A DNA stretch of 42,972 bases from Cnuella takakiae (lineage in GTDB: Bacteria; Bacteroidota; Bacteroidia; Chitinophagales; Chitinophagaceae), in assembly GCF_001953305.1 (NCBI RefSeq), contig NZ_MTFE01000010.1:1978327-2021298 (forward strand), written 5' to 3'. Each line of letters starts with the position of its first letter. The first letter of the stretch is position 1. Of the stretch, positions 1 to 42,972 are shown piece after piece. Made by a program: the position numbers and the translations under genes. A model generated the notes under the pieces. The model worked only from the letters and a program-made list of their open reading frames with translations. It had not been told where the DNA came from and made no database searches.

Positions 1-9
1 ACTTTTCTG

Positions 10-816
10 ATGCGTTTTTTTCTGCTTTGCCTCCTGCTTGCGGGCTTTACTTCCCTGCAGGCACAGGAGCTCTATGTATTCAGCGACCCGGCTTCGAATG
101 TGCCGGCCCGTTCACTGGTAACAAAAGGCTTTGTTCAGTTGGGCACCCGCAATCCTTTGCCGCAACGCTATGGCGCCGAGGTGATGGCCGGTGTAAGCAA
201 AAAGCTGATGCTGCGTGCCGGTACCACGGTCTCCAATATGATGATGCGGGGCAACCGCTGGGAGGCTGCCTATCTCTATGGCAAGTACCGTTTTTTGAGC
301 AAGGATGGCGTGCATGCGCACTTCCGGATGGCAGCTTTTGCCGAAGCGGCTTACTCCCGCAACCCTACTTTTTTTGATGAAATAAATATTCAAGGAGATG
401 TAAGCGGCAGCCAGCTGGGATTGGTCGCTACCCAGCTCAAAAACAAAACGGCGGTATCGGCTACCGTTGCCTACCTGTCGGCATTCCGCAAACCCACACC
501 GCCCGGTTATGGTATCCCGGTGGTGCAAAATGCAGTTGGTTATTCATTGTCGGCTGGCACCCTTGTATTGCCCAGGGTCTATAAGAACTACGACCAGCTC
601 AACTTCAACATATACGCAGAGTTGCTGGGGCAAAAAGCACGAGGCAGCGATGCCTGGTTTGTGGACCTTGCTCCCGCCATTCAGTTCATTGTAAAAAGCA
701 ATACCAAGTTCAACCTGGGTTACCGTTTCCAATTGGATGGCACGGCCAGCCGCTTTACCCAGAACATGTTTGTGCTGGGTGTGGAGCATACTTTTTTCAA
801 TGCATTGAAGAAATAG
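10..816 (+). CDS. Secreted beta-rich protein, probable outer-membrane/periplasmic protein, function unknown
   Basis: The ATG at 10 opens a typical Sec signal peptide (MRFFLLCLLLAGFTSLQAQ), with predicted cleavage after the A-Q-A type site near residue 19. The mature 250 residues have alternating hydrophobic/polar stretches rich in Gly, Tyr and Phe (for example YGAEVMAGVSKKLMLRAG and NLGYRFQLDG). The protein ends close to an aromatic residue, which is compatible with a small beta-barrel in the outer membrane. I recognise no named family. Only 9 bases precede the gene, so its promoter and operon partners lie outside the window. Its TAG stop overlaps the first base of a long palindrome. Location is inferred from the signal peptide and composition only. 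Confidence 0.75.
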   Translation: MRFFLLCLLLAGFTSLQAQELYVFSDPASNVPARSLVTKGFVQLGTRNPLPQRYGAEVMAGVSKKLMLRAGTTVSNMMMRGNRWEAAYLYGKYRFLSKDGVHAHFRMAAFAEAAYSRNPTFFDEINIQGDVSGSQLGLVATQLKNKTAVSATVAYLSAFRKPTPPGYGIPVVQNAVGYSLSAGTLVLPRVYKNYDQLNFNIYAELLGQKARGSDAWFVDLAPAIQFIVKSNTKFNLGYRFQLDGTASRFTQNMFVLGVEHTFFNALKK

Positions 817-929
817 GGGTTGAACCACGAAGACAGCTTCGGCACAGAGGAGCACTGTTTTTTTTGATTTGCTAGTAAATCACCTCTCTGTGTTCCTCCC
901 TTTCCACCCTGTCTCCGTGGTTCAACCCC
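816..929. repeat. Nonamer-word palindrome (GAACCACGA family)
   Basis: The left arm (816-836) and right arm (909-929) are 21-nt inverted copies with one mismatch. The interior continues the pairing with CACAGAG / CTCTCTGTG words. The arms are built of degenerate words of about 9 nt. The element starts on the last base of the preceding stop codon. A related palindrome occurs at 12702-12781. Confidence 0.85.
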
Positions 930-945
930 AAACAAAAAGTCCGCT
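890..945. repeat. Direct repeat copy A flanking the toxin/antitoxin pair
   Basis: These 56 bases match 1632-1687 at 50 of 56 positions in the same orientation. Copy A overlaps the right arm of the palindrome at 816-929 and ends 1 bp from the toxin stop codon. The two copies bracket the toxin/antitoxin genes. Confidence 0.85.
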
Positions 946-946
946 G

Positions 947-1246
947 CTAAGTTTTGCGGTACTTTTTTGCGGGGTTTTGTTTGTGGTGAAATAGGGCGAT
1001 AATTACCACCAATTCTTTTGCTGGTTCAATGGTGTAAATGATGGAATAGGGATATTTTTTGAGGCCTAATTCGTGGTAATGAAGGTAGGTATTGCGCCAC
1101 CAGGTAGGACGCTGGCAAATTCGAAAAAGCGCTTCGTTTATTGCCAAAACAAAGTTTTCTGCCGCAACTAAACTTTGATCCCGGTACCATTGTACGGCTG
1201 CTTCATACTCCTTTTGAGCTTCAGGGTGCAGTTCGTACCGGTACAT
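947..1246 (-). CDS. ParE/RelE-family toxin of a type II toxin-antitoxin system
   Basis: A 99-residue protein with the plan of ParE-like toxins: an N-terminal helical hairpin with the pattern HPEAQKEYEAAVQWYRDQS, then R-ICQRPTWWRN, then the C-terminal strands KKYPYSIIYTIE and VVIIALFHHKQNP, where the Tyr/Ile-rich strand and a terminal H-KQNP are typical of the family. Family members either poison gyrase or cleave mRNA; which one cannot be told here. It lies 21 nt downstream of its antitoxin and is presumably co-transcribed from the promoter at 1522-1529. The pair sits between two 56-bp direct repeats, suggesting an acquired or mobile segment. Confidence 0.88.
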   Translation of the reverse strand: MYRYELHPEAQKEYEAAVQWYRDQSLVAAENFVLAINEALFRICQRPTWWRNTYLHYHELGLKKYPYSIIYTIEPAKELVVIIALFHHKQNPAKKYRKT

Positions 1247-1267
1247 AATTGAGTTGAAGTGCTGCAG

Positions 1268-1507
1268 TTAAGGTTTCAAAAGAGCTGCAATGCGTTCCTG
1301 GCTTTCCTGTGCGCTGACAACTTTTGCTTCGCCACTTTTGTAGTCGGCATGTCTGCGGTCAAGTTCAGCTTTAAGTTCTTCGGTATAGGTTACAGACAAC
1401 TGTTCAATATCATTTTCCATAATTGCGTAAATAGCCTCTATTTTTTTGTCGTCGGCTACTTCCAGGTAGTTGTGCAGTTTTTGCCGGAGGGCTGTAGTTT
1501 TATTCAT
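1268..1507 (-). CDS. Antitoxin (addiction-module component family) partner of the ParE-like toxin
   Basis: I use the ATG at 1507, giving 79 residues. An upstream in-frame ATG at 1558 would place the promoter box TACATTTG (minus strand, 1522-1529) inside the gene, so the shorter form is preferred. The protein is short, charged and helical (LRQKLHNYLEVADDKKIEA at the N-terminus, AQESQERIAALL at the C-terminus). This resembles small Bacteroidota addiction-module proteins encoded just before ParE-type toxins. The antitoxin-first order and the 21-nt gap support the pairing. It should bind and neutralise the toxin; autoregulation is usual for such pairs but not shown by the sequence. Confidence 0.75.
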   Translation of the reverse strand: MNKTTALRQKLHNYLEVADDKKIEAIYAIMENDIEQLSVTYTEELKAELDRRHADYKSGEAKVVSAQESQERIAALLKP

Positions 1508-1521
1508 TTCCGGTGTTTGTA

Positions 1522-1529
1522 CAAATGTA
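1522..1529 (-). promoter_or_regulatory. Putative -7 box TACATTTG for the toxin/antitoxin operon
   Basis: On the minus strand this octamer fits the Bacteroidota -7 consensus TANNTTTG exactly and ends 14 nt before the antitoxin ATG. No convincing TTTG -33 box is seen at the usual distance. Confidence 0.5.
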
Positions 1530-1570
1530 AATCCAATATACCGTAATGCTGGTTGCAATTAGGTTATAAA

Positions 1571-1605
1571 AGCTTCAAGCAGTTAGCTCCAAGCTCCAAG
1601 GCTGA
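1571..1605. repeat. Half-element of heptamer words (AGCTCCA family)
   Basis: Five consecutive 7-nt words: AGCTTCA, AGCAGTT, AGCTCCA, AGCTCCA, AGGCTGA. This is the same 7-nt construction as the ribosomal-operon palindromes, but no inverted partner is visible nearby. Confidence 0.6.
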
Positions 1606-1631
1606 TACGATTTTTTGTGCAAATCTAAACC

Positions 1632-1687
1632 GTGTTCCTTCCTGCCCTCCCTGTCTCCGTGGTTCAATCCCAAACAAAAAGCCCGCT
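1632..1687. repeat. Direct repeat copy B flanking the toxin/antitoxin pair
   Basis: It matches 890-945 at 50 of 56 positions. Its right end forms one arm of the glnN terminator, so copy B is probably the resident copy and copy A the derived one. That direction is an inference. Confidence 0.8.
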
Positions 1688-1709
1688 TCCTTTCGGAGCG
1701 GGCTTTTTT
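1676..1709 (-). terminator. Intrinsic terminator of glnN
   Basis: Inverted repeat AAAAAGCCCGCT / AGCGGGCTTTTT around a 9-nt loop. On the minus strand the stem is GC-rich and followed by a T tract, 20 nt beyond the glnN stop. Confidence 0.88.
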
Positions 1710-1728
1710 ATGATCAGGACTTGTTCGC

Positions 1729-3939
1729 TTAGCGCATGAACAGCAGTTCGCGGTACTTGGGCAGGTACCATTCTTTGTCGTCCACCAGCAGTTCCAGCTT
1801 GTCGGCGTGGTAGCGGATTTTGTCAAAGAATTTTTCCTTCACTTCTTCGCCATAAGCAATGGCCTTCTCGCGGGTGTTTTCCAGCGCATTGGCCTTTTTG
1901 CGGGCTTCAATCATCGCGGTTACCGAAGTGCTCATTTCATTGATGTGACGCGACAGGATCTGCAGCAGCTCTTTCTGGCTGGTGTAGTTGGCGTCTTCCA
2001 AACCGATTTCCTTCAGACCTTTGATGTTGTTGATCAGCAGGTTCTGGTAACGGATGGCTGCAGGCAGGATGTGGCTGGTAGCCAGTTCCGCCATCATGCG
2101 GCCTTCGATCTGTACTTTCTTCAGGTATTTCTCCAGCTCAATTTCGTGGCGGGCTTCCAGTTCGCTGTGCGAGTAGATGCCGTTGTCGATAAAGAGTTTA
2201 AACGCTTTTTCTGTAACCATCGCATCTAGTGCCAGCGGCGTGGTCTTCACGTTGGGCAGGCCGCGTTGCTCGGCTTCGTTTGCCCACTCTTCCGAATAGC
2301 CATTGCCTTCAAACAGTACGTTCTCAGAAGCAATGATGTACTCCTTAATTACGTGCATGATGGCGATTTCTTTCTTGTCGCCTTTCTGGATCAGCTTGTC
2401 CACATCGCTCTTGAACTGCTTCAGGGTAGCGGCCATGGCGGTGTTGAGCACGGTCATGGGGTTGGCGCAGTTGGCGGTAGAACCCACGGCACGGAATTCG
2501 AACTTGTTACCGGTAAAGGCAAAAGGCGAAGTACGGTTGCGGTCGGTATTGTCCATCAGCAGTTCGGGGATGCTGCGGTGGATGTCCATCTTCAGCATGC
2601 TTTCGTCCTGCTCATCAAACTTGTCACCCACACGCTGCTTGATATCATTGAGCACCTTGGTGAGGTACTGGCCAATGAATACCGACATGATGGCGGGCGG
2701 CGCTTCGTTGGCACCCAGGCGGAAGTCGTTGGAAGCCGAAGCAATAGAGGCGCGGAGAATATCGGCGTAATCGTGGAAGGCCTTGATGGTGTTCACAAAA
2801 AAGGTCAGGAACATCAGGTTGGTCTTCGGCGTTTTGCCGGGAGAGAGCAGGTTCACACCGGTATCGGTGGCCATGCTCCAGTTGTTGTGCTTACCGCTAC
2901 CGTTGATGCCTGCGAAGGGTTTTTCGTGGAGCAGTACGCGCAGTTTATGACGCTTGGCCACGCGGTCCATCACATCCATCAGCAGGGTGTTGTGGTCTAC
3001 GGCCAGGTTCAGTTCTTCAAAGATGGGCGCACACTCAAACTGGCCGGGAGCCACTTCGTTGTGACGGGTGCGAAGGGGAATACCCAGCACATACGCTTCT
3101 TTTTCGAAGTCGCGCATAAAGGCATACACCCGCTCGGGGATGGAACCAAAATAATGGTCTTCGAGCTGCTGGTTTTTGGCCGAGTTGTGGCCATAAACGG
3201 TGCGGCCGCACATTACCAGGTCGGGGCGGGCATTGAACATGGCTTCGTCGATCACGAAGTATTCCTGCTCCCAACCCAAAGTAGCAGTAACCTTGGTTAC
3301 GTTGCGGTCGAAATAGTTACAAACGTCCACAGCCGAAGAGTTGAGGGCTTCAATAGCCTTCAGCAGGGGTGCTTTATAGTCGAGCGATTCGCCGGTATAA
3401 GAAACAAAGATGGTAGGGATGCAAAGGGTTTTACCAAAACCGGTTTCCAGGATAAAAGCAGGAGAGGAGGGATCCCAGGCAGTATAACCGCGGGCTTCAA
3501 AAGTAGCACGCAGGCCGCCGTTGGGGAAAGAAGAAGCATCGGGCTCCTGCTGGATCAGCGCATCGCCTTCAAACTGCTCGATGGGGGTGCCATCGGTTTT
3601 CAAGGTAAAAAAGGAGTCGTGCTTTTCGGCCGTGGTGCCGGTAAGGGGCTGAAACCAGTGTGTATAGTGGGTTACACCTTTTGTTTCCGACCAGGCACGG
3701 ATGCCATGTGCAATCTGGTTGGCCATCGAGCGGTCGATTTTCTGACCGGCTTTGATGGAGTTGTTCAGGCTTTTATAAGCTTCATCGCTCAGGAACTGGC
3801 GGGCTTTGCTCAGGGTAAACACGTTCTCGGCAAAAATGCCGGTGATTTTGGCGGAGCCATTCAGTTGGTGGCTGCTTCCGTTAACCGCCTCGGTAGAGGT
3901 TTCGGTCAACCCGCGGAGGGCTTGAAATCGCAAGGACAT
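1729..3939 (-). CDS. glnN: Type III glutamine synthetase (GSIII)
   Basis: ATP-dependent condensation of ammonium with glutamate to glutamine in the cytoplasm. At 736 residues it has the large GSIII size, unlike the ~450-residue GSI. Family motifs include the N-terminal ENVFTLSKARQFLS region, the conserved RHNEVAPGQFECAPIFEE segment near residue 295, and the nucleotide/glutamate site block INGSGKHNNWS near residue 350. A long helical C-terminal region follows. I start at the ATG at 3939: six codons upstream a TTG at 3957 also opens the frame, but those bases form the promoter -7 box. It is monocistronic, with its own promoter and terminator. GSIII enzymes of Bacteroides are well characterised homologues. 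Confidence 0.96.
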   Translation of the reverse strand: MSLRFQALRGLTETSTEAVNGSSHQLNGSAKITGIFAENVFTLSKARQFLSDEAYKSLNNSIKAGQKIDRSMANQIAHGIRAWSETKGVTHYTHWFQPLTGTTAEKHDSFFTLKTDGTPIEQFEGDALIQQEPDASSFPNGGLRATFEARGYTAWDPSSPAFILETGFGKTLCIPTIFVSYTGESLDYKAPLLKAIEALNSSAVDVCNYFDRNVTKVTATLGWEQEYFVIDEAMFNARPDLVMCGRTVYGHNSAKNQQLEDHYFGSIPERVYAFMRDFEKEAYVLGIPLRTRHNEVAPGQFECAPIFEELNLAVDHNTLLMDVMDRVAKRHKLRVLLHEKPFAGINGSGKHNNWSMATDTGVNLLSPGKTPKTNLMFLTFFVNTIKAFHDYADILRASIASASNDFRLGANEAPPAIMSVFIGQYLTKVLNDIKQRVGDKFDEQDESMLKMDIHRSIPELLMDNTDRNRTSPFAFTGNKFEFRAVGSTANCANPMTVLNTAMAATLKQFKSDVDKLIQKGDKKEIAIMHVIKEYIIASENVLFEGNGYSEEWANEAEQRGLPNVKTTPLALDAMVTEKAFKLFIDNGIYSHSELEARHEIELEKYLKKVQIEGRMMAELATSHILPAAIRYQNLLINNIKGLKEIGLEDANYTSQKELLQILSRHINEMSTSVTAMIEARKKANALENTREKAIAYGEEVKEKFFDKIRYHADKLELLVDDKEWYLPKYRELLFMR

Positions 3940-3954
3940 AGAATAGGTTTTGGG

Positions 3955-3986
3955 CAAAATAAAGACTAATGGCAGAATTTGTACAA
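3955..3986 (-). promoter_or_regulatory. Putative glnN promoter
   Basis: Read on the minus strand: TTG (3984-3986), a 22-nt spacer, then TATTTTG (3955-3961), a one-base-short version of the TANNTTTG box, 15 nt before the chosen ATG. The same short box precedes the divergent membrane protein at 5417-5423. Confidence 0.45.
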
Positions 3987-4104
3987 GTATTTTCGGGAAA
4001 AGCTGCTTTCAGGTAGACGAATTATAGAAAAATCAGACATTTTTTGAAAATTCTAAACCTGAATGGTGTCACATACAGGCTTCTATAAAATATATCAGGT
4101 ACTA

Positions 4105-5394
4105 TTAATGTGAGCTTCCGGCCAGTTCCCCTAGGCGTCTTGCATTAGTTGCCTGTTGTTTTCCAGTTGGCTTTTTCCTGATCAAATACAGACAGCAAAA
4201 AAGATACAAAGGCAGCACAATACTACGGTAACGCACCACGGCACCCAGGAAGGGGATGGTATAACCAATTATCAGAGCAATAAGCAGGACAAGGATGGCT
4301 ATAAACCAAATGGTGGGTGTTTGCGAAACTCTTTTGCGCATGCAGGCGGCTGCCCAAAGAGTAGCAGCAACAAGCAACAGGCCTTCCATAGCTGCAAGTG
4401 CGGTACCCCAATTATAGCTGTCGGATGGAAAGGGGCGGAACAATCCAATTGCCAATGCCCGGGGCAATTGCTGGAGGTAAGCAGCTGCCGTTGGTTCCAA
4501 CACCGCCATGTCAATCCGGGAGGCTCCATGTTTATTCAAAAATGCAACCTGCCGGTCTGCAAGAAGTTCCGGGAAGTTCAGTGCCGGTATAAAACGAGGT
4601 ACTATAAAAAACAGTAAAGCCAAGACCAGCAGGGTAGCGCCAAATCCAATGGCAGGTTTGAGCCGGAACCTAACCGTAATTGCCCATCCCAACAGGGCAG
4701 CTCCAATTGGTAGCAGGAGAAAATTGCGCAAAGCAATGACCACTAAGAGACCTGTGGCAAATGCTCCCAGGGTCTGTAGACTGAGTTTGCGGGTATTTTC
4801 CCATTTCCAAACTGTATATAGAATGAGTGCAAGGGCAATTACCAGGAATCCCTCTTTATGTATCCCGCTGGTCCAAAATAAAAAGGAAGGCAGCAGCAGG
4901 GGCGGATAAATGAGGTAAGCAGGTACCTGTGGCAGCAGGTTGCGGCCCAATCGGTACAATAGGATGGGGCCGGTTAACAGCAAGGCGTTTACCAGTACCA
5001 CATTTATATAGTAATTGCTCCCGGTAAACAGGTTGCAAATTCCCAGGAGCTTGGGGATGGTATTGGCATCGAGGTTGTTCCACCAGGAGTGGCGGGTACT
5101 GAAAAAACCGCCATAGCCCGCTGCATTACCGGTTTCAAACAAGGTGCTTACAAAGGAAAGTGGATCATTTCGGAGCATGCCCGTTTCCACAAGGCCATCC
5201 CGGTGGTAGCTCCAGGTGTCGCCTCCCTTTTCCCATTTTCGAAAATAAAACCCGTAAAAAAGCCCGCAGGTTACTTTTAGCCAATAATACCCGGCAAGAT
5301 GTGGCAGGGGAATACCGCTATTGCGGAAAAAAGGAATGCGCCAAAGCAGCAGGGTACAGCCAGTCAGGTAAAAACAAAACAGCAGGAAGGTCAA
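4105..5394 (-). CDS. Polytopic inner-membrane protein, glycosyltransferase-C/polymerase-like, function unknown
   Basis: About 429 residues with roughly ten hydrophobic helices, starting at LTFLLFCFYLTGCTLLLW. The segments GGDTWSYHRDG and LPSFLFWTSGIHKEG, with acidic or charged residues in loops between helices, recall membrane proteins that use lipid-linked sugars (GT-C fold or O-antigen polymerase types). That is an impression, not a family assignment. The C-terminus is a basic cytoplasmic tail. The start is uncertain. The frame stays open into purL, with an ATG at 5508 that overlaps the purL ATG. I prefer the TTG at 5394 because a promoter-like TTGG-N21-TATTTTG lies just upstream and nothing similar serves the longer form. 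It is divergent from purL. Confidence 0.7.
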   Translation of the reverse strand: MTFLLFCFYLTGCTLLLWRIPFFRNSGIPLPHLAGYYWLKVTCGLFYGFYFRKWEKGGDTWSYHRDGLVETGMLRNDPLSFVSTLFETGNAAGYGGFFSTRHSWWNNLDANTIPKLLGICNLFTGSNYYINVVLVNALLLTGPILLYRLGRNLLPQVPAYLIYPPLLLPSFLFWTSGIHKEGFLVIALALILYTVWKWENTRKLSLQTLGAFATGLLVVIALRNFLLLPIGAALLGWAITVRFRLKPAIGFGATLLVLALLFFIVPRFIPALNFPELLADRQVAFLNKHGASRIDMAVLEPTAAAYLQQLPRALAIGLFRPFPSDSYNWGTALAAMEGLLLVAATLWAAACMRKRVSQTPTIWFIAILVLLIALIIGYTIPFLGAVVRYRSIVLPLYLFCCLYLIRKKPTGKQQATNARRLGELAGSSH

Positions 5395-5416
5395 GCGGGG
5401 TAAGGATTTGCTGGTC

Positions 5417-5450
5417 GCAAAATAGCCAAATAAGCCACTGGATGACCAAT
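5417..5450 (-). promoter_or_regulatory. Putative promoter of the divergent membrane protein
   Basis: Minus strand: TTGG (5447-5450), a 21-nt spacer-like stretch, TATTTTG (5417-5423), then a TTG start codon 22 nt downstream. This supports the start at 5394. Confidence 0.4.
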
Positions 5451-5478
5451 TAAAATAGGGAGCTAGGAACGAAGACCT

Positions 5479-5486
5479 TAGTTTTG
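5479..5486 (+). promoter_or_regulatory. Putative -7 box TAGTTTTG of purL
   Basis: Exact TANNTTTG match ending 20 nt before the purL ATG. No clear -33 box is visible. Confidence 0.5.
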
Positions 5487-5506
5487 CCGCGCACAACCCC
5501 CACGTC

Positions 5507-7744
5507 ATGGAAATTACCGTAAAGACCGCCGAGCAGTTGCGCATTACTGCCGAAGAATTTGAACTCATCAAACAGAAACTGGGCCGTACGCCCAACTTCA
5601 CCGAGCTCTGTGCTTTTTCGGGCATGTGGAGCGAACACTGCAGTTACAAAAACTCCATCAAATGGCTGAAGACCCTGCCCCGCGAAGGTGGACGCATGCT
5701 GGTAAAAGCCGGTGAGGAAAATGCCGGACTGATGGACATCGGCGACGATTATGGCGTGGTGTTTAAGATCGAATCGCACAACCACCCCTCGGCGCTTGAG
5801 CCTTTCCAGGGTGCCGCTACCGGTGTAGGTGGTATCCATCGTGATATTTTTACCATGGGTGCCCGCCCCATCGCAGCCCTCAACTCGCTGCGCTTTGGCC
5901 GCCTTTCGGAAGACAAAACCCAGCACCTGCTGGCCGGCGTGGTGCACGGCATCGGCCACTATGGCAACTGCTTTGGCGTACCTACCGTTGGTGGTGAAAT
6001 CTATTTTGAAGACTGTTACCATACCAACCCCCTGGTGAATGCCATGAGCGTAGGTATTGTAAAAGCAGGCAAGACCGTATCGGCTACCGCCCTGGGTACC
6101 GGCAACCCCGTGATGTACGTGGGTTCGGCTACCGGCAAGGATGGTATCGGCGGTGCTTCTTTTGCTTCTGCGGAGATCACTTCGGAGTCGGTACAGGAAC
6201 TGCCCGCCGTACAGGTAGGTGATCCTTTCCAGGAAAAGAAATTGCTGGAAGCCTGCCTCGAAGTGATTGAAACCGGCGGCGTGGTAGGTATGCAGGATAT
6301 GGGTGCCGCAGGCATCATCTGCTCTACCGCCGAAATGAGCGCCAAAGGCGAAGTGGGTATGCGCATCGACCTGGAGAAAGTGCCCATGCGCCAGCAGAAC
6401 ATGAAGGCCTGGGAACTGCTGCTTTCCGAAAGCCAGGAGCGTATGCTGCTGGTGGTGGAAAAAGGGCAGGAAGCAAAAGTGAAAGCCGTATTTGACAAGT
6501 GGGACCTGGAAAGCTCTGTGATTGGTGAAGTAACTGATGATGGCCTGCTTTCTTTCTATATGTATGGCGAACTGGAAGCCCAGATTCCTGCACAGGAACT
6601 GGTGCTGGGTGGCGGTGCCCCCGTTTACGAGCGTCCTTATGAGCGTCCTGCTTATTTCGATAAAATTGAAGCTTTCAAACCGGAGTCGGTTTCCGAGCCT
6701 GATACCGAAGACCTGAAAGCCATTGCTGAAAAACTGGTTACCCTGCCTTCCATTGCCAACAAGCGCTGGATTTTCAACCAGTACGACAGCATGGTGGGCA
6801 CCGTAAACGCCAGCACCAATGCGCCTTCTGATGCGCAGATTGTGCTGGTAAAGGAAACTGGTAAAGGGCTGGCGGTAACGGTGGATTGCAACAGCCGCTA
6901 TGTATTTGCTGATCCCTTCAAAGGTGCAATGATTGCCGTGGCCGAAGCCGCCCGCAACATCACCATCAGTGGTGGCCAGCCCCTGGGGGTTACCAACTGC
7001 CTCAACTTTGGTAACCCTTACGATCCGCAGGTGTACTTCCAGTTTGTAAACGCGGTAAAAGGTATGGGTGAGGCCTGCCGCAAGTTCGATACGCCTGTTA
7101 CCGGTGGCAACGTGAGCTTCTACAACCAGAACCCCGACGGCCCCGTATATCCTACCCCCACCATCGGTATGGTAGGTTTGGTAGAAGACCTGGGTAAGAC
7201 CATGAGCCTCAACTTCAAACAGGAAGGTGATGTGGTGTTCCTGCTGGGCAGCCTGCAAAACGATATCAACTCCTCCGAATACCTGCAAAAGATCCGCGGC
7301 GTGGAGTTTTCTCCCGCACCTTATTTCGAGCTGGAAGAGGAGTTTGCCCTGCAGCAAAAAGTGTCCGAACTGATCAAGGCAGGCTTGCTGCAATCGGCAC
7401 ACGACCTGGCAGAGGGCGGACTGATCGTTGCCCTGCTGGAAGCGGGCTTTACCAATGGCCTGGGCTTTAATGTGCAAATGGTAGAAGGTTTCCGCAAGGA
7501 TGCTTACCTGTTTGGTGAAGCACAGAGCAGGGTAGTGGTGTCGGTATCTGCCGGCCAGGTGCCAGCCTTCAAGAAAGCTTTGGGCAACCTGCCCTGCTAT
7601 GAACTTGGTACCGTTACCGCTAGCGACGTAATTGTTGGTGGCTGGAACTGGGGTAGCATCCTTGAGTGGAAAGAAAAGTACGACACGGCTATTGAAAAAT
7701 ACCTGGCAAAAGAAGAAGCCGGTGGTGCGCTGAGCATGATCTAA
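5507..7744 (+). CDS. purL: Phosphoribosylformylglycinamidine synthase subunit PurL
   Basis: Fourth step of purine synthesis: FGAR + glutamine-derived ammonia + ATP to FGAM. At 745 residues it is the small PurL that works with separate PurQ and PurS, not the ~1,300-residue fused enzyme. The N-terminal GMWSEHCSYKNS motif near residue 45 and the duplicated AIR-synthase-type ATP-binding halves are present (KIESHNHPSALEPFQGAATG near 90, NCLNFGNP and TGGNVSFYNQ near 505-540). No glutaminase domain follows. purQ and purS are not in this window. It is a single-gene unit with its own -7 box and a strong terminator. Confidence 0.96.
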   Translation: MEITVKTAEQLRITAEEFELIKQKLGRTPNFTELCAFSGMWSEHCSYKNSIKWLKTLPREGGRMLVKAGEENAGLMDIGDDYGVVFKIESHNHPSALEPFQGAATGVGGIHRDIFTMGARPIAALNSLRFGRLSEDKTQHLLAGVVHGIGHYGNCFGVPTVGGEIYFEDCYHTNPLVNAMSVGIVKAGKTVSATALGTGNPVMYVGSATGKDGIGGASFASAEITSESVQELPAVQVGDPFQEKKLLEACLEVIETGGVVGMQDMGAAGIICSTAEMSAKGEVGMRIDLEKVPMRQQNMKAWELLLSESQERMLLVVEKGQEAKVKAVFDKWDLESSVIGEVTDDGLLSFYMYGELEAQIPAQELVLGGGAPVYERPYERPAYFDKIEAFKPESVSEPDTEDLKAIAEKLVTLPSIANKRWIFNQYDSMVGTVNASTNAPSDAQIVLVKETGKGLAVTVDCNSRYVFADPFKGAMIAVAEAARNITISGGQPLGVTNCLNFGNPYDPQVYFQFVNAVKGMGEACRKFDTPVTGGNVSFYNQNPDGPVYPTPTIGMVGLVEDLGKTMSLNFKQEGDVVFLLGSLQNDINSSEYLQKIRGVEFSPAPYFELEEEFALQQKVSELIKAGLLQSAHDLAEGGLIVALLEAGFTNGLGFNVQMVEGFRKDAYLFGEAQSRVVVSVSAGQVPAFKKALGNLPCYELGTVTASDVIVGGWNWGSILEWKEKYDTAIEKYLAKEEAGGALSMI

Positions 7745-7764
7745 GCTTTGGAGGATATACTTGT

Positions 7765-7796
7765 AAAGCCCGGGTGAGTTTTCATCCGGGCTTTTT
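7765..7796 (+). terminator. Intrinsic terminator of purL
   Basis: Stem AAAGCCCGG / CCGGGCTTT with a 12-nt loop, followed by a T-rich run, 20 nt after the purL stop. Confidence 0.88.
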
Positions 7797-7797
7797 A

Positions 7798-8005
7798 TTT
7801 CACGCAAAGGCGCCAAGGGGCAAAGACGCAAAAAACATAACTGCAAAAACGCAAAGGAGTAAAAGAGATGCTATTAAAATCATTTGACCACCTGCCATTA
7901 AGAAAAACCTTCTTTGCGCCTTTGCTCCTTGGCGACTTTGCGTGAAACTTTCGTTGCGTCGTTGCTCCGCCTCGTCGTTGCGTGAAAGACGCCTTTGCGT
8001 GAAAT
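7798..8005. repeat. Nonamer-word palindrome (CACGCAAAG family) with extra right-hand copies
   Basis: This fills most of the 318-base gap between purL and proC. The left arm 7798-7832 and right arm 7913-7947 are inverted 35-nt copies with 3 mismatches, each made of 9-nt words such as CACGCAAAG and GCGCCAAGG. Additional right-type words (GTTGCGTGAAA, CTTTGCGTGAAA) run on to about 8005. The only other content of the gap is the proC promoter. Confidence 0.88.
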
Positions 8006-8027
8006 GCTTGATATCTACTTATCTTTC
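7994..8027 (+). promoter_or_regulatory. Putative proC promoter, -33 box borrowed from the repeat
   Basis: TTTG at 7994-7997 (inside the last repeat word), a 22-nt spacer, then TATCTTTC at 8020-8027, one mismatch from TANNTTTG. The proC ATG is 35 nt downstream. Confidence 0.4.
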
Positions 8028-8062
8028 CCCAGTATTACCGCCGCTTGCTCCTAAATTGAACT

Positions 8063-8857
8063 ATGAACCAATCTATTGCCATCATTGGTGGCGGCAATCT
8101 GGGAACGGCCATTGCCGAAGGCCTGATCAAAAGTGGATTTGTACAACCTGCCCAACTCACCATTACCCGCCGCAACGTGGCGGCCCTGCAGTTTCTACAA
8201 GATAAAGGCGTGGTGGTTACTTCCGACAATTCCGCCGCAGTGAAAGATGCCGGTATGGTGATCCTGGCCATCAAACCCTTCCAGTTTAAAGAAGTGCTCA
8301 CAGAGATTGCCGTTGCCCTTAACCCGCAGCAGGTACTCATTTCTGTAGTTACCGGCATTTTCCTCAAAGACATGCAAAGCATTGTAGGCCACCAAATGCC
8401 GCTATTTCGCGCCATGCCCAATACCGCCATTGCCATTCAGGAAAGCATGACCTGCCTGGCCAGCACACAGGCTTCAGCCGAACAGGTGCAAATGGTGCAT
8501 GATGTGTTTGCTACCCTGGGTAAGGTGGCAGTGATTGACGAAAAGCTGATGGATGCCGCCACCGTGCTGGGTGCCTGTGGTACGGCCTATGCCATGCGGT
8601 ATATCCGGGCAAATATCCAGGGAGGTATTGAAATTGGCTTTGATGCCAAAACGGCTTCCCTGATTGCTGCGCAAACGGTAAAAGGGGCTGCCGAACTCCT
8701 GCTGCAACGTGGCGCCCACCCCGAGCAGGAAATTGATAAAGTAACCACGCCCAAGGGTTGCACCATTGCCGGGTTGAATGAAATGGAGCACCAGGGGTTT
8801 TCATCTTCGCTGATCAAGGGCATTGCTACCAGCTACGATAAGATTGTGAAGGGATAG
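8063..8857 (+). CDS. proC: Pyrroline-5-carboxylate reductase
   Basis: Last step of proline synthesis: NAD(P)H-dependent reduction of 1-pyrroline-5-carboxylate. The 264 residues start with the Rossmann fingerprint IAIIGGGNLGTAIAEGL (residues 5-21), followed by the ILAIKP block near 72 and FRAMPNTAIAI near 115. The C-terminal helical dimerisation domain carries DAATVLGACGTAYAM and the signature VTTPKGCTIAGLNEME near 230-245, where most homologues have a SPGGTT-type sequence. The length is normal. It is convergent with the L,D-transpeptidase-like gene; a shared palindrome separates them. Confidence 0.95.
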   Translation: MNQSIAIIGGGNLGTAIAEGLIKSGFVQPAQLTITRRNVAALQFLQDKGVVVTSDNSAAVKDAGMVILAIKPFQFKEVLTEIAVALNPQQVLISVVTGIFLKDMQSIVGHQMPLFRAMPNTAIAIQESMTCLASTQASAEQVQMVHDVFATLGKVAVIDEKLMDAATVLGACGTAYAMRYIRANIQGGIEIGFDAKTASLIAAQTVKGAAELLLQRGAHPEQEIDKVTTPKGCTIAGLNEMEHQGFSSSLIKGIATSYDKIVKG

Positions 8858-8862
8858 TGGAT

Positions 8863-8899
8863 CTAGATCTTCCATCCCTTGGAGAGATGGAAGATCTAG
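8863..8899. terminator. Bidirectional hairpin between convergent genes
   Basis: Perfect 14-bp inverted repeat (CTAGATCTTCCATC and its complement) with a 9-nt loop, 5 nt after the proC stop and 25 nt from the stop of the convergent gene. The T tract is weak on both strands, so terminator function is inferred. Confidence 0.6.
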
Positions 8900-8924
8900 T
8901 CTATTAAACCTTAAAGGTTTACAG

Positions 8925-9518
8925 CTAATTGATATACAGTAAAATAGGCTTGCTGCTTTTATCAATATAACCTGATAAAATTTCCATGAACCGGGTGCTT
9001 ACCGCCGGACATCCTTCCGAATTGGGTAAGCGAAACGGCACCTGCATATTGGGCACACCGCGCCAGGAATGGAGTACCACAGCCCGGGCCATCATATTGG
9101 AGTTGGTGGCATCCAGACCCACCAGCTTGTAAGCTCTTCCAAAGCGACCATGGTAGGCATAACCTATTTTTGCCAAACCCCTGGATGAACATTTAGAACC
9201 CGGAACATTGCTGTACACCGGCTGATCATCTTTTTCCCTGCCATTAAGCACCATACCCTTGTGGAGTATCTGCTGATTTTTAAGGTCCAAAACAAAGAAT
9301 CGGTACCGGCCCGAATACTGCTGCAGGTCTACATAGAAAGCAACCTTGTCGTTGTAGCGGTTGCCCGGTTTAAGCTGGCTGCACATGGCCTTTAAGGCTT
9401 CACTGGAACCTGTTTGTTTTGCGCCTGCCACTGGTAGGTTGGTGTTGTACAGGAATAAAAATATTGCTCCGAGCAGAAGGAGCATTGCCAGGGCAATAAG
9501 GGATTTTTTGAGGCTCAT
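8925..9518 (-). CDS. Membrane-anchored murein L,D-transpeptidase catalytic-domain protein (YkuD_2 type)
   Basis: 197 residues. An N-terminal hydrophobic segment (residues 5-25) anchors or exports the protein. The rest resembles the YkuD_2 group of L,D-transpeptidase-like proteins, with the catalytic pattern AVVLHSW (His150) followed 20 residues later by SEGCPAVS (Cys170), and the C-terminal strand KPILLYIN. Such enzymes would act on peptidoglycan stem peptides in the periplasm. Activity of this subgroup is less established than for classic YkuD proteins. There is no lipobox. It is downstream of and in the same orientation as the glycosyltransferase gene, with 80 nt between them. Confidence 0.85.
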   Translation of the reverse strand: MSLKKSLIALAMLLLLGAIFLFLYNTNLPVAGAKQTGSSEALKAMCSQLKPGNRYNDKVAFYVDLQQYSGRYRFFVLDLKNQQILHKGMVLNGREKDDQPVYSNVPGSKCSSRGLAKIGYAYHGRFGRAYKLVGLDATNSNMMARAVVLHSWRGVPNMQVPFRLPNSEGCPAVSTRFMEILSGYIDKSSKPILLYIN

Positions 9519-9598
9519 AGTTAGTAATGGTGGCTGAAAGTATGCAATTGTAATACACCCGCCAACCAGGAGCCCACATAGTACCCAATTAGGAATGC

Positions 9599-10618
9599 TT
9601 ACCTTTTATTTTCGCCATTATTCTTTGGCCTGCGTAAGAGGGATATGAATCTTTTTACTGAAGGTTTCCTGAACTGTGGGTACCAAATCATGCCCGGAGT
9701 CCATTGCCGCAGACGGTACAGCAGTTGTAATACCTGCCTGTTTTCGGCCTTTACTTTTTTGTCTAATACCATTACCGGAAACTGTACCAACTTCAGTAAA
9801 CGTTTGAAGCTTTGCTGGTCTTTCATTTTCAGGGCATCTTCCAGTAGGAACTCAATACCCACCTGCCCATAGGCAAGCAGTTGGGGATATTGGCTGTTTA
9901 CCGTTTCGTAAAACAACAGGTAAAAATTCCGCATATACCGCCAGCTATTGGTGCGGTTGGTTTGATGCCTGGAATAATAGGTGCCTAAAAATGGGGTATA
10001 AACAAAAGGTACCTTGCTGGCCACCAATTCAACTGCAAAAAAGCGGTCACCCAAGGCTTTCAGTTGCTCCGGAAACTGGTGCTTTTTGAAAATGTCGCGG
10101 TGCATCAGCATGCATTGCTGAAGGGATGGGTGCGGTGTTTGCGCCAAAAAATCCGGCAGCATCAGGCGTTGTAACAATTGTGCTGGCGTATGGGCACCAA
10201 TAATTTTTGTTTCACGTGCAATGGGCTGATCGTTGGCATCCATGCTTACGCGTTCGTAATCGCAGTACAGTACGACCGGTTCTGTTGCGGCTTCCGCAAC
10301 AGCCTGCAGCTGTACAGCCGTTTTTTCGGGATGGATCCAGTCATCGGCATCCAGGCATTGGATCCAGGTGCCTTTGGCAGCCCTTACCCCAAAGTTTCTG
10401 GCCTGCGGCAGTCCGCCATTGGCTTTTGCCAGGTACTGCACCCTGTTGTCCTTTCTTTCCAGCTGTATTGCCACCTCTTTAGTGTTGTCTGTTGAACCAT
10501 CGTCAACAATAAGGCATTCAATATCGGTAAAGGTTTGGGCCAGTACACTGTTGACGCAACGTTCCAGGTACTTTCCCTGGTTGTAACAGTTGACAATAAT
10601 GGAGACAAGGGGCGCCAT
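9599..10618 (-). CDS. Glycosyltransferase family 2 (GT-A fold)
   Basis: 339 residues beginning directly with the GT2 nucleotide-binding strand VSIIVNCYNQGKYLERCVNS, then IVDDGSTDNT (Asp39/Asp40) and the metal-binding DXD-type LDADDW (residues 89-94). The C-terminal third is basic and helical without clear membrane spans, so the enzyme is probably cytoplasmic or peripheral. It transfers a sugar from an NDP-sugar; donor and acceptor cannot be read from sequence. No polysaccharide cluster surrounds it. It is divergent from pyrG, and the long intergenic space serves both genes. Confidence 0.9.
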   Translation of the reverse strand: MAPLVSIIVNCYNQGKYLERCVNSVLAQTFTDIECLIVDDGSTDNTKEVAIQLERKDNRVQYLAKANGGLPQARNFGVRAAKGTWIQCLDADDWIHPEKTAVQLQAVAEAATEPVVLYCDYERVSMDANDQPIARETKIIGAHTPAQLLQRLMLPDFLAQTPHPSLQQCMLMHRDIFKKHQFPEQLKALGDRFFAVELVASKVPFVYTPFLGTYYSRHQTNRTNSWRYMRNFYLLFYETVNSQYPQLLAYGQVGIEFLLEDALKMKDQQSFKRLLKLVQFPVMVLDKKVKAENRQVLQLLYRLRQWTPGMIWYPQFRKPSVKRFISLLRRPKNNGENKR

Positions 10619-10860
10619 GATGCGGAGGGTTGGTTAAGGGAGAAAAGCAGGCTAAAGCATACAAAATATAAAAGGAGGGGTAAAATCAAAATTGTCGGGC
10701 CCTTAGTTTTGTTTTTCAATATAAACCCCTGCTTTCCCTCCTTACATTCCCTTTTTAGGATTGTAGCGGACACGGGCAAAGGAGGGGTTTTTAGGACTGT
10801 CTGATGTTCACAAAATCTCCCCAAAACTTTCTTCTTTTTTTCCCGCACCCAAACTATCCG
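10619..10860. other. Intergenic region between the divergent glycosyltransferase and pyrG
   Basis: No credible gene. On the plus strand there is a TAGTTTTG box at 10704-10711, and on the minus strand a TATATTTTG stretch near 10660-10670 that could serve the glycosyltransferase. Two AAAGGAGGGGT-like copies (near 10671 and 10778) and a complementary CCCTCC-rich stretch near 10735 make weak local pairing possible. Confidence 0.4.
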
Positions 10861-10868
10861 TAGTTTTG
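10861..10868 (+). promoter_or_regulatory. Putative -7 box TAGTTTTG of the pyrG leader
   Basis: Exact TANNTTTG match 181 nt before the pyrG ATG. The usual -33 TTTG position holds only a T run. It is followed by an inverted repeat CATGACC (10869-10875) / GGTCATG (10903-10909). Confidence 0.45.
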
Positions 10869-10910
10869 CATGACCTCCCGGAATTTTTAAGACCCTTCCG
10901 CTGGTCATGT

Positions 10911-10938
10911 ACAGGTTGCCAAAACCTGTTTCTTTTTT
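10911..10938 (+). terminator. Terminator-like hairpin in the pyrG leader (candidate attenuator or end of a small RNA)
   Basis: Perfect stem ACAGGTT / AACCTGT with a 5-nt loop, followed by TTCTTTTTTT. It lies downstream of the promoter box and 110 nt upstream of pyrG, immediately after the 7-bp hairpin 10869-10909. Confidence 0.6.
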
Positions 10939-11049
10939 TCAGAACACCGGATTTGACCAGTAGCACAGCCCTTCTTTAGATAAGCTTTTTGCAATTCGGC
11001 AGCCGTTTTGGTCTGGAAAGAACTATTGTACCACAGACAATAACCTCTT

Positions 11050-12696
11050 ATGGCTAAGTATATATTTGTTACGGGTGGTGTAACCTCTTCCCTCGGGAAA
11101 GGTATTATTGCGGCTTCGCTGGCCAAACTGCTCCAGGCTCGTGGCCTGCGGGTAACCATCCAGAAATTTGACCCCTATATCAATGTGGACCCCGGAACAC
11201 TCAACCCCTATGAACACGGTGAGTGTTATGTGACCGAAGACGGTGCCGAAACTGACCTTGACCTGGGTCACTACGAGCGTTTCCTCAACATTTTTACCTC
11301 GCAAGCCAACAACGTTACCACCGGCCGCATTTACCAGTCGGTGATCAACCGTGAACGCGAAGGTGCTTACCTGGGTAAGACCGTGCAGGTGGTGCCCCAT
11401 ATTACCGACGAAATCAAGCGCCGGATGTTGCTGCTGGGACAAAACAACCAGTGGGATATTGTGATTACCGAGTTGGGCGGTACCGTGGGTGATATTGAAT
11501 CACTGCCTTACATCGAGGCCGTTCGCCAGCTGCAATGGGAACTTCCAGAAGAAGACCTGCTGGTGGTGCATCTTACCCTGATTCCTTACCTCAAGGCGGC
11601 AAAAGAGCTGAAAACAAAGCCTACCCAACACTCTGTAAAGATGTTGAGCGAAAGCGGCGTTTTCCCCGATGTTATAGTATGCCGTACCGAGGAGCCCCTC
11701 AACGATGATATCAAGCGCAAGATCGCCCTGTTCTGTAATGTAAAGCCCGAGGCAGTTATTGAAGCGCCGGATGCCAGCACCATTTACGAAGTGCCCCTGC
11801 TGATGATGAACGAGCAGCTGGACCTTACCGTGCTGAAAAAGCTGAACATTACCCAGTTTGGTGAACCCGATCTGACCCGTTGGAAAGGCTTTTTGGATAA
11901 ACTGAAATACCCCAAGGCCAAAGTATCCATTGGCCTGATTGGTAAATACGTAGAACTGCAGGATGCCTACAAGTCCATCCTGGAAGCATTTGTACATGCC
12001 GGCGCTATGAATGAAACCAAGGTGCAGGTACTGCCCATCCATTCCGAAGGCCTTACACCTGAGAATGTTGCGGAAAAGCTGTCCAATCTGGATGGTTTGC
12101 TGGTAGCACCTGGTTTTGGTCACCGGGGTATTGAAGGCAAGATCACCGCGGTGCGTTACGCCCGCGAAACAGGTTTGCCCTTCTTTGGCATTTGCCTGGG
12201 TATGCAGATGGCGGTAATCGAATTTGGCCGCAATGTGCTGGGTATACAGGGTGCACACTCCACGGAGATGGAGCCCGATACCGAGGGTGCTGTAATCAAT
12301 ATGATGGAAGAGCAGAAGAAGATTACGGCAAAAGGCGGCACTATGCGCCTGGGTGCTTATCCTTGTCATATCAAAGAGGGTAGCCTTGCTTACAAAGTGT
12401 ATGGCACCTCGGACATCACCGAGCGCCACCGTCACCGCTACGAGTTCAATAACGAATACCTGGAGGCTTATGAGCAGGCCGGTATGGTAGCCAGCGGCCG
12501 CAACCCCGAAACAGGGCTGGTAGAAATCATCGAGCTGCCCAACCACCCTTATTTCATTGGTTCGCAGTACCACCCCGAGCTGAAGAGCACCGTGGAAGCA
12601 CCGCACCCGCTCTTTGTAGGCTTTGTGGCTGCTGCCCGACAGTACCACGATAAGAAGATCGCTTTGCGTCCTTCCGTGGTAACTACTGAAGCTTAA
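11050..12696 (+). CDS. pyrG: CTP synthase (glutamine hydrolysing)
   Basis: Converts UTP to CTP using ATP and glutamine. 548 residues in two domains. The N-terminal synthetase has [14 protein letters not shown] (P-loop, residues 5-18), [18 protein letters not shown] and GTVGDIES. The C-terminal class I glutaminase has the nucleophile Cys382 in FFGICLGMQ and the His508/Glu510 pair in [14 protein letters not shown]. All catalytic residues are in place and the length is normal. The gene has a long leader containing a terminator-like hairpin, which suggests attenuation control. It is followed by a palindromic repeat and a strong terminator. Confidence 0.97.
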
Positions 12697-12701
12697 ATTA
12701 G

Positions 12702-12781
12702 GAACCACTAAGACAGAAAGGCGCGAAGAGGACACCAGGATTTTCTTGATAAAACTTTATCTCTTTGTGTCTTAGTGGTTC
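12702..12781. repeat. Nonamer-word palindrome (GAACCACTA family)
   Basis: Arms 12702-12715 and 12768-12781 are perfect 14-bp inverted copies. The words are about 9 nt long and related to those at 816-929. It begins 5 nt after the pyrG stop. Confidence 0.85.
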
Positions 12782-12794
12782 AAAAACCCTATTG

Positions 12795-12819
12795 AAGCCA
12801 GCTCACAAGCTGGCTTTTT
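12795..12819 (+). terminator. Intrinsic terminator of pyrG
   Basis: Perfect stem AAGCCAGCT / AGCTGGCTT with a 4-nt loop and a T tract, placed after the palindromic repeat and before the yidC promoter. Confidence 0.88.
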
Positions 12820-12843
12820 AACTTCGTAACCGAAACTCCTGAC

Positions 12844-12851
12844 TATCTTTG
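12844..12851 (+). promoter_or_regulatory. -7 box TATCTTTG of yidC
   Basis: Exact TANNTTTG match, 106 nt before the yidC ATG and 47 nt before the small upstream reading frame. Confidence 0.6.
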
Positions 12852-12898
12852 CCGCCTTTAAACAAAGGAAGGGCGAAGCCAAAGCACCGAAGGGCAAC

Positions 12899-12961
12899 AT
12901 GTTCAGCGGATCTTTGGCGCCGGTTTTCCGGAGTACTATCAATCAATTTTTTTGCAAATGA
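12899..12961 (+). CDS. Possible 20-codon leader peptide overlapping yidC
   Basis: An ATG at 12899 opens a 20-residue frame (MFSGSLAPVFRSTINQFFCK) whose TGA stop overlaps the yidC start in the ATGA arrangement used for translational coupling. It is the first ATG after the promoter box. A frame this short is expected by chance fairly often, so the evidence is the overlap and position only. Confidence 0.25.
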   Translation: MFSGSLAPVFRSTINQFFCK

Positions 12962-14799
12962 ATTTCGACCGGAATACGATCATTGGATTCGTAGCTATGG
13001 CTGTGCTGTTTTTAGGTTATTTTTTTTACAATAGCCAGGAACAGGCAGCTTTCCAAAAGAAAAGGGCTTACGAAGATTCGGTGGCCCTTGCCCGCATGCC
13101 TAAAGTGGACAGTGCTGCCCTGCGCCGCGACTCCATGCGCCTCGATTCGCAAAGCCGTATTGCTTCCGCCGGCGGTTTCCAGTCCGCGGCTACCGGCACC
13201 GAGCAATTTACCGAAGTGGTGACCGATGTAATGAAAGTGGTGTTTTCCAACAAAGGCGGTCAGCCCCGGTATGTAGAACTCAACCAGTTTAAAGGCACCG
13301 ACAGCAACCATGTTCGACTGGCCGGATCTGATTTTGATAAGATCAGCTACGTGGTACGCACCGGTGACAACCGCACCGCTGATGTGGCTAATTTTTACTT
13401 TCAGGGTGGACAGACCGTTAAAAACGCCGATGGTTCCACAACGGTTAAATACCAGTTGCTGGGCGCCAATGGCGCAGCCGTTGTACACCAGTATGTGGTT
13501 AAACCCAACAATTACCTGATTGACTTTACCATTGGCCTGAACGGCGTGCAGCAGCTCACCCAAAACAATACCCTCAACCTGCTGTGGCAAAACGAAGCCC
13601 GCCAGCTCCAAAAAGACCTGAGCTATGAGCGCACCCAGTCGGCTATAAATTATAAGGCCGATGGCAGCACCGATTACGAAAACATTACCGGCAGCAGCAG
13701 CGAGGAGTTTGACCAGCCTGTAAACTGGGTTGGGGTAAAACAACAATTCTTTGCCAGCGCACTGGTAGCCAAAAACAATTTCACTTCCGGTGAAGTTAGC
13801 TGGACGGCGCCTGCTGCCGACAGTAAGAACAACACCATTGTACAGGCTGTAGCCAATATGAAGGTTAACCTTCCTGCAACTGCAAACACAACAGTTCCCC
13901 TAGCCCTGTATTACGGTCCTACCGACTACAAGATCCTGAAGCAGTACGGCAACGACCTGGAGGACATGGTGAACCTGGGCAGCGGTATGTTTGCCTTTGT
14001 AAAATACCTGAACCGCTGGGTGGTAATTCCCCTTTTCGACCTGTTCCGGACCCTTACCAGCAACTACGGTATCGTGATCCTGTTGCTGACCCTGGCCATC
14101 CGCCTGCTGATTTCGCCAATCACCTATAGCAGCTACCTGAGCGGTGCCAAGATGAAGGCCCTGCGCCCTGAGATCGAAAAGTTGAAAGCCAAACACGGCG
14201 ACGACCAGCAGGCCATGAGCATGGACCAGATGAAGCTATTCCGCGAAGCCGGTGTAAACCCCCTGGGTGGTTGTATCCCCGGTTTGCTCCAGCTGCCCAT
14301 CTTCTTTGCCCTGTACTCCTTCTTCAACTCGGCAGTGGCCTTGCGGGGTCAAAACTTCCTGTGGGCCGATGACCTGGCGCAGTACGATTCGATCCTGAAC
14401 TTACCCTTCGCCATTCCTTTTTACGGCGACCATGTAAGCCTGTTTACCATTACCGCGGTGCTCACTTCTTTTGCTATTTCCATTTATAGCATGAGCATGA
14501 CCCCCGACCAAAGCAACCCGGTGATGAAGTACATGCCTTACATCTTCCCCTTCATCCTCCTGTTTGTATTCAACAAACTGCCTTCGGGTTTGACCTGGTA
14601 CTATACCGTTTCAAACATCATAACCCTGGTGCTCCAGTTTGTGATCCAGAACTATATCATCAACCATGATAAGATCCTGGCGAAAATTGAAGAAAACCGC
14701 AGCAAGCCAAAAGCAAAAAGCAAGTGGCAGGAGCGTTTTGAGGCCATACAGGACCAACAGAAAAAAGTACAGGACATGCAGCAGCGTACCAAAAAATAA
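12958..14799 (+). CDS. yidC: Membrane protein insertase YidC (Oxa1 family, long form)
   Basis: 613 residues from the ATG at 12958; the preceding in-frame TTG is less likely. The first helix (IIGFVAMAVLFLGYFFY, residues 8-24) is followed by a large periplasmic beta domain to about residue 340. The conserved insertase core then has five helices, including NYGIVILLLTLAIRLLISP, GGCIPGLLQLPIFFALY and PSGLTWYYTVSNIITLVLQF. The tail is basic (KPKAKSKWQERFEAIQ), as expected for ribosome contact. It inserts inner-membrane proteins with or without SecYEG. It has its own promoter and a strong terminator; the usual rnpA/rpmH neighbours are absent. Confidence 0.96.
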   Translation: MNFDRNTIIGFVAMAVLFLGYFFYNSQEQAAFQKKRAYEDSVALARMPKVDSAALRRDSMRLDSQSRIASAGGFQSAATGTEQFTEVVTDVMKVVFSNKGGQPRYVELNQFKGTDSNHVRLAGSDFDKISYVVRTGDNRTADVANFYFQGGQTVKNADGSTTVKYQLLGANGAAVVHQYVVKPNNYLIDFTIGLNGVQQLTQNNTLNLLWQNEARQLQKDLSYERTQSAINYKADGSTDYENITGSSSEEFDQPVNWVGVKQQFFASALVAKNNFTSGEVSWTAPAADSKNNTIVQAVANMKVNLPATANTTVPLALYYGPTDYKILKQYGNDLEDMVNLGSGMFAFVKYLNRWVVIPLFDLFRTLTSNYGIVILLLTLAIRLLISPITYSSYLSGAKMKALRPEIEKLKAKHGDDQQAMSMDQMKLFREAGVNPLGGCIPGLLQLPIFFALYSFFNSAVALRGQNFLWADDLAQYDSILNLPFAIPFYGDHVSLFTITAVLTSFAISIYSMSMTPDQSNPVMKYMPYIFPFILLFVFNKLPSGLTWYYTVSNIITLVLQFVIQNYIINHDKILAKIEENRSKPKAKSKWQERFEAIQDQQKKVQDMQQRTKK

Positions 14800-14820
14800 G
14801 CTGCTTTCATACTAATAATC

Positions 14821-14877
14821 TTAGGGGTTCATGTTTTCGGCACCAGATGGCTGAAAATATGGACCCCTAAACTTTTT
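14821..14877 (+). terminator. Long terminator hairpin of yidC
   Basis: 21-nt inverted arms (14821-14841 and 14850-14870) with 3 mismatches and an 8-nt loop, ending in ACTTTTT. It starts 21 nt after the yidC stop. Confidence 0.75.
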
Positions 14878-14940
14878 GAACCCTTTGTCATTGTTGGAGC
14901 CAACTAATGGGGATATTTGGCTCGTCTTTAAGACGTGGTT

Positions 14941-15591
14941 ATGATTAAAAAAGGCATTTTATCCTTCCTGGCGGTTTTGTTTTCCGTTTTTGCGTTTAGC
15001 CAAAAGAAACTTACCGAAGGCATTATCCAGTATAATGTGGTAATCAATACGGGTTCGGAAAAGCCCAAGGCGGCCGATTTCCTGGATGGCGCCAATACTA
15101 CTGTTTACCTGAAAGGCAACAATAGCCGCAGCGATATGGTGAGCGCACTGGGTACGCAAAGCACATTGGTGGATGGCGCCCGCAACAGCATTGTGATACT
15201 AAAGGATTATGGCTCCCAGAAATACATGATCAACCTGACGCCTGCCAACTGGAAGGAATTGAACAACAAATACCTGGATGTGCAGTATAGCCTTCAGGAT
15301 TCGACCCGGAATATTTTGGGTTATAACTGTAAAAAGGCGGTGGGTAAACTAGCTGACGGCACCCCGGTAGAAGTTTGGTACACCCCCGATGTGCAGGTGG
15401 ACAATAAAAATTTCAGTGTAATGGGGCAAAACCTGCCCGGCCTGGCGCTGGAGTTTAAAACCAATATGGGCAGTACCAGCATTACCTATACCGTGTCCAA
15501 AATCAGTTTCACCACCGTGCCTGTTGCCCGTTTCGATCTGCCAAAGGCGGGTTACCGTATCATGACCTACGAAGAAAGTAAGGGCATGTAA
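14941..15591 (+). CDS. Secreted GLPGLI-like protein, function unknown
   Basis: I start at the ATG at 14941 (216 residues) rather than a GTG two codons earlier. The signal peptide MIKKGILSFLAVLFSVFAFS is followed by a compact beta-rich domain. It contains the motif QNLPGLALEF near residue 165, matching the Bacteroidota GLPGLI repeat family core (N-LPGL), preceded by the usual GYNCKKA and VEVWYTPD segments. Family members are exported; no biochemical role is established. It is monocistronic between the yidC terminator and a shared terminator with the next, convergent gene. Confidence 0.8.
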   Translation: MIKKGILSFLAVLFSVFAFSQKKLTEGIIQYNVVINTGSEKPKAADFLDGANTTVYLKGNNSRSDMVSALGTQSTLVDGARNSIVILKDYGSQKYMINLTPANWKELNNKYLDVQYSLQDSTRNILGYNCKKAVGKLADGTPVEVWYTPDVQVDNKNFSVMGQNLPGLALEFKTNMGSTSITYTVSKISFTTVPVARFDLPKAGYRIMTYEESKGM

Positions 15592-15606
15592 ATTGCCCTA
15601 AATAAA

Positions 15607-15629
15607 AAAGCCGGCGCAAGGCCGGCTTT
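15607..15629. terminator. Shared terminator of two convergent genes
   Basis: Perfect stem AAAGCCGGC / GCCGGCTTT with a 5-nt loop. The minus strand has the stronger T tract (T6), so it ends mainly the 15651-16007 gene but can act both ways. Confidence 0.8.
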
Positions 15630-15650
15630 ACTGTCTTATAGCGGATGTAA

Positions 15651-16007
15651 CTAGTAGCGGGTTGGTTTAAAACTTACCTTGTCCAGCAGCACCTTACGTT
15701 TAATCGGCAGGATGTATGCCTGATTCCCCCTTTCAACCATTACAGGCTGATTGAGGATGATGTAATTGTTGCTTTCTGTCTGGCTCAACACCTTACTGCC
15801 ACGGTAGCTATACCCCGAACGTAGGGTAAAGGTTTTATAATTGACCGTGCCGGTACGTGCAGAAAGCAGGTTTTGTTTGCTGCGCGGAAATTCAGATTTC
15901 TTACCACCTTCGCCCAAAGTAGCGAATGCCACCATTGATGCCGAAAGGAGCACCAGGGTAGCAAGCTTCCGCTGAAGAATCGGGGTTATTTGGCGGTTTA
16001 GTTTCAT
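15651..16007 (-). CDS. Small exported protein of unknown function
   Basis: 118 residues from the ATG at 16007; a TTG two codons upstream is the alternative. A basic start (MKLNRQITPILQRK) and a hydrophobic stretch LATLVLLSASMVAFA form a signal peptide or anchor. The mature part is basic and probably beta-rich, with SGYSYRGSKVLSQTESNNYI and a C-terminal IKRKVLLDKVSFKPTRY. I recognise no domain. It is convergent with the GLPGLI-like gene. A role cannot be proposed. Confidence 0.7.
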   Translation of the reverse strand: MKLNRQITPILQRKLATLVLLSASMVAFATLGEGGKKSEFPRSKQNLLSARTGTVNYKTFTLRSGYSYRGSKVLSQTESNNYIILNQPVMVERGNQAYILPIKRKVLLDKVSFKPTRY

Positions 16008-16144
16008 TTGCAACAGCGAAAGTACTAAATAATATTAACATTTATGCTTGCCTGTAGAATTTCTTTTCGCCTATGTTAAACGTGTGGGGATAAAGAAAAG
16101 TTGTGATTATTGGCGCTTTTTTGGCTTAATAGTAAATTGTAACC

Positions 16145-16149
16145 GGAGG
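16145..16149 (+). promoter_or_regulatory. Shine-Dalgarno-like GGAGG before the TPR gene
   Basis: GGAGG ends 8 nt before the ATG at 16158, an ideal spacing. Most other genes here have only A/T-rich leaders, so this site stands out. Confidence 0.5.
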
Positions 16150-16157
16150 AATTTAGG

Positions 16158-17588
16158 ATGCAGTCAGACCAATATTTTGACCGTGAGCAGATGCAGGAGT
16201 TGTTGCGTAACTATGAAAACCTGAGACTGGGTAAAAGCAGCCCGTTTCTGGAAGAAGAGGCTTTTGAACGCATCATCGACTACTTCGACGATAAAGAGGA
16301 TATGGGCAAGGCACTGGAAGCAGCCGCCATTGCCATCGAGCATTTTCCTTTTAACGCTACCCTGTTGTTCAAGAAGGCCGATCTGCTGATCGCCACCCGA
16401 AAGTACTACCAGGCACTCGACCTGCTGGAGCGTGCCGAGGTGCTGGACACAACGGATATAAATCTCTACATTTTAAAGGCAGATGTTTATATGGCCATTG
16501 GCAAGCCCGAGAAGGCTGCCGAAGTGCTGGAAACATCCATCAACCTGTTTGAAGGCGAGGAGCGCATCGAGCTGCTGTTTGAGTTGGCCGACGTGTTTGA
16601 CGACTACGAGGAGTTTGAAAAGGTATTCGATTGCCTGGTGATGATCCTCAAAGAGGAGCCAACCAATGAAGAAGCTTTATACAAAATCTGCTTCTGGACC
16701 GATTTTACCGGCCGCAACGAAGAAAGCATCCGCCTGCACCTTTCCATCATCGACGAACATCCCTACAACGAGCTGGCCTGGTTTAACCTGGCTGCAGCTT
16801 ACCAGGGATTGAAGTTGTTTGAAAAGGCAATTGATGCTTACCAGTATGCGCTGGTGATAGATGAGAAGTTTGATTATGCCTACCGCAATATGGGGGATGC
16901 ATATATCAGGCTGCGTAAGTACAAAGAGGCTATCGAGGCATTGGAAAAAGTGCTGGAATTGTCCAAGCCCGAAGAAGTGATCTATGAAGCCATCGGTCAT
17001 TGTTACGACCGGATGAAGGAATACACACAGGCAAGGGCTTACTACCGCAAAGCTTCCAACATGAATGCGGAAGACAGTAAGTTGTATTACAAAATTGCCT
17101 GTACCTACTACAACGAAGGGCAATTTTTAAATGCTTCCAAACAATTAGAGTCGGCGCTGCGGCTGCACCGCAACCAACAGGAGTACAACCTGCTGATGGG
17201 CGAATGCAAACTGCAGATGGGTGAATATCGTGAAGCCATCCTGTACTTCTCTTATGTGGTGCGTACGCGGCCCAAGAAGGTAGCCGGTTGGGAAGCGCTT
17301 GTACGTTGCCTTTATGAAGCGGAGTACTACTTCGAGGCCAAGCAACAGGTGCTGGCAGCCCTGGATGCCACCAACAACAAACCCGTATTTTACTATTACC
17401 TCTCTGCCATACTGTTTGCCGAAGGCAAACCAAAAGAGGCATTGTTGTACTTGGAAAAGGGATTGGAACTGTCGCCCAACACACTTAAAAAGCTGGTAGC
17501 CCTGAATTCATCGTTGCTCCAGCATAGCCAGGTGATTGAAACCATTGCCCGCTACAAGCGAAAGCGTGGGGGCAAATCACAACAATAG
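16158..17588 (+). CDS. Tetratricopeptide-repeat protein
   Basis: 476 residues without signal peptide or membrane spans, so cytoplasmic. At least ten helix-turn-helix TPR units are visible from about residue 50 to 460, with the usual spacing of small and aromatic residues, for example AWFNLAAAYQGLKLFEKAID, AYRNMGDAYIRLRKYKEAIE and KLYYKIACTYYNEGQFLNA. TPR arrays bind other proteins, so a scaffold or chaperone-like role is likely but no partner is evident. A Shine-Dalgarno-like GGAGG precedes the start. It is followed 58 nt later by the comA-like gene, which has its own promoter box. Confidence 0.9.
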   Translation: MQSDQYFDREQMQELLRNYENLRLGKSSPFLEEEAFERIIDYFDDKEDMGKALEAAAIAIEHFPFNATLLFKKADLLIATRKYYQALDLLERAEVLDTTDINLYILKADVYMAIGKPEKAAEVLETSINLFEGEERIELLFELADVFDDYEEFEKVFDCLVMILKEEPTNEEALYKICFWTDFTGRNEESIRLHLSIIDEHPYNELAWFNLAAAYQGLKLFEKAIDAYQYALVIDEKFDYAYRNMGDAYIRLRKYKEAIEALEKVLELSKPEEVIYEAIGHCYDRMKEYTQARAYYRKASNMNAEDSKLYYKIACTYYNEGQFLNASKQLESALRLHRNQQEYNLLMGECKLQMGEYREAILYFSYVVRTRPKKVAGWEALVRCLYEAEYYFEAKQQVLAALDATNNKPVFYYYLSAILFAEGKPKEALLYLEKGLELSPNTLKKLVALNSSLLQHSQVIETIARYKRKRGGKSQQ

Positions 17589-17603
17589 CAGATAGTTTTC
17601 CCC

Positions 17604-17611
17604 TATTTTTG
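17604..17611 (+). promoter_or_regulatory. Putative -7 box TATTTTTG of the comA-aroE pair
   Basis: Exact TANNTTTG match 35 nt before the ATG at 17647. It overlaps no coding sequence, as the TPR gene stops at 17588. Confidence 0.5.
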
Positions 17612-17646
17612 CCCGCAATAAATTTAGGGTTAACAATCTGCTACAC

Positions 17647-18420
17647 ATGAATTTCAACCTGACACAGATTCCGGAACGCCATCCCAAGCCCCGTAAGGCA
17701 GGCATCACCATGGTGATGGACAAAGGCCTGAGCGTAAATGAAGCACGCAATTTTATGAGCGTAGCGCATCCGCATGTCGATATCGTGAAGCTTGGCTTCG
17801 GTACTTCCTTTGTTACCCCCAACCTCGAGGAAAAACTCGAAGTATATGCTTCTTACGACATCCCCGTTTACTTCGGCGGTACCCTGTTTGAAGCTTTCCT
17901 GATCCGCAACCAGTTTGATGATTATATCGCTGTGTGCAAAAACTTTGGTATCAAATACATGGAAGTGAGTGATGGCTCCATCACCATTCCGCATACCGAA
18001 AAGTGCGGCTATATTGAAAAACTCACCGCACACGGTACCGTATTGAGCGAGGTAGGTAGTAAGGACGCCGCACACATCATTCCTCCATACAAATGGATTG
18101 AACTGATGCGTGCCGAGCTCAGCGCCGGTGCCACATACGTGATTGCCGAAGCCCGCGAAGGCGGAAACGTAGGTATCTACCGCGGTTCAGGTGAGGTGCG
18201 TGAAGGCCTGGTACAGGAAATTCTGACCCAAATTCCCGGCGAGCGCATCCTTTGGGAAGCTCCCCAGAAAGAACAGCAATTGTATTTTATCGAGCTGCTG
18301 GGTTGCAACGTAAACCTGGGCAACATTGCACCTACCGAAGTGCTGCCTCTGGAAGCCATGCGCATTGGTTTGCGTGGTGACACCTTCCACCTCTTCCTCG
18401 ACAAAGCAACTGCCCAATGA
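17647..18420 (+). CDS. comA: Phosphosulfolactate synthase (ComA family)
   Basis: 257 residues. Family members add sulfite to phosphoenolpyruvate to give (R)-2-phospho-3-sulfolactate, the first step of one coenzyme M pathway. Hallmarks are the N-terminal RKAGITMVMDKGLS, the barrel strands VDIVKLGFGTS and PVYFGGTLFE, KYMEVSDGSI, and the phosphate-binding EAREGGNVGIY. Coenzyme M itself is not expected in this phylum. A supply of sulfolactate or cysteate, possibly for sulfonolipids, is a plausible inference. The TGA stop overlaps the aroE start (ATGA), indicating translational coupling with the shikimate pathway gene. Confidence 0.88.
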   Translation: MNFNLTQIPERHPKPRKAGITMVMDKGLSVNEARNFMSVAHPHVDIVKLGFGTSFVTPNLEEKLEVYASYDIPVYFGGTLFEAFLIRNQFDDYIAVCKNFGIKYMEVSDGSITIPHTEKCGYIEKLTAHGTVLSEVGSKDAAHIIPPYKWIELMRAELSAGATYVIAEAREGGNVGIYRGSGEVREGLVQEILTQIPGERILWEAPQKEQQLYFIELLGCNVNLGNIAPTEVLPLEAMRIGLRGDTFHLFLDKATAQ

Positions 18421-19160
18421 GCCTGTATGGATTGCTGGGTAAAACCCTGAAGCATTCTTTTTCGAAAGGTTTTTTCACCGATAAGTTTGCAAAAGAGGGG
18501 AGGACTGAGGACCGTTACGACAACTTTGAACTGGAACATATTGGTCAGCTGGAAAGCCTGCTGCAACAGCACCCAGACCTGCGTGGCTTAAATGTGACCA
18601 TACCTTACAAGGAAGCAGTGCTTCCTTTTTTACATGCCAAAAACGAGGTAGTAGCAGCTATTGGTGCCTGCAATTGTATCAAGATAGAAAATGGTAAACT
18701 GCATGGCTTCAATACCGATGTTGTAGGCTTTCGCGATTCACTGCAAAAAAGATTGCAGCCGCAGCATACCCATGCTTTGGTGCTGGGTACAGGTGGTGCG
18801 GCAAAAGCGGTGTTTTATGTATTGGAACAACTGGGAATTGCCTACCAGGTTGTTTCGAGAACTAAAACAAGCGATACCATAACTTATGAAGAAGTGACAC
18901 CTGATTTGATGGCTTCGCATCGGCTGGTGATCAACACTTCTCCGGTGGGCATGTATCCAAAAATGGATAAAGCCCCGCTGCTGCCTTATGATGCTATCTC
19001 ACCGGCGCACCTGTTATTTGATTTGATTTATAACCCCGAACAAACCTTGTTTTTAAAACATGGTGCTGACCGGGGTGCTCAGACTGCCAATGGGTATGAA
19101 ATGCTGATTGGCCAGGCGCTGGAAAGCTGGCGCATTTGGACGGGATCGGAACACGGATAA
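18417..19160 (+). CDS. aroE: Shikimate dehydrogenase
   Basis: NADPH-dependent reduction of 3-dehydroshikimate to shikimate in aromatic amino acid synthesis. 247 residues, slightly shorter than the ~270 of E. coli. The substrate domain has HSFSKGFF (residues 14-21), GLNVTIPYKEAVLPF with the catalytic Lys, and IGACNCI. The Rossmann half has LGTGGAAKAVFYVL near 122 and NTSPVGMYP near 165. The last codons (E-H-G-stop) are made by the left arm of a palindromic repeat, so the natural C-terminus may have been replaced. It is coupled to the preceding comA-like gene by a 4-nt overlap. Confidence 0.94.
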   Translation: MSLYGLLGKTLKHSFSKGFFTDKFAKEGRTEDRYDNFELEHIGQLESLLQQHPDLRGLNVTIPYKEAVLPFLHAKNEVVAAIGACNCIKIENGKLHGFNTDVVGFRDSLQKRLQPQHTHALVLGTGGAAKAVFYVLEQLGIAYQVVSRTKTSDTITYEEVTPDLMASHRLVINTSPVGMYPKMDKAPLLPYDAISPAHLLFDLIYNPEQTLFLKHGADRGAQTANGYEMLIGQALESWRIWTGSEHG

Positions 19161-19225
19161 AACAGATTGAACGGATGAAGACGGATATCTGTTCCATTCC
19201 GTTTCATCCGTTCAATCTGCGTTCC
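19148..19225. repeat. Nonamer-word palindrome (GGAACACGG family) supplying the aroE stop
   Basis: A 17-bp perfect inverted core (19163-19179 and 19203-19219) lies within arms of 9-nt words. The left arm starts 13 nt inside aroE and contains its TAA. A second member of this family lies at 29193-29271. Confidence 0.85.
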
Positions 19226-19230
19226 TATCA

Positions 19231-19659
19231 CTAAATTCCGGATAATTTTTCTTTTACTACTTCAGGTACACTTGCCGTTTTGCGTTTGTTGTAATCAAAA
19301 CAGATCATGCCTGTTTTAGCAAGCGCCACCACTTTTTCATCTCCTTCATTTACCAGCATATAGGCCAGGTCAAAGCTTACACGGCTGAAATCAAAAGCGG
19401 TAACATAGGCCCGCAGGGTATTGCCATAAAACACTTCATTTTTGAATTCAATGGCTACATCACCCATAATAAGGCTAACGCCATCCATATCGAGTTCAGA
19501 GTATCCGTAGTGCTTCAGGTATTGCATTCTTGCTTCGTGCAGCAAGGAAAGAATGGTGTCGTTGCCCACATGCCCGCCATAGTTTACATCGGTGATGCGG
19601 ATGGGTAGGAGGGTAGAGAAAGTAAAAGTTTCGGGTAGTTCCAGTTTGATGCGTGCCAT
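19231..19659 (-). CDS. Acyl-CoA thioesterase, hotdog fold (4-hydroxybenzoyl-CoA thioesterase-like)
   Basis: 142 residues from the ATG at 19659; a TTG three codons earlier is less likely. The pattern LPIRITDVNYGGHVGNDTIL (residues 18-37) is the hotdog active-site loop and helix, with Asp and the G-HV-N turn in the place used by 4HBT and YbgC-like enzymes. A long helix HEARMQYLKHYGYSE and the strands AIEFKNEVFYG and FDLAYMLVNE follow. It should hydrolyse an acyl-CoA in the cytoplasm; the substrate is unknown. It is convergent with aroE, from which only a palindrome separates it. Confidence 0.88.
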   Translation of the reverse strand: MARIKLELPETFTFSTLLPIRITDVNYGGHVGNDTILSLLHEARMQYLKHYGYSELDMDGVSLIMGDVAIEFKNEVFYGNTLRAYVTAFDFSRVSFDLAYMLVNEGDEKVVALAKTGMICFDYNKRKTASVPEVVKEKLSGI

Positions 19660-19759
19660 GCGCCGCAAGATAGGCGCAAATAGTGGGAGTGAATCACCAG
19701 TTGGTGGTTCCTTTACCTTGTTTTTGAAACAGGAATTCTAAATAGTTGTACTTAAGTTA

Positions 19760-20536
19760 TTAGTCTACCTGTTGTACCATTTCCATTACACCGGCAAAAT
19801 CGGCTGTAGTTACCAAAGAAGGGTTGGCTACCCTTTGTTTGAGCTGCAATACCAACTCCGTACAGCCTGCAGGCAGCGGTACTTCGCCGCAGCGAAACAG
19901 ATCGTACAGTTTTTTGGGCAGCCTTACTGCGGCATCATCGGCAACAGATACCACCATGTAACGCTCCAGTTCTTCGTCTGCAACAAGGTAACTGGTTGGT
20001 ACCACATCGTACAAGCGGGAATCATTGTTTCGTGCAGGTTGGGCATATGGAATAGGACCGGAGCCTGAACCCGGAAGGAGGGAGTAAGTAGCTTGTGTAA
20101 ACCTGTTATTGGATGGAGCGGTAGATGTAGCTCTTGTTACGATTTCGGAAGCAACATCCTGCGAAGAGTGCCTGTTATCCGGCAGGGGCACAATCGTACT
20201 TTCAACGGGAGCCCTATGCCTGCTAACACCACTGTTGGGCGCTGTGGTGTTGTACTGGCGGAAAATGAAAAAAGCAAACAGTAAGGACGCTGCCACACTG
20301 CCGTATCGTATCCATTTATTGCGGGGCAGCATACGGATTACAGGTGCACTTATCGCTTCGGGTTCCATCTTTTTTTGGATGGCTTCCCAAGCATCAGTCG
20401 GAGGTACGGAACTATAATTGTGCAGCTTTTGGGCGAACAGGGGTTTGTCTTCTAGTTGTTCGGACAGGCGTTCCCACCCCATTGCGGGCGGTTCGGGGGC
20501 CCATTCTTCCAGTCTGCTTTTCCAACCTGTTTGCAT
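19760..20536 (-). CDS. Probable anti-sigma factor, single-pass membrane protein
   Basis: 258 residues. A cytoplasmic N-terminal part of about 75 residues with the repeated short pattern PPTDAWEAIQKKM and MGWERLSEQLE is followed by one membrane helix (WIRYGSVAASLLFAFFIF, about residues 75-92) and a periplasmic remainder. The domain is not a recognisable zinc anti-sigma type. The assignment rests on topology and position: the gene begins 2 nt after the end of an ECF sigma factor gene. Similar Trp-containing N-terminal repeats are common in Bacteroidota proteins encoded beside sigma factors. Confidence 0.72.
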   Translation of the reverse strand: MQTGWKSRLEEWAPEPPAMGWERLSEQLEDKPLFAQKLHNYSSVPPTDAWEAIQKKMEPEAISAPVIRMLPRNKWIRYGSVAASLLFAFFIFRQYNTTAPNSGVSRHRAPVESTIVPLPDNRHSSQDVASEIVTRATSTAPSNNRFTQATYSLLPGSGSGPIPYAQPARNNDSRLYDVVPTSYLVADEELERYMVVSVADDAAVRLPKKLYDLFRCGEVPLPAGCTELVLQLKQRVANPSLVTTADFAGVMEMVQQVD

Positions 20537-20538
20537 GA

Positions 20539-21084
20539 TCAGCGTACTTTTCGTTTTTCAATGTGTTTTTGCACCAGGTCCTGCAGTATTTGCTTGGCAC
20601 GGCTCAACTGGCTCTTGGAAGTACCTTCGCTGATGCCGAGCAACTCGGCGATCTGTTTGTGCGAATAACCTTCCACTACGTACATGTTGAACACGGTGCG
20701 GTACCCGGGCGACAATTGCTGCACCAACGCCACAATATCCTTTTCGGCCATATTGTCCAGCGCGGTGAGGTAGCTGCCTTCGTAGGTTTCCTCCTCTTTT
20801 TCGGTTAAGGGTTGCAGGTGCGTTTTGCGGCGGAAGTGCTCAATGGCCGTATTTACAAAAATGCGGCGCACCCAACCTTCAAACGAACCTTCGCTGCGGT
20901 AGCTCTCCAGCTTGCGGAACACTTTTACAAAGCCTTCCTGTAGTATGTCCTCTGCCTCTTCGGCATTGGCCGCATAGCGCAGGCATACCCCGTACATCTT
21001 CGGTGCGAAGCGGTGGTATAATTCCGACTGTGCCTTGCGGTCGCCGCGGAGGCTACCCTCAATTAAGTCGGACTCCGGGGTCAT
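20539..21084 (-). CDS. ECF-family RNA polymerase sigma factor
   Basis: 181 residues from the ATG at 21084; a TTG start 7 codons earlier is possible. Region 2 spans about residues 12-80, with YGVCLRYAANAEEAEDILQE and SFEGWVRRIFVNTAIEHFRR. Region 4 spans about 115-170, with the helix-turn-helix VVEGYSHKQIAELLGISEGT-KSQLSRAK. There are no regions 1 or 3, typical of ECF factors. It redirects RNA polymerase in response to an envelope signal, probably held by the membrane protein encoded next. It follows rdgB by 25 nt in the same direction and probably shares its transcript. Confidence 0.94.
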   Translation of the reverse strand: MTPESDLIEGSLRGDRKAQSELYHRFAPKMYGVCLRYAANAEEAEDILQEGFVKVFRKLESYRSEGSFEGWVRRIFVNTAIEHFRRKTHLQPLTEKEEETYEGSYLTALDNMAEKDIVALVQQLSPGYRTVFNMYVVEGYSHKQIAELLGISEGTSKSQLSRAKQILQDLVQKHIEKRKVR

Positions 21085-21109
21085 TTGGTTGCCTGCAGGT
21101 TGCAATATT

Positions 21110-21688
21110 TCAGGTTTGCGGTTGTTGATTCAAAAATGTTACCAGCTGCGCAACGGCTTTTTTGCGGTGGCTGAACTTGTTTTTTTCATCCATGCCCATT
21201 TCTGCAAAACTGCTTTCGCTGCCATCGGGTACGAATATGGGGTCGTAGCCAAAGCCTTCACTGCCTTTGGGTGCAGCAATAATCCGGCCTTCGCAGATGC
21301 CTTCAAACAAGTGCTCTTGTCCATTAAGGATAAGGGCCACCACGGTGCGGAAACGGGCTTTGCGATTTTCACTGCCTTCCAGCTTGTGTAGCAACAAGGC
21401 CATATTAGCAGCGTCCGATTTTACCTCGCCGGCATACCGGGCACTGCGCACGCCGGGTTCGCCGTTCAGCGCCGCTACTTCCAGGCCGGTATCCTCACTG
21501 AAACAATCCTGTCCCGTCATTTGATGGATTACCCGGGCTTTTTCCAGGGCATTTGCCTCCAGCGTATCATGGGGTTCGGGTATGTCGATATCGATGCCGG
21601 CTTCTTTCAGGGTTTGTACCTGTAGGACGGCAGGAAGCAAGGACTGGACTTCTTTTACTTTGTTGGTGTTGTTGGTGGCAAAAATCAT
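21110..21688 (-). CDS. rdgB: Non-canonical purine NTP pyrophosphatase (RdgB/HAM1)
   Basis: Removes dITP, ITP and XTP from the nucleotide pool by hydrolysis to the monophosphates. 192 residues with the full set of family motifs: FATNNTNKVKEV (3-14), LEANALEKA (43-51), SEDTGLEVAALNGEPGVRSA-YAG (64-86), FGYDPIFVP (about 147-155) and FSHRKKA (about 173-179). The length is normal. It is the first gene of a likely three-gene unit with the ECF sigma factor and anti-sigma genes; a functional link is not obvious. Confidence 0.96.
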   Translation of the reverse strand: MIFATNNTNKVKEVQSLLPAVLQVQTLKEAGIDIDIPEPHDTLEANALEKARVIHQMTGQDCFSEDTGLEVAALNGEPGVRSARYAGEVKSDAANMALLLHKLEGSENRKARFRTVVALILNGQEHLFEGICEGRIIAAPKGSEGFGYDPIFVPDGSESSFAEMGMDEKNKFSHRKKAVAQLVTFLNQQPQT

Positions 21689-21689
21689 A

Positions 21690-21948
21690 ACCAGTGATTT
21701 GCAGGATTTTTGAAGGATTTGTAGGAACCGCTAACCTATATGATTTTATAGGATTTCTAGAATGTAACCCTCTTGTTGGAAGTGCTTTAGTTGTGAAAAT
21801 ATGGTGCTCCGAACTTCTTTGTAATCAATAGATCATACAAAACACATGAAAAAGGCACAGCCTTGCTGCGCCTTTGAATTATGAATATTTATGCTTTTCA
21901 TTCCGGATCTTATTAATCCTTTTAAAATCCTATCAATCCCCGGTTCTA
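21690..21948. repeat. Widely spaced inverted pair of nonamer-word arms (AGGATTTTT family)
   Basis: Left arm 21690-21730 and right arm about 21900-21948 are roughly 70% complementary and made of 9-nt words (AGGATTTTT, GAAGGATTT). The right arm starts exactly at the TAG stop of the 21946-22635 gene. A related single arm lies at 23766-23812. The terminator at 21851-21875 sits between the arms. Confidence 0.65.
21851..21875 (-). terminator. Intrinsic terminator of the 21946-22635 gene
   Basis: 11-bp stem (one G-U pair) with a 3-nt loop. On the minus strand it ends in a run of five T residues. Confidence 0.8.
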
Positions 21949-22635
21949 TATGCCGAACATATTCTTCAAGCACCCCCACAGCTGCATTTTCAAGTCCCGG
22001 TTCTGGGAAATTGGGCCGAGGGGCAGGGCGCAGAGGTAAGTACGCTGGTCGAAGTTCTGCAGCTGGAAATGCGGGAAGTTGAAGGGCAGGTCTACCTGCT
22101 GCGGCGTAACGCCCATCAGCAGCACCTGTTTGCTGTTGAACTGTTTCAGTAACTCGGTATAAGGCTGCGGGTAGTGGTGAAAGTTTACAATGGCCACATC
22201 AGCGATGCTCAGGCGGCAGGCGCTGAGGATGTTGGACAAAAACTCCAGTTCTGCATCTGGCAGGTAAGGGTAAGCATCATTGCTCACTACTATGAGGATT
22301 CCTTTTTTGTTACCACCCAGGGAAGGCGTATTGCCCATTGCCACCGGTGAAGCTTCATATTTTGGCGCGGGTTCTTCCAAAGGCAGCAGGGTAGTGGCTG
22401 ATGCGGCAAGGGGGGGAGCAACGGCTGCTGGCGCCTTTAGTTGTTCCGGGGCAGCTGCAGGTGCTGGCTTTGGTGTAACAACAGGTTCGGTAACATCCGC
22501 CTGAACTTTTTCCACAACCTTCACCTTAGGCTCTATCTCCTGTACATGTTTGTGTGGAACGCTTGTGTCCAGCAGCGTATCGGTATAGAGTTGCGAAAGT
22601 AGTCGGTTGTTTAAAGGAATGTTATTGAGGCTCAT
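21946..22635 (-). CDS. Bacteroidota protein of unknown function with Pro/Ala linker; possible HolD (DNA polymerase III psi)-like C-terminal domain
   Basis: 229 residues in three parts: a short ordered N-terminal segment (MSLNNIPLNNRLLSQLYTD), a low-complexity Pro/Ala/Val linker (about 30-105), and a globular C-terminal domain of about 120 residues. The domain begins KKGILIVVSNDAYPYLPDAE and ends with YLCALPLGPISQN-DLKMQLWGCLKNMF. The order of these segments resembles E. coli HolD, which has an N-terminal clamp-loader peptide, a VANDLPAL-like strand and a final SPAL-aromatic helix. I could not test this and the similarity is weak. It is divergent from ilvE. The stop codon abuts a palindromic repeat arm. 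Confidence 0.7.
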   Translation of the reverse strand: MSLNNIPLNNRLLSQLYTDTLLDTSVPHKHVQEIEPKVKVVEKVQADVTEPVVTPKPAPAAAPEQLKAPAAVAPPLAASATTLLPLEEPAPKYEASPVAMGNTPSLGGNKKGILIVVSNDAYPYLPDAELEFLSNILSACRLSIADVAIVNFHHYPQPYTELLKQFNSKQVLLMGVTPQQVDLPFNFPHFQLQNFDQRTYLCALPLGPISQNRDLKMQLWGCLKNMFGI

Positions 22636-22700
22636 GCTACAAGTTTGTGGCTGCGGTTCTGGTGTTTTTCTGTTTCTTTGCGGCTGCTAAATTACACAAT

Positions 22701-23765
22701 ATGGTTGCTACCCAAGAGATCCCGGTAATAAAAGCTGCCCAGTCGAAACTGGAAGGCTTCAGCCTGGAGAACGTTCCCTTTGGCAAGTATTTCACCGATC
22801 ATATGCTGGAAGCCGACTACATCGACGGCACCTGGCAAAACGTGACCATCAAGCCTTATGGCCCCCTGAGCCTTGATCCCTCGGTGGCTGCATTGCATTA
22901 TGGTCAGGCCATCTTTGAAGGCATCAAAGCCTACAAGGATGATGCAGGCAACGCAGTGGTTTTCCGCCTGCAGGACAATTTCAAACGCTTCAACATCTCC
23001 GCCGAGCGCATGATGATGCCCGCCGTTCCCGAAGAGATCTTCGTGGAAGGCATCCGCCAGCTGATTGCCGTGGACAAGAACTGGATTCCTGCCCAGGCCG
23101 ATCATTCGCTGTACATCCGCCCCTTCATGTTTTCGAGCGATGAGCTGATTGGCGTACGTCCGTCTGAGAACTACAAGTTCCTGGTAATCCTGAGCCCAAC
23201 TGGCCCGTACTACGGTACGCCCATGCGTATTTATGTAGAAGAGCAGTATGTGCGTGCCGTGAAAGGTGGTATTGGCTATGCCAAGGCTGCCGGCAACTAT
23301 GGCGCGTCCATGATGGCTACCGCCATTGCAAGGGACAAAGGTTACGACCAGGTACTGTGGACCGATGCCTACGAGCACAAGTACGTGCAGGAGATCGGTA
23401 CCATGAACGTGATCTTTATTCTCAACGGCAAAGCCGTTACCCCCGACTTGGAAGCAGGCACCATTCTCCACGGCGTAACCCGTATGAGTGTGCTCACCAT
23501 TCTAAAGGAAATGGGTTTAGAGATTGAAGAGCGCCCCATCTCAATCGATGAACTGATCGATGCTTACAAGGCAGGTACCCTGAAAGAGGTATTTGGCACC
23601 GGAACGGCTGCAACGGTGTCGCCCATCAAGGAACTGCGTTATAAGGATTTCGTGATGAACTTCGATGTGGCTAGCTGGACCGTTATGCCTGAAGCCAAGC
23701 GACTGCTGGACGATATCCGTTACGGCAGGAGCGAGGACCGTTATGGCTGGCTGGTAACCATCTAA
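22701..23765 (+). CDS. ilvE: Branched-chain amino acid aminotransferase
   Basis: PLP-dependent transamination between branched-chain keto acids and glutamate. 354 residues from the ATG at 22701; an upstream in-frame GTG would add 18 hydrophobic residues and run through the promoter. Fold class IV features: ALHYGQAIFEGIKAYKDD (about 58-75), YIRPFMFSSDELIGVRPS, the PLP-lysine segment AKAAGNYGASMMATAIARDKGYDQVLWTDAYEHKYV-EIGTMNVIF (read with a break after the Lys-rich part), and GTGTAATVSPI near 318. This is the long BCAT type. It is divergent from the unknown protein at 21946-22635; no leader peptide or T-box is visible. Confidence 0.95.
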   Translation: MVATQEIPVIKAAQSKLEGFSLENVPFGKYFTDHMLEADYIDGTWQNVTIKPYGPLSLDPSVAALHYGQAIFEGIKAYKDDAGNAVVFRLQDNFKRFNISAERMMMPAVPEEIFVEGIRQLIAVDKNWIPAQADHSLYIRPFMFSSDELIGVRPSENYKFLVILSPTGPYYGTPMRIYVEEQYVRAVKGGIGYAKAAGNYGASMMATAIARDKGYDQVLWTDAYEHKYVQEIGTMNVIFILNGKAVTPDLEAGTILHGVTRMSVLTILKEMGLEIEERPISIDELIDAYKAGTLKEVFGTGTAATVSPIKELRYKDFVMNFDVASWTVMPEAKRLLDDIRYGRSEDRYGWLVTI

Positions 23766-23812
23766 CCAGAACCGCAGATTTGTATGATTTGGAAAGATTT
23801 GTATGATTACAG
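23766..23812. repeat. Single arm of nonamer words (CAGATTTGTATGATTTG family)
   Basis: Words of 9-10 nt directly after the ilvE stop, related to the arms at 21690-21730. No inverted partner is seen before rpsL. Confidence 0.5.
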
Positions 23813-23930
23813 GTCTTCAAGTCTACCGTTTGCCCAATTATTTTTTCATCCCGTTTGGGGGCTTTGGAAAGGAAAATTCAGGTGTAAATACCTGCGATGT
23901 GGATAAAAATGCCGGAACGGCCATCCTTTT

Positions 23931-23962
23931 TTTGGTTATTCACATTTGGTCTGTTACCTTTG
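23931..23962 (+). promoter_or_regulatory. Promoter of rpsL-rpsG
   Basis: TTTG (23931-23934), a 20-nt spacer and TACCTTTG (23955-23962): an exact match to the Bacteroidota -33/-7 pattern. The ATG is 25 nt downstream. Confidence 0.75.
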
Positions 23963-23987
23963 CCGTCCCAAAAACAAAAGGTTCGTA

Positions 23988-24389
23988 ATGCCTACTATAC
24001 AGCAACTAGTACGTAAAGGAAGAGAGATCATCCGGGCAAAAAGCAAATCCAGGGCTCTGGATGCATGCCCCCAACGCCGTGGTGTTTGTACCCGCGTTTA
24101 TACCACAACCCCTAAGAAGCCTAACTCTGCGCTGCGTAAAGTAGCCAAGGTTCGTCTCACCAACAAGGTGGAGGTTATTGCCTACATCCCTGGTGAAGGC
24201 CACAACCTGCAGGAGCACTCTATCGTGTTGATCCGCGGTGGTCGTGTGAAGGATCTTCCTGGTGTACGTTACCACATCGTACGTGGCTCTTTGGATACTG
24301 CCGGTGTTAAAGACCGTAAGCAGAGCCGCTCCAAGTACGGTACTAAGAAAGACAAAGGCGGTGCAAAAGCGCCCGTTAAGAAAAAATAA
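23988..24389 (+). CDS. rpsL: 30S ribosomal protein S12
   Basis: 133 residues beginning [13 protein letters not shown]. It lies at the decoding centre of the small subunit. The loops [11 protein letters not shown] and [12 protein letters not shown] carry the lysines whose substitution gives streptomycin resistance in other bacteria; both are wild type here. An upstream in-frame ATG at 23946 is rejected because it precedes the promoter's -7 box. It is first gene of a two-gene unit with rpsG, 121 nt away. Confidence 0.98.
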
Positions 24390-24510
24390 GATCACAGGTT
24401 TCGCGGATGAATTTAGATTCCGCTGATAATTTGTGTTTCATTCAAAACATTAAACCCGATCAAGCAGCTCAGCACCGCGCCTGAGAACCTCTGGTCGAAC
24501 TTTAAAAGAC

Positions 24511-24978
24511 ATGCGTAAGTCACAAGCTAAAAAGCTGCCTCTCGCTCCGGATCCCCGCTTTAACGATAAGCTGGTTACCCGTTTCGTAAACAACATCATG
24601 TGGGAAGGTAAGAAGAGCGTAGCCTTCACCATTTTCTACGATGCACTGGATAAAGTAGCCAAAACCACTGGTGAAGACGGTTACGAAATCTGGAAAAAAG
24701 CCCTTTCCAACGTAACGCCTGCAGTAGAAGTACGCAGCCGTCGTATTGGTGGTGCTACCTTCCAGATTCCTTCTGAAGTGCGTCAGGATCGTAAGATCTC
24801 CCTAAGCATCAAATGGCTGGTTCGCTACAGCCGTGAGCGCAACGGTCGCTCGATGGCCGACAAACTGGCTGCCGAGATCGTAGCTGCTTCTAAAGGTGAA
24901 GGTGCCGCTTTCAAGAAGAAAGAAGATACCCACCGTATGGCTGAAGCCAACAAGGCTTTTGCTCACTTCCGCGTATAA
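24511..24978 (+). CDS. rpsG: 30S ribosomal protein S7
   Basis: 155 residues with the S7 signature [22 protein letters not shown] split over residues 11-32, then [18 protein letters not shown] near 72-89 and the C-terminal [12 protein letters not shown]. It initiates assembly of the 30S head by binding the 3' domain of 16S rRNA. In E. coli it also regulates the str operon; no comparable leader is evident here. A terminator follows, so fusA is not co-transcribed, unlike the usual str operon. Confidence 0.98.
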
Positions 24979-25004
24979 CCTGCGTGTTAAGCATAGAACT
25001 TTTG

Positions 25005-25035
25005 AAACCACTGCCTTTCCAGGCGGTGGTTTTTT
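25005..25035 (+). terminator. Intrinsic terminator of rpsL-rpsG
   Basis: 11-bp stem AAACCACTGCC / GGCGGTGGTTT (one G-U pair), 6-nt loop and a T6 run, 26 nt after the rpsG stop. Confidence 0.88.
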
Positions 25036-25036
25036 A

Positions 25037-25264
25037 TTTCACGCAACGAAGCAACGGAGCGGCGGCGCAACGGGAGGTTCACGCAAAGGCGCTAAGGAGC
25101 AAAGCCGCAAAGTGAAGTTGCTCGCTAAGGCACAATGACCCAAAGAGTAGGTAAGCTATCATCAACACAACCTACCAACATGTATTTACGTTGCGCCGCC
25201 GTTCCGTTGCGTCGTTGCGTGAAATAAACTTTGCGTCTTTGCTCCTTTGCCGCTTTGCGGGAAA
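25037..25264. repeat. Two interleaved nonamer-word inverted repeats (CACGCAACG / CACGCAAAG family)
   Basis: This occupies most of the 358-base gap between rpsG and the histone-like gene. L1 25037-25072 pairs with R1 25189-25224 (2 mismatches in 36); L2 about 25078-25114 pairs with R2 25228-25264. The order L1-L2-R1-R2 is interleaved, not nested. The family is the same as at 7798-8005. Apart from the two flanking terminators I see nothing else in the gap. Confidence 0.85.
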
Positions 25265-25282
25265 CTCAATTGCGTGAAAAAT

Positions 25283-25310
25283 AAAAAAGGCTACTCCGGG
25301 GAGCAGCCTT
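25283..25310 (-). terminator. Intrinsic terminator of the histone-like gene
   Basis: 11-bp stem AAGGCTGCTCC / GGAGTAGCCTT on the minus strand, followed by TTTTTTATTTTT. Confidence 0.85.
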
Positions 25311-25336
25311 GATTCTATTATTTGCTTTGCGTGCAA

Positions 25337-26317
25337 TTACACGTTGTCCGGACCTTCGGTGTTGCCACCGCCAAAGTCTTTGGAAGCATCAGCATCAGTG
25401 TTGCCGGGGTTGCTGTCTTCTGCACCGGTTTCGGTAGAGGTTTCGGCAATTACCTGATCTGCACTCAGTCCGTCGGTGTTTTCGCTGCGGGTAGCGTCCG
25501 CATCGTTAAAGTGACCTGTAGTAGCACTGCCGGAATTGGCGTTGTTACGCTTTTGTGGTGTGCGGCTACCACCCACACCTTTACTGGCATTGGCCTGCTT
25601 GTTACGGGTGTTGTTTTTGGCAGGAGTTGCAGTAGCCTTGTTGGCACCACCGCCAGAGCGGGTAGCACTTTTACCTGCTGTTTTGCCAGCAGTTTTGCTG
25701 ATTGCTTTTGGTGCGGCCTTGGCAGCTGTTTTAACTGCACCTTTTTTAGGAGCTGCTTTGGCTACGGCCTTCTTTGCAGGTGCTGCTTTTTTAGCGGCTG
25801 CTTTCTTTGAAGGAGCAGCTTTCTTGGCAGCAGCCTTCTTGGCGGGGGCGGCCTTCTTAGCTGTAGCTTTCTTAGCAGCTGCTTTTTTTGCAGGAGCGGC
25901 TTTCTTTGCTGCAGTCTTTTTTGCTCCGGTTGTTTTAGCAGAAGCTTTCACAGGTCCTTTCTTGGGCGCTGCTTTTTTTGCGGCTGTTTTCTTGGCGGGG
26001 GCAGCCTTCTTAGCTGTTGCTTTCTTAGCAGCCGCTTTTTTTGCAGGGGCGGCTTTCTTGGCTGCAGTCTTTTTTGCTCCGGTTGTTTTAGCAGAAGCTT
26101 TTACAGGTCCTTTCTTGGGCGCTGCTTTTTTTGCGGCTGCTTTCTTTGCAGGCGCTGCTTTCTTAGCCGTAGCCTTTTTAGCAGGCGCTGCTTTTTTAGC
26201 GGCGGTCTTCTTGGTTGCAGTTTTAGCTGCACCTTTGGAAGCCGCTTTGCTGGCGGTTTTGCCAGCACCCGAAGATTTCTTCGGGGCAGCTTTTTTGGCT
26301 GCTTTTGAAGTTGCCAT
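25337..26317 (-). CDS. Lys/Ala/Pro-rich histone H1-like DNA-binding protein with acidic tail
   Basis: 326 residues from the ATG at 26317 (an upstream ATG would add MVVLFINPFKNSFI). Residues 1-220 are almost wholly KKAAPAKK / AAAKK / TAKK repeats as in eukaryotic H1 C-termini and bacterial Hc1/AlgP-type proteins; they should be disordered and bind DNA or RNA electrostatically. The C-terminal 90 residues change sharply to Asn/Ser/Thr/Asp/Glu (for example GAEDSNPGNTDADASKD), net acidic. A 51-residue block is duplicated (DNA period 153 bp). It sits in reverse orientation between rpsG and fusA, splitting the str gene order. Chromatin-like compaction is inferred from composition. Confidence 0.88.
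   Translation of the reverse strand: MATSKAAKKAAPKKSSGAGKTASKAASKGAAKTATKKTAAKKAAPAKKATAKKAAPAKKAAAKKAAPKKGPVKASAKTTGAKKTAAKKAAPAKKAAAKKATAKKAAPAKKTAAKKAAPKKGPVKASAKTTGAKKTAAKKAAPAKKAAAKKATAKKAAPAKKAAAKKAAPSKKAAAKKAAPAKKAVAKAAPKKGAVKTAAKAAPKAISKTAGKTAGKSATRSGGGANKATATPAKNNTRNKQANASKGVGGSRTPQKRNNANSGSATTGHFNDADATRSENTDGLSADQVIAETSTETGAEDSNPGNTDADASKDFGGGNTEGPDNV
25841..26146. repeat. 153-bp tandem duplication inside the histone-like gene
   Basis: Units at about 25841-25993 and 25994-26146 are nearly identical, including the non-repetitive marker segment encoding KKGPVKASAKTTGAKK. The period of 153 bp equals 51 codons, so the frame is kept. Such tracts change copy number easily. Confidence 0.85.
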
Positions 26318-26983
26318 AATGAATGAATTTTTAAATGGGTTAATAAATAGTACTACCAAAGTACTAAGGATATAACTATTTGCAAAAAATGTGCATTATA
26401 CATGCCTGTTAGGTAAAAGTTTATGCACAATTGTGGACAACCGCAAGCGGAGAATCGGCCAGGTAAGGAGACCCATGAAGGGGCCGGCAAAATGCCTGAA
26501 ACAAATTGCGTGGAACACCTAAAGAGAAAGAGAATTTGAGTGGGGCACAACCGGTCAGATTCCAGGGTTAAAATGCTTCAATGCTACCACCATTACCGCG
26601 GCAAAGTAGGATTTGCTGTTCCAGCAAGGTTTTTTAAACAGTTGGTTCTGTTCTGTCAACAGGCTGTGGATTTACCCATCTCCACCTTTGACCTGTAAGC
26701 AACCATAGCAATGGTGAATGGCGTGTGTAGTATTGCTGCCCGGAGGTTTTTGTCCGGTGTCCGCCGAAGCTCTGTCGGCACTCGTCGTTTAATTAACAAA
26801 CAAGAAATAAATACCGGGGCAAAATGTGCCTCATTTCCTTACCTTTGCGTCCTCAATTTTTTCTTGCCCAAAAACCATCAGGCAGACTTGAAATTGAGCA
26901 AGGCCTAAACCGGTCAGCCTGCTGCATCTGCTGCAGCCCTGCCGGAAGTCCGGGAAACAACGATTTTATACAATCAAATCATC
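26318..26983. other. Long divergent intergenic region between the histone-like gene and fusA
   Basis: 666 bases with no credible gene. It holds a TTATGCACA DnaA-box-like site (26421-26429) next to TTGTGGACAA (one base from the DnaA-box form TTGTGGATAA), and the fusA -7 box at 26840-26847. The fusA leader contains an inverted repeat CTCAATTT (26852-26859) / AAATTGAG (26891-26898). I searched for tmRNA, RNase P and SRP RNA features and saw none. Confidence 0.5.
26840..26847 (+). promoter_or_regulatory. -7 box TACCTTTG of fusA
   Basis: Exact TANNTTTG match giving a leader of about 130 nt before the fusA ATG. The -33 position has no clear TTTG. Confidence 0.55.
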
Positions 26984-29131
26984 ATGGCAGACTTAAAATT
27001 TCAACGGAACTTCGGTATTGCCGCGCACATCGATGCCGGTAAGACCACTACAACCGAGCGCATCCTGCGCTACACCGGTATGATTCACAAGATTGGTGAA
27101 GTGCACGACGGTGCTGCTACCACCGACTGGATGGAGCAGGAAAAAGAGCGTGGTATCACCATCACCTCGGCCGCTGTAAGCTGCCAGTGGAACTTCCCTA
27201 CCGTAAAAGGTAAGGCAGATGCCAATACCCAAAAATATTCCTTCAACATCATCGATACCCCCGGTCACGTGGACTTCACCGTAGAGGTAGAACGTTCTAT
27301 GCGTGTACTGGATGGTCTGATCGCCCTGTTCTCTGCCGTTGACGGTGTAGAACCCCAGTCGGAGACTGTATGGCGCCAGGCAAACCGTTACAACGTTCCC
27401 CGTATCGGTTTTGTAAACAAAATGGACCGCTCCGGTGCCGACTTCCTGATGGTGGTTAACCAGGTGCGTGAAATGCTGGGTTCGAAAGCCGTTCCCCTGC
27501 AGCTCCCCATCGGCGCCGAAGATGATTTCAAAGGTGTGGTTGACCTGATCAAGATGAAAGGTATCATCTGGCACATGGAAACAGAAGGTATGACTTTCGA
27601 TGAGATCGACATCCCTGCCGATATGGTTGAAGAAGCCAATGAGTGGCGTGCCAAGCTGGTAGAAGCCGTAGCCGAATACGACGACCAGCTGATGGAGAAG
27701 TTCTTCGAGAACCCTGATACCATCACCGAAGGTGAAATCCACGAAGCCATCCGCAAAGCAACCATCGACCTGTCGATCGTGCCTATGATGTGTGGTTCTT
27801 CTTTCAAAAACAAAGGTGTACAAACCGCACTGGATGCTGTTTGCCGTTACCTGCCTTCGCCCATCGATATCGAAGCCGTAAAAGGTACCGATCCCAACAC
27901 CGGCGAAGAACTGGAGCGCAAGCCCAACGCAAAAGAACCTTTTGCTGCCCTGGCCTTCAAGATCATGACCGATCCTTTCGTAGGTCGCCTGGCGTTCTTC
28001 CGGGTTTATTCGGGTCACCTCGATGCCGGTAGCTATGTACTGAACGTACGCAGCGGCAAAAAAGAGCGTATCTCCCGGATTATGAAAATGTTTGCCAACA
28101 AGCAAAACCCCATCGACTTCATCGAAGCTGGTGACATTGGTGCAGCTGTTGGTTTCAAGGAAATCAAAACCGGTGATACCCTCTGCCACGAAGATCACCC
28201 CATCACCCTGGAGAACATGTTCATCCCCGAGCCTGTAATCTCCGTTGCCGTTGAGCCCAAAACACAGGCCGACGTTGACAAAATGGGTATGGCCATTTCC
28301 AAGCTGGTAGAAGAAGATCCTACCCTGCGCGTTAAAACCGACGAAGATACCGGTCAGACCATCCTTTCAGGTATGGGTGAACTGCACCTGGAGATCATCG
28401 TTGACCGTATGCGTCGCGAATTCAAAGTAGAAGTAAACCAGGGTGCTCCCCAGGTTGCCTATAAAGAAGCATTCAACCAAACCGTACAACACCGCGAAGT
28501 GCTGAAGAAGCAATCGGGTGGTCGTGGTAAGTTTGCCGACATCCAGTTTGACCTCGGTCCCATCGACGCAGAGTGGAAAGCTGAAAACCCCGACAAAAAC
28601 TACCAGTTTGTTAACGATCTGTTTGGTGGTTCTATTCCCCGTGAATTTGTACCTGCCATCCAGAAAGGTTTTGAACAGTCGATGAACACCGGTGTGCTGG
28701 CTTCCTTCCCCGTAGACAACCTGAAGGTTCGTGTATTCGACGGTTCTTTCCACGCAGTTGACTCCGACGCTATGTCGTTTGAAATGTGCGCCAAGCAAGG
28801 TTTCCGCGAAGCTGCCCGCAAAGCGAAGCCCGTTCTGCTGGAGCCCATCATGCGTGTTGAGGTACTGACTCCTGACCAGTACATGGGTGACGTTACCGGT
28901 GACCTGAACCGTCGTCGCGGTATGCTGGAAGGTATGGATACCCGTGCCGGTGTACAGGTGATCAAAGCCAAAGTACCCCTGAGCGAAATGTTTGGTTATG
29001 TAACCCAGCTGCGCTCACTGTCTTCTGGTCGTGCATCTTCTACCATGGAGTTCTCGCACTATGCACCTGCTCCCAACAACATCGCCGAAGAGGTGATCTC
29101 TAAGAACAGAGGCAAGGCAATTGCTGAATAA
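26984..29131 (+). CDS. fusA: Elongation factor G
   Basis: GTPase that moves tRNAs and mRNA through the ribosome and helps ribosome recycling. 715 residues with all G motifs: AHIDAGKT (residues 14-21), switch [23 protein letters not shown] (split: DTPGHVDF near 87), and NKMDRSG near 144. Domains II-V are complete, including [19 protein letters not shown] and the domain IV/V segments [14 protein letters not shown] and [18 protein letters not shown]. The phylum often has a second, divergent EF-G; this one is the canonical type. It is a single-gene unit here with its own promoter and terminator. Confidence 0.98.
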
Positions 29132-29154
29132 TTTCAGTAGTTGTTAAACATACG

Positions 29155-29181
29155 AACCCCGCTTTTGAGCGGGGTTTTTTT
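29155..29181 (+). terminator. Intrinsic terminator of fusA
   Basis: Perfect 9-bp stem AACCCCGCT / AGCGGGGTT with a TTTG loop and T7 tail, 23 nt after the fusA stop. Confidence 0.92.
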
Positions 29182-29192
29182 ATGCTGTGATG

Positions 29193-29271
29193 GGAACACG
29201 GATGGAACGGATCAGACGGATATAAACGGATAATCCGTTCAAATCTGTTTCATCTGTTCAATCCGTGTTCC
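29193..29271. repeat. Nonamer-word palindrome (GGAACACGG family) supplying a stop codon
   Basis: Outer arms 29193-29203 and 29261-29271 are perfect inverted copies. Inner words ATGGAACGG, ATCAGACGG and AACGGATAATCCGTT continue the pairing in 9-10 nt steps. The right arm encodes the last residues and stop of the minus-strand membrane protein. Confidence 0.85.
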
Positions 29272-30160
29272 TATCCACTAATGGATCATGAAACGTATAA
29301 TACACCCCCCACACAGACGTAACCAGGTTACAGAAATAAAACAGCAAACTGATCACCACCGCTATAGCCGGGTCAAGCCCAAAGAACCCTGCCCCTTCCG
29401 CAAAAACCAGTTCGCGGGTGCCGAGGCCACCACCCAGGGAAATGGGCAGCACGGAGATAACAGTAGCAACAAGGGAGATAAAGATCCACGCATGCAGTAA
29501 GGGCTGGCCTATAGCAGCAAGGATGGCATACAGGCAAACTACCTGCACACCTTGTACAGCAAGACCCCAGAAGAATGCAGGCCAGAAGGAAGGTAGAAAG
29601 TCGGGAAAGAAGAAACGGATAACCAGGTAAAGCCCGATAATAGCGCCAATAGCGCCGGCAATAAACAATCCATCCCACAGCGCATCTGGAACCACAATCA
29701 GCCCATAAGCAGCAAGCAACACGCCTAGTGCCAGCAACCCGCTAAAGCGGTCCAGCAATACCGCAGCACTAGCTTTCTTATAAGGTGCGCCATACCGTTT
29801 ATGCAACAACACAACTTTATAGGCATCACCACTGATGGCTCCGGGTAAAAACAGGTTGTAGAACATACCCATCCAATACAGCTTTCCGTTGGTAAGCTCA
29901 GGTAAATTCAGGCCGATGTTGCGGAAGTAAAAATTAAGCCTGAAAGAGGAGAGGACCTTACTTAACAGATAAAGCAGCACCGCCAGGAAAAGGTACCACC
30001 AATTGGCATCGGCAAGTGCCTGGGTGGCCTGTTGCCAGTTGATTTTTTGACTGATATACCAGAAGCAGACTAAGGTAATACCAATCTTCAGGAGCAGTTT
30101 AATTGTTTTCTTAACAGGTGCATCTTTTTGATTTGGTACTGCTTCAGTGGAATGGTCCAT
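29258..30160 (-). CDS. Lysylphosphatidylglycerol synthase-type transmembrane protein (UPF0104/LPG_synthase_TM family)
   Basis: 300 residues with about eight membrane helices. Features of the flippase-like family (MprF N-terminal half, AglD, DUF2079 relatives) are NFYFRNIGLNLPELTNGKLYWMG (read over 75-97), the conserved NLFLPGAISGDAYKVVLL, AAVLLDRFSGLLAL, and SVLPISLGGGLGTRELVFAE. There is no aminoacyltransferase domain. Members are proposed to move or modify lipids; the substrate is unknown. It lies in reverse between fusA and rpsJ, interrupting the usual ribosomal order. The C-terminal DRNTD and stop derive from a palindromic repeat. Confidence 0.88.
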   Translation of the reverse strand: MDHSTEAVPNQKDAPVKKTIKLLLKIGITLVCFWYISQKINWQQATQALADANWWYLFLAVLLYLLSKVLSSFRLNFYFRNIGLNLPELTNGKLYWMGMFYNLFLPGAISGDAYKVVLLHKRYGAPYKKASAAVLLDRFSGLLALGVLLAAYGLIVVPDALWDGLFIAGAIGAIIGLYLVIRFFFPDFLPSFWPAFFWGLAVQGVQVVCLYAILAAIGQPLLHAWIFISLVATVISVLPISLGGGLGTRELVFAEGAGFFGLDPAIAVVISLLFYFCNLVTSVWGVYYTFHDPLVDRNTD

Positions 30161-30234
30161 TCTTTGGTATATTGCTGCATACAGGGGCTAAACAAGAGAA
30201 TAAGGATGACCTTTAATGTTTGCACAGCCCCAGA

Positions 30235-30282
30235 TTGTGGATAAGACCGCAAAAAACCCGATATTTTCCCAATTATCCACAA
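30235..30282. promoter_or_regulatory. Inverted pair of perfect DnaA boxes upstream of rpsJ
   Basis: TTGTGGATAA at 30235-30244 and its exact reverse complement TTATCCACAA at 30273-30282, with 28 nt between. Both contain the consensus 9-mer TTATCCACA. The site lies 16 nt upstream of the rpsJ -33 box. Function is inferred; it could also be a simple hairpin. Confidence 0.5.
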
Positions 30283-30298
30283 AAATTCTTCCTCAATC

Positions 30299-30330
30299 TT
30301 TGGCTGGTTCCAATAAGTTCCGTTCCTTTG
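30299..30330 (+). promoter_or_regulatory. Putative promoter of the S10 ribosomal operon
   Basis: TTTG (30299-30302), a 20-nt spacer and TTCCTTTG (30323-30330), one base from TANNTTTG and with the same spacing as the rpsL promoter. The rpsJ ATG follows 30 nt later. Confidence 0.6.
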
Positions 30331-30360
30331 CACTCCCATTCGAAAAAGTGGGTTGGACCT

Positions 30361-30666
30361 ATGTCACAGAGAATCCGAATCAAATTACAGTCTTACGACC
30401 ACAATCTGGTCGATAAATCAGCCGAGAAAATCGTGAAGACCGTGCGTAGCACTGGCGCAGTAGTAACAGGTCCAATTCCCCTGCCTACGCGTAAAAAGAT
30501 CTTCACCGTTCTGCGCTCGCCCCACGTAAATAAGAAGAGCCGCGAGCAGTTCCAGTTGGCTACCCACAAGCGCCTCCTGGACATCTACACCTCTAGCAGC
30601 CGTACCGTAGACGCACTGTCTAAGCTCGACCTGCCTTCTGGTGTTGAAGTGGAGATCAAAGCATAA
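30361..30666 (+). CDS. rpsJ: 30S ribosomal protein S10
   Basis: 101 residues from the ATG at 30361 ([18 protein letters not shown]). The frame is open upstream to 30220, but the promoter lies there and the standard S10 start is MSQRIRIKL. Conserved segments include [20 protein letters not shown] and [11 protein letters not shown]. Binds 16S rRNA in the 30S head and serves as NusE in antitermination. It is the first gene of the S10/spc run, separated from rplC by an unusually long 341-nt gap. Confidence 0.98.
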
Positions 30667-31007
30667 CAGCAAGATCAAAAACAGCGGTCCGGGTAACTCC
30701 GGGCCTTTAGTTCTTTATAACTTTTTCCAACATCTCTCAACTCCCGCAGCCTTCAGGCCGGGAAGAAAAGAGCGCTGTTTTAGCAAACTACTCAGCCTCC
30801 GGGCAACCGGGATTAAACTGAGTTTTTACATATAAACAAGCCCTTCGAGGTTTGTTTGTTGCCGGTACTTCTGAACCCCACTAGCCGGGGCCGCTTCCTT
30901 CGGGAAGTGCTGATAAAAGAAAAGGTCGGCAATAAACCAGGATTGAAGACCCCCTACCTTCTGGGGTCTGTCTTGCACAACCTTGCGGGGATAAACCTTA
31001 AACACAA
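30667..31007 (+). promoter_or_regulatory. Hairpin-rich rpsJ-rplC spacer, candidate ribosomal-protein leader
   Basis: 341 nt with no gene. Visible stems: 30686-30705 (7 bp), ACTCAG/CTGAGT around 30789-30822 followed by T5, 30834-30857 (9 bp with one G-U), 30891-30909 (stem closing a TTCG tetraloop) and 30947-30969 (perfect AGACCCC/GGGGTCT). None shows the 7/8/9-nt word construction of the other spacers. The ATG of rplC follows 38 nt later. An autoregulatory or processing role is an inference. Confidence 0.5.
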
Positions 31008-31625
31008 ATGAAAGGTATTATCGGCAAGAAAATCGGGATGACCAGCATCTTCGATGCAAGCGGTAAGCAAACTGCCTGCACCATCATCGAGGCTGGTCCT
31101 TGCGTTGTAACTCAGGTTAAAACGCAGGAAACAGACGGCTACAGCGCACTCCAAATCGGTTTCGGCGACAAGAAGCCCAACCAAACGCTGAAAGCTGAAG
31201 CAAATCACTTCGTAAAGGCCAACACTCCGGCCAAGAAATTCGTAAAAGAGTTTCGCAACTTCTATCAGGATCAAAACATCGGCGACGTACTCACCGTGGA
31301 CATTTTCGCTGAAGGCGAAAAAGTTGACGTGGTAGGCACCACCAAGGGTAAAGGTTTCCAGGGCGTAGTTAAGCGTCATGGCTTCTCTGGTGTGGGCGAG
31401 GCTTCGCATGGCCAGCACGACCGTCAGCGTGCACCCGGTTCTATCGGTGGCTCTTCTTACCCCAGCCGTGTATTCAAAGGCATGCGTATGGCAGGCCGTA
31501 TGGGTACCGACCGCGTAAAGGTAAAAGGCCTGAAAGTAGTGAAGATCTTCGCTGAGAAGAACTACATCTTGGTAAGTGGATCCGTTCCGGGCCACAATGG
31601 TTCAATCGTTTTAATCCAGAAGTAA
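31008..31625 (+). CDS. rplC: 50S ribosomal protein L3
   Basis: 205 residues starting [15 protein letters not shown]. The loop that reaches toward the peptidyl-transferase centre is present ([49 protein letters not shown]). Needed early in 50S assembly. The stop is 2 nt from the rplD start, so the two are translationally linked. Confidence 0.98.
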
Positions 31626-31627
31626 TC

Positions 31628-32266
31628 ATGCAACTGAACGTATTAAACATACAAGGACAGGAAACAGGCAGAACTGTTGAACTTCCTGAAGAGATCTTCG
31701 GTATCGAGCCGAACAATCACGTTATCTACCTCGCGGTAAAACAGTACCTCGCCGCTCAGCGCCAGGGTACCCACAAAGTAAAAACCCGCGCCGAAGTACA
31801 GGGTGCCAGCCGCAAGCTGCACCGCCAGAAAGGTACCGGTGGCTCTCGTAAGGGTAATATCCGTAACCCTTTGTACAAAGGCGGTGGTACCATCTTTGGT
31901 CCCAAGCCCCACAAGTACGACATCAAACTGAACCGCAAGGTGAAGGATCTGGCTAAAATCTCTGCCCTGTCTTACAAGGCTAAAGAAAACGCCATCATCG
32001 TTGTTGAAGACCTGAACCTCGACGCTCCCAAGACCAAGACCATCGTAGGTCTGCTGAAGAGCCTGAAGGCCGACAACAAGAAGCTGATGTTCGTTACCCC
32101 CGAGTACAACGACAACGTAACCCTCAGCCTCCGCAACATCCCCACCGTGCTGGGTACCCTGCTGAGCGATGTGAACACTTACGACATCGTAAACTCTGAA
32201 GTACTGGTTCTGACTGAAAGCGCTGCCAAGGTATTTGCCGGTGCTGAAGAAGCTGAAGCAGCGTAA
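31628..32266 (+). CDS. rplD: 50S ribosomal protein L4
   Basis: 212 residues. The exit-tunnel loop is well conserved (EVQGASRKLHRQKGTGGSRK over residues 55-74, then GGGTIFGPKPHKY). In E. coli L4 represses its own S10 operon through the leader RNA; whether the structured rpsJ-rplC spacer plays that part here is unknown. The C-terminal tail is short and acidic (GAEEAEAA). 29 nt separate it from rplW. Confidence 0.98.
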   Translation: MQLNVLNIQGQETGRTVELPEEIFGIEPNNHVIYLAVKQYLAAQRQGTHKVKTRAEVQGASRKLHRQKGTGGSRKGNIRNPLYKGGGTIFGPKPHKYDIKLNRKVKDLAKISALSYKAKENAIIVVEDLNLDAPKTKTIVGLLKSLKADNKKLMFVTPEYNDNVTLSLRNIPTVLGTLLSDVNTYDIVNSEVLVLTESAAKVFAGAEEAEAA

Positions 32267-32295
32267 TAAAGTATTAACCTTTCAAATCTTTTCAG

Positions 32296-32598
32296 ATGAG
32301 AACTTCTGAAGTACTGGTAAAACCCATCCTGACAGAAAAGGCCAACGGTCAGCAGGAAAGCCTGCGCCGCTATGCTTTCAAGGTGGCCCGCAAAGCAAAC
32401 AAGCTGGAGATCAAAAATGCAGTTGAAGCCTTCTACGGTGTAAACGTAGTAGACGTAAACACTTCCGTGGTTCCCGGTAAAAACAAAACCCGCTACACCA
32501 AGAAGGGTTTTGTACAAGGCCAGAAACCCGCTTACAAAAAAGCGCTGGTAACTGTAGCCGAAGGCGAGACCATCGACCTGTACAGCAACAGCCTTTAA
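32296..32598 (+). CDS. rplW: 50S ribosomal protein L23
   Basis: 100 residues with the L23 pattern EVLVKPILTEKANGQQES and KIEIKNAVEAFYGVNVVDVN-like core (here KLEIKNAVEAFYGVNVV). It lies at the tunnel exit and forms the docking site for trigger factor and the signal recognition particle. It is followed by the first heptamer-word palindrome of the operon, which separates it from rplB. Confidence 0.97.
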   Translation: MRTSEVLVKPILTEKANGQQESLRRYAFKVARKANKLEIKNAVEAFYGVNVVDVNTSVVPGKNKTRYTKKGFVQGQKPAYKKALVTVAEGETIDLYSNSL

Positions 32599-32608
32599 GC
32601 AAATAGTC

Positions 32609-32662
32609 GTCCGTCGTCAGTCGGCTGTAGTCTAAAAAGACAACAGACATCAGACGACAGAC
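32609..32662. repeat. Heptamer-word palindrome (AGTCGTC family), rplW-rplB gap
   Basis: Left words AGTCGTC, CGTCGTC, AGTCGGC, TGTAGTC (from 32605) face right words AGACAAC, AGACATC, AGACGAC. The 25-nt arms (32609-32633 and 32638-32662) have 6 mismatches and a 4-nt loop. Confidence 0.85.
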
Positions 32663-32718
32663 CACAACTGTTAACCCGAATGGCTGCAACAGCCGCTAAT
32701 GTTGATAAACAATAAACA

Positions 32719-33558
32719 ATGGCATTAAGAAAGTATAAACCCGTTACAGCCGGTACCCGTTGGAGAATCGGCAACGCTTATGCGGAAGTTACTACCAACG
32801 TTCCCGAGAAGTCGTTGGTGGAATTCAAAAAAGGTACTGGTGGTCGTAACAGCCAGGGCCGTCGTTCTATGCGCTACATCGGTGGCGGTCACAAAAAGAT
32901 GTACCGTATCATCGACTTCAAGCGTGATAAAAAGAACATCCCTGCTACTGTAGCTACAATCGAATATGATCCGAACCGTTCGGCTTTCATCGCCCTGCTG
33001 AACTATGCAGACGGTGAGAAGCGCTACATCATCGCTCCCCAGGGCCTCACCGTAGGTTCCAAGGTGGAAAGCGGCGACGCTGTAGCTCCTGAACTGGGCA
33101 ACGCACTCCAGCTGAAGAACATGCCCCTGGGTACTGTTGTGCACAACATCGAGATGCAGCCTGGCCAGGGTGGTAAGATTGCCCGCAGCGCCGGTGCATC
33201 TGCCCAGCTGAGCAACAAGGAAGAAAAATATGCAATTCTGAAAATGCCTTCGGGTGAACTGCGTAAAGTGCTGATCAATTGCTTCGCTACTGTAGGTGTT
33301 GCTTCTAACAGCGACCACAGCCTGGAAAGCAAGGGTAAAGCAGGACGCAACCGTTGGAAAGGTATTAAGCCTCGCAACCGTGGTGTGGCCATGAACCCTG
33401 TCGATCACCCGATGGGTGGTGGTGAAGGTCGTGCCTCCGGTGGTCAGCCCCGCAGCAGAACAGGTATGTACTCTCGTGGTCTGAAAACCCGTACGAAAGG
33501 AAAAGGCAGCGACAAGCTGATCATCCAACGTAAGAACGGTGGCAAACTGGCTAAATAA
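32719..33558 (+). CDS. rplB: 50S ribosomal protein L2
   Basis: 279 residues. The RNA-binding domain carries [20 protein letters not shown] near residue 40 and the C-terminal part carries [18 protein letters not shown], with the His that sits close to the peptidyl-transferase centre. Primary 23S rRNA binder needed for subunit joining. 31 nt from rpsS without a palindrome. Confidence 0.98.
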
Positions 33559-33589
33559 TCATTTCTAACAAACGAAAATTCAAAATAGA

Positions 33590-33856
33590 ATGGCTCGTTC
33601 GATTAAAAAAGGTCCTTACGTAGCGGCGCACCTTGAAGACAAAGTGGTTGCTATCAACGACGGCAAAAACAAAAGAGGTGTAATCAAAACCTGGAGCCGT
33701 CGTTCTACCATCACGCCTGATTTCGTGGGTCACACCTTCGCAGTTCACAACGGAAACAAGTTCATCCCTGTTTACGTTACCGAATTCATGGTGGGTCACA
33801 AACTGGGTGAATTTGCACCTACCCGCAACTTCAAAGGACACGCAGCTAAAAAGTAA
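33590..33856 (+). CDS. rpsS: 30S ribosomal protein S19
   Basis: 88 residues starting [19 protein letters not shown], with the conserved block [20 protein letters not shown] and the C-terminal [19 protein letters not shown]. Works with S13 in the 30S head near the A-site tRNA. It is followed by an AGCTGTT-type palindrome. Confidence 0.98.
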
Positions 33857-33862
33857 CAATAA

Positions 33863-33930
33863 TTAGCCTTTGGCTGTTAGCCTTTAGCCTTTAGCAGGCC
33901 AACAGCTAACAGCCAACAGCTAAAAACTAA
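33863..33930. repeat. Heptamer-word palindrome (TTAGCCT/AGCTGTT family), rpsS-rplV gap
   Basis: Left words TTAGCCT, TTGGCTG, TTAGCCT, TTAGCCT; right words CCAACAG, CTAACAG, CCAACAG, CTAAAAA. The arms are 33 and 32 nt with a 3-nt loop. It ends 6 nt before the rplV ATG. Confidence 0.9.
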
Positions 33931-33936
33931 ATCATA

Positions 33937-34275
33937 ATGGAAGCAGTAGCTAAACTCCGTAACTATCCCACATCGCCCCGCAAAATGCGTTTGCTGGCTG
34001 ATCTCATCCGCGGTATGCAGGTTGAGAAAGCTCTGGCCGTGCTGGAGCACAACCCCAAGCACCCCGCAGTGCCCATGCGCAAGCTGGTACTGAGTGCCAT
34101 CAGCAACTGGAAGCAGAAGAACGAAGGTGGTGACGAAGGACAGTTGTTCGTAAAAACCATTTTCGTGGATGGCGCCCGCACCCTCAAGCGCATGCGTCCT
34201 GCACCCCAGGGCCGTGGCTACCGCGTACGCAAACGCAGCAATCACGTAACCGTAATTGTTGACGCGAAAGCTTAA
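33937..34275 (+). CDS. rplV: 50S ribosomal protein L22
   Basis: 112 residues. The N-terminal [19 protein letters not shown] and the tunnel-loop region ending [20 protein letters not shown] are conserved; substitutions or deletions here give macrolide resistance elsewhere, and nothing unusual is seen. Only 30 A/T-rich nt separate it from rpsC, one of the few gaps without a palindrome. Confidence 0.98.
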
Positions 34276-34305
34276 TTCAAAACATTCAAAGTATAACCAA
34301 TAAAC

Positions 34306-35112
34306 ATGGGTCAAAAAGCAAATCCTATTGGTAACAGGTTAGGTATCATCCGTGGATGGGAATCCAACTGGTATGGTAACAAAAAGGACTTCTCCACCAA
34401 GCTGATCGAAGACAACAAGATCCGCACCTACCTGAATGCCCGTATCAACAAAGGCGGCATTGCCAAGATTGTGATCGAGCGCACTTTGGGTAAACTGATC
34501 GTTACCATCCACACCTCCAAGCCCGGTATCATCATCGGTAAAGGCGGTGGCGAGGTAGACCGTATCAAAGAAGAGCTGAAGAAGCTCACCGGCAAAGAAG
34601 ACGTACAGATCAACATCCTGGAGATCCGTCGTCCCGAGCTGGATGCTATGATCGTAGGCGATACCATTGCCCGCCAGATTGAAAACCGCATCAACTTTAA
34701 GCGTGCAACTAAGATGGCCATTGCTTCTGCGCTCCGCATGGGTGCCGAAGGTATCAAGGTTCAGCTGAGCGGCCGTCTGGGCGGTGCTGAAATTGCCCGT
34801 TCCGAAAAGTTCATGCAAGGCCGTGTGCCCCTGCACACTTTCCGTATGGACATCGACTACGCCAACGTGTTTGCACAAACCGTATACGGCAAGATCGGTA
34901 TCAAGGTATGGGTATGTAAAGGTGAAGTGCTGCAGAAGCGCGACCTGAACCCCAACCTGGTAGCCGACAAAGGTGGCGCTGGCGACCGTCGTGATGGCGG
35001 CCGTGGTGGCGACCGTGGTGGCTTTGATCGTCGCGATCGTCGTGAAGGCGGTGGTGGTGGTAACCGTGGCGGTGGCAACCGTGGTGGTGGCCGTCCTGGT
35101 GGCAACCGATAA
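34306..35112 (+). CDS. rpsC: 30S ribosomal protein S3 with Gly/Arg-rich C-terminal tail
   Basis: 268 residues. The core is standard: [18 protein letters not shown], the KH motif [20 protein letters not shown] near 78-97, and the C-terminal domain with [13 protein letters not shown] and KVWVCKGEV. After about residue 222 a tail of some 45 residues consists almost only of Gly, Arg, Asp and Asn ([15 protein letters not shown]), like an RGG box. S3 forms part of the mRNA entry channel and helicase site, so the tail may contact mRNA; that is inference. Confidence 0.97.
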
Positions 35113-35113
35113 A

Positions 35114-35151
35114 CAATTAGCTAATTAGCTAATGAGCCAATTAGCTAATTG
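35114..35151. repeat. Octamer-word palindrome (AATTAGCT family), rpsC-rplP gap
   Basis: Words AATTAGCT, AATTAGCT, AATGAGCC, AATTAGCT in 8-nt steps; the 38-nt block is an imperfect palindrome. The rest of the 110-nt gap has ACTACAAACCACAAACT words that partly pair with GTTTGAGTTTGG. Confidence 0.88.
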
Positions 35152-35222
35152 ATAACTCAATGTGTAACGCGGTTTGAGTTTGGAAAAATTACCAACTACA
35201 AACCACAAACTATAAACTAGAT

Positions 35223-35645
35223 ATGTTACAGCCGAAAAGAACAAAGCACCGCAAAGTGCAGAAAGGCCGCATGAAAGGCGACGCCAAGCGCGGTGCTACC
35301 ATCTCTTTTGGTTCCTACGCTCTGAAGGCGCTGGAAAACCATTGGATCACCGATCGCCAGATCGAGGCTGCCCGTCAGGCACTCACCCGTCACATGAAGC
35401 GTGAAGGTAATGTGTGGATCCGCATTTTCCCCGACAAGCCCATCACCCGCAAGCCGCTCGAGGTACGTATGGGTAAGGGTAAAGGTAACCTGGAGTTCTG
35501 GGCTGCCACTGTTAAACCCGGTCGCATCATTTTTGAAATTGATGGTGTAAGCGAAGAGGTTGCTCAAGGCGCTCTTAAGCTGGCTGCCGGCAAACTGCCC
35601 ATCGCCTGCAAGTTTGTTAAGCGTCGTGACCTGATCACCGCCTAA
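35223..35645 (+). CDS. rplP: 50S ribosomal protein L16
   Basis: 140 residues starting [19 protein letters not shown]. Conserved blocks GVRP-like core replaced by the usual [20 protein letters not shown] and [12 protein letters not shown] are present. Organises the A-site of the peptidyl-transferase region. It lies between two octamer-word palindromes. Confidence 0.98.
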
Positions 35646-35650
35646 TAACA

Positions 35651-35739
35651 AATGTGCTAATGAGCCAATTAGCTAATGTGCTAAACGGCTTACCTCACAA
35701 GGACATTAGCACATTGGCACATTATCACCTTATCAAATT
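35651..35739. repeat. Octamer-word palindrome (AATGTGCT family), rplP-rpmC gap
   Basis: Left words AATGTGCT, AATGAGCC, AATTAGCT, AATGTGCT (35651-35684); right words ACATTAGC, ACATTGGC, ACATTATC, ACCTTATC (from 35703). The loop is about 20 nt. The ATG of rpmC follows within 10 nt. Confidence 0.88.
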
Positions 35740-35746
35740 AAAGATC

Positions 35747-35956
35747 ATGTCTAAGACTATCGACTTCAAAAAAAGCATTCAGGGCCTGAGCATCGACGAC
35801 CTGAAGGCCCGCATCGCAGAAGACGAGCAGCGCCTGAAGAAGCTTGAGTTCGGTCATGCCATTTCTCCCCTGGAGAATCCCATGAGCATCCGTTCTCTGC
35901 GTCGCGAACTGGCTCGCCTGAAAACTGAACTGAAGAAACAACAACTGAGTGCATAA
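35747..35956 (+). CDS. rpmC: 50S ribosomal protein L29
   Basis: 69 residues from the ATG at 35747 (MSKTIDFKKSIQGLSIDDL). An in-frame ATG at 35654 would run through the palindrome and is rejected. The two long helices end with NPMSIRSLRRELARLKTELK, the L29 signature. Small protein at the tunnel exit near L23. Confidence 0.96.
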   Translation: MSKTIDFKKSIQGLSIDDLKARIAEDEQRLKKLEFGHAISPLENPMSIRSLRRELARLKTELKKQQLSA

Positions 35957-36021
35957 ACAGCTGTTAGCTGTTAGCTGTTAGCCCTTAGCTAACAGCCAAA
36001 GGCTAAAAGCTAAAAGCTAAT
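35957..36021. repeat. Heptamer-word palindrome (AGCTGTT family), rpmC-rpsQ gap
   Basis: Left words AGCTGTT x3; right words CTAACAG, CCAAAGG, CTAAAAG, CTAAAAG. It begins right after the rpmC stop and ends 4 nt before the rpsQ ATG. Confidence 0.9.
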
Positions 36022-36025
36022 TACA

Positions 36026-36301
36026 ATGGCTGAAACAACAACTCCTGAAATCAGGAATCTCCGGAAAACCCGTATCGGCGTGGTTACCAGCAACAAGATG
36101 ACCAAAACCATCACCGTTGCCGTTGAACGTAAGGTAAAGCACCCCATCTACGGTAAGTTCGTAAAGAAAACCACCAAGTTCCACGCCCACGACGAGCAGC
36201 AGACTGCTTCTATCGGCGATGTGGTGAAGATCATGGAAACCCGTCCCCTGAGCAAGACTAAGCGATGGAGACTGGTGGAGATCGTAGAGAAAGTGAAATA
36301 A
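36026..36301 (+). CDS. rpsQ: 30S ribosomal protein S17
   Basis: 91 residues with the OB-fold sequence [39 protein letters not shown] and the C-terminal [17 protein letters not shown]. An early-binding protein of the 30S body. Flanked on both sides by AGCTGTT-type palindromes. Confidence 0.98.
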
Positions 36302-36303
36302 GA

Positions 36304-36415
36304 AAAAGCTGTTAGCTGTTGGCCTTTGGCTTTTAGCTACAGCCTATCTGGTAAAAAGAATACTAACTGCTTTTAGTTGCGCTGGCTAACCGCTAACAGC
36401 TAAAAGCCAAAAGCT
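36304..36415. repeat. Heptamer-word palindrome (AGCTGTT/GGCTTTT family), rpsQ-rplN gap
   Basis: Left words AGCTGTT, AGCTGTT, GGCCTTT, GGCTTTT (36304-36338); right words GCTAACC, GCTAACA, GCTAAAA, GCCAAAA (36385-36415). The loop is 46 nt. The ATG of rplN follows 7 nt later. Confidence 0.88.
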
Positions 36416-36422
36416 CAAAAAA

Positions 36423-36791
36423 ATGATCCAGCAAGAATCCCGTTTGACAGTAGCGGACAACAGTGGTGCTAAAGAAGTACTCTGCATCCGTGTACTGGGC
36501 AACAGCGGTCAGCGTTATGCAAGGGTTGGCGACAAGATCGTAGTAACCGTTAAAGACGCTATCCCAGCCGGCGGTATCAAAAAAGGTACAGTAGCCAAAG
36601 CGGTTATTGTACGCACCACCAACAAGCTGCGTCGTAAGGATGGTTCTTACATCCGTTTCGACGATAATGCAGTAGTTATCTTAAATGCTTCCGACGAACC
36701 ACGCGGTACCCGTATCTTTGGGCCCGTTGCTCGTGAGCTGCGTGATAAGGGCTACATGAAGATCATCTCCCTGGCTCCTGAAGTGCTTTAA
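36423..36791 (+). CDS. rplN: 50S ribosomal protein L14
   Basis: 122 residues starting [19 protein letters not shown], with AIVVRT-like core KAVIVRTTN, and the C-terminal [19 protein letters not shown]. Forms an intersubunit bridge and the binding site of the silencing factor RsfS. Followed by a 137-nt spacer with non-word hairpins. Confidence 0.98.
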
Positions 36792-36860
36792 GGAGTAGGA
36801 GGGAACCCGCAACGGTCCCTTATTGATCGGCACACAGAACATAGTCTAATCAATAAACCG

Positions 36861-36911
36861 GTTCCTGGCAGTATCAGGAACATAAAAACAACACTCCCGC
36901 AGCAATGCGGG
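36861..36911 (+). promoter_or_regulatory. Repeated hairpin element 1 (loop GCAGTAT) plus a GC hairpin, before rplX
   Basis: Stem GTTCCTG / CAGGAAC around GCAGTAT (36861-36881), followed by an A-rich stretch and a second stem CCCGC / GCGGG (36896-36911). The core of 15 nt (36864-36878) recurs identically at 39554-39568 before rplR. Confidence 0.55.
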
Positions 36912-36928
36912 GATGAGGGTAAAACAAA

Positions 36929-37261
36929 ATGAAAACAAGATTCAAACCCAAGTACAACATCCGCAAGGGCGACCAGGTGGTTGTTATCGCAGGCGATGAC
37001 AAGGACCTGAAAAAACCCCGCACCGTGCTGGAAGTACTGGTTGATGATGCAAAGGTGGTGGTAGAAGGCGTAGCCATTGTTACCAAACACACCAAGCCTT
37101 CGGCTCAGAACACCAAAGGTGGTATCGTTAAGAAAGAAGCTGCTATCGCAATTTCCAACGTTATGTTGTGGGATGGCAAACAAGCCACCAAAGTGAAGCG
37201 CGAAGTGGTAGAAGGTAAAAAAGTTCGTGTATCTAAAAAATCCGGGGAGGCAATCAAGTAA
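36929..37261 (+). CDS. rplX: 50S ribosomal protein L24
   Basis: 110 residues with a KOW motif, [19 protein letters not shown], near the N-terminus, then [19 protein letters not shown]. One of the two initiators of 50S assembly. Its TAA stop shares a base with the rplE ATG (TAATG), so translation of the two is coupled; this is the only such overlap in the ribosomal run. Confidence 0.97.
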
Positions 37262-37827
37262 TGGCAACAACAACTACAACTCCGAGATTAAAAGATAAGT
37301 ACAAGGCTGAAGTGATCCCTGCCCTGCAGAAGCGCTTCAACTACAAGTCTGTAATGCAGGTTCCCCGCCTGGAGAAGATCTCCATCAACCGCGGTGTGAA
37401 TGGTGCCGTTGCCGACAAGAAGCTGGTTGATATTGCTATCGACGAACTGACCACCATTACCGGTCAGAAAGCCGTAGCTACCATGTCTAAAAAAGACATC
37501 TCCAACTTCAAGCTGCGTAAGAACATGCCCATCGGTGCGCGTGTTACCCTGCGTGGCGACAAGATGTACGAATTCCTCGACCGTCTGATCGCTGTGGCCC
37601 TGCCCCGCGTACGTGACTTCAAAGGCATCAACGAGAAGTCTTTCGACGGCCGTGGCAACTATACCATGGGTGTTACCGAGCAGATCATCTTCCCTGAAAT
37701 CGACATCGATAAGGTGAACAAGATCACTGGTCTGGACATCACTTTTGTAACTACTGCCCAAAACGACGAAGAAGCTTACGAGCTCCTGAAGGAACTGGGT
37801 ATGCCGTTCAAAAACATCAAGAAATAA
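37261..37827 (+). CDS. rplE: 50S ribosomal protein L5
   Basis: 188 residues with [14 protein letters not shown] near 38, the RNA-binding [18 protein letters not shown] near 98, and the C-terminal [33 protein letters not shown]. Binds 5S rRNA and carries it into the large subunit. Its stop codon overlaps the first word of an octamer palindrome. Confidence 0.98.
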
Positions 37828-37948
37828 TGTGCCAATTAGCTAATTAGCAAATGTGCTCATTAGCTAATCCGGTTCTTTTGTAAATACAAACAACCATTTG
37901 CCAGTGAGCTATACATAGCACATTGGCTAATTATCAAATTAGCAAATT
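37826..37948. repeat. Octamer-word palindrome (AATTAGCT/AATGTGCT family), rplE-rpsN gap
   Basis: Left words AATGTGCC, AATTAGCT, AATTAGCA, AATGTGCT, then CATTAGCT (37826-37868); right words AGCACATT, GGCTAATT, ATCAAATT, AGCAAATT (to 37948). It begins on the rplE stop and ends 8 nt before the rpsN ATG. Confidence 0.88.
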
Positions 37949-37956
37949 AACTCACT

Positions 37957-38226
37957 ATGGCTAAAGAATCAGTAAAGGCTCGTCAGCGTAAGCGTGAGCG
38001 TATGGTTGCCCAGTATGCTGAGAAGCGTGCAGCCCTGAAAGCCGCCGGCGACTATGCCGCCTTGGACGAGCTTCCCAAAAACGCTTCGCCCGTGCGCCTG
38101 CACAACCGTTGCCAGATGACCGGCCGTCCCCGCGGTTACAGCCGTTACTTCGGTATCAGCCGTGTAGCCCTGCGCGACATGGCCCTGAACGGCATGATCC
38201 CCGGTCTGAAGAAGGCTAGCTGGTAA
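37957..38226 (+). CDS. rpsN: 30S ribosomal protein S14 (zinc-independent form)
   Basis: 89 residues, the longer S14 form without the CXXC zinc knuckles of the short form. The conserved segments [20 protein letters not shown] and [20 protein letters not shown] end in KKASW. Late-assembling protein of the 30S head. Followed by a GAGTAAT palindrome. Confidence 0.98.
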
Positions 38227-38230
38227 GCAG

Positions 38231-38288
38231 ATGAGTAATGAGTAATGAATAATGAGTCACCACTCATTACTCATCACTCATTATTCAT
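38231..38288. repeat. Heptamer-word palindrome (GAGTAAT family), rpsN-rpsH gap
   Basis: Left words GAGTAAT, GAGTAAT, GAATAAT, GAGT; right words ACTCATT, ACTCATC, ACTCATT, ATTCAT. The 27-nt arms have 3 mismatches, at least two of which allow G-U pairs, and a 4-nt loop. Confidence 0.92.
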
Positions 38289-38326
38289 GAACACAACAAC
38301 ATCAATTATTCATATCAAATCCAATT

Positions 38327-38353
38327 ATCCCGCTCCGTGCGGGATGTAGGAGG
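38327..38353 (+). promoter_or_regulatory. Hairpin followed by a full Shine-Dalgarno AGGAGG before rpsH
   Basis: Stem ATCCCGC / GCGGGAT (38327-38345) with a TCCGT loop, then AGGAGG at 38348-38353, 9 nt from the rpsH ATG. S8 is the autoregulator of the spc operon in E. coli, which makes a control site here attractive, though no S8-type target was recognised. Confidence 0.5.
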
Positions 38354-38362
38354 GCTCCAAAC

Positions 38363-38761
38363 ATGGTAACAGATCCTATAGCAGATTTCCTGACCCGTAT
38401 CCGTAACGCTCAGATGGCAGGACACCGCATCGTGGAAATCCCCGCTTCTAACCTGAAGAAGCGCATGACCGAGATCCTGTACAACCAGGGTTATATCCTG
38501 AAGTACAAGTTCGAGGACGACAACAAACAAGGTCTGATCAAAATCGCATTGAAGTACGACGCAGCTACCAAAACGCCCGCTATCCAGTCGCTGGAGCGTG
38601 TTAGCCGTCCCGGTCTGCGTCACTACGCCAAGCCTGCCGACTTCCGTCGTGTAAAGAATGGCTTGGGTATCGCTATCCTCTCTACTTCTAAGGGTGTGCT
38701 TACCGACAAGGAAGCCAAAACCCAGAATGTAGGTGGCGAAGTACTGTGCTATATCTACTAA
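38363..38761 (+). CDS. rpsH: 30S ribosomal protein S8
   Basis: 132 residues starting MVTDPIADFLTRIRNAQMAG, with KPGLR-like motif RPGLRHYAKP and the C-terminal GIAILSTSKGVLTDKEA and GGEVLCYIY. Binds helix 21 of 16S rRNA and organises the central domain. It has the clearest Shine-Dalgarno of the ribosomal genes here. The last base of its stop is the first base of the next palindrome. Confidence 0.98.
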   Translation: MVTDPIADFLTRIRNAQMAGHRIVEIPASNLKKRMTEILYNQGYILKYKFEDDNKQGLIKIALKYDAATKTPAIQSLERVSRPGLRHYAKPADFRRVKNGLGIAILSTSKGVLTDKEAKTQNVGGEVLCYIY

Positions 38762-38820
38762 GCTATTAGCTATTAGCTGTTGGCTTTTAGCTAACAGCCA
38801 ACAGCTAATAGCCAACAGCC
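38761..38820. repeat. Heptamer-word palindrome (AGCTATT/AGCTGTT family), rpsH-rplF gap
   Basis: An uninterrupted run of 7-nt words: AGCTATT, AGCTATT, AGCTGTT, GGCTTTT, AGCTAAC, AGCCAAC, AGCTAAT, AGCCAAC. The centre 38770-38811 is a 42-nt palindrome with a single mismatched pair and no loop. This is the cleanest example of the class. Confidence 0.93.
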
Positions 38821-38905
38821 TCTTCTTACCAATACATTAAGCTGTTCCTATACAGGCTGACCGGTTGGTAAGCATAATCAAACAATAAACAACAAACTTC
38901 TTACT

Positions 38906-39460
38906 ATGTCTCGTATAGGTAAAGCGCCCATCGCTGTTCCTGCAGGTGTAACCATCTCGGTTGCAGCTGACAACGTGGTAACCGTGAAAGGCCCCAAGGG
39001 TGAGCTGAAGCAGCCCATCGACCGCGACATCACTGTTCAGGTTGAAAACAATGAAATTAACGTAACCCGTCCCACCGACCAGATTCGCCACCGCGCACTG
39101 CATGGTCTGAGCCGCGCCCTGCTGGCCAACCTGGTGAAAGGTGTAACTGAAGGTTATACCCGTAAGCTGGAGCTGGTGGGTGTAGGTTTCAAGGCTACCA
39201 ACACTGGTAACGTTCTGGACCTCGCCCTGGGTTACTCGCACAACATCATTTTCGAAATTCCTTCGGAACTGAAAGTAGCCACCCTGCAGGAAAAAGGTAA
39301 GAACCCCGAAATCACCCTGACCGGTATCGACCGTCAGCTGATCGGTGCCGTTGCCGCTAAAATCCGCAGCCTGCGCAAACCCGAGCCGTACAAAGGTAAA
39401 GGTGTTCGCTACCAGGGTGAAGTGGTACGTAAGAAAGCAGGTAAGTCTGCTGGTAAATAA
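38906..39460 (+). CDS. rplF: 50S ribosomal protein L6
   Basis: 184 residues in two similar domains, starting MSRIGKAPIAVPAGVTI, with TVKGPKGEL near 28, the linker GVTEGYTRKLELVGVGFKA, and the C-terminal signature PEPYKGKGVRYQGEVVRKK. Near the factor-binding site and the sarcin-ricin loop. Followed by two different repeat elements before rplR. Confidence 0.98.
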   Translation: MSRIGKAPIAVPAGVTISVAADNVVTVKGPKGELKQPIDRDITVQVENNEINVTRPTDQIRHRALHGLSRALLANLVKGVTEGYTRKLELVGVGFKATNTGNVLDLALGYSHNIIFEIPSELKVATLQEKGKNPEITLTGIDRQLIGAVAAKIRSLRKPEPYKGKGVRYQGEVVRKKAGKSAGK

Positions 39461-39541
39461 GGTTAGGTGTTTGGTGTTTAGGGTTTGGAGTTGTTTATCG
39501 CTCCTCCTGAACACCAAACCCCAAACTCCTAACTCCAAACA
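39461..39541. repeat. Heptamer-word palindrome (GTGTTTG family), rplF-rplR gap
   Basis: Left words GTGTTTG, GTGTTTA, GGGTTTG, GAGTTGT; right words GAACACC, AAACCCC, AAACTCC, TAACTCC. It starts at the rplF stop. Confidence 0.88.
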
Positions 39542-39551
39542 TAAAACTCAT

Positions 39552-39570
39552 TCCCTGGCAGTATCAGGGA
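39552..39570 (+). promoter_or_regulatory. Repeated hairpin element 2 (loop GCAGTAT) before rplR
   Basis: Stem TCCCTG / CAGGGA around the loop GCAGTAT, 15 nt before the rplR ATG. Compared with the rplX copy, one stem pair changes from T-A to C-G, a covariation that supports an RNA structure. Confidence 0.55.
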
Positions 39571-39585
39571 TGTAAATACAACAAC

Positions 39586-39945
39586 ATGAAAACAAGCGCT
39601 AAACTTTCCCGGAGGCAGAACATCCGCTACCGGATCCGTGCTAAAATTTCGGGTACCGCGCAGAAACCCCGCCTGTCGGTGTTTCGTAGCAATGCCGATA
39701 TCTACGTTCAGGTTATCGACGACGTAAACGGCTTTACCCTGGCAGCTGCTTCTTCCCGCGATAAGGACATTGCAGCCCAAACCGGCACCAAATCAGAAAA
39801 GAGCTTCCTCGTAGGCCAGGCTGTTGCCCGCAAAGCAAAAGAACTGGGTATCGAGAAAGTGGTTTTCGATCGTGGTGGCAACCTGTACCATGGCCGCGTT
39901 AAGGCAGTAGCCGATGGCGCTCGTGAAGGAGGTCTGCAATTCTAA
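39586..39945 (+). CDS. rplR: 50S ribosomal protein L18
   Basis: 119 residues with [38 protein letters not shown] and the C-terminal [25 protein letters not shown] (read as [14 protein letters not shown] plus ADGAREGG). Binds 5S rRNA together with L5. Preceded closely by the GCAGTAT hairpin and followed by an AGCTGTT palindrome. Confidence 0.98.
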
Positions 39946-39947
39946 TC

Positions 39948-40012
39948 AGCCGTTAGCTATTAGCCATTAGCTGTTAGCCTCGCTAATAGCTAACAGCCAA
40001 CAGCTAAAAGCT
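39948..40012. repeat. Heptamer-word palindrome (AGCTGTT family), rplR-rpsE gap
   Basis: Left words AGCCGTT, AGCTATT, AGCCATT, AGCTGTT; right words GCTAATA, GCTAACA, GCCAACA, GCTAAAA. The 31-nt arms have a 3-nt loop. Confidence 0.9.
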
Positions 40013-40044
40013 TCAATTCTAACGTAATTACTAAGTAATACACA

Positions 40045-40563
40045 ATGGCAAAAGCTAATTTAAATAGGGTAAAAGCTGGCGACCTGGAACTGAAAGACAA
40101 GGTTGTTGCGATCAACCGCGTAGTGAAGACTACCAAAGGTGGCCGTGCTTTCTCTTTCTCCGCACTGGTAGTTGTTGGTAACGAGAACGGTGTGGTAGGT
40201 CATGGCCTGGGCAAAGCAAAAGAAGTTCAGGAAGCCATCACCAAGGGCATCGAAGATGCCAAGAAGAACCTGATCAAGGTTCCTGTAATGCACGGTACTA
40301 TTCCCCACGATCAACTGGCAAAAGTTGGTGCTGCCAAAGTACTGATCAAGCCTGCTGCACACGGTACGGGTGTAATCGCCGGTGGTTCGATGCGTGCTGT
40401 GCTGGAAAGCGCCGGTGTTACCGACGTTCTGGCCAAGTCGCTGGGCTCTGCCAACCCCCACAACGTGGTTAAAGCTACTTTCGAAGCCCTCGCCCTGCTG
40501 CGTGAGCCCGTAAGCATCGCTAAAACACGTCGCGTTGCGCTGAAAAAAGTATTCAACGGCTAA
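40045..40563 (+). CDS. rpsE: 30S ribosomal protein S5
   Basis: 172 residues. The double-stranded-RNA-binding part has [20 protein letters not shown] and [14 protein letters not shown], followed by [19 protein letters not shown] and [16 protein letters not shown]. Lies at the mRNA entry channel and affects accuracy. Normal length; nothing suggests spectinomycin-resistance changes. Confidence 0.98.
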
Positions 40564-40567
40564 TAAA

Positions 40568-40641
40568 AGTTTTTAGTTTTTAGTTTTTGGTTCCTGGTCC
40601 TGACCATTGAACCAAAAACTAAAAACCAGAAACTAAAAACT
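40568..40641. repeat. Heptamer-word palindrome (AGTTTTT family), rpsE-rpmD gap
   Basis: Left words AGTTTTT, AGTTTTT, AGTTTTT, GGTTC; right words CCAAAAA, CTAAAAA, CCAGAAA, CTAAAAA. Loop of 15 nt. It ends 8 nt before the rpmD ATG. Confidence 0.92.
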
Positions 40642-40649
40642 CATTAGAT

Positions 40650-40832
40650 ATGAAGAAGATCAAAATCACGCTGGTAAAGAGCCCCATCGACCGCCCTCAG
40701 CGTCAGAAAGATACCCTGGTAGCCCTGGGTCTGAAAAAGATGAACGCTACCAAAGAGGTTGAAGCTACTCCCCAGATCCTGGGTATGGTAAACAAGGTAC
40801 AGCACCTGGTTGCCGTAGAAGAGCTGGCATAA
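40650..40832 (+). CDS. rpmD: 50S ribosomal protein L30
   Basis: 60 residues: [39 protein letters not shown], and [15 protein letters not shown] cover the entire L30 fold. Non-essential in many species. It sits between two word palindromes of different period (7 before, 8 after). Confidence 0.97.
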
Positions 40833-40835
40833 GGC

Positions 40836-40937
40836 AATTAGCTAATTAGCCAATGTGCTAATTGGCTAATGTTATTACACTAGCTTTGCAATTCTTTTTT
40901 CTTTTAGCACATTAGCTCATTGGCTAATTAGCTAATT
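40836..40937. repeat. Octamer-word palindrome (AATTAGCT family), rpmD-rplO gap
   Basis: The outer 20 bp of the arms (40836-40855 and 40918-40937) are perfect inverted copies. Further words AATGTGCT, AATTGGCT and TTTAGCAC, ATTAGCTC continue the arms in 8-nt steps. Confidence 0.92.
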
Positions 40938-40978
40938 AAAGCGAGGGGAGATACCCCGTTAAGTAAAAATCAACAAGC

Positions 40979-41428
40979 ATGAAACTGCACAATCTCCAAC
41001 CTGCCAAAGGTTCCGTACACAAAGAGAAACGTTTAGGTCGTGGTGAAGCTTCCGGTAAAGGTGGCACCTCCACAAAAGGTAACAAAGGCCAGCAAAGCCG
41101 TACCGGTTACCAGCGCAAGATGGCCCACGAAGGTGGCCAGATGCCCATCCAGCGTCGTGTTCCCAAGCGTGGCTTCAAGAACATCAACCGCATCGAGTAC
41201 AAAGTGTTCAACCTGGGTCAACTCCAGCAGCTGTCTGAAAAGTACAACCTGGCTGAGATCACCCTCGAGAACCTGTACATCAACGGCCTGATCGCTCAAA
41301 CCGACCGCGTGAAAGTACTGGGCAATGGTGAGCTGACTGCCAAGCTGAGCTTCCGCGTTAACGCCATCTCCGAGAAAGCCAAATCGGCTATCGAAACTGC
41401 AGGCGGTTCCGTAGAGATCATCAAGTAA
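40979..41428 (+). CDS. rplO: 50S ribosomal protein L15
   Basis: 149 residues. The N-terminal extension rich in Gly and Lys (KRLGRGEASGKGGTSTKGNK) is typical of L15, as are GGQMPIQRRVPKRGFKNI and the C-terminal VNAISEKAKSAIETAGGSV. Late 50S assembly protein. A terminator-like hairpin follows, before secY. Confidence 0.98.
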   Translation: MKLHNLQPAKGSVHKEKRLGRGEASGKGGTSTKGNKGQQSRTGYQRKMAHEGGQMPIQRRVPKRGFKNINRIEYKVFNLGQLQQLSEKYNLAEITLENLYINGLIAQTDRVKVLGNGELTAKLSFRVNAISEKAKSAIETAGGSVEIIK

Positions 41429-41440
41429 TTACTTTAAATT

Positions 41441-41473
41441 TGAGGTCGCTGTTGTACACAGCGGCCTCATTTT
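41441..41473 (+). terminator. Terminator-like hairpin between rplO and secY
   Basis: 12-bp stem TGAGGTCGCTGT / ACAGCGGCCTCA with one G-U pair, a 5-nt loop and a short TTTT run. It could end the ribosomal transcript or attenuate secY. Confidence 0.75.
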
Positions 41474-41547
41474 ATTGATTACAACATTTGGTTCGATGGT
41501 AAATAGGTTTGCTGTAAAGGATATATTGTCTTATTATCGCAAACCTT

Positions 41548-41575
41548 TTTGCTTATAGAGAATCGTAAACGTTTG
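41548..41575 (+). promoter_or_regulatory. Weak candidate secY promoter
   Basis: TTTG (41548-41551), a 16-nt spacer and AACGTTTG (41568-41575), one base from TANNTTTG, 8 nt before the GTG start. The distance to the start is very short, so the call is weak. Confidence 0.3.
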
Positions 41576-41583
41576 ACTATTCT

Positions 41584-42921
41584 GTGAAGAAGTTATTTAA
41601 GACCCTGAAGAATATCTGGAGCATCGAAGAGCTGCGCGACAAGATTGTGTTCACGCTGGTGCTGATATTCATTTACCGCGTGGGTACCCACATCGTACTG
41701 CCCGGTATTGATCCTACCAGACTGAATCTGAACAATGCTAACAATGGTATCCTCGGACTGATCGACACCTTTGCCGGTGGCGCCTTCTCACAGGCTTCGA
41801 TCTTTGCGCTTGGCATCATGCCTTACATTTCCGCTTCCATCTTCATGCAACTGATGACGGTACTGGTACCCCAGTTCCAGAAGATGCAGAAAGAAGGAGA
41901 GAGTGGTCGTAAAAAAATCAACCAGTGGACGCGCTTCCTCACCGTGGGTGTGGCTGCCGTTCAGGGTTCGGCTTACGTTGCTTACCTGCGCCAGATGACC
42001 GCCCAATCGGGTGGTATCATGCCTGGCTTTGAATCGTATTTCTGGTTGTCTACCGTGCTGCTGCTTACTGCAGGTACCCTGTTTGTAATGTGGCTGGGTG
42101 AGAAGATCACTGATAAAGGCCTGGGTAACGGTACTTCACTCATCATCATGGTGGGTATCCTGGCCCGACTGCCCCAGAGCTTTATGCAGGAACTGACCAA
42201 CAAATCAGTTCGTACCGGCCAGATCCTCATCTTCATCATCGAGATCGCCATCCTGATTGCCATCATTATGGGATGTATCCTGCTGGTGCAAGGTGTGCGC
42301 AAGATACCTGTTAACTATGCCAAGCAGATTGTTGGTAACCGCCAGTTTGGTGGTGCCCGCCAGTTCCTGCCCATTAAGGTTAACAGCGCCGGTGTAATGC
42401 CCATCATCTTTGCACAGGCGGTTTTGTTCCTGCCTACCTTGTTCAACCTGAGCAAGACTGCAACAGGTCAGGGTATTGCAGCCATGTTTACCGACCACTC
42501 CAACGTGTGGTACATGGTAATCTACTCGGTGGTAGTAATTGGTTTTACCTTCCTGTACACCGCCCTTATTTTCAACCCCAAGCAGATTGCCGACAACCTG
42601 AAGCAGAACAACGGCTTCATCCCCGGTGTGAAGCCTGGCCAGCCTACGGTTGATTATATTGGTGCGGTAATGGACAAGATCACCCTGCCTGGCGCCATCC
42701 TGTTGGCACTGGTGGGTATCCTGCCTGGTATCGCTCAACTGCTCGGTGTAACGCAAGGTTTTTCTACCTTCTTCGGTGGCACTTCGTTGCTCATCATGGT
42801 AGGTGTGATCCTCGATACCCTCCAGCAGATCGAAACACAGTTGCTGATGCGCCAGTACGACGGCCTGATGAAGAGCGGTCGCATCCAGGGTCGCCAGACT
42901 GTAACTCAAGCTTCTTATTAA
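41584..42921 (+). CDS. secY: Preprotein translocase subunit SecY
   Basis: 445 residues with ten membrane helices; the central channel subunit of the Sec translocon. It opens with a GTG codon, since KKLFKTLKNIWSIEELRDKI matches the normal N-terminus and no ATG is near. The plug/helix 2 region ALGIMPYISASIFMQLMTVL, GNGTSLIIMVGILARLP, the cytoplasmic loop IPVNYAKQIVG, and LPIKVNSAGVMPIIFAQAVL are conserved. The C-terminus (MRQYDGLMKSGRIQGRQ) is normal. It is separated from rplO by 155 nt and a terminator-like hairpin. Confidence 0.97.
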   Translation: MKKLFKTLKNIWSIEELRDKIVFTLVLIFIYRVGTHIVLPGIDPTRLNLNNANNGILGLIDTFAGGAFSQASIFALGIMPYISASIFMQLMTVLVPQFQKMQKEGESGRKKINQWTRFLTVGVAAVQGSAYVAYLRQMTAQSGGIMPGFESYFWLSTVLLLTAGTLFVMWLGEKITDKGLGNGTSLIIMVGILARLPQSFMQELTNKSVRTGQILIFIIEIAILIAIIMGCILLVQGVRKIPVNYAKQIVGNRQFGGARQFLPIKVNSAGVMPIIFAQAVLFLPTLFNLSKTATGQGIAAMFTDHSNVWYMVIYSVVVIGFTFLYTALIFNPKQIADNLKQNNGFIPGVKPGQPTVDYIGAVMDKITLPGAILLALVGILPGIAQLLGVTQGFSTFFGGTSLLIMVGVILDTLQQIETQLLMRQYDGLMKSGRIQGRQTVTQASY

Positions 42922-42942
42922 CATCAGATAACCTAGCTTTGA

Positions 42943-42972
42943 AAACCTGGCGGGCCAATGCCCGCCGGGTTT
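42943..42972 (+). terminator. Hairpin after secY at the window edge
   Basis: Stem AAACC-GGCGGGC / GCCCGCC-GGGTTT with a CAAT loop, 21 nt after the secY stop. The window ends inside the possible T tract, so terminator function cannot be confirmed. Confidence 0.6.

Follow-up and report, generated by a model that had tools for sequence, protein, structure and literature searches.

Word-periodic palindromes in the gaps of a ribosomal protein operon of Cnuella takakiae

A ribosomal protein operon lies in the window, the whole 42,972-nt stretch of Cnuella takakiae DNA that was analysed, and 13 of its gaps between rplW and rplO had been read from sequence alone as holding palindromes with arms built from short words of fixed length. 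We took the gaps between rplC and secY one by one, comparing the period score of each with 300 dinucleotide shuffles and its palindrome score with 100 shuffles. A period-7 or period-8 segment and an inverted repeat were present in 13/13 of the named gaps; in each gap the period score was reached by 0/300 and the palindrome score by 0/100 shuffles, and the MFE z-scores across these gaps ranged from -2.1 to -7.5. The observation is real. The elements, none of which is assigned to a strand, are as follows.

32606..32665, rplW-rplB word palindrome: 7-nt words of AGTCGTC / GACGAC type; period-7 score 16.6, palindrome score 12.6
33863..33923, rpsS-rplV word palindrome: 7-nt words of TTAGCTG type; period score 18.0, palindrome score 17.0
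35114..35151, rpsC-rplP word palindrome: 8-nt words AATTAGCT; period score 19.2, palindrome score 14.8
35651..35731, rplP-rpmC word palindrome: 8-nt words AATGTGCT/AATTAGCT; period score 20.4, palindrome score 18.8
35959..36020, rpmC-rpsQ word palindrome: 7-nt words AGCTGTT; period score 30.8, palindrome score 18.2
36314..36415, rpsQ-rplN word palindrome: 7-nt words; period score 17.0, palindrome score 16.1
37830..37944, rplE-rpsN word palindrome: 8-nt words; period score 11.2, palindrome score 19.2
38231..38288, rpsN-rpsH word palindrome: 7-nt words GAGTAAT; period score 26.8, palindrome score 21.3
38762..38819, rpsH-rplF word palindrome, stop codon directly 5': 7-nt words AGCTATT/AGCTGTT; period score 25.6, palindrome score 21.4
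39462..39540, rplF-rplR word palindrome: 7-nt words GTGTTTG; period score 15.6, palindrome score 17.8
39948..40012, rplR-rpsE word palindrome: 7-nt words TTAGCTG; period score 18.4, palindrome score 16.5
40568..40641, rpsE-rpmD word palindrome: 7-nt words AGTTTTT; period score 20.8, palindrome score 22.5
40836..40937, rpmD-rplO word palindrome: 8-nt words AATTAGCT/AATGTGCT; period score 18.2, palindrome score 27.4

The word lengths given by the sequence-only reading (7 nt in nine gaps, 8 nt in four) were correct for 13/13. Some details needed correction. The rpsC-rplP gap carries a palindrome of only 38 nt followed by a separate 7-nt array; this element has a near-identical counterpart in the rpsC-rplP gap of G015. 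Arm coordinates place long loops in rpsQ-rplN (54 nt) and rplE-rpsN (59 nt), and the former, compared by eye, resembles loops in several relatives. The same test found no element in rplD-rplW, rplB-rpsS and rplV-rpsC (29-31 nt), in rplN-rplX or in rplO-secY; rplC-rplD and rplX-rplE have almost no gap and are element-free. The statement in the sequence-only reading that bacterial gaps in this operon mostly span 0-30 nt agrees with E. coli K-12, in which the rplC-to-secY gaps are at most 33 nt except rpsQ-rplN (164 nt), and with a median gap of at most 30 nt in 41/52 Bacteroidota loci (L079-L130).

Two other feature classes were searched for in the region. An intrinsic-terminator scan of 32500-41600 for G+C-rich stems with a T run immediately behind them, restricted to loops of 3-8, placed no site within the 13 elements; it returned 16 sites against a shuffle mean of 12.5, and the only + strand sites follow rplO (41441-41469). 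An Rfam 15 search of 31000-42972 gave 31 matches up to E=1 and none at the gathering score.

The periodicity extends beyond the ribosomal operon, and the refuting outcome named by the sequence-only reading, no excess of period 7/8 in other intergenic regions, did not occur. We scanned two stretches of the same genome (1.2 of 5.7 Mb, 641 gaps), and at a segment score of at least 13 a period of 7-9 was detected in 134/641 gaps: 105 at period 7, 21 at period 8 and 12 at period 9, against one at period 6, three at period 11 and none at 4, 5, 10 or 12. Shuffled gaps yielded 0.5 at period 8 and zero at all other periods. Among 941 S10 gaps from 100 genomes, period 7 was found in 132, period 8 in 68 and period 9 in 6, while each of the remaining periods from 4 to 12 accounted for one to five. 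Elements were concentrated in core operons in two same-genus relatives (11/20 versus 1/61 gaps, and 14/21 versus 2/48), and their loci include ribosomal and ATP-synthase operons, joined by NADH-dehydrogenase operons in the window's own genome. Single arrays without a partner arm also exist.

The arrays have a fixed polarity. Those on the left side of a gap are mostly G-rich and those on the right C-rich in every gap type, convergent gaps included, so that on either side the G-rich strand leads away from the neighbouring gene and inward; arrays facing each other across a gap consist of one 7-9-nt word and its reverse complement. Tandem gaps are favoured (105/436 with an element, versus 10/104 divergent gaps), and in 48/75 tandem gaps the element starts within 10 nt after the stop codon, versus 22.5 expected. 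This bias and placement would also fit selection for a 3'-end function.

Words tend to be shared within a genome more than across species, in many gaps, a pattern that we call a dialect. Word similarity between different gaps of one genome was 0.0439, versus 0.0204 after permutation (0/2000 permutations reached the observed value). The ratio of same-genome to different-genome similarity was 2.4, while composition-keeping surrogates stayed at 1.08 (maximum 1.2 of 15); the dialect is therefore not explained by composition. Identical consensus words made up 1.8% of pairs; the share was 0.12% when 7-mers were drawn at random from the background, and 0.22% when the letters of the words were shuffled. 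Word order is shared as well: at score 16, 189 pairs of loci were similar versus 81 in word-shuffled elements, and at score 40, two versus none. The rpmC-rpsQ element has a 62-nt copy, 97% identical, in another ribosomal operon (C1:784137-784198), where the flanking genes were read as rplM and rpsI. Shared words, shared order and this ectopic copy back the earlier proposal of copying between gaps combined with construction from short words. That related species tend to use their own words in many gaps suggests that DNA pieces copy and rewrite one another within a genome.

Comparison of related genomes did not refute the sequence-only reading, with many gaps showing changed words or a gained or lost element at about 88% coding identity. 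With word classes assigned automatically, and the 31-nt rplR-rpsE gap of G006 scored as periodic, 22 gaps of G006 and G014 divided into 8 with the same words, 7 with different words, 3 with an element in one genome only and 4 in neither; for 19 gaps of G010 and G012 the corresponding numbers were 1, 4, 4 and 10. In L061 a 7-bp hairpin occurs that L064 has with extra words in both arms, and the change could have run in either direction. Ordinary small changes alone, namely substitutions and one single-base indel, separated the three periodic gaps aligned between L058 and L059 (97.5% coding identity), from which it follows that element-changing events are not fast.

We propose, and give about an even chance to, a model in which the elements are non-coding dispersed repeats that slippage and template switching make and rewrite at the DNA level, and that are also copied from one locus to another. 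A short hairpin with about one word per arm would arise in non-coding and probably highly transcribed DNA, if core-operon transcription is as high as we assume. Replication slippage would double whole words, template switching between the quasi-palindrome arms would transfer a new word to the opposite arm, and arrays or whole palindromes would swap sequence with like-worded arrays elsewhere through gene-conversion-like or template-switch copying, an exchange that would make the words of a species alike and so give rise to its dialect. Insertions would be purged from coding sequence and conserved leaders, and the free stretch behind the stop codon would be left. In yeast assays, template-switch mutations at quasi-palindromes appeared only when transcription was high (excerpt of PMC3820800), and by analogy the core-operon enrichment may fit that dependence. 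The process described there resembles ours in making imperfect inverted-repeat arms more alike; it concerns single mutations, in contrast to a genome-wide class with a fixed word length. More tentatively, the dialect may be self-homogenising genome-wide, with scattered word palindromes rewriting one another so that the copies of a word class change in step; the copying activity would then be distinct from Y1 transposases and from RVT_1 reverse transcriptases. Repeats would in that case spread in concert without a transposase, a mode new for bacteria, and palindrome polarity would be its fingerprint. If the dialect is real, bacteria can rewrite short repeats in concert across the genome without a known transposase, in the gaps of their most conserved operons, and one testable process would connect the fixed length of heptamers with mutagenesis at quasi-palindromes and with core operons.

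Selected intercistronic RNA hairpins, with a 3'-end or a processing/insulation role behind stop codons in highly expressed operons and with the words as mere building material, are a rather unlikely explanation, even though post-stop placement, the preference for tandem gaps and core-operon enrichment speak for them. Folding is also strong (mean z -5.2 in core gaps and -6.2 in G000), and the MFE is somewhat lower than with word-permuted arms (-31.5 versus -28.9 in G000, -24.3 versus -23.8 in core gaps), as expected under template switching and under structural selection alike. The pairing itself argues otherwise. Among isolated mismatches, periodic stems had 64 G-U versus 95 A-C, and non-periodic stems 41 versus 29 (Fisher p=0.014); by set, the counts were 39 versus 44 and 25 versus 51 for periodic stems, and 34 versus 21 and 7 versus 8 for non-periodic ones. 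The sense strand folded less stably than the antisense strand in G000 (+3.7 kcal/mol; sense more stable in 22/77, p=1.5e-5) and weakly so in core gaps (+1.3; 46/104, p=0.05). Word variants were barely mirrored between arms: arm match was 0.787, versus 0.759 for word-shuffled arms, and permuted arms at the best of three shifts scored 0.799 versus 0.795 observed. In another comparison the arm match was 0.802, versus 0.796 for word-shuffled arms (better in 61/105, p=0.016). Arms are thus only slightly better matched than shuffled ones, which also counts against the proposed model in that switching between arms cannot be frequent. Elements are missing from some close relatives' gaps where the partner genome has one, and neither the constant length of the words nor the dialects of genomes follow from hairpin selection alone. 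The mRNA processing or stability system suggested earlier thus finds no support at the level of base-by-base selection, although the elements may have acquired a later mRNA role while something else keeps their pairing. Because non-periodic hairpins lean toward G-U and periodic ones do not, we caution against treating every intercistronic hairpin as selected RNA structure.

Plain heptamer slippage repeats that originate independently at each locus, palindromic only through partly self-complementary words, would account for the lone arrays; among units of 5-11 nt, heptamers are reported to be the most frequent class in most of the genomes that were surveyed, and a polymerase-contact idea has been put forward for this (Mrazek et al. 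2007, as summarised in an excerpt of PMC4679880). This explanation is improbable: independent origin gives no shared words, contrary to the identical-word excess and the dialect tests, and it leaves unexplained both the inverted arms with fixed polarity in all three gap types and the core-operon enrichment.

REP and REPIN elements are linked to RAYT transposases. Mobilisation in trans by such a transposase of the Y1 type (RAYT/TnpA-REP), or dispersal through a reverse transcriptase, is the least probable of these explanations: the copies are dispersed, Y1_Tnp has 2 matches in G000 (and occurs in 29/38 genomes), and the inward G-rich polarity resembles fused telomeric ends, which telomerase-like end healing would fit, but neither domain follows the elements, and the transposase link that the sequence-only reading had named for checking gains no support. 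Y1_Tnp had no match in G005 (100% complete, 90 contigs) despite elements in 7/17 S10 gaps, and five in G030, yet the S10 gaps there are all shorter than 30 nt and free of elements, and 1/92 gaps in 200 kb was periodic. RVT_1 matched in 14/38 genomes; G000 had no match, and neither did G009, which is 100% complete in 70 contigs and carries elements in 14/18 S10 gaps. When element-filled and empty gaps were compared by eye for a MITE-like structure, constant ends were not seen.

Membership in the REP/RAYT class was rejected in view of the G000 list, whose approximately ten word families, sorted by eye, have no shared consensus motif, and of the Y1_Tnp distribution. Like REP elements, defined as dispersed extragenic palindromes in many copies (excerpt of PMC12306157), ours are dispersed palindromes, but their arms are word arrays. 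The TAACTGA heptamer repeats of Beggiatoaceae, Cyanobacteria and five Bacteroidetes are likewise intergenic heptamer arrays; as described in the excerpt of PMC4679880, they repeat one fixed word, directly in all but one case, and in the genome chiefly examined there they mostly precede start codons, whereas the elements here use many words and inverted arms and often start right after stop codons.

The nearest known kind is the STRR (short tandemly repeated repetitive sequences) of filamentous cyanobacteria, 7-bp tandem repeats that can form intergenic hairpins, for instance between hupS and hupL, with transcript stability or translational coupling proposed as their function (excerpt of PMC2670836). 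The earlier claim that no described element has such a grammar therefore stands only in part. The likeness, only a resemblance, lies in the 7-bp intergenic tandem units (here 8- and 9-nt units too) and in hairpin-forming ability between genes, seen in 13/13 window gaps. Ours differ in belonging to Bacteroidota, in having several word families per genome and in occupying many core-operon gaps, and for them species dialects, polarity and word-pool arms have been measured. Across 249 kb scanned of a Trichormus plasmid, only 5/124 gaps were periodic (three at period 7, one at 8 and one at 11), and one contained a clear 7-nt palindrome.

The window carries the S10/spc ribosomal operon of a Bacteroidota genome. 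We scored every gap from rplC to secY against dinucleotide shuffles, with gene names in the window assigned by reading translations. The sequence-only reading had described palindromes built of 7- or 8-nt words in 13 of these gaps, and all 13 held up: each contains a period-7 or period-8 segment (0/300 shuffles each) and an inverted repeat (0/100 shuffles each). Among the gaps scored, no element was found in two near-zero gaps, three gaps of 29 to 31 nt, rplN-rplX, and rplO-secY. The 13 elements contain no terminator-like site on the plus strand, and Rfam gave no family above its threshold, the sub-threshold matches being mostly to microRNA families. Two other gaps of the window hold arrays of a family seen elsewhere in the same genome (CGCAAAGG):

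7745-8062, gap with 8-nt CTTTGCGCC-type arrays
24979-25336, gap with 8-nt CTTTGCGCC-type arrays

The window's own genome (G000; 5.7 Mb, 99.68% complete) was read over 1.2 Mb (C1:700001-1500000 and C1:1800001-2200000). By protein L6 its closest named matches belong to Chitinophagaceae (77%), which makes it probably Chitinophagaceae-like. Autocorrelation in its 436 tandem gaps gave z = 67 at lag 7, 19 at lag 14, and 8.6 at lag 8; lag 18 reached z = 20.6, compared to only 3.1 at lag 9. At a period score of at least 13, period 7 was present in 105 of 641 gaps, period 8 in 21, and period 9 in 12, with 1 gap for period 6, 3 for period 11, none for periods 4, 5, 10, and 12, and 0 to 0.5 in shuffles. 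By gap type, periods 7 to 9 occurred in 105/436 tandem (1.23 per kb), 19/101 convergent (0.88 per kb), and 10/104 divergent gaps (0.35 per kb). This genome-wide load (134/641 gaps) is exceptional against that of four compared genomes from which, besides the core operons, 200 kb each was sampled: 5/115 in G015 and 4/100 in G003, both of the same genus, 2/111 in G024, and 1/92 in G030.

In the S10 operons the elements are widespread. Of 101 operons, one was dropped for having fewer than 6 gaps; in the remaining 100 genomes, 941 gaps of at least 30 nt yielded 132 with period 7, 68 with period 8, and 6 with period 9, the remaining periods from 4 to 12 accounting for 1 to 5 each. All 13 same-genus genomes examined carried elements (100/204 gaps; 5 of 18 genomes had been dropped, 4 without a match and 1 on a partial contig). 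Outside the genus, 35 of 87 genomes had at least one (97/737 gaps), more often at loci L051 to L078 (63/394) than at the 52 Bacteroidota loci L079 to L130 (20/242). Core-operon gaps (S10, rplM-tsf, and atp; 30 to 250 nt) carried elements far more often than other tandem gaps in G015 (11/20 versus 1/61), G003 (14/21 versus 2/48), and G000 (18/22 versus 86/284). In G000, both AGCTGTT-type and AATTAGCT-type elements lie within housekeeping operons, namely rplM-rpsI-rpsB-tsf, nuo, atp, and an iscS-iscU-like pair, these gene names also coming from reading translations. Of the 75 periodic palindromes in its tandem gaps, 48 start 10 nt or less after the stop codon, where uniform placement would give 22.5.

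A home-made ORF finder, which misplaced some starts (e.g., rplP and rplE), delimited the gaps genome-wide in G000, on the Trichormus plasmid, in the 200-kb samples, and in the genome-wide part of the core-operon comparison. The period score required was 13 for the G000 counts, family list, word clustering, ordered-word test, Trichormus plasmid, 200-kb samples, and the G000 part of the placement and arm-pairing tests (11 for the relatives' part); 11 for the periodic class in the stem-mismatch tests; 10 for core-operon enrichment, folding, and the S10 surveys; and 9 for dialect, surrogates, word turnover, polarity, and the G000/G015 gap comparison. Gaps of 25 to 600 nt were kept for G000 genome-wide and the 200-kb samples, 25 to 900 nt for the Trichormus plasmid, 30 to 250 nt for the core-operon comparison, and 40 to 260 nt for folding. 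Gaps with N were dropped, as were those below 30 nt in the S10 surveys and below 40 nt in the mismatch tests of other genomes and the dialect, surrogate/turnover, and G000/G015 analyses.

Sorted by eye, the words of G000 fall into about ten recurring families, including the 7-mers AGCTGTT, GTTTTTG, GACGACG, GATGAGT, GGTATTG, and GATTATT, the 8-mers AATTAGCT/AATGTGCT and CGCAAAGG, and the 9-mer AAAGACGGA. Single-linkage clustering was uninformative, since one cluster absorbed 95 of 104 words and random words also formed clusters; what was taken from that analysis is solely the surplus of identical words. In orthologous gaps, the element is placed between the stop codon and a leader; the leader is conserved in many species, but the words of the element vary from species to species, atpB-atpE being a clear case. 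Among 152 elements from 13 genomes, 6-mer similarity between different gaps was 0.0439 within a genome and 0.0181 between genomes; for the same gap in different genomes it was 0.0507. When genome labels were shuffled within gaps, the within-genome value fell to 0.0204 (sd 0.0016; 0/2000 reached 0.0439), and surrogates that kept composition, period, and degeneracy while scrambling word positions gave a same/different-genome ratio of 1.08 (maximum 1.2) compared to the 2.4 observed. The words are therefore both inherited in place and common across a genome. For the rpmC-rpsQ element, the rplM-rpsI gap contains a 62-nt copy at 97% identity, loop included. Ordered-word similarity among 79 elements exceeded that of word-shuffled elements, with 189 versus 81 pairs at score 16 and 2 versus 0 at score 40.

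Relatives differ in how far the words have turned over. At 97.5% coding identity (L058/L059), three aligned periodic gaps show substitutions and one single-base indel. Between G006 and G014 (88%), 8 of 22 gaps have the same words, 7 have different words, 3 have an element in one genome only, and 4 have none; for G010 and G012, the corresponding numbers among 19 gaps are 1, 4, 4, and 10. In rpsS-rplV, locus L061 has a 7-bp hairpin, and L064 (86% identity) has this hairpin with further 7-nt words in both arms; either state may be the older. The rpsC-rplP element (35115-35150) is almost letter-identical in the same gap of G015, unlike several other gaps, whose words differ between these genomes; either slow evolution at the site or horizontal exchange could account for this.

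The elements might be shaped at the level of the DNA or be hairpins selected in the mRNA; their placement after stop codons and their bias to tandem gaps speak for the latter. Three results argue against selection of such a hairpin base by base. First, periodic stems show no excess of G-U over A-C mismatches: the A-C and G-U counts are 120 versus 87 in G000, 131 versus 82 in the S10 gaps from other genomes, and 95 versus 64 among isolated mismatches. Non-periodic stems lean toward G-U (G-U versus A-C, 96 versus 73 and 68 versus 35; isolated, 41 versus 29, including 7 versus 8 in genus core gaps), and the two classes of stem differ in their isolated mismatches (Fisher p = 0.014). Second, folding in periodic gaps favours the antisense strand: the sense fold is less stable by +3.7 kcal/mol in G000 (p = 1.5e-5) and by +1.3 in core gaps (p = 0.05), and non-periodic gaps showed no significant difference. 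Third, word variants are barely mirrored between the arms. Pairing was 0.787 in register versus 0.759 with permuted words, the best of three permuted shifts giving 0.799; in a further comparison, strongly periodic arms gave 0.802 versus 0.796 with word order permuted (better in 61/105, p = 0.016). The minimum free energy of periodic elements was, however, somewhat better than that of word-permuted ones. The larger difference that first suggested copying of one arm as the mirror image of the other (0.82 paired in register versus 0.58 one word off) came with arms unfiltered for periodicity, and it almost vanished once the arms had to be strongly periodic and were set against permuted word orders; no strong mirroring is claimed.

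The arrays are polar when those in the outer 40% of each gap are taken as its left and right sides. With ties excluded (left: 7/96 tandem, 2/24 convergent, and 2/11 divergent; right: 0/70, 6/26, and 1/14), left-side arrays have G>C in ratios of 71:18 in tandem, 18:4 in convergent, and 8:1 in divergent gaps, and right-side arrays have C>G in ratios of 63:7, 17:3, and 12:1. Core gaps of 12 relatives agree (left G>C 46:14, right C>G 53:8); the 200-kb samples of G015 and G003 held few arrays and no clear polarity. Mean skew is 0.32 to 0.49 in arrays versus at most 0.20 at either end of non-periodic gaps. An A/C-rich leader needed before start codons could set the polarity of tandem and divergent gaps. 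For convergent gaps, the polarity suggests that the palindromes arrived as copies from other places. Telomerase-like healing as its source was dropped because RVT_1 has no match in G000; there was none in G009 either.

The RAYT-like transposase raised in the sequence-only reading does not track the elements. Y1_Tnp occurs in 29 of 38 genomes; it is absent from G005, a 100% complete genome in which 7 of 17 S10 gaps carry elements, and present in G030, where no S10 gap is long enough for an element. A further candidate, quasi-palindrome mutation caused by loss of RNase HII, was rejected: 21 of 23 genomes have the enzyme, among them G000, and the two without a match are incomplete.

The word-palindrome grammar resembles known heptamer and hairpin repeats, as a variant of them. 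These include cyanobacterial STRR, with 7-bp repeats and a hairpin between genes (PMC2670836), TAACTGA heptamers (PMC4679880), G-rich heptamers, some as inverted pairs (PMC4692102), and quasi-palindrome mutations under high transcription (PMC3820800). The dialect, the polarity, and the concentration in core operons were not found in the parts of the openly licensed literature consulted.

The window also holds other features. The motif CCTGGCAGTATCAGG is exact in the rplF-rplR gap of 6 of 13 same-genus genomes, its core GGCAGNATC is present in 13 of 13, and its variants carry changes in both arms of the stem. It has no Rfam match above threshold and is possibly a ribosomal-protein leader element. 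Judged by eye, the leader hairpins before rpsH, rplF, and rplO are similar across many same-genus relatives, in contrast to the changing word palindromes upstream of them.

36864-36878, CCTGGCAGTATCAGG before rplX
39554-39568, CCTGGCAGTATCAGG before rplR
38331-38354, non-periodic leader hairpin before rpsH
38833-38865, non-periodic leader hairpin before rplF
40939-40972, non-periodic leader hairpin before rplO
25337-26359, minus strand, long lysine/alanine repeat ORF

The last of these presumably resembles a histone-H1-like tail protein.
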